The translations under genes and the position numbers were made by a program. A stretch of 30,703 bases of DNA, taken from IMG/VR virus record IMGVR_UViG_3300040801_001915, positions 1 to 30,703 of that record; one strand, 5' to 3'. The notes below the pieces were generated by a model that was given only the letters and a program-made list of their open reading frames with translations, did not search any database and had not been told where the DNA came from. Each line of letters opens with the position of its first letter. The first letter of the stretch is position 1. The stretch comes from a virus. Shown here piece by piece: positions 1 to 30,703 of the stretch.

Positions 1-26
1 CCCCCGCGATCCGTGAATTGCGTTGG

Positions 27-245
27 CTAGGAAGGACCCGCTGACAAAGCGCGGTCGACGATTGCTGCTGCCTCGGCGAACGACTGGACGTGACACAACG
101 CACGCGGCAGGGCCGCCAACGTCGGCCATTTCTCCACGCGTGGCGGCCAGGCCTCGAACATCCAGCGCCCACCGACACACACGCGGCAAATGCTGTAGCC
201 GTCGTCGTTGCGCCAGTGATACGCATCGACACGCCGCCATGTCAC
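27..245 (-). CDS. Small hypothetical phage protein (72 aa)
   Basis: Unrecognised 72-aa protein, last gene visible at the left edge of the leftward early operon. It starts at GTG (243-245), which overlaps the TGA of the upstream gene in a GTGA junction, so translational coupling is likely; it ends with TAG at 27-29. The protein is rich in Trp and aromatic residues (starts MTWRRVDAYHWRNDDGY) and has two Cys spaced Cys-Arg-Val-Cys, with no signal peptide or membrane segment. Its place behind the O/P-like replication genes corresponds to the lambda nin region, where small dispensable proteins sit. No function can be assigned; the operon context and overlap are the main support that it is a real gene. 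Confidence 0.6.
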   Translation of the reverse strand: MTWRRVDAYHWRNDDGYSICRVCVGGRWMFEAWPPRVEKWPTLAALPRALCHVQSFAEAAAIVDRALSAGPS

Positions 246-727
246 CGCTCATCGCCGGCACCAGCACCGGCACGTCGGTCGGCCGGCGTCAGCTTTGGCG
301 GCGGCAGGTGCAGGCGCCGGGATTCGGCGACGCGGTACACGTGCGCCAGTGCTTCTTCGTGGGCACGTGCTGGGTCCATGCCGGCGGCTTGGCAGCCGGT
401 GACCGCCGCTTCGTACACGTCGACCGCACGGCGCTTGTCGGCCTCGCGTTTGCGCGCTGCGATGCGTGGGGCGTCGAGCACGACACCACGCGGGCGCTCT
501 GTCACGCCGGCCAGCCGCCTTTGCACAGTGGCCCGCTCGCCGGCAGACAGCGCCTGGTCTTCCCCGCGTTCGACGTAGGCATTCACGATCGCGTCGCCGT
601 CGCGCTTGTTGCGGCAGTGGGCGTGCGCCACGCACAGCAGCCGGCCGCTGCCGTTGGTGCTGCGTGACTGCGTGCCCGGTGCCGGACAACGCACGCCCTG
701 CGTATCGACCCAGGTGCAACGGCTCAT
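242..727 (-). CDS. Hypothetical phage protein with Cys-rich N-terminus (161 aa)
   Basis: Unrecognised 161-aa protein downstream of the P-like gene. The open frame runs further upstream, but the start is set at ATG 725-727: it overlaps the previous stop (ATGA) and has GGGAG upstream. The first 40 residues contain CTW...RC...LC and two His (CVAHAHC), a possible small zinc-binding module. The rest is Arg/Ala-rich and looks helical, with a basic, proline-containing tail. There is no membrane segment. A nucleic-acid-binding role is plausible from the basic composition and the position in the replication operon, but this is inference only. Confidence 0.7.
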   Translation of the reverse strand: MSRCTWVDTQGVRCPAPGTQSRSTNGSGRLLCVAHAHCRNKRDGDAIVNAYVERGEDQALSAGERATVQRRLAGVTERPRGVVLDAPRIAARKREADKRRAVDVYEAAVTGCQAAGMDPARAHEEALAHVYRVAESRRLHLPPPKLTPADRRAGAGAGDER

Positions 728-1164
728 GTGTGCAGCTCCCGTCGCATGTCGTCGAGGGCCGCCTGCGCAATCTCGGGCTTGGCCTTCGGCTTGGGCAGTG
801 CCTTCGGGAAACGGCGGTGTGCAGCCCCGAACGGCAGGTTGTCCGGCGGCGGCTTGCAGGCATTGCGGAACTCCGGCAACGATGGCGGCCAGGCCGAATC
901 CCAGACCTCGAGGCCCTGCCGGATCTGCTCGCCTGTCAGCCCTGCCAGCCCGCTTGCCCACTCAGCCATCGCGACGCTTGCGATCGCGTCCGGGTAGGAA
1001 CTCGACCACTTGTGGCCGTAGCGCGCCTGCATCTTCGCAAACAGGGCCGCTATCCACTTCGCCGGGATCGGTGGCGGCGTAGGCTCGGATGGCGTCGAGC
1101 ATGTTTTCGGCGCTGGATCGTCGAGCACCTTTGCCGCCAGTTCGCTCACTGCCTGCATGCCCAT
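724..1164 (-). CDS. Replication protein P-like (helicase-loader family)
   Basis: Probable counterpart of lambda P, which recruits the host DnaB helicase to the phage origin. The 146-aa protein has the usual pattern of these small proteins: a proline-rich leader (residues about 20-33), then a helical core with WIAALFAKMQARYGHKW, a Trp-Ala-Ser-Gly-Leu/GLTGEQI segment and the characteristic WPPSLPEFRNAC near residue 95-105. Its gene follows the O-like initiator, as P follows O in lambda. ATG 1162-1164 has a strong GGAGG nine bases upstream. That start makes it overlap the end of the O-like gene by 203 bases in another frame, which is unusual. Family assignment rests on motif pattern and synteny; the loader function is inferred. 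Confidence 0.75.
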   Translation of the reverse strand: MGMQAVSELAAKVLDDPAPKTCSTPSEPTPPPIPAKWIAALFAKMQARYGHKWSSSYPDAIASVAMAEWASGLAGLTGEQIRQGLEVWDSAWPPSLPEFRNACKPPPDNLPFGAAHRRFPKALPKPKAKPEIAQAALDDMRRELHT

Positions 1165-1816
1165 TGCGTTTCGCCTCCAGGTATTCCCGTAACGGCCGGT
1201 CGATGTACGACGGGCCGAATTGCTTGCTCTCGTCCCGCTGACGCAACATGGCAGTCACGTCGGCGAGGTCCTGCGGTGCGACCCCCAGGGCGATCCACTC
1301 GCGCAGCGTGGCGAGGAATTTGGGCTTGTGCACATCGGCGTGTGCAAATCGCAATCGCGCCAGCTCGGCGACCAACGCCTCACGTGGCGACAACTCTGGC
1401 GTCGGCTCGACGTCGGCGGCGCTTTCTGCCTCTGCCTCTGCTTCTGTCTCTGCTTCTGCCTCTGTCTCTGCCTCTGCCTCTGCCTCTGGTGGGTCATGTT
1501 GGCGTCGGTGTGGCGTCATGTTGGCGTCACCTTGACGCCACTCTAAAAAACCGATTTCTATCAATCGGTTAACATCTGGCTCAGCGTCCAGATGACACAG
1601 CTTCTGTATTTGCCTAGGCGAACATGGCAGTTCGCCGTCTCTATCAGCAGCAAGAAGCCAGATCGACACGACCTGCCCTTTTTCGGCATCGGTCAGGTCG
1701 ATCCATTTCAGATCCCGCATCAGCGTGCGGTGCACTTTTATCCATGGCGGCTGTTTGCGATCGCGGCGATACGACTGCCAGTCGTCCCAGTCGTGAACGA
1801 ACAGGCGGTCCGTCAT
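962..1816 (-). CDS. Replication initiation protein, O-like (284 aa)
   Basis: Probable phage origin-binding initiator. Residues 1-95 form the N-terminal module common in lambdoid-type initiators: W-x-x-Y-R-x-DR, then PPWIKVHR, a helical wHTH-like stretch and SIWLLAADRDGELP, ending in NRLIEIGFLEW. A Glu/Ala/Thr low-complexity linker follows, encoded by a hexanucleotide repeat, then a helical C-terminal part containing GPSYIDRPLREYLEAKR. The start at ATG 1814-1816 is favoured because it overlaps the stop of the dNMP kinase gene (ATGA); the upstream open frame is an Arg-rich artefact. A cluster of iteron-like repeats and a hairpin lie inside the gene just upstream of the linker, as lambda ori lies inside O. 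The C-terminus overlaps the P-like gene by 203 bases. Confidence 0.8.
   Translation of the reverse strand: MTDRLFVHDWDDWQSYRRDRKQPPWIKVHRTLMRDLKWIDLTDAEKGQVVSIWLLAADRDGELPCSPRQIQKLCHLDAEPDVNRLIEIGFLEWRQGDANMTPHRRQHDPPEAEAEAETEAEAETEAEAEAESAADVEPTPELSPREALVAELARLRFAHADVHKPKFLATLREWIALGVAPQDLADVTAMLRQRDESKQFGPSYIDRPLREYLEAKRNGHAGSERTGGKGARRSSAENMLDAIRAYAATDPGEVDSGPVCEDAGALRPQVVEFLPGRDRKRRDG
1424..1489 (-). repeat. Hexanucleotide tandem repeat coding a Glu/Ala linker
   Basis: Eleven imperfect 6-bp units (plus-strand consensus CTCTGC, variants TTCTGC and CTCTGT) encode alternating Glu-Ala, with some Glu-Thr, in the O-like initiator. Because the unit is a multiple of three, gain or loss of copies would change linker length without shifting the frame. 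Confidence 0.9.
1493..1570. other. Putative replication origin: iterons, A-tract, inverted repeat
   Basis: TGGCGTC occurs at 1500-1506, 1511-1517 and 1522-1528, spaced exactly 11 bp, with an inverted copy (GACGCCA) at 1534-1540. The first and third lie in a 14-bp direct repeat (GTCATGTTGGCGTC at 1493 and 1515). An A6 run (1545-1550) and an inverted repeat AACCGATT/AATCGGTT (1549-1556 and 1563-1570, 6-base loop) follow. Evenly phased iterons beside AT-rich DNA inside the initiator gene resemble lambda ori within O. The repeats are seen directly; origin function is inferred. Confidence 0.5.
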
Positions 1817-2379
1817 TGCGCTGCCCGGAACCCGTCGACAATGTCCCGCAGCCGGCAGTGCAGCTCGTCGAGCGTGCCGTTGTTCGGCAGCGACACGTCG
1901 CCCTCCAGGATCGGCAGCGGGTCCTCGCTGACGTGCTGGCGCACGGCTGGCCTGTCGTCGCGGGTGACGTGGATCACCAGACCGCCCTCGCGGCGAATCC
2001 AAGCCGCCTCGTTGGGCATGCGCACGTCCGTGATCACCGCGCCGCCGTATTCGGGATCAGCGCGTATCTCGCGCCACTGGCGGCGTAGCAGACTGATCCA
2101 CAGGTCGGGGTGCACCAGGTTGCGGCCCCAGTCGGTGCCGAGCGTTTGGAACAACTGTCGCGGGGTCACGTCAAGGCCGTCGATTGCGGCCTCTTTCGGC
2201 CAGGCCGCGACGACGGCATAGGGCTCGTCGAGCATCGCGGCGATGCCGCGCTTGATCGGCTCGGCAAACGCCAGTCGGCGCAGGCAGTAACGGGTTGCCA
2301 GGTAGGTGCCCGCCGTGTCTTTCCCGGTGCGCGCCTGGCCGGCCAGGCCGATCAACAGGGGCTTGCGTTCAGTCGTCAT
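1813..2379 (-). CDS. Deoxynucleoside monophosphate kinase
   Basis: Phosphorylates dNMPs to dNDPs with ATP, to feed phage DNA synthesis in the cytoplasm. The 188-aa protein has an N-terminal P-loop, GLAGQARTGKDT (about residues 11-22), in the form typical of phage dNMP kinases (T4 gp1-like superfamily). A central FQTLGTDWGR segment and VITDVRMPNEAAWIRREGG (about residues 114-132) are also hallmarks of this family. Length fits the phage enzymes. ATG 2377-2379 has GAGG six bases upstream and overlaps the preceding small gene by 11 bases; its own TGA overlaps the ATG of the O-like gene. Substrate preference cannot be read from the sequence. Confidence 0.88.
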   Translation of the reverse strand: MTTERKPLLIGLAGQARTGKDTAGTYLATRYCLRRLAFAEPIKRGIAAMLDEPYAVVAAWPKEAAIDGLDVTPRQLFQTLGTDWGRNLVHPDLWISLLRRQWREIRADPEYGGAVITDVRMPNEAAWIRREGGLVIHVTRDDRPAVRQHVSEDPLPILEGDVSLPNNGTLDELHCRLRDIVDGFRAAQ

Positions 2380-2536
2380 GCGGATCCTCGCGTGGTTCGT
2401 CTTCGCGGTCGAAGCGGTCGCGGAATGTCTTGGCGCGCTGGGTGCCGCAGAACTGCTGCCGACGCCAGGGTGACTTCAGCGATGCCGCGCGGCCGGTTTT
2501 GCTGTCGAACGGCTTGCCGGTGGCGCGTTTGGTCAT
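2369..2536 (-). CDS. Small basic hypothetical protein (55 aa)
   Basis: Unrecognised 55-aa, highly charged protein (starts MTKRATGKPFDSKTGRAASL, ends in an acidic DREDEPREDPHDD tail). It lies between the CII-like gene and the dNMP kinase gene. ATG 2534-2536 overlaps the stop of the CII-like gene (ATGA), which decides the start; the longer open frame upstream is only a shadow of that gene. It overlaps the kinase start by 11 bases. The basic body with an acidic tail may bind nucleic acid or protein, but no domain is recognised. Support is the tight operon packing on both sides. Confidence 0.6.
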   Translation of the reverse strand: MTKRATGKPFDSKTGRAASLKSPWRRQQFCGTQRAKTFRDRFDREDEPREDPHDD

Positions 2537-2910
2537 GTGGCAAGGCGCTCCAGTCGTTGCGCGATCTGCGCGATGGCCCTGGTCGCGGCGATGTAGTCTT
2601 TCTGCAGCTGGGCCTTTTCGTCGTCGGGCTCGATGATCACCGGCCGATGAATCGAGACGTAATCGGCGATATACGTGAGGCTGGCCACACTGCCGACCCG
2701 GGCCGCCTCGCGCTGAATGAACAGGATGTCTTCGGGATCGAGCTTTTCGGCCCGCTGCCGGTTCAGGCAGCTCGACAGCTTTTCGCCAGCCTTGTCGGGT
2801 GAGAGCTTTGGCCACAACAGCGCACCGACCTTTTTGGCACCACCGAGTGCCTGAATATCGGTGCGCAAGGCGTCGAACACGTCGTCGTGGAAGAGCTCGG
2901 CCTGGCGCAT
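2533..2910 (-). CDS. CII-like phage regulatory protein
   Basis: Probable DNA-binding regulator in the lambda cII position. The 125-aa protein carries a helix-turn-helix-like region at residues 20-55 (LGGAKKVGALLWPKLSPDKA, then SSCLNRQRAEKLDPEDIL), the pattern of the family often annotated phage regulatory protein CII/Phage_CP76. The C-terminal third looks helical and may mediate oligomerisation. ATG 2908-2910 is preceded by a good Shine-Dalgarno (GGAGGGG). It is separated from cro by about 120 bases that hold a strong intrinsic terminator, so its expression probably depends on readthrough. Two CTTGG direct repeats just upstream (2928-2932 and 2938-2942 on the plus strand) could be a binding site. 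Whether it activates lysogeny genes as CII does is not shown. Confidence 0.65.
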   Translation of the reverse strand: MRQAELFHDDVFDALRTDIQALGGAKKVGALLWPKLSPDKAGEKLSSCLNRQRAEKLDPEDILFIQREAARVGSVASLTYIADYVSIHRPVIIEPDDEKAQLQKDYIAATRAIAQIAQRLERLAT

Positions 2911-2959
2911 TCAATCCCCTCCAAGCCACTTGGAAAGACTTGGAAGCCCCGCCCATGGC

Positions 2960-2994
2960 AAAAAAAGAGGGCCCACGGCCGAAGCCGGGGCCAA
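2960..2994 (-). terminator. Intrinsic terminator between cro and cII-like gene (tR1 position)
   Basis: Read on the minus strand, a GC-rich stem with a UUCG tetraloop (CGGC-TTCG-GCCG core, extended by GGCCC/GGGCC with one bulge) is followed by CTC and seven T residues (plus-strand A run 2960-2966). It faces the leftward early transcript after cro and before the cII-like gene, the place of lambda tR1. Confidence 0.85.
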
Positions 2995-3032
2995 GCCCTT
3001 ATCAACGACAGGGAGGAGTGCCGATGGAGAAA

Positions 3033-3272
3033 TCACGCGACTGCATCCCGCCGCGGCTGAGCCGTCCGGAGCACAGACCAATTCACATCAGGTCGCAGAT
3101 CCTCGCAACGGACCGCGCCAGCTGTGGCTTTCTCTATTTCCGGGCAGCGCTCTGCCGGCACACGCCGGACACCATTTGCCCACTGATTGACGGTCGGCGG
3201 CGTGACACCAAGCAGCGCCGCCAACTTGGCCTGACCGCCAACAATTTCGAACGCTTTCTGAATCGGATGCAT
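3033..3272 (-). CDS. Cro-like repressor (YdaS/Cro-type HTH)
   Basis: Likely the lytic repressor that counters CI. The 79-aa protein has an early helix-turn-helix (GGQAKLAALLGVTPPTVNQW, residues 12-31) followed by RRVPAERCPEIEKATAGAVRCEDLRPDV, a well-known layout of YdaS/Cro-like proteins in phages. It is divergent from cI across a short operator region with three palindromes. The minus-strand promoter (TTGACC, 17 bp, TATATT) ends six bases before the ATG at 3270-3272, so the transcript would start at or next to the start codon; no Shine-Dalgarno is visible and the mRNA may be leaderless. Repressor role is inferred from family and position. Confidence 0.85.
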   Translation of the reverse strand: MHPIQKAFEIVGGQAKLAALLGVTPPTVNQWANGVRRVPAERCPEIEKATAGAVRCEDLRPDVNWSVLRTAQPRRDAVA

Positions 3273-3278
3273 GGCTGA

Positions 3279-3307
3279 AATATAGCCATGCTAAACGATC
3301 CGGTCAA
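3279..3307 (-). promoter_or_regulatory. PR-like promoter for cro and replication genes
   Basis: Minus strand: -35 TTGACC (3302-3307), 17-bp spacer, -10 TATATT (3279-3284); each box matches the sigma70 consensus at 5 of 6 bases. Operator 1 (3283-3293) overlaps the -10 box and spacer, so binding there would block it. Confidence 0.85.
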
Positions 3308-3333
3308 TAGCCTTGCTAAATTTAGCAACGCTT
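3283..3333. promoter_or_regulatory. Operator cluster: three TAGC-N3-GCTA palindromes between cro and cI
   Basis: TAGCCATGCTA (3283-3293), TAGCCTTGCTA (3308-3318) and a one-mismatch copy TAGCAACGCTT (3323-3333). The first covers the cro promoter -10, the second abuts its -35, the third lies before cI. The same 11-bp palindrome recurs twice at the other early promoter (4739-4774). This parallels lambda OR and OL; the likely ligands are the CI and Cro proteins encoded on either side. Confidence 0.85.
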
Positions 3334-3338
3334 ATGCT
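3333..3338 (+). promoter_or_regulatory. Possible PRM -10 box for cI
   Basis: TATGCT lies six bases before the chosen cI ATG, with no good -35 at normal spacing (TTGCTA at 3313-3318 is only 14 bp away). A weak, activator-dependent promoter giving a leaderless cI mRNA, as in lambda PRM, is plausible. Confidence 0.4.
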
Positions 3339-3344
3339 TTGCCA

Positions 3345-4037
3345 ATGGATAGAATCCGGCTCCTGAAACGACTGATTAACGCCCTGTATGGCGACAGCCA
3401 GGCGGATTTCGCGCGCGCAATTCACAAATCTCCCGCGCAGGTCAATCAGTGGCTGACGGGATACCGTGCGCTTGGTGATGGCAGCGCCCGCAAGATCGAA
3501 ACACTGCTCAACATGCCAGGATACTTCGACGGCAGAGTTACGCTTGACGACACGACAGCCCTCCGCGTTGCCGAACACCAGAAACCCTACTCGGCAGACA
3601 GCACCGCAATCGACAACGTTTACGCGGGCCCAGACACGCGCGGCCTGGTGCCGGTGATCAGCTGGGTGCAGGCCGGCCACTGGCACGACGCCGAAATGCA
3701 CGACTTGCCCGATGATGAGCTCGAATGGCGCCCCTGCCCGATCAGCCACGGGGTGCAGACGTACGCCTTACGCGTGGAGGGCGACTCCATGACAGCGCAA
3801 TACGGCAAGAGCTACCCCGCCGGCAGCATCATCTACATCGACCCGGACCAGGCCGGCGGCGTCGTTTCAGGCAACAGCGTCATTGCCAAGATCAACGGCG
3901 ACGCCAAAGTCACGTTCAAAGTGTTTATCGAAGAGGCCGGAAAACGCTACCTTAAGCCCCTCAACCCTCAGTACCCAATGATCACTGATCCGTTTCGCAT
4001 CATCGGCAAGGTGATAGGCACATGGATCGACGAATAA
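3345..4037 (+). CDS. CI-type repressor with LexA/S24 self-cleavage domain
   Basis: Maintains lysogeny by binding the operators beside it. With the start at ATG 3345 it is 230 aa, normal for CI proteins. Residues 1-60 form the HTH DNA-binding domain (SQADFARAIHKSPAQVNQWLTGY). Residues 100-230 are a LexA-type peptidase: cleavage site Ala110-Gly111 (WVQAGHW), nucleophile Ser148 (VEGDSM) and general-base Lys188 (GDAKVTF). This predicts RecA-stimulated self-cleavage and SOS induction. The frame is open back to 3288, but those residues would be encoded by the operators; ATG 3345 fits the domain start and a leaderless transcript. No Shine-Dalgarno precedes it. It is followed after 22 bases by a membrane/ankyrin gene. 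Confidence 0.93.
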   Translation: MDRIRLLKRLINALYGDSQADFARAIHKSPAQVNQWLTGYRALGDGSARKIETLLNMPGYFDGRVTLDDTTALRVAEHQKPYSADSTAIDNVYAGPDTRGLVPVISWVQAGHWHDAEMHDLPDDELEWRPCPISHGVQTYALRVEGDSMTAQYGKSYPAGSIIYIDPDQAGGVVSGNSVIAKINGDAKVTFKVFIEEAGKRYLKPLNPQYPMITDPFRIIGKVIGTWIDE

Positions 4038-4059
4038 CCGAACGAAGGAACGTTGGCAC

Positions 4060-4665
4060 GTGGAAATACTTTTCTGGCTGATCTTCAGTGTCGTAGCAGG
4101 CGTGATCGCAGCGCACAAAGGCCGAAGCGGAGTCGGGATATTTCTGTTATCGCTGTTACTGTCACCCCTTGTCGGCATCATCGTCGCCCTGGTCTTGCGT
4201 CCAAACTCCGACAAACTGGACCGCGACGCCATCGAATCGGGGAGACAAAAACGCTGCCCTTATTGCGCCGAGATGATCAAAACCGAAGCCGTGGTCTGCC
4301 GCCACTGCGGCAAAGACCTGCCCGCGATCACGCAGAATCCGACCATCAACCACCAACCCGTGAAACCTGACGACGCTGACGCACGCTTGTTGCAAGCGGC
4401 CGATGACTCGGACTACACAACGGCCGCTGCCCTGCTCAACGCGGGCGCCAATCCCAATGCAGCCAATGCGCATGGCGAAACGCCGCTACTGCTTGCCACA
4501 CAGCACCGTGATCTTTCGCTCGTGAAGTTGCTGCTGAAATCGGGCGCAGACCTGAATGCCAGCAACCACGATGGCAAAACAGCCATTCGATACGCGGCAG
4601 AGGCAAGAGACAAACAGCTGCTCGAGCTGTTCCGCAAACAGCTGTCCCCGCACCGCCAACCCTAG
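4060..4665 (+). CDS. Membrane-anchored zinc-ribbon/ankyrin-repeat protein
   Basis: Unknown function; probably expressed in the lysogen with cI. The 201-aa protein has two hydrophobic helices (residues about 3-19 and 25-46), then a zinc ribbon (CPYC at 64-67 paired with CRHC about 12 residues on), a linker, and about three ankyrin repeats (residues about 108-195: AAALLNAGANPNAANAHGET, VKLLLKSGADLNASNHDGKT). It starts at GTG 4060 with AAGGAA nine to ten bases upstream and ends in TAG. Ankyrin repeats bind proteins, so it may hold a host or phage protein at the inner membrane. Its place directly downstream of cI is that of lambda rexAB, and superinfection exclusion is a reasonable but untested idea. 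Confidence 0.85.
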   Translation: MEILFWLIFSVVAGVIAAHKGRSGVGIFLLSLLLSPLVGIIVALVLRPNSDKLDRDAIESGRQKRCPYCAEMIKTEAVVCRHCGKDLPAITQNPTINHQPVKPDDADARLLQAADDSDYTTAAALLNAGANPNAANAHGETPLLLATQHRDLSLVKLLLKSGADLNASNHDGKTAIRYAAEARDKQLLELFRKQLSPHRQP

Positions 4666-4693
4666 CCGAACCACACCAATACCGCCCCCCCCT

Positions 4694-4713
4694 GGCGCCA
4701 ACCGCACGGCGCC
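4694..4713. other. Inverted repeat after the cI operon
   Basis: GGCGCC (4694-4699) and GGCGCC (4708-4713) flank an 8-base loop between the ankyrin gene and the next early promoter. There is no T run directly after it, so it is at best a weak terminator on the plus strand. Confidence 0.35.
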
Positions 4714-4738
4714 CATCTACTCGCGCGTCAAAAAACTT

Positions 4739-4778
4739 TAGCTTTGCTATTGCTTGATGGCTATAGCGTTGCTATATT
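4739..4778 (+). promoter_or_regulatory. PL-like early promoter with two operators
   Basis: Operators TAGCTTTGCTA (4739-4749) and TAGCGTTGCTA (4764-4774) match the cro/cI operators. A promoter can be read as TTGCTT (4750-4755), 17 bp, TATATT (4773-4778), so the second operator overlaps the -10 and the first sits just upstream of the -35. It would drive the rightward early genes from 4816 and be repressed in the lysogen. Confidence 0.75.
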
Positions 4779-4815
4779 TTCGATCAGCGACGAGTCAATG
4801 CGTAGAAGGCACACC

Positions 4816-5007
4816 ATGAATTCATCGACGGAACGCGTACGGCACATCGAATCCATCGCCATCGATCGCGACCCGATCCTGGCCGCACGCGAGGGGCACG
4901 ACGCCATCGAATACGCACTGATGCACCCGAGCCAGTTTTCGAAAAAGAACCTGCAGCGCCTCGAAATCGCCCGCGGGTACCTGGCGCTGGCGTTGAGGGA
5001 TATGTGA
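4816..5007 (+). CDS. Small hypothetical protein, first gene of rightward early operon
   Basis: Unrecognised 63-aa soluble, helical protein with many charged residues (starts MNSSTERVRHIESIAIDRDP). The frame is open upstream to 4744, but ATG 4816 is chosen because AGAAGG lies seven bases before it and the upstream part would run through the promoter and operators. Its TGA overlaps the ATG of the next gene. As the first gene after the PL-like promoter it occupies the slot of an early regulator or antiterminator in lambdoid phages, but it is not Arg-rich like N and shows no motif that would identify it. Confidence 0.6.
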   Translation: MNSSTERVRHIESIAIDRDPILAAREGHDAIEYALMHPSQFSKKNLQRLEIARGYLALALRDM

Positions 5008-5249
5008 TGACCCCAGCCCAACACCACTACGCCAGAAAAGTCGCCCTCCAAGCGCACGCCGCGCAGCTACTCGCCCAAGCCGAGAAGTCGCTGGCCTGGC
5101 TCGCGGACGAGCGCGAGGCGCATTACCAGTGCTGCAGCACGATCACTGGCGAGGTACCGGAGCAGGACGACCGCGACACCCTCGCGCGCTACGACCACGA
5201 CATCGCCGAGCTGCAGGCGCTGATCTTCGCCGCGAAGGGCGAGGCATGA
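5007..5249 (+). CDS. Hypothetical helical protein (80 aa)
   Basis: Unrecognised 80-aa protein. Two long Ala/Leu/Glu-rich helices are likely (residues 4-40 and 55-80), separated by a short segment with adjacent Cys residues (HYQCCST). There is no signal peptide or membrane span. The start at ATG 5007 overlaps the previous stop (TGATG); a GTG one codon earlier is also possible. The end overlaps the next ATG (ATGA). The tight coupling on both sides supports a real gene; a helical-hairpin protein that binds another protein is a guess. Confidence 0.6.
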   Translation: MTPAQHHYARKVALQAHAAQLLAQAEKSLAWLADEREAHYQCCSTITGEVPEQDDRDTLARYDHDIAELQALIFAAKGEA

Positions 5250-5884
5250 ACAAGCACCCCGAACACCCGCCGATCGGCTACCGCCACCATAGCGAGTTTC
5301 GCGACCTCGACACCCGGCGACTGCCCAGCGCGCCGCCGCGACCGGGCAGCGTGGCGCCGGCGACCAGGCCCACGGCGCCGCACGCGGCACAGGAGAAATC
5401 CATGAACAAGACGCAACGCGTGCGCGAGCAACTGCAGGCCATGGCCGGCAACGGCCAACCGGCGGTGACCTCGCGGGCACTTGCCGACGCCCTCGGCGAC
5501 ATCGACAACGGCACCGTGTCGGCACTGCTGCGCACGCTGGTGAAAGCCGGCAACACGCCGGAGCTGCGCACAGGCAAGAACAAGAACGGACAGGTGATGT
5601 GGTGGTGGGAAGACAGCCTGGCAGGCGCAGCAAGCACCCCGCCGGCCACGGATAACACCGAAACCGAAATCCCGGCCGCGCCACCGGTACCGCAGGCACC
5701 CGGGCCCGACCCATTGGTGGCGCGCATCCGGCAGATGCTGCGCCCCGGCATACCGCATGCACAACTGCACGCCGACCGCCTGCGCGCGATCGCCGAGCTA
5801 CCCATCATCGATGCCGAGATCGCCCTGTGGCTGGAAGAGCTGGCCGGGCTGATCGAGGACCACGCTGACCACGAGGGACACTGA
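5246..5884 (+). CDS. Winged-helix DNA-binding-like protein with two candidate starts
   Basis: Probable small regulator. The segment from Met at 5402 contains a winged-helix-like domain: RVREQLQAMAGNGQPAVTSR, then ALADALGDIDNGTVSALLRT and a basic wing (LRTGKNKNGQVMWWWED). A proline-rich linker and a helical C-terminus follow. Two starts compete. ATG 5246 overlaps the previous stop (ATGA) and gives 212 aa with a proline-rich, low-complexity leader. ATG 5402 has a strong AGGAG six bases upstream and gives 160 aa beginning at the domain. Both may be used. The long form is listed, but the domain argues that the short form is the active core. No specific family name is claimed. Confidence 0.6.
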   Translation: MNKHPEHPPIGYRHHSEFRDLDTRRLPSAPPRPGSVAPATRPTAPHAAQEKSMNKTQRVREQLQAMAGNGQPAVTSRALADALGDIDNGTVSALLRTLVKAGNTPELRTGKNKNGQVMWWWEDSLAGAASTPPATDNTETEIPAAPPVPQAPGPDPLVARIRQMLRPGIPHAQLHADRLRAIAELPIIDAEIALWLEELAGLIEDHADHEGH

Positions 5885-6192
5885 TGTACACCATCGACAC
5901 CGCGCAGCAGCGCCTCACCGACGCCTTGGAACTCGGCAACGAAGCCGCGGCCGCCACCGCACGCGGCATGCACTGGCTCGCGGCTCGGAAATTCGACCGC
6001 GTCCTCGAGGAGCTGCGCGCGGCCGAGCGTGCCGTGTTGCTGGCCCGCGACCTGACCGACCAGGCCGCTACCGAAAAACGCGCGGCCGGCGAGGCCCCGC
6101 CCGCCATCCAGTTCGAGCCACTGCCGGAGTACGCCGACCTGGTCGACGACCCCTACAGCCTCCCGCACTACCTGAGACAGCAGGCATCGTAA
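5884..6192 (+). CDS. Hypothetical helical protein (102 aa)
   Basis: Unrecognised 102-aa protein. Residues 1-70 look like an Ala-rich helical bundle (RGMHWLAARKFDRVLEELRA); the C-terminus is acidic and proline-containing with an aromatic PYSLPHYL motif. It has no Cys and no membrane segment. ATG 5884 overlaps the stop of the winged-helix gene (TGATG) and its TAA overlaps the next ATG (TAATG). It belongs to the run of small early genes whose members often modify host functions, but nothing in the sequence identifies its target. Confidence 0.62.
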   Translation: MYTIDTAQQRLTDALELGNEAAAATARGMHWLAARKFDRVLEELRAAERAVLLARDLTDQAATEKRAAGEAPPAIQFEPLPEYADLVDDPYSLPHYLRQQAS

Positions 6193-6353
6193 TGAACCGG
6201 AGAATCTACAGCACCGAGGCCCAGCGCCAGGCCGAGCAGGATCTGCGCAACGTCTGCCGCCTGGCCGACTACCGGCTCAAGCGGCACCTGGCCGGCTTGC
6301 GCGACCACCCGCGACGCCGGCGGACCGACCCGCCGCCACCGGATGCGGCGTGA
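6192..6353 (+). CDS. Small Arg-rich hypothetical protein (53 aa)
   Basis: A 53-aa gene supported by start-stop overlaps at both ends (TAATG before, TGATG after). The product begins MNRRIYSTEAQRQAEQDLRN, has a likely amphipathic helix through residue 40, then a strongly basic, proline-rich tail (HPRRRRTDPPPPDAA). Basic helices of this size can bind RNA or DNA; an Arg-rich early protein could act in antitermination, but there is no direct evidence for that here. Confidence 0.55.
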   Translation: MNRRIYSTEAQRQAEQDLRNVCRLADYRLKRHLAGLRDHPRRRRTDPPPPDAA

Positions 6354-6616
6354 TGGATCGCACGCTACACAACCTCGCCCGCCGCCTCGATCGCCTCGCC
6401 CTGGCGCAACTGCGCGCCGAGGTCACCGACTTGGCCGCGCGGCTGCAAGCGGCCGACCGGCGCATCGCGCAGCTGGAGGCCGAACTGGGCCGCGCCGTCG
6501 ACGATGCCAACACCTGGCACGAGCAGTTCATGGATCTGCTGCAGGACGATGCCGACGCGCGCATCGGGCTGATGCAGGACGGGACCGTACTCGTCTGCCG
6601 AGCCGCCGGAGCCTGA
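6353..6616 (+). CDS. Coiled-coil hypothetical protein (87 aa)
   Basis: Unrecognised 87-aa protein whose first 60 residues form an almost continuous heptad-like helix (LARRLDRLALAQLRAEVTDL, then AARLQAADRRIAQLEAEL), a clear coiled coil that should dimerise. The short C-terminal part is mixed. ATG 6353 overlaps the previous stop (TGATG); an adjacent GTG at 6350 would add one residue. Coiled-coil early proteins are often protein-binding; partner unknown. Confidence 0.6.
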   Translation: MDRTLHNLARRLDRLALAQLRAEVTDLAARLQAADRRIAQLEAELGRAVDDANTWHEQFMDLLQDDADARIGLMQDGTVLVCRAAGA

Positions 6617-6618
6617 CC

Positions 6619-6885
6619 ATGCCCCACGTCACAACATGCCCCGAGTGCGGCAAGTGCTACGAAGAATCCAGCGAAGAGTATGCAAACTCCCCGAGCCGCC
6701 GTTGCGGCGAGTGCACCTTTGCAGCCGCGAAACAGTCCGGCAGCTACGTGGCCTGCGGCCCGCGCGCGACATGCCCCGATGGATCGGCGCACGACTATTC
6801 CGACGGGGCCGAGATCGAGAACGGCTGGACGGCGGTGTGCGCGAAGTGCGGGCACCGGGCGATTGATGATGCCTGGTGGTACTGA
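6619..6885 (+). CDS. Small zinc-finger-like protein (88 aa)
   Basis: Unknown function. The 88-aa protein has three CxxC knuckles: CPEC (residues 7-10), CGEC (about 29-32) and CAKC (about 76-79), plus further Cys between, so it likely binds one or two zinc ions and folds as a treble-clef or ribbon. ATG 6619 has GGAG upstream and lies two bases after the previous stop. Such small zinc proteins are common in phage early regions. A similar CxxC protein is encoded at 7980-8249, and the ankyrin protein at 4060 carries another zinc ribbon. Confidence 0.65.
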   Translation: MPHVTTCPECGKCYEESSEEYANSPSRRCGECTFAAAKQSGSYVACGPRATCPDGSAHDYSDGAEIENGWTAVCAKCGHRAIDDAWWY

Positions 6886-6904
6886 GGTGACAAGAGAGGC
6901 GACC

Positions 6905-7204
6905 GTGACCAGATCCTACCGACCCAGCAACGGTACCGAGGGCGAATGCTTTCAAGCCGCCTGGTGCCAGAAGTGCGAGCGCGACGCACTAGCCAATGGC
7001 CGCGCCACCATTTTGGACGAGCTCGAAGACGGCGACTGCTGCGAGATCCTTGGCCGGGCCCTGGGCTTTCCAGTCGACGCGCCTGAGTACCCCAGCGAAT
7101 GGATCTACGACCACGTCGACCGCCCCTGCTGCACCGCCTTCGTGCCTGTCGGCGAGCCGGTGCCGGCGCGGTGTACACACACAGAGGACATGTTCGGTGA
7201 ATGA
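6905..7204 (+). CDS. Conserved hypothetical phage protein (YRPSNGTEG type, 99 aa)
   Basis: A protein type I recognise from many proteobacterial phages without known function. The features are [12 protein letters not shown] at the N-terminus, the Cys pairs CQKC and DCCE, the segment [12 protein letters not shown], and a C-terminal [15 protein letters not shown] with HTEDMF. The start is GTG 6905, preceded by GAGAGG at five bases; an earlier in-frame ATG lacks a good ribosome site. Several conserved Cys and His suggest metal binding. It overlaps the next gene by eight bases. The family resemblance is from memory of the pattern. Confidence 0.7.
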
Positions 7205-7754
7205 AGCGCAAACCACCCGCCCCGACATCCTGACCGTGTCAGGCCGCTACTTCGATTTCATCCGGCCGATGCACTCGGAGTTCACGATCGTCGATATCGC
7301 ACACGCCCTATCGAACATCTGCCGCTTTGGCGGCCATACGCGCCAGTTCTACAGCGTGGCGCAGCACTCGTGGCTCGCTTCGATGATCGTGCCCGACGAG
7401 TTCGCTTTGCACGCGCTCCTGCACGACGCCGCAGAGGCATTCGTCGGCGACATCCCTCGCCCACTGAAAAACCTGCTACCCGACTATCGCGAGATCGAGC
7501 AGCGCGTCGAGCACGCCGTATTCGATCGGTTCGGACTGCCGCGCGAGATCCCGCCCGAAATCAAAGAGGCCGACCGGCTGCTGCTCGCCACAGAGCAGCG
7601 CGACCTGATGCCGCCACATGACGACGTCTGGCCCCTGATCGAGGGTATTGAACCCCTCTCGATCACCATTCAACCCCTGTATCCGATCAAGGCCGCCGAG
7701 CGGTTTCTTGATCGGTACAAATGCCTATGCGCCACAGAAAAGAGGTACGCCTGA
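7197..7754 (+). CDS. HD-domain phosphohydrolase, YfbR-like 5'-deoxynucleotidase
   Basis: Likely removes phosphate from deoxynucleoside monophosphates, shaping the nucleotide pool with the phage dNMP kinase encoded at 1813-2379. The 185-aa protein shows the metal-binding pattern of the YfbR group: [10 protein letters not shown] (matching N-x-AEHS), then [18 protein letters not shown] (matching HDA-E-x3-GD-x-P-x-P-K), followed by a later conserved Asp ([16 protein letters not shown]). GTG 7197 is the chosen start, with GAGGA eight bases upstream; it overlaps the previous gene by eight bases. The N-terminal segment before the HD core ([17 protein letters not shown]) is typical of phage and prophage members. 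Enzyme class is well supported; exact substrate is not. Confidence 0.85.
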
Positions 7755-7978
7755 TGAAAGACCAACACGAAAAGATCAAAGGTTATCGCGACCTGAGCCA
7801 GGAGGAGATCGACCTGATGAACGAAGGCAAGGACCTGGCCGCGCAATGCGAAGCGTACATCGCCAAGCTGGAAGCGCACCCGGATACCGACAAGCGCTGC
7901 GTCGCACTGGGTAAGACGAACCTGCAGCAGGGCCTGATGTGGGCGATCCGCGGCGTCGCGCGACCGACGACGTTCTGA
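7754..7978 (+). CDS. acb2: Acb2-type anti-CBASS protein (cyclic-oligonucleotide sponge)
   Basis: Predicted to bind the cyclic di- and trinucleotide messengers of CBASS immunity and so stop the effector from being activated. The 74-aa, all-helical protein has the family pattern HEKIKGYRDLSQEEIDLMNE at the N-terminus and RCVALGKTNLQQGLMWAIRG followed by VARPTTF at the C-terminus. Tyr11 and Lys26, which I recall as the cyclic-dinucleotide pocket residues of phage PaMx33 Acb2, are at the same numbers here. ATG 7754 overlaps the stop of the HD-hydrolase gene (TGATG) with GAGG upstream, so it is made early, when defence must be blocked. Function is by family; binding is not shown. Confidence 0.82.
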   Translation: MKDQHEKIKGYRDLSQEEIDLMNEGKDLAAQCEAYIAKLEAHPDTDKRCVALGKTNLQQGLMWAIRGVARPTTF

Positions 7979-7979
7979 C

Positions 7980-8249
7980 ATGAGCGACAGCCAGATTGAA
8001 ATGCCGAGCGTCACCGGACTGGTGCAATACGACGTGAAGGTCGAGTGCCCGCACTGCGGCCGGCGCCTGTACCTCAACCATTTCCCGTACAACGACGACA
8101 GCACCGAATATTGCCACGCGGAAGACCTTCTCGGCCTCGCTGTGTTCGGCACCACTGACAAGCCAGCCCAATGGGATGGCCTGGCCATCGAGTTCGAATG
8201 CTGCGGATGCCATGGGCGCTTCACAGTGTCCGACCTCGATATCTTTTGA
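7980..8249 (+). CDS. Small zinc-ribbon protein (89 aa)
   Basis: Unknown function. The 89-aa protein has CPHCGRRLY at residues 24-32 and CCGCHGRF near residue 75, giving a probable four-Cys zinc ribbon with a long acidic insert between the knuckles. It starts one base after the Acb2-like stop. It is the last gene of the early cluster before the recombinase genes. Zinc ribbons in small phage proteins can bind RNA polymerase or nucleic acid, but no target can be named from sequence. Confidence 0.65.
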   Translation: MSDSQIEMPSVTGLVQYDVKVECPHCGRRLYLNHFPYNDDSTEYCHAEDLLGLAVFGTTDKPAQWDGLAIEFECCGCHGRFTVSDLDIF

Positions 8250-8258
8250 GGCATAACA

Positions 8259-8286
8259 GATATTCATAGGCCGCCTGGCAAATATC
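8259..8286. other. Imperfect hairpin just upstream of the integron-type integrase
   Basis: GATATT (8259-8264) pairs with AATATC (8281-8286), with an inner GCC/GGC pairing and unpaired bases between. It sits six bases before the intI-like ATG, which itself lacks a visible Shine-Dalgarno. It may limit translation. It also resembles a small bulged recombination hairpin, but the RYYYAAC/GTTRRRY ends of a true attC are missing. Confidence 0.4.
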
Positions 8287-8291
8287 CACGC

Positions 8292-9266
8292 ATGAACACC
8301 GACCCAAGAATCGACCGAGCGCTGGCAGAACTCCGGCGCGTGATGGCATTCAAACAGATGTCGCTGCGCACCGAGAAAGCCTACGCGCATTGGGTCGCGC
8401 GGTACTCCCGGTGGCTGTTGACGCACCCAGACGGCGACAGCGGCGTGAAACTGCGCGCCTTTCTCAGCGACCTGGCCGAGTACGGCCGCGTGTCTCAGAG
8501 CACGCAGAAACAGGCGCTCAACGCGCTGGTGTTCTTCTATCGCGAGGTCCAGCAGATCGCCGTCGGCGACATCGGCGCATTCACGCGCGCCCGCAAACCA
8601 CGGCGACTGCCAACCGTGCTGTCGGTCAACGAAGTACAGCACCTGCTGCGGCACACGAAGGGCACTGCCTGGCTGATCTGCAGCCTGCTGTACGGATCTG
8701 GCCTGCGCCTGAACGAGGCGCTCTCGCTGCGCGTGCAGGATATCGATTTCGACCGTCACCAGATCATGGTGCGCAACGGCAAGGGCAACAAAGACCGCGC
8801 AGTGATGCTGCCGGCGCCACTGATCCAGCCGCTACGGCAACAGATCGAAACTGCCAGACGCACACACCGACGCGACCTCGCCGACGGCTTCGGCGAGGTC
8901 TATCTGCCCCATGCGCTCGAACGGAAACTCGGGCTGGCCGTGAAGGATTTTCGCTGGCAGTTCGTGTTCCAGGCGTCTCGGATCTCGGCCTGCCCGCGGA
9001 GCGGCGTCATGCGGCGACACCACCTGCACGACTCGGCAATCTCGAAAGCGATCCGCGCGGCGTCAAAGTCCGCCGGCATCAGCAAGCGTGTCGGGGCACA
9101 CACCTTGCGCCACAGCTTCGCCACGCATCTACTCGAGCGCGGCACCGACCTGCGGCGAATCCAGGAACTGCTCGGGCATGCCGACGTGCGCACGACCGAG
9201 ATTTACACCCACGTCGCCAGGAACGCGGCCTCCTGCACCCCGAGCCCGCTGGAGGCGGTTGCGTGA
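8292..9266 (+). CDS. Integron-type tyrosine recombinase (IntI-like)
   Basis: Site-specific tyrosine recombinase of the integron-integrase branch. In integrons this enzyme joins gene cassettes at attC and attI sites. The 324-aa protein has the SAM-like N-terminal core-binding domain (residues 8-95) and a full catalytic set: Arg139 (GSGLRLNE), Lys164 (NGKGNKDR), His270/Arg273 (HTLRHSF), His296 (LLGHAD) and Tyr305 (IYTHV). Between patches II and III (about residues 192-255) is the extra segment that marks IntI proteins: YLPHALERK, then WQFVFQASR, and SGVMRRHH. Length is normal for IntI. Its stop overlaps the ATG of the DUF4224-like gene, so it is in the same operon as the phage integrase. No LexA box or attC array is visible nearby. 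Role in this phage is unknown. Confidence 0.92.
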   Translation: MNTDPRIDRALAELRRVMAFKQMSLRTEKAYAHWVARYSRWLLTHPDGDSGVKLRAFLSDLAEYGRVSQSTQKQALNALVFFYREVQQIAVGDIGAFTRARKPRRLPTVLSVNEVQHLLRHTKGTAWLICSLLYGSGLRLNEALSLRVQDIDFDRHQIMVRNGKGNKDRAVMLPAPLIQPLRQQIETARRTHRRDLADGFGEVYLPHALERKLGLAVKDFRWQFVFQASRISACPRSGVMRRHHLHDSAISKAIRAASKSAGISKRVGAHTLRHSFATHLLERGTDLRRIQELLGHADVRTTEIYTHVARNAASCTPSPLEAVA

Positions 9267-9472
9267 TGTCGGAGCCGATTGTGTACGAACAACTGCTGGA
9301 GATGAGCGGCGGCGAGACCGAAGCCGACGTAAAGCGGTTCCTGCACAAAAACCGAATCAGGTATTTCAAAGGCAAGGCCGGGCGACCGAGCACCACCGGC
9401 CGTGCATTGGACGTCGCGCTCGGTGTTGAGCAACAATCGTCGACTCAGCCCGACGAACAAATAGAATTCTGA
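9266..9472 (+). CDS. DUF4224-like protein, possible directionality factor
   Basis: Small protein (68 aa) of the type commonly found immediately before phage integrases (DUF4224 pattern: an E-Q/E-L-L-E-M-S-G start, then a basic K-R-F-L-x-K-N-R-I-R-Y-F-K-G-K-A-G-R-P segment). The basic N-x-I-R-x-F motif looks like a winged-helix wing and suggests DNA binding. ATG 9266 overlaps the stop of the IntI-like gene (TGATG) and the TGA at 9470-9472 overlaps the integrase ATG. An excisionase or integrase-accessory role fits its position and the absence of any other Xis candidate, but is inferred. Confidence 0.72.
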   Translation: MSEPIVYEQLLEMSGGETEADVKRFLHKNRIRYFKGKAGRPSTTGRALDVALGVEQQSSTQPDEQIEF

Positions 9473-10605
9473 TGGCAGTATCGAAACCACCGATGCCAAC
9501 GCACATCGACCCGGGCAAATTGCCGGACCGGGTCTACTGGAAGGCCTATGGAAAGGGCTGCTGGTACACGTCCTGGCGCGACGAGTCAGGGAAACAGCAC
9601 TCCCAGCGCCTCGCCGGGCCCGATGCCACCCTCGCCGATCTGCACCGGGCAATGGAAGACCACCAAGGCATCCAGCGCGGCACCTTGCGCCACCTGGTGC
9701 AATCCTTCGAAGCCTCACCGCAGTTCGCCAAACTGGCCCCCGCCACACAGCGTGACTACAGGTTTTCAGCCGCGGGCCTCATCGACACCCGAATGAAGAC
9801 GGGCAGACCGCTGGGAGAAGCCAAGCTGTCGGCCTGGTCGCGACCGGTCTGTCAAACCCTGATTGACAAGATTGCCCGCGAGCGGGGACCGAGCGCCGCG
9901 GCACACGCCCTGCGATACCTCAAACGCCTGTTTCGGTGGGGAATCAACCGCGGCCACCTGACGACAAACCACGCGCAAGGTGTCGAGCCGCCCGAAGAGC
10001 GCAGGCAGCGCAAAGTCCCAACACCCGAGGTGTATGTCGCCGCCGTGGCCTACGCGAAACGCTGTGGAACCATGACAGAGCGCACCAAGGGCAGCTGCGC
10101 CCCGTACCTGTGGGCAGTGATGGAGCTGGCCTACCTGCTGCGTCTGCGCGGCGCCGAGGTGCTCGACATGAGCGACGAACGCGCCACCGAGGCCGGCGTC
10201 GTCGTCATCCGGCGCAAGGGCAGCCGCGGCAACGTCACCGCCTGGTCGCCACGCGTGCGCGCCGCCTGGGATGCGCTGACAGCCAGACGCGACGCGATCT
10301 GGCAAAAGCGGAAAATGCCGGTACCGCTGCACCCCAAGGACCGGCCGCTGGTCGTCAACGCCAGCGGCGACCCGCTGCAGCGATCGAGCCTGTCAACGGC
10401 ATGGGACAGACTGATGCGCGCCGCCGTCGAAGCCGGCCAGATCCAAAGCGACCAGGTGTTTACACTGCACGGCCTGAAACATCTCGGCATCACCAACACC
10501 GCCGGCACATGGGCCGACAAGCGTGAAGCAGGTGGTCACAAATCGGACGCGATGGTGAGTATTTACGACCATTCCGTGCCGACCGTTGAGCCGACAGAAC
10601 GGTGA
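9472..10605 (+). CDS. int: Phage integrase (tyrosine recombinase)
   Basis: Catalyses integration at the host tRNA-Lys gene. The 377-aa protein has an N-terminal arm-binding-like region (residues 1-60, WYTSWRDESGKQHSQRL), a core-binding domain (about 70-175) and a catalytic domain with Arg226 (LRLRGAE), Lys249 (RRKGSRG), His333-Gly-Leu-Lys336, His356 (GGHKS) and nucleophile Tyr365 (SIYDHS). The second catalytic Arg of HxxR is Lys here, a variant I associate with integrases preceded by DUF4224 proteins. It starts at ATG 9472, overlapping the previous stop, and ends two bases before the first putative attP arm repeat, the usual int-attP arrangement. Confidence 0.93.
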   Translation: MAVSKPPMPTHIDPGKLPDRVYWKAYGKGCWYTSWRDESGKQHSQRLAGPDATLADLHRAMEDHQGIQRGTLRHLVQSFEASPQFAKLAPATQRDYRFSAAGLIDTRMKTGRPLGEAKLSAWSRPVCQTLIDKIARERGPSAAAHALRYLKRLFRWGINRGHLTTNHAQGVEPPEERRQRKVPTPEVYVAAVAYAKRCGTMTERTKGSCAPYLWAVMELAYLLRLRGAEVLDMSDERATEAGVVVIRRKGSRGNVTAWSPRVRAAWDALTARRDAIWQKRKMPVPLHPKDRPLVVNASGDPLQRSSLSTAWDRLMRAAVEAGQIQSDQVFTLHGLKHLGITNTAGTWADKREAGGHKSDAMVSIYDHSVPTVEPTER

Positions 10606-10607
10606 TT

Positions 10608-10617
10608 TGTTATCAAC
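10608..10617 (+). repeat. Putative integrase arm site P1
   Basis: TGTTATCAAC, three bases after the int stop codon; one of four identical copies around the att core. Confidence 0.75.
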
Positions 10618-10619
10618 CG

Positions 10620-10629
10620 TGTTATCAAC
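10620..10629 (+). repeat. Putative integrase arm site P2
   Basis: Second TGTTATCAAC copy, 12 bp downstream of the first, suggesting paired binding on one arm. Confidence 0.75.
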
Positions 10630-10685
10630 TACACAAAATCAGCGATTGCCTATACTGGCAACATACTGAAATTGTTGGGGAAAAA

Positions 10686-10730
10686 TGGTGGGTCGTGCAG
10701 GATTCGAACCTGCGACCAATTGATTAAAAG
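10686..10730 (-). tRNA. tRNA-Lys(UUU) 3' fragment (att core, not a functional tRNA)
   Basis: Read on the minus strand, the sequence runs from the anticodon loop (CTTTTAA) through the variable loop and T arm (GGTTCGAATCC) to the encoded CCA end (10686-10688). From memory it matches E. coli tRNA-Lys over this 45-base part. Past the anticodon loop (from 10731) the match stops and no D arm or 5' acceptor follows, so it is a partial copy. On integration it would restore the 3' end of the host gene. Confidence 0.9.
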
Positions 10731-10773
10731 GCCAGTCGCGGCTGCTGAAAAATCTGCAACTTGGCGCGTAATT

Positions 10774-10783
10774 TGTTATCAAC
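10774..10783 (+). repeat. Putative integrase arm site P'1
   Basis: Third TGTTATCAAC copy, on the tail-gene side of the core. Confidence 0.75.
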
Positions 10784-10805
10784 TCGCGCATTATCCGCCG
10801 AGAGA

Positions 10806-10818
10806 AATCAATCACTTA
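10806..10818 (+). promoter_or_regulatory. Putative IHF binding site
   Basis: AATCAATCACTTA fits the IHF consensus WATCAR-N4-TTR at every fixed position. It lies between the two arm repeats on this side, where a DNA bend would bring arm and core together. Confidence 0.55.
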
Positions 10819-10826
10819 TCCCCGCG

Positions 10827-10836
10827 TGTTATCAAC
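10827..10836 (+). repeat. Putative integrase arm site P'2
   Basis: Fourth TGTTATCAAC copy, the outer limit of the attP site. Confidence 0.75.
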
Positions 10837-10841
10837 TGATT

Positions 10842-10859
10842 ACCTCGCTAAACCGAGGT
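10842..10859. other. Small hairpin between attP and the DUF4124 gene
   Basis: ACCTCG and CGAGGT pair across a 6-base loop. No T run follows on either strand, so it is at most a weak terminator for the leftward late transcript. Further on, TATACT (10908-10913) could be a -10 box for the DUF4124 gene, without a clear -35. Confidence 0.3.
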
Positions 10860-10943
10860 TCTCGGCGACTATTTGACCCACATTAAGCCGCACCAACGAC
10901 GCGGGCCTATACTCGTCTATTGGACAACGACATGGAGGCCAGC

Positions 10944-11378
10944 ATGAAGCACACGCTTATCGCAGCCATCGCGATCACCGCCCTCAGCACGTCGGCACTC
11001 GCCGGCAGCTATTACAAATGCACCGTCAACGGAAAGACGGTCTATTCACAGACGAAGTGCAGCAGCGATGCCTCGCGCCAGTACGTGCCCGATTCCGGCA
11101 CCCGGGGCCTGCGCCAGGGCGAGCTGGACATGCTGGAGCGCATCGAGCGCCAGGAGGCATACCAGCAGGACCGGAAAGCGGCAGCGCGGGAGCACAGTCG
11201 ACGCCATACACTGAGCTACGGCGACCAGCAGCGGATCAAGCGGCTGGAAATGAAGCGCCATTCGCTGTCGATGGAGCGCCAACGCGGCGGGAAATCTTGG
11301 GACGAGAACCTGTCGCTTTCTGACGAGATTCGCGGGATCGACCGGCAGATCGAGCAGATCCGCGCGCCGAAGTGGTGA
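10944..11378 (+). CDS. Secreted DUF4124-like protein (cargo gene)
   Basis: Likely periplasmic protein of unknown function carried by the phage. The 144-aa product has a clear signal peptide (MKHTLIAAIAITALSTSALA, cleavage after residue 20), then a DUF4124-type segment GSYYKCTVNGKTVYSQTKC with two Cys that may form a disulfide, and a long charged helical C-terminus. ATG 10944 is chosen because GGAGG lies six bases before it; an upstream ATG at 10932 is less likely. It is oriented against the late operon, between attP and the tail tip, the classic place for lysogenic-conversion genes, and its stop abuts the stop of the tail-tip gene. DUF4124 proteins are common in gammaproteobacterial chromosomes, so the gene may have been picked up from a host. 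Confidence 0.8.
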   Translation: MKHTLIAAIAITALSTSALAGSYYKCTVNGKTVYSQTKCSSDASRQYVPDSGTRGLRQGELDMLERIERQEAYQQDRKAAAREHSRRHTLSYGDQQRIKRLEMKRHSLSMERQRGGKSWDENLSLSDEIRGIDRQIEQIRAPKW

Positions 11379-13046
11379 TCAGAAGTATTGAACCGGCTCG
11401 TACTGGTCAACGCCGATGGCGAATTCGTTCGTCACCGGCTGGTATGACATCGCGTTCGGGAACACTCCCCAGGCCCGCGGATCGCCCAGCACCGGCATCT
11501 CATATTCGATCAGCTCGGACCACAATTCGCCGCTGAACCCACTTTCGCCATAGGCCCTGGCTGCCCGGGCCTTCCATCGCCAACCGCCCGTCAGCGAGTC
11601 CCATGCGGCGTGTGTGACGATGACGTTGCCATAGACCATCGCCACGGCATCGGGATACAGCTGCGCCAGTGTCACGCCGGCCGATGCGTAGTCCTGCCCG
11701 TTGACGAGGAACGTGTGCTCACTGCTGACCGGGTTGTTGTGGTCCTCGATCCCACCGCAGGCCGATGTACCAGAGTAGGTCACTGAAACGATCAGCGGGT
11801 CGTGGTTGATCGTCTCCTCGCGCCCGTCGAAGACATCGACGACAGTGCCATTGAAGACATAGCTGATCTTGCGTTGCTCGACAATCTCGGTGTCCCGGGT
11901 CAGCGTGTAGGCTGCCGAGCCATCGCAGTCGACATAGTCCCACTTGCTGGCGAAATCGTTCCAGACCCAGTTGTAATCGACCGAACCACTACCCGACGCA
12001 CCATAGGTCCGTTTGTTGTACGCGATCCGCTCGTAGATCCGCTCCAGCGAGCCGTGCGGCGTGTGCAGGCAGACAGCACGAAACCGCTCGACCACGTTGG
12101 CTGACCAGTATTCGTTGTCGGTGTAGCTGTAAGAAGGGATCCGGGTGATCGTTCGCTCTTCGCCATCCACGGTCCCGTTGTCGAGGGGGAATGCCTCGGG
12201 CGGTGACCAGGTCGTGACCAGCGCCGGCTGCGGCCCGGTGTCCGGGTTCGAGGTGTCAACGTTCTCGATGATGAGACTCGGGCCGGCGATGAGCGTCGAG
12301 ATCGCCGCGCTGATGCCAATGCCGGTCTCCTGGTCCCCGCTGCCCGTTACGTCGATCTGCAGCACGCCGAACAAGTACCGGGTCTCATCGTCATAACCCG
12401 TACGGCATGCCCCGTACATGGCGCCAATAATGCCACTGCTGCTCCGCATATTGACAATCACGCTAGACCCGTCTGCGCTCGGTATCAGCTCACACCCGAG
12501 GCCGCTAAACCAAAATACGTCAGCGAGCTGATTGGCCATGGCATCGGCTGCGGTGTAGCTGCCACCGCCGTCGATATAGTGCTGCGGCAGCTCGTAGTTG
12601 AATGTGTAGGTACCGACTTCTTCGACGCTGATACCGCTGTAGTCGCCACCAAAGTGCCCGAACAACCTCCGCCGCTTGACGCGGACGACGAACGAACCAT
12701 CCACAGGCGCGTCGTGGTGCAAGGTCATGTGCCAGGCGCGGCCGTTGCCGTCGACGTACAGCCAGCCATTCTCGCCCAGCTCGGCCGATGGGTTGCCATT
12801 GAAATGCCGCTCGGCTCCACACAGCAGGGCGTAGTCGCGCCACTCCCACCCGTTGGCGGCATCGTCGGCCAGCTGCTCCGGCGTTCGGTTGATGGCTGGC
12901 GGATTCGGATGCCGTGCGACGAAGCACCCGTTTATTGCCGACACCGTGAGCGTAACGGCGCCCGGGAATGTGGCATGGTAGCCTCGCGCCAGGCCGTGAT
13001 AGGGATACCCGATGCCGGTCGGGATCTTTGCCCGGAGCCCCCTCAT
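11379..13046 (-). CDS. Tail-tip protein, candidate receptor-binding protein (555 aa)
   Basis: Last gene of the late operon. The 555-aa, Trp/Tyr/Gly-rich, probably beta-rich protein has no recognised enzyme motif. The N-terminus (LRAKIPTGIGYPYHGLARGY) looks like a virion-anchoring part; the long middle and C-terminus with many aromatic and Asn/Gly residues resemble host-recognition proteins. ATG 13044-13046 overlaps the previous stop (ATGA) and sets the start; the frame upstream is Arg-rich and spurious. Being the most distal tail gene after the hub makes it a good receptor-binding candidate, by position only. Its TGA lies next to the stop of the convergent DUF4124 gene. Confidence 0.7.
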   Translation of the reverse strand: MRGLRAKIPTGIGYPYHGLARGYHATFPGAVTLTVSAINGCFVARHPNPPAINRTPEQLADDAANGWEWRDYALLCGAERHFNGNPSAELGENGWLYVDGNGRAWHMTLHHDAPVDGSFVVRVKRRRLFGHFGGDYSGISVEEVGTYTFNYELPQHYIDGGGSYTAADAMANQLADVFWFSGLGCELIPSADGSSVIVNMRSSSGIIGAMYGACRTGYDDETRYLFGVLQIDVTGSGDQETGIGISAAISTLIAGPSLIIENVDTSNPDTGPQPALVTTWSPPEAFPLDNGTVDGEERTITRIPSYSYTDNEYWSANVVERFRAVCLHTPHGSLERIYERIAYNKRTYGASGSGSVDYNWVWNDFASKWDYVDCDGSAAYTLTRDTEIVEQRKISYVFNGTVVDVFDGREETINHDPLIVSVTYSGTSACGGIEDHNNPVSSEHTFLVNGQDYASAGVTLAQLYPDAVAMVYGNVIVTHAAWDSLTGGWRWKARAARAYGESGFSGELWSELIEYEMPVLGDPRAWGVFPNAMSYQPVTNEFAIGVDQYEPVQYF

Positions 13047-13348
13047 CCCCAGCGATCGAGGTTGATGACCTGCACCGGGTCGCCGTTGGCGTCGGTGTAG
13101 TAAGACTCCCGCCCGTACTCGAACACGACAAAGCCGTCCGAGCTGGTCATGTGGTAGTACTCGGTTGGCGCTGTCCCCTGTTCCGTCAACGGTGAGGCGA
13201 TGCCACCGGTCCCGCCTTGCTGTTGACCGACCGGGTAGGCAACGGCAAGGTCCTTGGGCAACGACGACCGTTGCGGCGCCGGAGGCAGTCGGCCCTTGCC
13301 CCGCTTCGCGTTGGTCAGCCGCTTGAGGCGCTCCTGGATCGTGTCCAT
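13043..13348 (-). CDS. Small tail-tip hypothetical protein (101 aa)
   Basis: Unrecognised 101-aa protein between the 138-aa tail protein and the tail-tip gene. The N-terminal third is basic and probably helical (MDTIQERLKRLTNAKRGKGR); the C-terminal part is polar and aromatic (EYYHMTSSDGFVVFEYGRES) and beta-like. ATG overlaps the previous TAA (TAATG) and its TGA overlaps the next ATG. Position suggests a minor tail-tip or assembly component. Confidence 0.65.
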   Translation of the reverse strand: MDTIQERLKRLTNAKRGKGRLPPAPQRSSLPKDLAVAYPVGQQQGGTGGIASPLTEQGTAPTEYYHMTSSDGFVVFEYGRESYYTDANGDPVQVINLDRWG

Positions 13349-13764
13349 TACATCGCCCGCTCACCGCGATCCGTGACACGCAGCACGAGGCCGGTATCCT
13401 GCCCGCTGCCGACCGAGTTGCCCCACTGGTAGAAAACCTCGACTGGCGAGCCGTAGGGGATCAGCGTGCCAATATCGAGCGGTGCGCCGGGGGTCGCCGA
13501 GGCCAGGCCGGCGACCGACAAGGCCAACTTGATGTGTCCGCCCTCCACGCCGTTGCCGGGGTCGTTGTCGATGATGAGTACCGAGATCGGATCAACCCCC
13601 ATCGCCGACTGCGCGCCGACCTCGTTGCCCTCGGTTGTCGTACCCACCGCGAACGATCCGTAGGCGGTATCGCCCTGCACGGCCGACAGCGACAGCGAAT
13701 GAATAGCATCGTCGAAGGGTGTCGTCAGCGATGTGTCGGTGAAAATGTTGGCCTGAACGGTCAT
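13348..13764 (-). CDS. Tail structural protein (138 aa)
   Basis: Unrecognised 138-aa protein directly after the hub gene. It is rich in Gly, Ser, Thr and Val and has no charged helices, so it should be mostly beta: MTVQANIFTDTSLTTPFDDA, then a VGTTTEGNEVG segment and SVLIIDNDPGNG. ATG 13762-13764 is preceded by GAGGT eight bases upstream; the longer upstream frame overlaps the hub gene and is spurious. It ends in TAA overlapping the next ATG. A tail-tip or fibre-attachment role is inferred from position. Confidence 0.68.
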   Translation of the reverse strand: MTVQANIFTDTSLTTPFDDAIHSLSLSAVQGDTAYGSFAVGTTTEGNEVGAQSAMGVDPISVLIIDNDPGNGVEGGHIKLALSVAGLASATPGAPLDIGTLIPYGSPVEVFYQWGNSVGSGQDTGLVLRVTDRGERAM

Positions 13765-13766
13765 CG

Positions 13767-16253
13767 TCAATACCTCATGATCAGGTCGTCGTTGGGCACA
13801 GCAATGGAAAACTGCGATGGCGCGACAATGACGGCGGCGTCGCGTGCGGTGTCTTCGATCTCCGGCATTTCCAGGGCAAAGCGCTCTTCGTAGAGCTCGC
13901 GCCCGGGTAGTTGCTGGGCAGCGGCGACGTTCGTGATCCACCCGAACCATTCCGGGTCATCCACGTCGTAGGTCAGCCCGCCCTTTCGAATGCCATGAAA
14001 TGCCGTCCGACCCGTGTTTTCTTCCGCCGCCGGCATCGGCTGCGGTGGCGCCTCCAGCGGCGTATCCGTCGCAGTTCCGCTACCGTTGTGCCGGGACAGC
14101 GCCAGCGTCACGCGCAGCGTCAGGTCGGCGGATTCCAGATCGAAGGTCTCTTCGAGCGCGAATACCTTGCCTTTGGCCGTCAGACCCGGTGTGTCGATTG
14201 TCAACGTCGAGTGCAGCGTGATGTCTGGCCGCCAGGGGCACTCGAAGACGATACGCCAGCCGCGCGCCCGACCGAGTATCGTGGTCCTGGCCTTGGCGAT
14301 GGCGACCCGCTGCGCGTGTTCCAGCGCGTCGCGGCCGGTTTCCTCCGCGTCGGTCGCTTCAGCTGTCCAGTCGCCGGTTGCGGGCAACAGCGCGGCACCC
14401 GCCGGCGGCCCGCCGAATGCATCGATATTCTCGTAGTCGGTGGCGTCGAACACGGCCTCGAGCCCGAAATCCTCGGCCACGCCACGTTGACCGACGGCCT
14501 CCTCGAAATCCGGCGCGAAAACGTCGATGGCGAACTGTTCCGTGATCGTCTGGGCCCAGCGTCGTGCCGCTTTCCAGGTCGCGCCCAAGCAGAACGCTGC
14601 CGCGTTGCCGGCCCATGCCCTCGGTGGATTGCAGACGCTGGCCAGCGGCCCTGGCAGATCGAGCCAATAGATATCGTTGGTCCGGGTCCACGCCGAACTA
14701 TCCGCTGCCGCACTGATCGTCGCTTTACTCGGCAGGGTCCAACCTTCGTCGAGCCAATCACAGAGATACCCGAAAAAACAGGACACGGTGATTTCCCGAT
14801 GGCGCAAGCGCACATAGCGGAAATCGAAATTCACGCGCACACGCGTTATCAGGTCGCGTAGGCTCGGCCGCTCGACCCTCAACGTGTTACCGAACCGACC
14901 CGAGTCGGTCAGGGTCAAGTCCGGCGCGCCCTTGGCCGCCCATGGTGCGGTCTGCAGGTGGCCGTGTTCGTCGATGAACAGGCAGTCGGGTGTCGTGCTC
15001 ATCCGGTCCTGTGCATACTGCCAGCCGCCCACCGAGCCCTCGAAGACATGCTCTGACCATTGACCGGGAATGGTGGCGTCGATCAGCTCGCGAGACATGC
15101 CCTCGAACCGGCCAGGCAGGTCGGCCACTGCCTCGATAACCATCTCGCCGGCGTCGGGATCGTAGGTCGCGACCGACGTTTCACCGGTAAAGCGACGCAC
15201 GCGCCAGGTCTCGATGCCGTCGACGTCCTGGCCGATGAAATCGACCTCGACGTGCTGCCGTTCGTAATCGGCCGGGTCGATATCCCCGGCAGGCGGAATG
15301 AAGGCGAACTGGCACACGTTCGAGGCCATCTCTTCGGTTTGCCGGCGCAGCGACCCAATCAGCCTGCCGACTATTGCGCCGGCAATACGCACCTCGATTC
15401 CCCAACGGGCAGCGGTACCGGTGATATGCCCAATGTCCGTGGTCTGAAGGACCAGCGGCAAGTCGGCGGCCGCGCCAGGCGTGATCGTGGACAACCTCAA
15501 CGGCAGGTCGGCAGCCGGATGGTGCAGCGTCCCGCTGAGTACGAGCGGCAGGTCCGTCGTTGGCGGCAGCCCAACCCCACTGGCCCCGTAGATCTCCTCG
15601 ATCTCCTCCAGCGATAGCGCCTTCGGAAACAGGCCGATTTCGTCATACAGGCCGTCGAACGTGCCAATCTTCAGCTGGCTGTCCGCGGCAAGACCGGGCA
15701 TCGTCGTCACGTTGCCGTTGACCAGCACACTCCCCGTCAGCTCGGCGCCATCCAGGTACAGCTTCAACACCCCGGCATCGAACGTGACCACGAACAGGTG
15801 CACGTCTGCTGTCAGGTCGGGTATACCGTCGCTGTAGCGGATCAACTCCTGCTCTGCGCCGGTCTTCATGTAGACCTGGAGCATGCCGGTCTGGAGCTGC
15901 CCCAGCGACAACGTGTCCCCGTTCGGGGCGCTCATTGCCAGCCAGCCGACATTGAAGTTGCGCTCGGTGTTGGCACGGAACAGCAACATCATCGAATAGG
16001 CCGACAGACCACTGGCGAACGACATGTTGTTCCGCAGCAGGTTGCCGCCGCTGAAACTGTCGACCTGGATTGAGCCATCGGGGTCTCCGGCGATCACGCC
16101 CGCTGTAGCGCTACCAGTGAATGTCCAGCCAGGCGCGTCGCGCCCGTTGCCGCTGGAATCGGCATAGGTGCTAGCGACGGCCGGGGCGTGCCCATCGCCA
16201 AGGCGATACCAGATGTCGGGCGAATGACTGAGGATGATGTCGCTGTAGGCCAT
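13767..16253 (-). CDS. Tail hub protein with N-terminal LamG-like lectin domain
   Basis: Large (828 aa) baseplate/tail-hub candidate in the position after tape measure and a small distal protein. Residues 1-230 form a concanavalin/LamG jelly roll (SPDIWYRLGDG, DSSGNGRDAPGW, then VTFDAGVLKLYLDGAEL, and IGTFDGLYDEIGLFPKALS). A linker follows with three DLPL(V/R)L repeats exactly 15 residues apart (Asp234, Asp249, Asp264). The remainder (about 280-828) has the mixed beta character of phage hub proteins and a Trp-rich central part. ATG 16251-16253 overlaps the previous TGA; the open frame further upstream is a shadow of the neighbouring gene. The lectin domain may bind surface glycans. Hub assignment is from gene order rather than clear motifs. 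Confidence 0.72.
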   Translation of the reverse strand: MAYSDIILSHSPDIWYRLGDGHAPAVASTYADSSGNGRDAPGWTFTGSATAGVIAGDPDGSIQVDSFSGGNLLRNNMSFASGLSAYSMMLLFRANTERNFNVGWLAMSAPNGDTLSLGQLQTGMLQVYMKTGAEQELIRYSDGIPDLTADVHLFVVTFDAGVLKLYLDGAELTGSVLVNGNVTTMPGLAADSQLKIGTFDGLYDEIGLFPKALSLEEIEEIYGASGVGLPPTTDLPLVLSGTLHHPAADLPLRLSTITPGAAADLPLVLQTTDIGHITGTAARWGIEVRIAGAIVGRLIGSLRRQTEEMASNVCQFAFIPPAGDIDPADYERQHVEVDFIGQDVDGIETWRVRRFTGETSVATYDPDAGEMVIEAVADLPGRFEGMSRELIDATIPGQWSEHVFEGSVGGWQYAQDRMSTTPDCLFIDEHGHLQTAPWAAKGAPDLTLTDSGRFGNTLRVERPSLRDLITRVRVNFDFRYVRLRHREITVSCFFGYLCDWLDEGWTLPSKATISAAADSSAWTRTNDIYWLDLPGPLASVCNPPRAWAGNAAAFCLGATWKAARRWAQTITEQFAIDVFAPDFEEAVGQRGVAEDFGLEAVFDATDYENIDAFGGPPAGAALLPATGDWTAEATDAEETGRDALEHAQRVAIAKARTTILGRARGWRIVFECPWRPDITLHSTLTIDTPGLTAKGKVFALEETFDLESADLTLRVTLALSRHNGSGTATDTPLEAPPQPMPAAEENTGRTAFHGIRKGGLTYDVDDPEWFGWITNVAAAQQLPGRELYEERFALEMPEIEDTARDAAVIVAPSQFSIAVPNDDLIMRY

Positions 16254-16777
16254 CAGATTTCCTCGGCCTCGAGCTCCCACGTGAACGCCCGGTCGCCGTT
16301 CTCGGCGGTCAGGTCGTTGACCGACAGCCAGGCGGTGATCTCCGGGTAGTAGGCAACGCCATACCCCGTGGCACTGCTGACCGGCGCGCAGGTGACGGTA
16401 TCGCCGACGAGGCTGTCGATGGCTGTCTCGACAGCCACACCGTCGACAATGGCGTGCGCGTAGGGCTCGTACCCCGCATCGCTGCGCCTGGCCGCAGGGA
16501 TCTGCACAGTGGGCGTCGCGCTGATCACGTCGCGCGGCGTCGGGCACGACAGCAGGTGCGCGGTGCGACGACTGAACCCTTGCAGACCGCCCGGCATCCA
16601 GCCCTTGCCCTGGATCCGTGTGAGCAGCTTGTCGTTGCCGGTCGACCGGATGATGCCGGTGCTGTCGGCCGTGCGGCGAAAGCTGACGTTCTCGCCGTAT
16701 TCGCTGTAGCGCTGCTCGAACTCCTGCAGCGCCAGGTGCGTGATGACGATACCGTCAATCTTCAGCGTCAGGATCAT
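16253..16777 (-). CDS. Distal tail-like protein downstream of tape measure (174 aa)
   Basis: A 174-aa protein in the slot usually held by the distal tail protein, between tape measure and hub. It begins with MILTLKIDGIVITHLALQEF, a beta hairpin followed by a tail-associated helix, and contains FRRTADSTGIIRSTGNDKLLT, typical of proteins that report or fix ring geometry at the tube end. No enzyme motif and no membrane segment. The ATG overlaps the tape-measure stop (ATGA). I do not recognise the exact family; the function is from position. Confidence 0.68.
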   Translation of the reverse strand: MILTLKIDGIVITHLALQEFEQRYSEYGENVSFRRTADSTGIIRSTGNDKLLTRIQGKGWMPGGLQGFSRRTAHLLSCPTPRDVISATPTVQIPAARRSDAGYEPYAHAIVDGVAVETAIDSLVGDTVTCAPVSSATGYGVAYYPEITAWLSVNDLTAENGDRAFTWELEAEEI

Positions 16778-18462
16778 CGGCTACCCCGTCGCGTCAGCTC
16801 GTCTTTGAGCCCGTCGGAAAAGGCGCGATCGCTGAAGCTGCTGCCCTGCCGATGGATCGGCGACACGCCTTTTGCCACCGGCGCCACCGTGGGCGGCTGC
16901 AGCGTCGCATTCAGCTGCGCCTGCATGGCCTCGACAAAGGCCTTGCCCGCCTCGGCGCCCATCTGTTTGGACTGCTCGACGAACTGTTTCATCTGCCCCT
17001 CGACTGACGCCAGCTGCGCCTTGGCGGCCTCGGTGTCGACGAGCTCGGCGTCGACCTTCTGCTCGCTGGCCGCGTTGGCGACCTTGGCTAGGCGGTCAGC
17101 CAGGTAGCCAAGCACGGCGGGCAGCTCGGTGCCCTTCTCTTTCAGCTGCCCGAGCAGATCGCCGCCCTGCTGCGCCAGGCGGATCGCCTCGTCGGCACTG
17201 CCCTGATTCAGTGCCCGCTGCGCCTGGTTGATCTGGTTGAACACGTCAGCCAGGAACACATCGCCCTTCGGTGGCGCCGTGATGTCGTCTTTCAGCTGCT
17301 TGAACTGCTGCTCGATGCTAGCCTGCTCGCGCCTGGCCGCGGCCAGCTCGGCGGTCTCGGTCTGCAGCTGCTTCTTGAGTTCTGCGGTGTTGGTCTTGTA
17401 GACCTCGGTGAGGCCGGAGACGGATTGCTTGTACTGGGCAATCGATTCCGTTTGCTCTTTACGAGCCGCCTGCTCTTCCTTGCTTTGCTCGACAGCCGAC
17501 TTTTCCGCATTCACCAGGCGGTCGCGCTCAGCAACTGCCGCTTTGAGCGCCGCCCGCTGCTCTTCTTCTGACCGGAAGTCGATATCGAAAATGCTTGTGT
17601 ACGCTTCGCCGCTCAGATTGCGCTTCAGCGATTCGATCTCTGCATCAAGTTCGGCGACACGATCACCAAGACCAAGCCGATCCATTACGTCCGACAGATT
17701 CTCGAAGAACGGCGCCAGGCTGGTGTTCCTGGCCGCCTTGACACGATTGGTGAAGTTCGTCGTCGCGTCATTGAAGCGTGCAGCCGCATCAGATTGCTGT
17801 TGATCGATGACGGCACCAAACCGGTCCGCCTCAGCGATCAGCTTCCGCAGCTCCTGGCTACCGCCCTGCAGCACCCGCACCAGGTCAACACCCTCGGTGT
17901 CGAACAGCTTGAACGCCAGACGAACCCGATCCGCTTGACTGCCGACCGCCCCAAACGCATCGGCCAGCTCCGCCATCTTGTCTTCAAGAGACAGCTGAAC
18001 GAAGCGGCGCGCATCGATGCCCAACTCTTCGAGCGCCGCCTTCGCTTCACCGGTGCCTTGTGCAGCCTCAGCCGAACGCCGAGTCATGCGCTGAATGGCC
18101 GTGGCCAGTGAACTGAATGCGACGTTGTTCCGCTCTGCTGCGTACCCAAGCGCCGACAGTTCCTCGGTGGTTACGCCGAGCTTCTGCGCCGTCTTGCCAA
18201 TGTTGTCCAGTTCGTTGGCGGTCCGTTTCAGCTGCGAAGTCAATCCACCCAGTGCGGTGATACCAATAACGAAATTACGGACGTTTGCCAGCGTCTTCGA
18301 CACCTTGCCGTACGCCGCGGATAGCTGCGAAGCATCCTTGGACACCGAATCCGCCGTGCGCCGCGACGATCGGCGGATATCCCGGTACCCGTCCATGATC
18401 TTCTGAGCTGGCTTGCTGAAGTAGTCCTTCAGCCGGTACAGCACTTCTGCGACGCGAGCCAT
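16774..18462 (-). CDS. Tape measure protein
   Basis: Sets tail length and is held inside the tail tube. The 562-aa protein is almost entirely helical, with long Ala/Glu/Gln/Lys coiled-coil stretches (residues about 270-400 and 430-520) and an N-terminal region in the usual tape-measure style (YRLKDYFSKPAQKIMDGYRD, then LDNIGKTAQKLGVTTEELSAL, and RLAFKLFDTEGVDLVRVLQ). One hydrophobic segment (VRNFVIGITALGGLTSQL, about 61-78) may help DNA entry through the inner membrane. The length suggests a fairly short siphovirus tail by the usual 0.15 nm per residue rule. ATG overlaps the gpZ stop (TAATG). No G/GT frameshift chaperone gene lies just upstream, where many siphoviruses have one. Confidence 0.92.
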   Translation of the reverse strand: MARVAEVLYRLKDYFSKPAQKIMDGYRDIRRSSRRTADSVSKDASQLSAAYGKVSKTLANVRNFVIGITALGGLTSQLKRTANELDNIGKTAQKLGVTTEELSALGYAAERNNVAFSSLATAIQRMTRRSAEAAQGTGEAKAALEELGIDARRFVQLSLEDKMAELADAFGAVGSQADRVRLAFKLFDTEGVDLVRVLQGGSQELRKLIAEADRFGAVIDQQQSDAAARFNDATTNFTNRVKAARNTSLAPFFENLSDVMDRLGLGDRVAELDAEIESLKRNLSGEAYTSIFDIDFRSEEEQRAALKAAVAERDRLVNAEKSAVEQSKEEQAARKEQTESIAQYKQSVSGLTEVYKTNTAELKKQLQTETAELAAARREQASIEQQFKQLKDDITAPPKGDVFLADVFNQINQAQRALNQGSADEAIRLAQQGGDLLGQLKEKGTELPAVLGYLADRLAKVANAASEQKVDAELVDTEAAKAQLASVEGQMKQFVEQSKQMGAEAGKAFVEAMQAQLNATLQPPTVAPVAKGVSPIHRQGSSFSDRAFSDGLKDELTRRGSR

Positions 18463-19061
18463 TATTTCAACCCCAGCGCGAATGCGATTTCGTGGTCCAT
18501 GTTCTGCTGCAGCACGGCGTTCATGCGCTCAGCGAACGCCGGCAGCGCCTTTTCGTACTCTTCGATCAGGTTCGGGCCGTACTGGATGTAGATCGGGTAC
18601 TGCTCGCGCCCCGTGCGCTTGAGCACGTGCCACTTGCCGTCGTTACGGCCGATATTGACGAACGTGCCCGGGTAAACCTGCCGGCCCTTCTGCTTGTATG
18701 GCTTGACCGCCACACCCTTCGAGCGCCCCGCCTGACCGCGACGGTAGGCGGCGGCGATCTGCGACGGCGTCATGAACTCGACCAGCTCGATCCGACGGTC
18801 GCGCACAGCCAGGCTGCCGATCAACTGGCGCTCGCTGATGACCTTGGTGCGAATGCGCTGATCGACAACGCGCTTTTTCAGGTTGATGTGCTGGCGGATC
18901 TGCTTGCTGGCCTCGGTCTTGCCCGAGCGCAGCGACTTCTTGAGCGCACGCACGGCCCCCTTGTGCGCCTTTTTCGGCGCCTTGGCGATCGCCCGCTCCA
19001 GGTCGCGCAGCTGGCGATCTGAAGCGGCGATCTCGATCGTGGGCCCCAGTGCGCGCGCCAT
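18462..19061 (-). CDS. Minor tail protein Z-like
   Basis: Matches the gpZ family of minor tail proteins. In lambda, Z is needed for correct positioning of DNA in the tail and for infectivity. The 199-aa protein is basic with an N-terminal helical segment (KAPKKAHKGAVRALKKSLRS) and the typical TEASKQIRQHINLKKRVVDQRI. A central beta part follows with YPGTFVNIGRNDGKWHVLKR and a C-terminal helix (YEKALPAFAERMNAVLQQNM). The position differs from lambda: it lies between the tail tube and the tape measure. The ATG overlaps the tail-tube stop (TGATG). Confidence 0.82.
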   Translation of the reverse strand: MARALGPTIEIAASDRQLRDLERAIAKAPKKAHKGAVRALKKSLRSGKTEASKQIRQHINLKKRVVDQRIRTKVISERQLIGSLAVRDRRIELVEFMTPSQIAAAYRRGQAGRSKGVAVKPYKQKGRQVYPGTFVNIGRNDGKWHVLKRTGREQYPIYIQYGPNLIEEYEKALPAFAERMNAVLQQNMDHEIAFALGLK

Positions 19062-19942
19062 CAGAGGATCGTCGCGTCACCCATGCGCAGCGTGCCGAAG
19101 CCAGAGCGACCGGCCGGCACATTGCTGTCCTGCAGCACCTCGGCCGCCATGTCGACGCTGGCATACTCGGCCGTGATCAGGGCGACCGACGAGGGATCGA
19201 ACACGCAACGGTTGAACAGCCCGGACATCGGCTCGCCGTTCTCTTCGTTGACCCCCTCAAAGCCGACGACATGCTGGCTCGACGCCGCCGTGGCCAGCTC
19301 GACGCGGGTATGGCCGTAGCGCGTGCCCGACACGGTGATCGGCGCGCCGTCGGGCATGCCGCCACCAGCCACGCAGTAGACACCGTTGTTGCGCACGGTG
19401 AAGTCGGTATCCGCCACAGCGGCGAACACGCCTTCGTCCTGCCAGGTCACTTCGCCGTCGACCACCGTCGAGCCGTCGGTCGGCCAGGTCGGCGCCGAGC
19501 TCGCGGCGGTACCGCCGACCGTCGCCCGGTACAGGCGACCGCCTTCGAACACCCAGCTGCCGGCGGCGTACACCGAATCGGCCACCCAGGCCGACGCATT
19601 GTGCGCCACGGTCACGGCCTGGCTGGTGTCGAGCAGATCATCGATCACGGCGACCCCACCACTGACAACAGCGGTATCGGCATTGACCGCGGCCGGGGCG
19701 GCCTCGGCCGTTTCGCCCTTCAGCGCCCGCGCCAGCGTCGTCGGGTCGAAGTTGCCACTGTTGAAGGCCAGGCGCACCGATTCGATACGCGCGAACTTGG
19801 CGGCGTTGCCGCCTCCGGTATTGCCGCTGTTGCGGCGCGTGAATTCGGAGATCGACAACTCGATCGTCAGTTCGTCCGGGTGTTCGGTTTCGACACCGTC
19901 CACCGTGATCTTGCCGACGCCTACCAGAAACTTGTCAGGCAT
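19061..19942 (-). CDS. Major tail tube protein with inserted surface domain
   Basis: Forms the tail tube. The 293-aa protein begins MPDKFLVGVGKITVDGVETE, a common tube-protein start, with a conserved beta core at the N-terminus (LTIELSISEFTRRNSG) and C-terminus (GLFNRCVFDPSSVALITAEY). In between (about residues 115-170) lies a domain with YAAGSWVFEGGRLYRATVGG, SAPTWPTDGSTV and GEVTWQD, a carbohydrate-binding-like module seen on phage surface proteins. It is therefore larger than a minimal tube protein. ATG 19940-19942 is preceded by AGGGGGA. Neighbours are the tail terminator upstream and gpZ downstream. Confidence 0.82.
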   Translation of the reverse strand: MPDKFLVGVGKITVDGVETEHPDELTIELSISEFTRRNSGNTGGGNAAKFARIESVRLAFNSGNFDPTTLARALKGETAEAAPAAVNADTAVVSGGVAVIDDLLDTSQAVTVAHNASAWVADSVYAAGSWVFEGGRLYRATVGGTAASSAPTWPTDGSTVVDGEVTWQDEGVFAAVADTDFTVRNNGVYCVAGGGMPDGAPITVSGTRYGHTRVELATAASSQHVVGFEGVNEENGEPMSGLFNRCVFDPSSVALITAEYASVDMAAEVLQDSNVPAGRSGFGTLRMGDATIL

Positions 19943-19953
19943 GACTTTTCCCC

Positions 19954-20451
19954 CTATGCATATTCAGGATCGCCAGACTTTCGGTGATGCGGGATCGCAT
20001 ACACCACACGGCCAGCTACGACGTTCTCGCCGATATCTGGCAGAAAGATTTCGTCGGACAGCCAGGCCAGGCCGCCCTGGTTGCGAATCAACAGGCGGCC
20101 GAGCGTGTCGTCGTACTGCTCGAGCGCCCGCTGAATGTCGCTGATGATGTCGATGCCGATCTGCTCACTGGCCGCATGCGCCTGCACCCGGTCGTAACCG
20201 ACAACGATCAGCTGCTGCTGGCACAGGGCCGAACCCCCACGCGGCGAGACGCGCTCGTCCGGGGCACCCTTTGCGGCGACCCGCTCACGTGTTCCCAGGA
20301 AACACGCCACCAGCGGCAGGTCGTCGACATGCGGCGCACGGCTGTCCAGCGCGACGTATTGGCCGATATCGGTACGGTAGCCGTTGGCCGAGCGAACGAC
20401 CTGCAACATCGTGCCGATCCGGTCGAGGATGCGAAACAGCTTAGGCGACAT
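19954..20451 (-). CDS. Tail terminator/completion-like protein (165 aa)
   Basis: Probable head-proximal tail terminator by position between the head-tail joining protein and the tube. The 165-aa protein starts MSPKLFRILDRIGTMLQVV, an amphipathic helix common to tail completion proteins, followed by a beta segment, a helix ASEQIGIDIISDIQRALEQY, and a basic end (IPHHRKSGDPEYA). It overlaps the head-tail gene by 11 bases and ends 11 bases before the tube start codon. The assignment rests on size, fold pattern and gene order. Confidence 0.68.
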   Translation of the reverse strand: MSPKLFRILDRIGTMLQVVRSANGYRTDIGQYVALDSRAPHVDDLPLVACFLGTRERVAAKGAPDERVSPRGGSALCQQQLIVVGYDRVQAHAASEQIGIDIISDIQRALEQYDDTLGRLLIRNQGGLAWLSDEIFLPDIGENVVAGRVVYAIPHHRKSGDPEYA

Positions 20452-20743
20452 CGATCACCCACTCGAAGGGATTGAGGCGCACCGGGCGGGCATCAATGCG
20501 CAGGGTCTCGCCGCGCAGCACGAATCGTTCGCCGACCTGCGGCTGCGGTAGTTCGCTGATGCGCACACGCACACTGGCCTTGGATCCGCGCACCGCGAGC
20601 TCCGGCCCGCTGAGCATTTCGGCCGCGCGCTGGTCTGGCAGTACGCGCACGGGATGCTGTGCGCCGCCGGCGTCGATATACATCGCATCCAGGGCGACGG
20701 CAGAGCCGTAGACCAGGCCGACCGTGAGGCTACCGACATCCAT
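20441..20743 (-). CDS. Head-tail joining protein, lambda FII-like
   Basis: Small 100-aa beta-rich protein in the head-tail connector position. The pattern GGAQHPVRVLPDQRAAE, then VRGSKASVRVRISELPQPQV, and FVLRGETLRIDARPVR ending in EWVIDVA fits the lambda FII/Gifsy-2 type attachment proteins that cap the head completion ring. Its ATG overlaps the TAA of the carboxypeptidase gene (TAATG). It is the first clear connector gene after the inserted lysis and surface-protein block. Confidence 0.72.
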   Translation of the reverse strand: MDVGSLTVGLVYGSAVALDAMYIDAGGAQHPVRVLPDQRAAEMLSGPELAVRGSKASVRVRISELPQPQVGERFVLRGETLRIDARPVRLNPFEWVIDVA

Positions 20744-23115
20744 TACGCGTGCACCGTGAGCTGGACACCGGTCTCGATCTGCAAACCGTTCGGGTGCGCG
20801 GAGTCGAACACGACGACATCGACGTCGTCGAACGTGCCCGCAGGCAGCCCCAGGCCACCGAGGCGCAGCGCCAGCACGTCGACCTCGGCACCCTGGTAGC
20901 GACCGCGCTCCGCCCAGCTGATCACGCCGCTGTCGACTTGTGCACTGTCTATCTCGGTGTCGTCATCAAGCCGCAGCAACACGCGCGAGACGTGGCCGAG
21001 GTCGCCCATGACGACCCCGTCGCCGAACAGCACCAGGGCCGCGGCGTTGTCGCGCTGATTGAAGACCGGCACGCGGACGGCATCCGCCGTGCAACCCGGC
21101 GGGCGGTCGCCAGCTATCGCCGTGAGGCGTCGGACAGTATTCGCCATCGGATTGAGATACGCCGGGGTTGCTTGGAACATCGCCACGGCAGCCGCCTGGT
21201 GCACGGCCGAGTAGTGCGACAGAAACTGCGCCACCGCCGACATCGCGGCCGCTGCGGTCGCACCGTGCGTCTCGGCGTAATCGGAACCAACCGCATAGAC
21301 ATCGCTGGCTGCCATGCCGGCAGTGGCAGCAGAGGCATGCGTCTCGGCATAGTTGAGCACCCAGCCCTCGCTGGCAATGAAGGCGGCGACACTGCCGACA
21401 GCGTGCGTCTCGCTGTAGCCACCCGCCCAGGTCTCGGCAGCTGATGCCGCTGCCGTTGCGGCCGCCTGGTGCGATTCCAGGTAATCCGCACCGACTGCGT
21501 AGGCATCGCTGGCCGCCATACCGGACGCGGTGATCGCGCCGTGGGTCTCGGCGTAATCGAGCAACCAACCTTCGCTGGCAATGAAGGCCGCGACACTGCC
21601 GGCGCCGTGCGTTTCGCCGTAACCGGGCGCCCAGGTTTCGACGGCTGAGGCGCCGGCGGTAGCGGCGGCCTGGTGCGTTTCGTTGGTATTGAAGGCCCAG
21701 GTATCGACGGCTGACATCGCGCCAGAACAGACCGCGCCGTGGGTTTCATCGCTGCCGGTGATCAGACCCGGGTAGTCGCCGGCGACAGTCCGATCGAGCA
21801 GACCGCGACCGAGCGCGGCAGCAATCAGGCCATTCTCGGTCTCATTGAAGTTCTCGCCTGTGCCTGACTCCACAACGACAGTCACAGGGCAAAGCGTAAA
21901 ATCGCCGGTGCCGGCAAAGTCCGAATCCATCCAGCCGGCGAAGCTGGTATCTATCGCAACCACGGTGATAGTTGACTGCCAGTTCGCGTCGTAGCCCCTC
22001 GCTGCTGTCAACAGCGCTTGTTCTTCAGGGCACGTTGTCGCATCAGCGTTGGCATACATTGCGACGTCGCTGCCGTCGCGGCTATGCCAGTCGAGCGCCA
22101 GATTGGCCTCAAGACCGGGGTAATGCTGCGACATGGCCGCACGCACGAGCGCATGTGATTCGAGAGAAAACCCGCCCGAATACCAGACCCGATTTGGATC
22201 CAGGTACGGGTTCCAACCAGTCTGGCCATCAGACGACTCCGGACTCCCCCGGTGCATGCCGACGTACATGCCGAGCGGGTTCAATAGCGGGAAGATCAGG
22301 AATTCCCAGCTCCCAAGCAGGTCGAAGGCCGCTTGCTGATTTATGTCCCCGCCATCCTGGGCGGAAATCAACCACTCAACGAAACGCCGATGAATTGCGG
22401 TTCCAGACCATTCGCCGGCATGTTGACCGCCTATACTGATACAGCGGCGTTTGCCGCCGGCAACCGCCCGTGAATCATCGGCAATCCGAAAACCGTAGAT
22501 CGGCGCGTTGGGGATGCTTTTCCCCCACCACATCGTCGGCGAGTCCGGCTCGATTGTTCCGATCACGCCCGGGGTCGGGTCGGTCGCGTAGCTCAGGTCC
22601 GCTTGTATCCGGTGCCCGTAGGGACTGGCCAGCACAGACGACACCAGCGCCGCCAGCACGTTCGGTGTCGTCGGGATCTGCTGCCAGATGTAGACCTGAT
22701 CCTGAGTGAACGCGCTCGCGAATTGGTACTCGTGATAAGCCCCCTGATCAGTCCCCGGGTTCGATGGGTAGTAGGGGCCGTCGAGGTCGTACGAGTAGTA
22801 AATCTCGTCCGGCGCGATGCTCAGGTAACGCTCAGCGTCCGTTGGCCGGAACTTCGGCCGCTTGCCGTTCATCCCACTGAAGCGACCGCCCCAGCCCCAA
22901 TACTGCGAAGTGTAGGCGTTGACGTAGGGCGTTAGCTGGATTCCCGGTTCGCTCGGGATCGTGTTGTCGATGACCAGCGAGCCAGGATCAATGCAGCCAC
23001 CGTGGAAGTCGTTTGTGACTGCTATCGTCGGCTGTGCCGCTGCGTCAATCCACGACGCTTCAGCCACCCGGTTGCCGCTTGCGAAACGCGGCGTGATTTT
23101 CCGCGTGTACGCCAT
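20743..23115 (-). CDS. Virion-region M14-type zinc carboxypeptidase with ETH repeats
   Basis: A 790-aa multi-domain protein I do not know from other phages. Residues 1-200 are aromatic and beta-rich. Residues 200-440 carry a complete M14 metallocarboxypeptidase signature: zinc ligands His232 and Glu235 (GGQHAGEW), Asn308-Arg309 (DPNR, substrate carboxylate), third zinc ligand His344 (LDWHS) and catalytic Glu416 (VVVESGTG). It would remove a C-terminal residue or isopeptide-linked amino acid from a peptide or cell-wall substrate. Residues 455-653 hold nine repeats of 18-24 residues starting ETH/ESH. Residues 655-790 resemble a phage structural domain (LLRLDDDTEIDSA, then LALRLGGLGLPAG and DSAHPNGLQ). 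No signal peptide. The gene lies between the LamG structural gene and the head-tail joining gene, so the protein is probably on the particle. The substrate is unknown. Confidence 0.82.
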   Translation of the reverse strand: MAYTRKITPRFASGNRVAEASWIDAAAQPTIAVTNDFHGGCIDPGSLVIDNTIPSEPGIQLTPYVNAYTSQYWGWGGRFSGMNGKRPKFRPTDAERYLSIAPDEIYYSYDLDGPYYPSNPGTDQGAYHEYQFASAFTQDQVYIWQQIPTTPNVLAALVSSVLASPYGHRIQADLSYATDPTPGVIGTIEPDSPTMWWGKSIPNAPIYGFRIADDSRAVAGGKRRCISIGGQHAGEWSGTAIHRRFVEWLISAQDGGDINQQAAFDLLGSWEFLIFPLLNPLGMYVGMHRGSPESSDGQTGWNPYLDPNRVWYSGGFSLESHALVRAAMSQHYPGLEANLALDWHSRDGSDVAMYANADATTCPEEQALLTAARGYDANWQSTITVVAIDTSFAGWMDSDFAGTGDFTLCPVTVVVESGTGENFNETENGLIAAALGRGLLDRTVAGDYPGLITGSDETHGAVCSGAMSAVDTWAFNTNETHQAAATAGASAVETWAPGYGETHGAGSVAAFIASEGWLLDYAETHGAITASGMAASDAYAVGADYLESHQAAATAAASAAETWAGGYSETHAVGSVAAFIASEGWVLNYAETHASAATAGMAASDVYAVGSDYAETHGATAAAAMSAVAQFLSHYSAVHQAAAVAMFQATPAYLNPMANTVRRLTAIAGDRPPGCTADAVRVPVFNQRDNAAALVLFGDGVVMGDLGHVSRVLLRLDDDTEIDSAQVDSGVISWAERGRYQGAEVDVLALRLGGLGLPAGTFDDVDVVVFDSAHPNGLQIETGVQLTVHA
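21155..21747 (-). repeat. Nine ETH peptide repeats with a 204-bp higher-order period
   Basis: Nine units starting (E/D)-(T/S/V)-H-(G/Q/A) of 22, 22 or 24 residues. The order repeats every three units: the ETHQ unit at 21681 is followed 204 bp on by the ESHQ unit at 21477 and again by the unit at 21273. The two 68-residue blocks are nearly the same (both contain GSVAAFIASEGW and MAASD), showing internal duplication. Confidence 0.92.
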
Positions 23116-24281
23116 TAGCTGATGTCCACCACAGTCTCTTTGCCAGCGTAGACAAGCGAGTCGCGGTGATCCGCCCCGTCGAGGTCGTACAACAGGAGGA
23201 AGCCGTCCTGACCGACAGCCAGCGCCCCGACGCTGACGTCCATCGTGTACACACCGCTGCCGTCGGTGGACTCGTTTGTGGCCTCAATAGCTGGCGCACC
23301 GGTCGGCGTTGCGCTGTCCCACCACAACGCAACGAGGTTCGTCAGGTCGGCGGCAGGCGTCGCACCGTCCGACTGATATAGGGTGAAAGAGACCCCTTCT
23401 ACTGCAGCAGGAGCGTTCGTCGTGAACTGTGCCGAACTGACTATGTTCGAGTCGTTCGCCGCCGCATCGGTGTGTACGAGGTGGCCGAAATAGTCAGTAC
23501 CTTCGGTCAGGCCGGTAAGCGGGACGGTTTGTGCACCGGTTGCTGATACCACCTGTGATGCACCAACAGGAGCAGTGCTACCACCGTCGATCAGCGACCG
23601 GGTGCTCAACGTGGGCGAATTGACAAACGTGCCGTCGTTTGCGCCCGTGCCGGAATCGGTCGCCGTCGTGCCGCTAGCCTCGTCGAGCTTGAACCACGCA
23701 ATCGGCGTCAGGCTTGCGATGAGAGTCGCATGATCGGTCGCGCCGTCTATTCCGTCGGCGTGGTTCGCCGCAATCTGCGCGGGTGACAGCGCCGAAGAAT
23801 AGATTTTCAAATCGTCGATGATCCCGACGAAAAAACGTTCGTCGGTCCAAGTGTTTTTGAACTTGGCAATCGCGTGATCGCTGTCCGCATTGGCATATGT
23901 CGTCATCCCCGGCGCGTTGTCCGTCGCGTCCTCGACGCCATTCAGGAACAGCTTTACGGTCGTTCCGTCGTATGTCGCGGCAACGTGGTACAGCGTGTCA
24001 ACTGCTAGCGCCGTCGTTCCCGGCAGCTCATAGTAGCTGGCCGCACCATGCTGGATCGTCACGCCCAATATGGCTTTCGTGCCGTCGAACGCGATATACA
24101 GGCCCGGACTGTCGCCCTGCGCCCAGATCACTTTGCGGTCAGCCCCACCCGTACCGGTCGGTAGTGCCGAAGCCTTCACCCATGCTTCAATCGAAAACGC
24201 GCCTGATCCTGCCGGGAGCGACCACGCGCCGAATTCGACGGCTTGCGTCGTACCGTTGAACGTAACCGCGCCATCGGCCAA
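23115..24281 (-). CDS. LamG domain plus Fn3-like second half, downstream of an in-frame TAG
   Basis: A 388-aa reading frame in the same frame as the preceding 261-aa gene, from which it is separated only by TAG at 24333-24335. The only near start is TTG 24281, without a good ribosome site. Residues 5-200 are a LamG jelly roll (AVTFNGTTQAVEFG, FSIEAWVKAS, then TYDGTTVKLFLNGVEDA and IIDDLKIYSSALSPAQIAA). A second LamG-like start, WFKLDEASGTTATDSG, follows. At about 236-295 comes the second half of the Fn3-like domain (SQVVSATGAQTVPLTGLTEG, HLVHTDAAANDSN), whose first half is in the upstream gene. The last 90 residues are a phage structural domain (DGSGVYTMDVSVG). Best read as the C-terminal part of one protein interrupted by a stop. 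Confidence 0.8.
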   Translation of the reverse strand: MADGAVTFNGTTQAVEFGAWSLPAGSGAFSIEAWVKASALPTGTGGADRKVIWAQGDSPGLYIAFDGTKAILGVTIQHGAASYYELPGTTALAVDTLYHVAATYDGTTVKLFLNGVEDATDNAPGMTTYANADSDHAIAKFKNTWTDERFFVGIIDDLKIYSSALSPAQIAANHADGIDGATDHATLIASLTPIAWFKLDEASGTTATDSGTGANDGTFVNSPTLSTRSLIDGGSTAPVGASQVVSATGAQTVPLTGLTEGTDYFGHLVHTDAAANDSNIVSSAQFTTNAPAAVEGVSFTLYQSDGATPAADLTNLVALWWDSATPTGAPAIEATNESTDGSGVYTMDVSVGALAVGQDGFLLLYDLDGADHRDSLVYAGKETVVDIS

Positions 24282-24332
24282 CGCGTCTTCGCCCGCCTTG
24301 ATCTGGTCGATGGTAGGGGTCCGAACAGACAG

Positions 24333-24335
24333 CTA
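24333..24335 (-). other. In-frame TAG splitting one structural gene
   Basis: The frame from 25118 to 23115 is open except for this TAG (context GCT TAG CTG). Translation beyond it gives LSVRTPTIDQIKAGED, which continues the Fn3-like domain cut at GTLYAIA. It may be a nonsense mutation, a sequencing error, or a site of partial readthrough. Confidence 0.85.
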
Positions 24336-25118
24336 AGCGATTGCGTACAGCGTCCCGTTGGCCTCGTCGGTTGTCGCGCCGACGTTTGCCGTCGTGGTCC
24401 CCGTGGCGGCTCCGGTAGGGGCTGACAGCACAGGGGCCGTAACGTCTCCGCCACCTCCGGTGGTGTAGAGTGTGACCGTGTCGCCGTTAGTCGCCGCCAG
24501 CACGTCCAGCACGTCGTATGCCGCACCGGCTACGAAGGTGAACAGCCCGGCCCAGCCGACTCCAGCGATGGTTGCGTCAGTGAGCTGATAGCTGACGAAC
24601 AGTGACAGGTCGGACGCATCGTAGACGTCAACTTTGAACGTGCTGCCGCTCGCGGCCGCCTTGACCCAATAAAGACCCGTTTGCGGTGAAGGATTCGGCC
24701 CGTAGGTCGATGACCCAATGGCAGCGCCGCCGGAGTAGCGGTAGATCCGCGTCCTGTACGCCGATGCCGAATCATGCGTGATCTGAACGACTTGTCCGTT
24801 TTCAGTCGTCGGGGTGCCTGACCCACGAACCGCGAACCCTGGACCGTTTTCACCCGGTGCCATCGTATAGCGAAACAGGCCAGCAATCTCGATCTGGTCG
24901 TTGTTCGCATCCGCATCGAGCGCATCAAGCGACAGCAAGGAGCGCACGTTCTGGCTTTGCGTGAAACGGAGAGCTTTCCCCCCCTGACCTTCGGCGTCAG
25001 CAACGATCTCCATCGTGGCGTTCGCGCCGGTTTGGTAATCCCATCGCCGAGTCCATCCGGCAATGTCGGTTTTTACGCCGAGCGATTCTGCGCTGAAGTC
25101 GGCCTGGTACTGGCCCAT
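24333..25118 (-). CDS. Lectin-like structural protein, N-terminal part of split gene
   Basis: A 261-aa virion-region protein. Residues 1-215 look like a concanavalin-type jelly roll (MGQYQADFSAESLG, YRTRIYRYSGGAAIGSS, then YWVKAAASGSTFKVDVYDAS, and GVGWAGLFTFVAGAAYDVLD). Residues 225-261 are the first half of an Fn3-like repeat common in phage structural proteins (DVTAPVLSAPTGAATGTTTA, then GATTDEANGTLYAIA), which is cut by TAG. ATG 25116-25118 has GAGG eight bases upstream. If the stop is read through, the product would be about 667 aa and end at 23115. The neighbours suggest a surface protein on head or tail that binds sugar. Confidence 0.78.
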   Translation of the reverse strand: MGQYQADFSAESLGVKTDIAGWTRRWDYQTGANATMEIVADAEGQGGKALRFTQSQNVRSLLSLDALDADANNDQIEIAGLFRYTMAPGENGPGFAVRGSGTPTTENGQVVQITHDSASAYRTRIYRYSGGAAIGSSTYGPNPSPQTGLYWVKAAASGSTFKVDVYDASDLSLFVSYQLTDATIAGVGWAGLFTFVAGAAYDVLDVLAATNGDTVTLYTTGGGGDVTAPVLSAPTGAATGTTTANVGATTDEANGTLYAIA

Positions 25119-25133
25119 CGACAGATCCTCTTA

Positions 25134-25496
25134 TCAGTTGCAGGAGAGGTCGATGTCTCCCACACCGAACGTCATCGTCGCGCCTTCGATCGACATGTCG
25201 CGCGTCGCGTCCAGTGCGTCGGACGAAATCAGGCTGCCGCCGGAGCTCGCCGAGAACAGCGCCGAGTAGTTCACGCCGGCCTGCCAGCCACCCGCGCCGA
25301 CGGTGAATACGTGCGGCCCGCTGGTATTGCTACGCACACCGGCCGCAGCCGCGCCGAGCGTGACCGGGATTCGCGCATAGCCGGCCCCGCTGCACTCGGC
25401 ACCGGCGCCGGCCGGGTCACCGACGAACAGTGCCAGGTAACCCGTGGCAGGCAGCGCGCCGAGCATGTTGTTACGATACGTTTCTTCGATTGGCAT
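25134..25496 (-). CDS. Phage structural protein, tail-fibre-like (120 aa)
   Basis: A 120-aa Gly/Ala/Ser-rich protein beginning MPIEETYRNNMLGALPATGY, with ALFVGDPAGAGAECSGAGYAR, a pattern I associate with small phage virion proteins often called tail fibre or Gp80-like. The rest is beta-rich, as in trimeric or jelly-roll proteins. It has the strongest ribosome site in the region (AAAGGAGG, six bases before ATG), so it is probably made in large amounts and could be a decoration or fibre subunit. It lies between the lysis genes and the lectin gene. Confidence 0.68.
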   Translation of the reverse strand: MPIEETYRNNMLGALPATGYLALFVGDPAGAGAECSGAGYARIPVTLGAAAAGVRSNTSGPHVFTVGAGGWQAGVNYSALFSASSGGSLISSDALDATRDMSIEGATMTFGVGDIDLSCN

Positions 25497-25518
25497 GACT
25501 GCCTCCTTTGGGTTAGTG

Positions 25519-25782
25519 CTACTCGGTCAGGCCGTGACCGGTTCCCGGCCGCGGCAGCTGACGAAATGACGATTGACGAGACTGCTGCAGGCGCTCGATT
25601 AGGGCGTCGACCTGGTCGGCGAGCTGATCGGCATCGGCTCGACCCAGCAACACGTCTTCGCGTAGTTGCCGCACCTGTTCGAGCTCGCTGGCGGTCTCGA
25701 CGTGGCGGGCCTGGTAACGGTCGAAGGCGGCGATCCCGATCATGGCCAGGTCGAGCAGTTTCAACGCCAGCGTGATGTTCAT
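25519..25782 (-). CDS. Possible inner-membrane spanin-like protein (87 aa)
   Basis: An 87-aa protein with an N-terminal hydrophobic helix (MNITLALKLLDLAMIGIAAF) followed by a charged coiled coil (ELEQVRQLREDVLLGRADAD, then LADQVDALIERLQQ) and a proline-containing tail. This is the layout of i-spanins (Rz), which link inner and outer membranes in the last step of lysis. It follows a lipoprotein gene and the endolysin, overlapping the former by ATGA, so a two-component spanin pair is a fair inference. It is shorter than lambda Rz, and the family is not recognised directly. Confidence 0.55.
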   Translation of the reverse strand: MNITLALKLLDLAMIGIAAFDRYQARHVETASELEQVRQLREDVLLGRADADQLADQVDALIERLQQSRQSSFRQLPRPGTGHGLTE

Positions 25783-26168
25783 GGCTGCGACTCCTGTAAG
25801 CGGGCCAGCAGTGGCCGGACGGTCTGGTACAGCGCCAATGCCGCCTCGCGCTTGTCGAGCGCGCTGGCGCGACTGCCGGCCCGCCAGGCGAGCCAGGCAG
25901 CGTCCATCAGCGCATTGGCTTGGCGCAGCGCGTCGTAAGCAGTCCGGTAGTCGGCGGAATCCACGTGCAAGGTACCCAGCGCGAGGGCATCGCCCAGCGC
26001 CTCGTTGCCGACCGCGATGGCCTGATCGGCCTGCACCATGAGTTCGAGTGCATCCTGCTGCTGCGGAGCGCCGCAGCCCTGCAGCATCGATGCTGCGCCG
26101 CCGACGAATGCCAGCCAGACGACAAGCGCCATCATCGGAATTAGGTAGTTCGGCAGTCTGCGTTGCAT
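25779..26168 (-). CDS. Predicted phage lipoprotein, possible outer-membrane spanin (129 aa)
   Basis: A 129-aa protein with a hydrophobic N-terminal segment (LIPMMALVVWLAFVGGAA) ending in a lipobox-like LQGC (Cys about residue 32), so it is probably lipid-modified. The mature part is helical and Ala-rich (ELMVQADQAIAVGNEALGDA). ATG 26166-26168 has GAGG eight bases upstream; the frame further upstream is a shadow of the endolysin gene. Placed after the endolysin and before a membrane/coiled-coil protein, it may be the o-spanin. It is longer than a typical Rz1 and not proline-rich, so the role is uncertain. Confidence 0.6.
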   Translation of the reverse strand: MQRRLPNYLIPMMALVVWLAFVGGAASMLQGCGAPQQQDALELMVQADQAIAVGNEALGDALALGTLHVDSADYRTAYDALRQANALMDAAWLAWRAGSRASALDKREAALALYQTVRPLLARLQESQP

Positions 26169-26170
26169 GC

Positions 26171-26857
26171 TCAAAGCCTCCCGTTCTGTTGGTCGTCGCG
26201 GCGGGCGTGCGCCGCGTAGAGATTGCCGACCAGGCCCACCAACAGCAGCACCGCAGCCAGCATTTCCTGCGAGACACTGGCGAACACCACCGGCAGCAGC
26301 TCGGCGAGCTCGGGTGGCAGGTTCAACCAGTCGGCCAGCATGGCGAATGCGGTGGCGGTGGAAGCGCCGGCGGCGGCAACGCCGCGCATCGTGCGGCTGT
26401 TGGTCAACGGCTTGCTCGGCGCCAGGCCAGCCAGGCGCAGGCCCTGCTCCCACACGCTCGGTGGGTACCAGGCCGGATCAAGGTCCTGCGGCGGCTTGCC
26501 GTTCTCCATGCGCGCCATCGCCCGCAGCAGCGCCAGCACCGTGTCGTAGTCGTGCAGGTCGATAACAGCGTCGGCTTCGAGGTCGGCCCAGATCGATACC
26601 GCCATGACATAGGCGGCGGTGTCGTTCTCGTGAGGCGGCGCCCACCGTTCGATCACGCCGGCCAGGGTGTTGATACCGTGACGCTCGGCATAGGTCTGCA
26701 GGATCTTCGCCGCCGCGCGGATGCCGTACTTCGGATCGACGAACACGCAGAAATCGACCTCGGATGCCTGCGCGGAAAGCCCTTCCCACTGAATACCCGT
26801 AGCCCGGATATTCAGCGGGTTGTGGTTACGGATTCCGCGAGGCGGTGTCGTACTCAC
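26171..26857 (-). CDS. Endolysin (P5-like muramidase/transglycosylase) with C-terminal membrane domain
   Basis: Cuts the peptidoglycan at the end of infection. The N-terminal 140 residues fit the phage enzymes that begin RGIRNHNPLNIR, followed by FVDPKYGIRAAAKILQTYAE and NTLAGVIERWAPPHENDTAAY, the pattern of P5/GNIR-type lytic enzymes. After a linker, residues about 155-220 contain two hydrophobic segments (MRGVAAAGASTATAFAMLAD and LLPVVFASVSQ with LAAVLLLVGLVG), so enzyme and membrane domain are fused. This may hold the enzyme at the inner membrane or add a holin-like function. It starts at GTG 26857, overlapping the upstream stop, with GGGGG ahead of it. Confidence 0.85.
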   Translation of the reverse strand: MSTTPPRGIRNHNPLNIRATGIQWEGLSAQASEVDFCVFVDPKYGIRAAAKILQTYAERHGINTLAGVIERWAPPHENDTAAYVMAVSIWADLEADAVIDLHDYDTVLALLRAMARMENGKPPQDLDPAWYPPSVWEQGLRLAGLAPSKPLTNSRTMRGVAAAGASTATAFAMLADWLNLPPELAELLPVVFASVSQEMLAAVLLLVGLVGNLYAAHARRDDQQNGRL

Positions 26858-27249
26858 GAGCCACCCCCTGCCATCGTGGCGCCCAGCTCACTGTCGCCCT
26901 GAACAACCTGACCGTCGTAGAACCACAGCGCCAGCCAGGCCAGCACCAGGGACCGACCGCGCCAGCGCTGCTCCCAGGCCGGCTTGACCGTGTACTGCCA
27001 GATATCGCCGCGCTCATCGGCCCACAGAAAATGCGGCACCTGGCGCGCGAGCCAGTAACCGACGCCGCAACGCTGCGACGCGCTCAGCAGGCCGTCGGCG
27101 AAATGACTGCGGCGCACCAGCAGCCGCCCCCCTTTGGTCAACCGCTGCCGTACGGCCCAGGTGAAGCAGTTCTCGGTTACCCCACCGAGCAGGAACGCCA
27201 CGGCAAAAACGATCATCACCAGCACACCATGCAGCGCGTTCTCGATCAC
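26854..27249 (-). CDS. Unrecognised membrane protein in lysis region (131 aa)
   Basis: A 131-aa protein with one clear N-terminal membrane helix (LHGVLVMIVFAVAFLLGGV) followed by a basic, Trp-rich soluble part (LARQVPHFLWADERGDIWQY) and a weaker hydrophobic patch (LVLAWLALWFY). It starts at GTG 27249 and is coupled to both neighbours by GTGA overlaps. It lies between a single-span coiled-coil protein and the endolysin, so a role in lysis or its timing is likely, but the family is not known to me. Confidence 0.62.
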   Translation of the reverse strand: MIENALHGVLVMIVFAVAFLLGGVTENCFTWAVRQRLTKGGRLLVRRSHFADGLLSASQRCGVGYWLARQVPHFLWADERGDIWQYTVKPAWEQRWRGRSLVLAWLALWFYDGQVVQGDSELGATMAGGGS

Positions 27250-27608
27250 GGCGCGACCCCCTTGAGATCGGTCAGCGTGGTCAGCGCCCAGGCGGCCAGG
27301 GCCAGCACGACGGTGATGATCAGGCTGACCAACGTGCGCATCAGTACCCGCCGATCCTCGGTCTCTTGTTTGACATGCGCAGCGAAGTCGTCGCGCCCCG
27401 CCTGTACGTCTTTATGCACCAGGCCGATGCCGTCACGCAGATCCGACCGGACGGCATCGATCTTCGAATGTAGATGCGAATGGGCCTCTTCCATCGAATC
27501 TTCGAACGCCTCCTGACGCGTCTCTACGACCAGCAGGCGGCGGTCCAACTCGTGCACCGAACGCTGAATGTCATCGATACGCGGGTCATCGCTACGCCGG
27601 TTTTCCAC
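27246..27608 (-). CDS. Coiled-coil protein with C-terminal membrane helix, possible holin
   Basis: A 120-aa protein: a long charged coiled coil (residues 10-85, including VHELDRRLLVVETRQEAFED) and one membrane helix near the C-terminus (LVSLIITVVLALAAWALTTL), ending shortly after. This is the layout of XhlA-type holin/lysis proteins. It starts at GTG 27608 with AGGAG five bases upstream. It is the first gene after the capsid gene, from which it is separated by a perfect 13-bp hairpin, and it leads the lysis block. Confidence 0.65.
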   Translation of the reverse strand: MENRRSDDPRIDDIQRSVHELDRRLLVVETRQEAFEDSMEEAHSHLHSKIDAVRSDLRDGIGLVHKDVQAGRDDFAAHVKQETEDRRVLMRTLVSLIITVVLALAAWALTTLTDLKGVAP

Positions 27609-27623
27609 CTTGTCTCCTGTTCA

Positions 27624-27653
27624 GGTGAGCGCCACCGTCGGGTGGCGCTCACC
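27624..27653. other. Perfect 13-bp hairpin after the capsid gene
   Basis: GGTGAGCGCCACC (27624-27636) and its exact complement (27641-27653) flank a 4-base loop, nine bases past the capsid stop. No T run follows on the minus strand, so it is more likely an mRNA stabiliser or partial attenuator than a full terminator. It could keep capsid mRNA levels above those of the lysis genes. Confidence 0.75.
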
Positions 27654-27661
27654 CGTCTGGG

Positions 27662-29455
27662 TTATGCGTTCTTGGCGAACGACTCGGCATGGCGGATCGC
27701 AACGTCGCAGTCCTGGAACACGCGCAGGACGAGACCGCCGGAGGCCGCCTTTGCAGCCTCGTCCGGTTTCACGTCGAGCACGCCCCACTGGCCGACGATG
27801 ACCTGGCTGAAATCGCCGAACAGCAGCGTGTTCGCCGGCAACTGCGTGCTGGTCCGTGCGCTGTAGCCGTTGACGACGTTGCCCTCGGAGCAGATGAAGA
27901 TGCCGCTGCCGGAATCCTTCGGCGTGCCCTTCATCTGCGCGCGCACGCCAGGCGTGGTCACCCAGCTCAGCGCACCGTCCAGGGCGTTGGCGGTTTCGAG
28001 CGCGGCCTCGTACTGCAGCACCTCCAACCAATCCGGCACACCCGGCGCGGTGATCGTCACCGTGCCGACGCCGGCGGCGTTGAGGATACCCATAGGCTCC
28101 TTGACGTTGTCGCCGTCGAACACGGCCAGGTCGATCGCCAGCGCGATGCCGCTGATCAGGTCGTTACGCACCATCTGCTCGACAGACGGGCTCGACTGCA
28201 TCAGCAGCTTGCGCGTCATCGGCACGGCGCCAGCGACGGTATGCGGCGTGAGCGTCACGGCACCGGTCGACGGATCGCTGTCGGTGACGTCTTCGTCTTC
28301 GTTCAGCCAGTAGAACGTCGCCGAGCCGGTCAGCTTTGGAATGCTGACGTTACCGACCAGGCCGGGCAGCATCTGCACGCCGGCAGCCATCGCGACCGAG
28401 CGCGCGCGCAAGGCGTCGATGAACAGGTCGCCACGGTGATCGGTACCGACCAGGGTGCCACCGGCCGCCGGCGTACCGGCCGCCAGATCACGCTGCACTT
28501 CCAGTGGCACGTAGAAGCCCTTGGCGTCGCGGCCGAGCCGCTCGGCCACGGCGCGGGAGCATTCGAGCTCGAAGCCGGCCTTCTTCCAGTTGTTGGTCAG
28601 GAACGCGTGGGCCGCCCGCACGATCGAGAACTCCTGCACCTCGGCGCGCACCAGGCCGAGCTCCGACGGCGAACTGACACCCGGCTGCGCATCCTGCCGC
28701 TCGCGCAGCATGCGCCAGACCTCGCCACGAAACTCTTCGTACGGCTTGCCGAACGCGATGAAGTCGTCGCGCATGCGGTCGATACCGAGTTCCGGTGCCC
28801 GCTTGTGCGCATAGTCGCCGAGCTCGCGGATGTTGATCTCGTCACGCGAGACAGAGGCCGTCTCGACGGCAGGCGTGTTGGGTTTGGCTGCCGAACGCTG
28901 AGTGTCGACAGACTCTTGCTGGTGTTCAGCAGTCATAGAGTTTTCCTCATTTTGAGTTTCACGTGCGGACGACGGCGTTTGTGCCTTCGCCCGGTTGATG
29001 CCGACCGATTGGTCGGCGCCTTCGTCGACCAGGCTGACCTCACGCGGACGCCAGTTGATCGCAACAATGCGGTCCGCCTCTTCGCGGATCGCGTAGATAG
29101 ATGCCCCGACACTGGTGTCGGTGAGGATGCCGTCCTGCGCATCGCGGTAGAGCTCGCGGCCACGCGGGTTGGCCGAGAAGCGCATGACGCCGCGCAGCCG
29201 GTTGCCGTCGAGCTGGATATCGGTCACACGCCCGATCGGCACGGCGCGCCGATGCATTTCATGTACCGGGATACCGCGATCGGCCGCCAGGGTGAGGTCG
29301 ACAGCCGACGGATCCATGCTGAGCTCGACCGGCCCCAGGTACGGATCGGCGACCAAGTTGTCGCTGGCGAAGCTGACCGGGATCGTCAGTGCCTCGGCAT
29401 CGGACTCGGCGCGTTCGAGCGTCAACGGGATTGTCAGTTGCTTTTCGGTAGTCAT
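27662..29455 (-). CDS. Prohead protease-major capsid protein fusion (HK97 type)
   Basis: One 597-aa protein that combines the assembly protease and the major capsid protein. Residues 10-160 are an HK97-type (S78) prohead protease with His65/His68 (GIPVHEMHRRAVPIGR), Ser115 (LTDTSVGAS) and the typical WRPREVSLVDEGADQS. Residues about 160-270 are a charged, helical scaffold-like region. Residues 270-597 are the HK97-fold capsid subunit (VQMLPGLVGNVSIPKLTG, MTRKLLMQSSPSVEQMVRND and EPMGILNAAGVG), ending RHAESFAKNA. ATG 29453-29455 overlaps the portal stop (ATGA). An internal ATG at 28936 (Met174) with GAGG eight bases upstream would give a 424-aa scaffold-capsid form. Confidence 0.92.
   Translation of the reverse strand: MTTEKQLTIPLTLERAESDAEALTIPVSFASDNLVADPYLGPVELSMDPSAVDLTLAADRGIPVHEMHRRAVPIGRVTDIQLDGNRLRGVMRFSANPRGRELYRDAQDGILTDTSVGASIYAIREEADRIVAINWRPREVSLVDEGADQSVGINRAKAQTPSSARETQNEENSMTAEHQQESVDTQRSAAKPNTPAVETASVSRDEINIRELGDYAHKRAPELGIDRMRDDFIAFGKPYEEFRGEVWRMLRERQDAQPGVSSPSELGLVRAEVQEFSIVRAAHAFLTNNWKKAGFELECSRAVAERLGRDAKGFYVPLEVQRDLAAGTPAAGGTLVGTDHRGDLFIDALRARSVAMAAGVQMLPGLVGNVSIPKLTGSATFYWLNEDEDVTDSDPSTGAVTLTPHTVAGAVPMTRKLLMQSSPSVEQMVRNDLISGIALAIDLAVFDGDNVKEPMGILNAAGVGTVTITAPGVPDWLEVLQYEAALETANALDGALSWVTTPGVRAQMKGTPKDSGSGIFICSEGNVVNGYSARTSTQLPANTLLFGDFSQVIVGQWGVLDVKPDEAAKAASGGLVLRVFQDCDVAIRHAESFAKNA
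28934..28950 (-). promoter_or_regulatory. Internal ribosome-binding site and start inside the protease-capsid gene
   Basis: GAGGAAAACTCT precedes an in-frame ATG (28934-28936). Initiation here would make capsid precursor without the protease, giving the excess of capsid over protease that assembly needs, as lambda does with C/Nu3. Confidence 0.6.
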
Positions 29456-30703
29456 GCATCAGGCTCCTGTTTGGGCTGCGGCCACTGATCCGCCGGCGGC
29501 ATCTTGTCGGCCTCCAGACGATCGAGGTCGCGGCGCAGTTCGCTCCACACGTCGTCGGGATTGTTGCCGTCCTGCCGTATCAGGCTGGAGATCGAACGAC
29601 GGCGCAGCAGCACCGCCATCAGCGCGGCCTGCTCGTCCTTGGTGGGATCGACCGGCGCCCAGCGGCGAGGTTGGAAGGTAGCGTGTTGAAACTGCCGCAG
29701 GCGTGTCAGATCGAGCGATGCACCGTTCTTCTGCCCGAGCAACCCACGGCGCGCGGCGTAGGCCAGCCAGCGGCGGTAGATCGGCTGCACGAACCACTGC
29801 ACGTACCAGTCCTGCAGCAGCATCCACAGATCGCGCTCGATCTGTGCGCCGTAGCGCAGGCTGGTGTAGTTCACACCTTCGAGGTCATTGGCACCGGTGT
29901 TGTAGTTGATGCACAGGCCCGCTGTGATCCCGCGCAACGCCTCTTTGACGAACTCACCGTGATCGGTGTTTGGCCAGGCCCAGTCCATCGGCTGCAGGTA
30001 CATGCCATATGGCGGCAGGTCGACCTCGCCGGCGGCAATATCCTGCGTCAGCTGACCCTGCTCTTTGACGCCTTTCGGCAACTCGCCAGGGTCCGCCCAT
30101 TCTTCGTACCGGTACTGCGCCGCTTTCGTCGCCGACTGCCTGGCCGCCGTGATCGCGGCGTCCTCGTAGCCTTCGAGCATCGCCATGCGACGAATCGCCG
30201 TGGACGCCCACGGCATACCACGCGACTGCCAGGCCCACTCGGGCAGGTACAGGTGCACGATGTCGTCGGCCACGACACGCTCGCGCTGATTGGCGCCGGC
30301 GCGGTAGGTGCTGGCGAGGGGCTGTAACGCCTCTGGGAAAAAGTGGTAAGCGACCGGGCGCCGATGTCGATTGAACTCGACGCCCATGCGCACGACGTTG
30401 CCATTGGGCAGCACGTCGTTGTAGTCCATGTCGAGCGCCTCGGCATCGATCAGCTCGACCCCGAACTTGGTTGGCGTTCCTGATGTTTCCTCGTGGATTC
30501 GCACGAGCACTTCGCCGTCCTGCGCCGTCAGCCGTACCAACAGGCGGTCTAGACCGTTCCGCGTGTGCTGACCACAGAGCGTCCAGTTGCCACGCTCAGA
30601 CTGTTCGGCCCAGAGCTCCTCAATCCGCACAGCCAGCGCTTCGTCCAGCTTGCCGTTGACGCGCCTCGGCTGCGCCTGCACCACAACCCCGGTCGATCCG
30701 ATC
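29452..30703 (-). CDS. Portal protein, lambda gpB-like, cut by the window edge
   Basis: Forms the dodecameric ring through which DNA enters and leaves the head. The visible 416 residues match the lambda B family: KLDEALAVRIEELWAEQSER, then DGEVLVRIHEE, DIVHLYLPEWAWQSRGMPWA with STAIRRMAMLEGYEDAAITA, and the strong EALRGITAGLCINYNTGAND followed by NYTSLRYGAQIERD. The frame is open to position 30702 (IGSTGVVVQAQ read inward), and family members have roughly 100 more N-terminal residues, so the gene starts outside the window. Its stop overlaps the protease-capsid ATG. The terminase genes should lie just beyond the edge. Confidence 0.92.
   Translation of the reverse strand, partial: IGSTGVVVQAQPRRVNGKLDEALAVRIEELWAEQSERGNWTLCGQHTRNGLDRLLVRLTAQDGEVLVRIHEETSGTPTKFGVELIDAEALDMDYNDVLPNGNVVRMGVEFNRHRRPVAYHFFPEALQPLASTYRAGANQRERVVADDIVHLYLPEWAWQSRGMPWASTAIRRMAMLEGYEDAAITAARQSATKAAQYRYEEWADPGELPKGVKEQGQLTQDIAAGEVDLPPYGMYLQPMDWAWPNTDHGEFVKEALRGITAGLCINYNTGANDLEGVNYTSLRYGAQIERDLWMLLQDWYVQWFVQPIYRRWLAYAARRGLLGQKNGASLDLTRLRQFQHATFQPRRWAPVDPTKDEQAALMAVLLRRRSISSLIRQDGNNPDDVWSELRRDLDRLEADKMPPADQWPQPKQEPDA

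Follow-up and report, generated by a model that had tools for sequence, protein, structure and literature searches.

The M14 gene and its setting in the virion module

The window analysed here is a viral stretch of 30,703 nucleotides. The 790-residue open reading frame proposed at 20743-23115 was borne out, with an ATG start, and its product is named P0001; it lies on the minus strand, a detail missing from the original prediction. As had been described, the gene sits among head and tail genes, with the capsid gene on one side and connector and tail genes on the other. The genes of this module, with the parts of P0001 listed below its own entry, are as follows.

29452..30684, minus strand: portal protein, lambda family (PF05136, 1.3e-56)
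27662..29455, minus strand: prohead protease-major capsid fusion in one ORF (PF05065; NF045541, TIGR01554)
25134..25496, minus strand: protein like the GP4 head-fibre gp80 and the phrog_240 head protein (PF23140, 1.8e-13; phrog_240)
24333..25118, minus strand: upstream part of the reading frame of the LamG ORF, split off by an in-frame TAG
23115..24281, minus strand: LamG/ConA-like lectin-domain protein (PF13385, 1.7e-24)
20743..23115, minus strand: M14 carboxypeptidase protein P0001, 790 aa (ORF and PF00246)
22696..23028, minus strand: N-terminal beta domain of P0001, aa 30-140, equivalent to the N-domain of cytosolic carboxypeptidases (profile and fold match)
21766..22668, minus strand: M14 catalytic domain, aa 150-450 (PF00246, AF2 pLDDT, Foldseek match to 4b6z)
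22411..22422, minus strand: HAGE, with zinc ligands H232 and E235
22249..22251, minus strand: R289, the Arg127 equivalent, within NPLGMYVGMHR
22189..22194, minus strand: N308-R309, the Asn144-Arg145 equivalents, within DPNRVW
22084..22086, minus strand: H344, third zinc ligand
21868..21870, minus strand: E416, equivalent of the catalytic Glu270
21145..21750, minus strand: nine repeats of 22 or 24 residues with the ETH motif, aa 456-657
20746..21144, minus strand: C-terminal region, aa 658-790, relationship not recognised, possible anchor (no matches; low pLDDT)
20441..20743, minus strand: lambda gpFII-type head-tail joining protein (PF05354, 4.4e-8; NF049848, 5.4e-12, over cut-off)
19061..19942, minus strand: major tail (tube) protein with Ig domain (phrog_807)
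18462..19061, minus strand: tail completion/Neck1 protein (phrog_27)
16774..18462, minus strand: tape measure protein (phrog_9483)

The gene order around P0001 is therefore LamG, M14, gpFII, with the lectin-domain gene directly upstream and the joining-protein gene directly downstream, and the three are coupled by TAATG overlaps at both ends of P0001, where its start overlaps the stop of the LamG gene and its stop overlaps the start of the gpFII-type gene. An origin of P0001 as a host gene or contamination was considered and rejected, given these junctions on both sides and the head and tail genes all round.

All of the residues of the predicted M14 site (H232, E235, N308, R309, H344 and E416) were found in P0001, and R289, the Arg127 equivalent, is a further active-site residue. 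The protein thus carries the features that define an M14 metallocarboxypeptidase, namely the HxxE motif and third histidine, the catalytic glutamate, and the Arg127 and Asn144-Arg145 equivalents. Its match to PF00246 (E=1.4e-9) lies far beyond chance, as the score of 38.5 bits is to be compared with a cut-off of 21.6. In the AF2 model, residues 30-450 mostly have pLDDT values of 75-95, with dips below 60 at residues 171-180, 351-360, 381-390 and 401-410. Inspection by eye showed no signal peptide, in agreement with what had been noted. The nine ETH repeats that had been described are present as nine units of 22 or 24 residues, though the exact ETH motif stands in only seven of these, with ESH in one and AVH in another. 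The phage structural domain that had been assigned to the C-terminus was not recovered: residues ~645-790 gave no match in Pfam, PHROGs or INPHARED, and the confidence of the model is low there. This C-terminal region may serve as an anchor.

Two features of the lectin-like genes in the window may be recorded here. The in-frame TAG (GCT TAG CTG) lies at 24282-24335 on the minus strand, between the ORF at 24333-25118 and the LamG ORF at 23115-24281; the same frame continues open on both sides of it, with an Fn3-like stretch that apparently extends beyond it. Read-through of this codon, a nonsense mutation and an error in the sequence are possible readings. A further LamG domain is present in a 926-residue ORF (13767-16547, minus strand) downstream of the tape measure region, so that at least two virion genes of the window phage encode lectin-like domains.

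Relatives, their architectures and their neighbourhoods

A designed DNA pattern, NPxGxxxGxxR followed by NRxW, was used to search IMG/VR together with 84,980 species genomes and yielded about 18 distinct homologues, mostly from uncultured phages. One of these (L110), whose M14 protein has 583 residues, belongs to a prophage deep within a Nitrosospira sp. Nl5 contig of 439 kb, the same copy also having been found as viral contig L039; further homologues come from contigs that were binned as Lautropia, Chloroflexi, WWE3 and Patescibacteria. No PHROG was matched by any of the 19 family members, and tblastn searches against the 50,697 phage genomes of INPHARED gave no matches, whether with P0001 and five relatives or with the catalytic part and the C-terminal region of P0001 as separate queries. 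Neither P0001 nor the tape measure protein led to relatives when used for automatic peptide-pattern searches, and a query with the capsid protein returned three phage contigs, all of them without M14. The plasmid matches that were examined were rejected as relatives, being ordinary CPA-type or chromosomal-type M14 genes rather than phage genes. Across ~1,170 genomes from the class, order and phylum of two proteobacterial hosts there were no further phage-type copies, only chromosomal genes for cytosolic carboxypeptidases (CCPs); the phage-type M14 gene is rare in bacterial genomes.

The partners of the enzyme recur among these relatives. L019, L027, L029 and L086 have LamG fused to M14, and in the window, L045 and L119 it is encoded next door. 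In most lineages the enzyme is followed by a repeat of mostly 22 residues, the sequence of which has diverged while the period has been kept, and the ETH repeats are the version of this element found in the window. In L045 the M14 chain ends in a lambda gpFII-type head-tail joining domain (PF05354, 1.8e-7; phrog_82, 9e-7), and the stretch between the M14 and gpFII parts offers no credible start codon. The LamG, M14 and FII trio, which in the window consists of separate neighbours, is thus partly fused in L045 in the same order. In phage lambda, gpFII is a protein of 117 residues that forms a hexameric ring in the neck and has no enzyme attached (PMC10721106), whereas an M14 domain adjoins it in the window and is fused to it in L045.

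The gpFII fusion was seen in this one relative only. In L039 the order is capsid, further genes, M14, a 100-residue protein, head-tail adaptor, tail terminator, tail tube and tape measure, and in L117/L118 it is capsid, M14, adaptor and terminator; Hc3 lies near M14 in L018, terminase and portal in L016, an SPP1-type portal in L116 and a capsid gene in L109. The neighbours of M14 are therefore virion genes throughout, though not always those of the neck, and with a single gpFII fusion and capsid, portal or terminase neighbours elsewhere, the attachment site may differ among phages. A separate observation concerns the M14 protein of L014 (12782-13849, minus strand), in which the N-terminal part looks tail-fibre-like by eye, with no PHROG match, and M14 is at the C-terminal tip.

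Relationship to cytosolic carboxypeptidases and to other phage enzymes

A profile built from 19 relatives and compared with the PDB placed bacterial CCPs at the top (3l2n at 2.2e-27, with 3k2k, 4b6z and 4a37), human CCP5 next and the pancreatic types well behind. In agreement with this, the AF2 model of P0001 matched chain C of 4b6z, the CCP of B. cenocepacia (BcCCP), with a Foldseek value of 1.2e-21 and a TMt of 0.79, over about 440 columns that include both the N-domain and the catalytic domain, and the profile match to 3k2k and 4b6z begins at their residues 24-25. The profile and fold alignments thus cover the arrangement that marks the cytosolic (M14D) subfamily, a CCP N-domain followed by the carboxypeptidase domain. 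PF18027, an N-domain found only in CCPs, was recognised by Pfam in five of the 19 relatives, with P0001 on its own falling below the threshold. A maximum-likelihood tree separates 17 of the 18 phage sequences from the bacterial CCPs as a single clade (94/89); the window sequence belongs to this clade (95/94), and L029 is placed between it and the bacterial enzymes. Because the phage sequences form a clade of their own rather than grouping with the bacterial CCPs, we label them an M14D-like sister lineage and not CCPs. The comparison with M14 subfamilies that had been called for is thereby answered: by profile search, predicted fold and tree, P0001 is M14D (cytosolic)-like, and not of the DL-endopeptidase (M14C) or pancreatic type.

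With the bacterial CCPs (4b6z or BcCCP, 3k2k, 3l2n, and 4a37 or PaCCP) P0001 shares the N-domain and carboxypeptidase domain, the zinc ligands, and the Arg127/Asn144/Arg145 and Glu270 equivalents. It departs from them in the CCP motif NPDG, which is NPLG in P0001 and NPxG in the relatives, and the repeats, lectin modules and virion-gene setting are features of the phage proteins that the bacterial CCPs do not have. The CCP lineage is that of the tubulin deglutamylases, and its enzymes are elsewhere known from the cell interior.

The relatives are very diverged, with about 13-26% pairwise identity to the first rows of the alignments. H232, E235 and H344 are invariant in all 18 phage sequences, the window included, and the position of E416 is occupied by glutamate in 17 and by aspartate in one. 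The Arg127/Asn144/Arg145 equivalents are likewise invariant in the 18; these columns (R289, N308 and R309 in P0001), however, were fixed by the search pattern and are unusable as evidence of conservation. The conservation of H232, E235, H344 and E416 is independent evidence, since those columns lie outside the pattern. The sequence with aspartate at the expected position of the catalytic glutamate is L027 (3690-5594), the M14 domain of which is possibly a pseudo-enzyme.

In BcCCP, Lys330 and Ser329 of the S1' pocket favour acidic residues, Asn321 replacing the lysine in PaCCP (PMC3940198). At the corresponding stretch P0001 appears to have Ala-Gly before the matching Trp, and the relatives are varied, in a part of the alignment that is uncertain. 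The Ser-Lys/Asn pair associated with glutamate recognition therefore appears, subject to that alignment, to be lost in P0001, and a preference for glutamate is not to be assumed. No substrate is known for the bacterial CCPs themselves, and a test substrate with glutamate was cleaved only weakly by BcCCP (PMC3940198).

M14 domains have been met in the structural modules of phages before. The zinc carboxypeptidase domain of Clostridium phage phiCP24R was presented as lacking an earlier report from viruses (PMC9234517), and gp85 of Bacillus phage Moonbeam, encoded beside baseplate and tail genes, is annotated as M14. As in P0001, the domain is encoded by a phage in both cases, and a phage M14 domain as such is therefore not new. 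The profile of our family (A3) gave no match to Moonbeam gp85, which lies outside the phage clade in the tree, and P0001 is not of the gp85 type. The statement that no phage protein with this domain order had been described accordingly fits the searchable record, with the qualification that phage M14 domains had already been reported; a search of open-access papers for CCP or M14 enzymes in phage particles gave no earlier description of this kind.

A further comparison is offered by the poly-gamma-glutamate hydrolases PghP and PghL (phage phiNIT1; MEROPS M86), phage zinc enzymes with a carboxypeptidase-like fold that are directed at a host-surface polypeptide (PMC6506827). PghL cuts gamma-PGA internally and has His77/Thr79/Ser80 in place of Arg127/Asn144/Arg145 (PMC6506827), whereas P0001 keeps R289, N308 and R309. 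P0001 thus lacks the replaced Arg/Asn/Arg set that marks the M86 type, and Pfam gave no PghP-type match to it.

A putative particle-displayed carboxypeptidase

We propose that P0001 may be a virion appendage protein, the business end of which would be an active zinc metallocarboxypeptidase. The 22-residue repeats would bear the enzyme domain, the product of the adjacent upstream LamG gene would be its lectin-like partner, and its anchorage would lie in or close to the head-tail neck, beside the gpFII ring. When the particle meets a cell, a glycan or protein of the cell surface would be bound by the lectin module, and the carboxypeptidase would remove C-terminal residues from exposed peptides, whether of surface proteins, peptidoglycan stems or polyamino-acid material, a trimming that could ease adsorption or passage. 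To this account as a whole, with an active enzyme on the particle near the neck, a LamG partner and host-surface C-termini as targets, we give about an even chance of being right. That the protein is displayed on the virion, sits at its neck and is active is what we infer, and host-surface peptides as the substrate are a guess. The particle-borne carboxypeptidase of the original prediction is still the best reading and is now partly supported, having been strengthened by the gpFII fusion and by the recurrent head and connector neighbourhoods. For a carboxypeptidase with a complete catalytic set, lectin modules and repeat arms, and ties to neck and head genes, it is also the simplest.

Several of these observations can be read otherwise. 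The position of P0001 between capsid and connector genes, the M14-gpFII fusion in L045 and the lack of a signal peptide would also suit a morphogenesis enzyme, one that during assembly trims head, neck or fibre proteins of the phage itself at their C-termini and stays in the particle or not. A prohead protease is already encoded, however, fused to the capsid protein, lambda-type modules manage without an M14 enzyme, and fused lectin domains and long repeats would be needless for an assembly peptidase; we consider this explanation unlikely. The enzymatic role would be unchanged if P0001 sat not at the neck but on the head, decorating the capsid surface or forming a head fibre, a placement that might be read from the upstream gene at 25134-25496, which resembles GP4 head-fibre gp80 and the phrog_240 head protein, and from the capsid gene that lies a few genes upstream of M14 in L118 and L039. 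Against this, gpFII is the only physical link seen, and no similarity to the gp80-like protein was detected in the N-terminal part, the repeats or the C-terminal part of P0001; we regard placement on the head as improbable.

It may instead be that the M14 domain has become a fibre head that binds peptides or C-termini, hydrolysis not being its role. The aspartate in place of the catalytic glutamate in L027 and the CCP S1' residues that appear not to be kept are consistent with such a module, and M14 pseudo-enzymes exist, Ecm14 being an example (PMC7706225). Yet the zinc ligands are invariant and the catalytic glutamate is retained in 17 of 18 very diverged sequences, a pattern that would be difficult to account for if catalysis were not under selection, and we regard a purely binding role as rather improbable. 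Eukaryotic CCPs remove glutamates from tubulin, and P0001 might by analogy act inside the host, after infection or in the lysogen, stripping glutamates off a host protein such as polyglutamylated ribosomal protein S6. The closest relatives are indeed cytosolic and a signal peptide is absent, but the operon-like TAATG coupling on both sides within the virion module and the gpFII and lectin-domain fusions of the relatives speak against an intracellular enzyme, as does the apparent, alignment-dependent loss of the CCP S1' Ser-Lys/Asn pair (PMC3940198); we hold this to be very improbable.

Within the favoured account of a particle-displayed carboxypeptidase, the hexameric gpFII ring in the neck of lambda (PMC10721106) suggests a possible six-copy collar. 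P0001 and its relatives would then represent a new class of neck (collar) appendage, ring-anchored and possibly present in six copies via gpFII, that combines a cytosolic-type carboxypeptidase, recruited to the virion exterior, with LamG lectin modules and 22-residue repeat arms and processes host-surface peptides. We offer this more specific model tentatively, as a possibility that is more likely to be wrong than right.

Most enzymes known from phage particles are glycan depolymerases or wall lysins, and, to our knowledge, an enzyme at the phage neck is not generally expected. If the proposal is true, an exopeptidase from the deglutamylase lineage, borne on the virion, would represent a different tool for entry, placed at the neck. 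It would also suggest a use outside the cell for a family whose bacterial members have no known substrate. By the searches made, the family is missing from PHROGs and INPHARED, yet a named bacterium, Nitrosospira sp. Nl5, carries it in a prophage.

The remainder of the window contributes minor observations. As it encodes a repressor and recombinases, the window is probably a fragment of a temperate phage. A full integron integrase (8292-9266, plus strand; TIGR02249, 393 bits against a cut-off of 265) directly adjoins a second tyrosine recombinase at 9472-10605, and an IntI-type gene is unusual in a temperate phage. Next to the LexA/cI-like repressor at 3288-4037, the window encodes a small ankyrin-repeat protein (4060-4665, plus strand), the N-terminus of which has a membrane-like segment.
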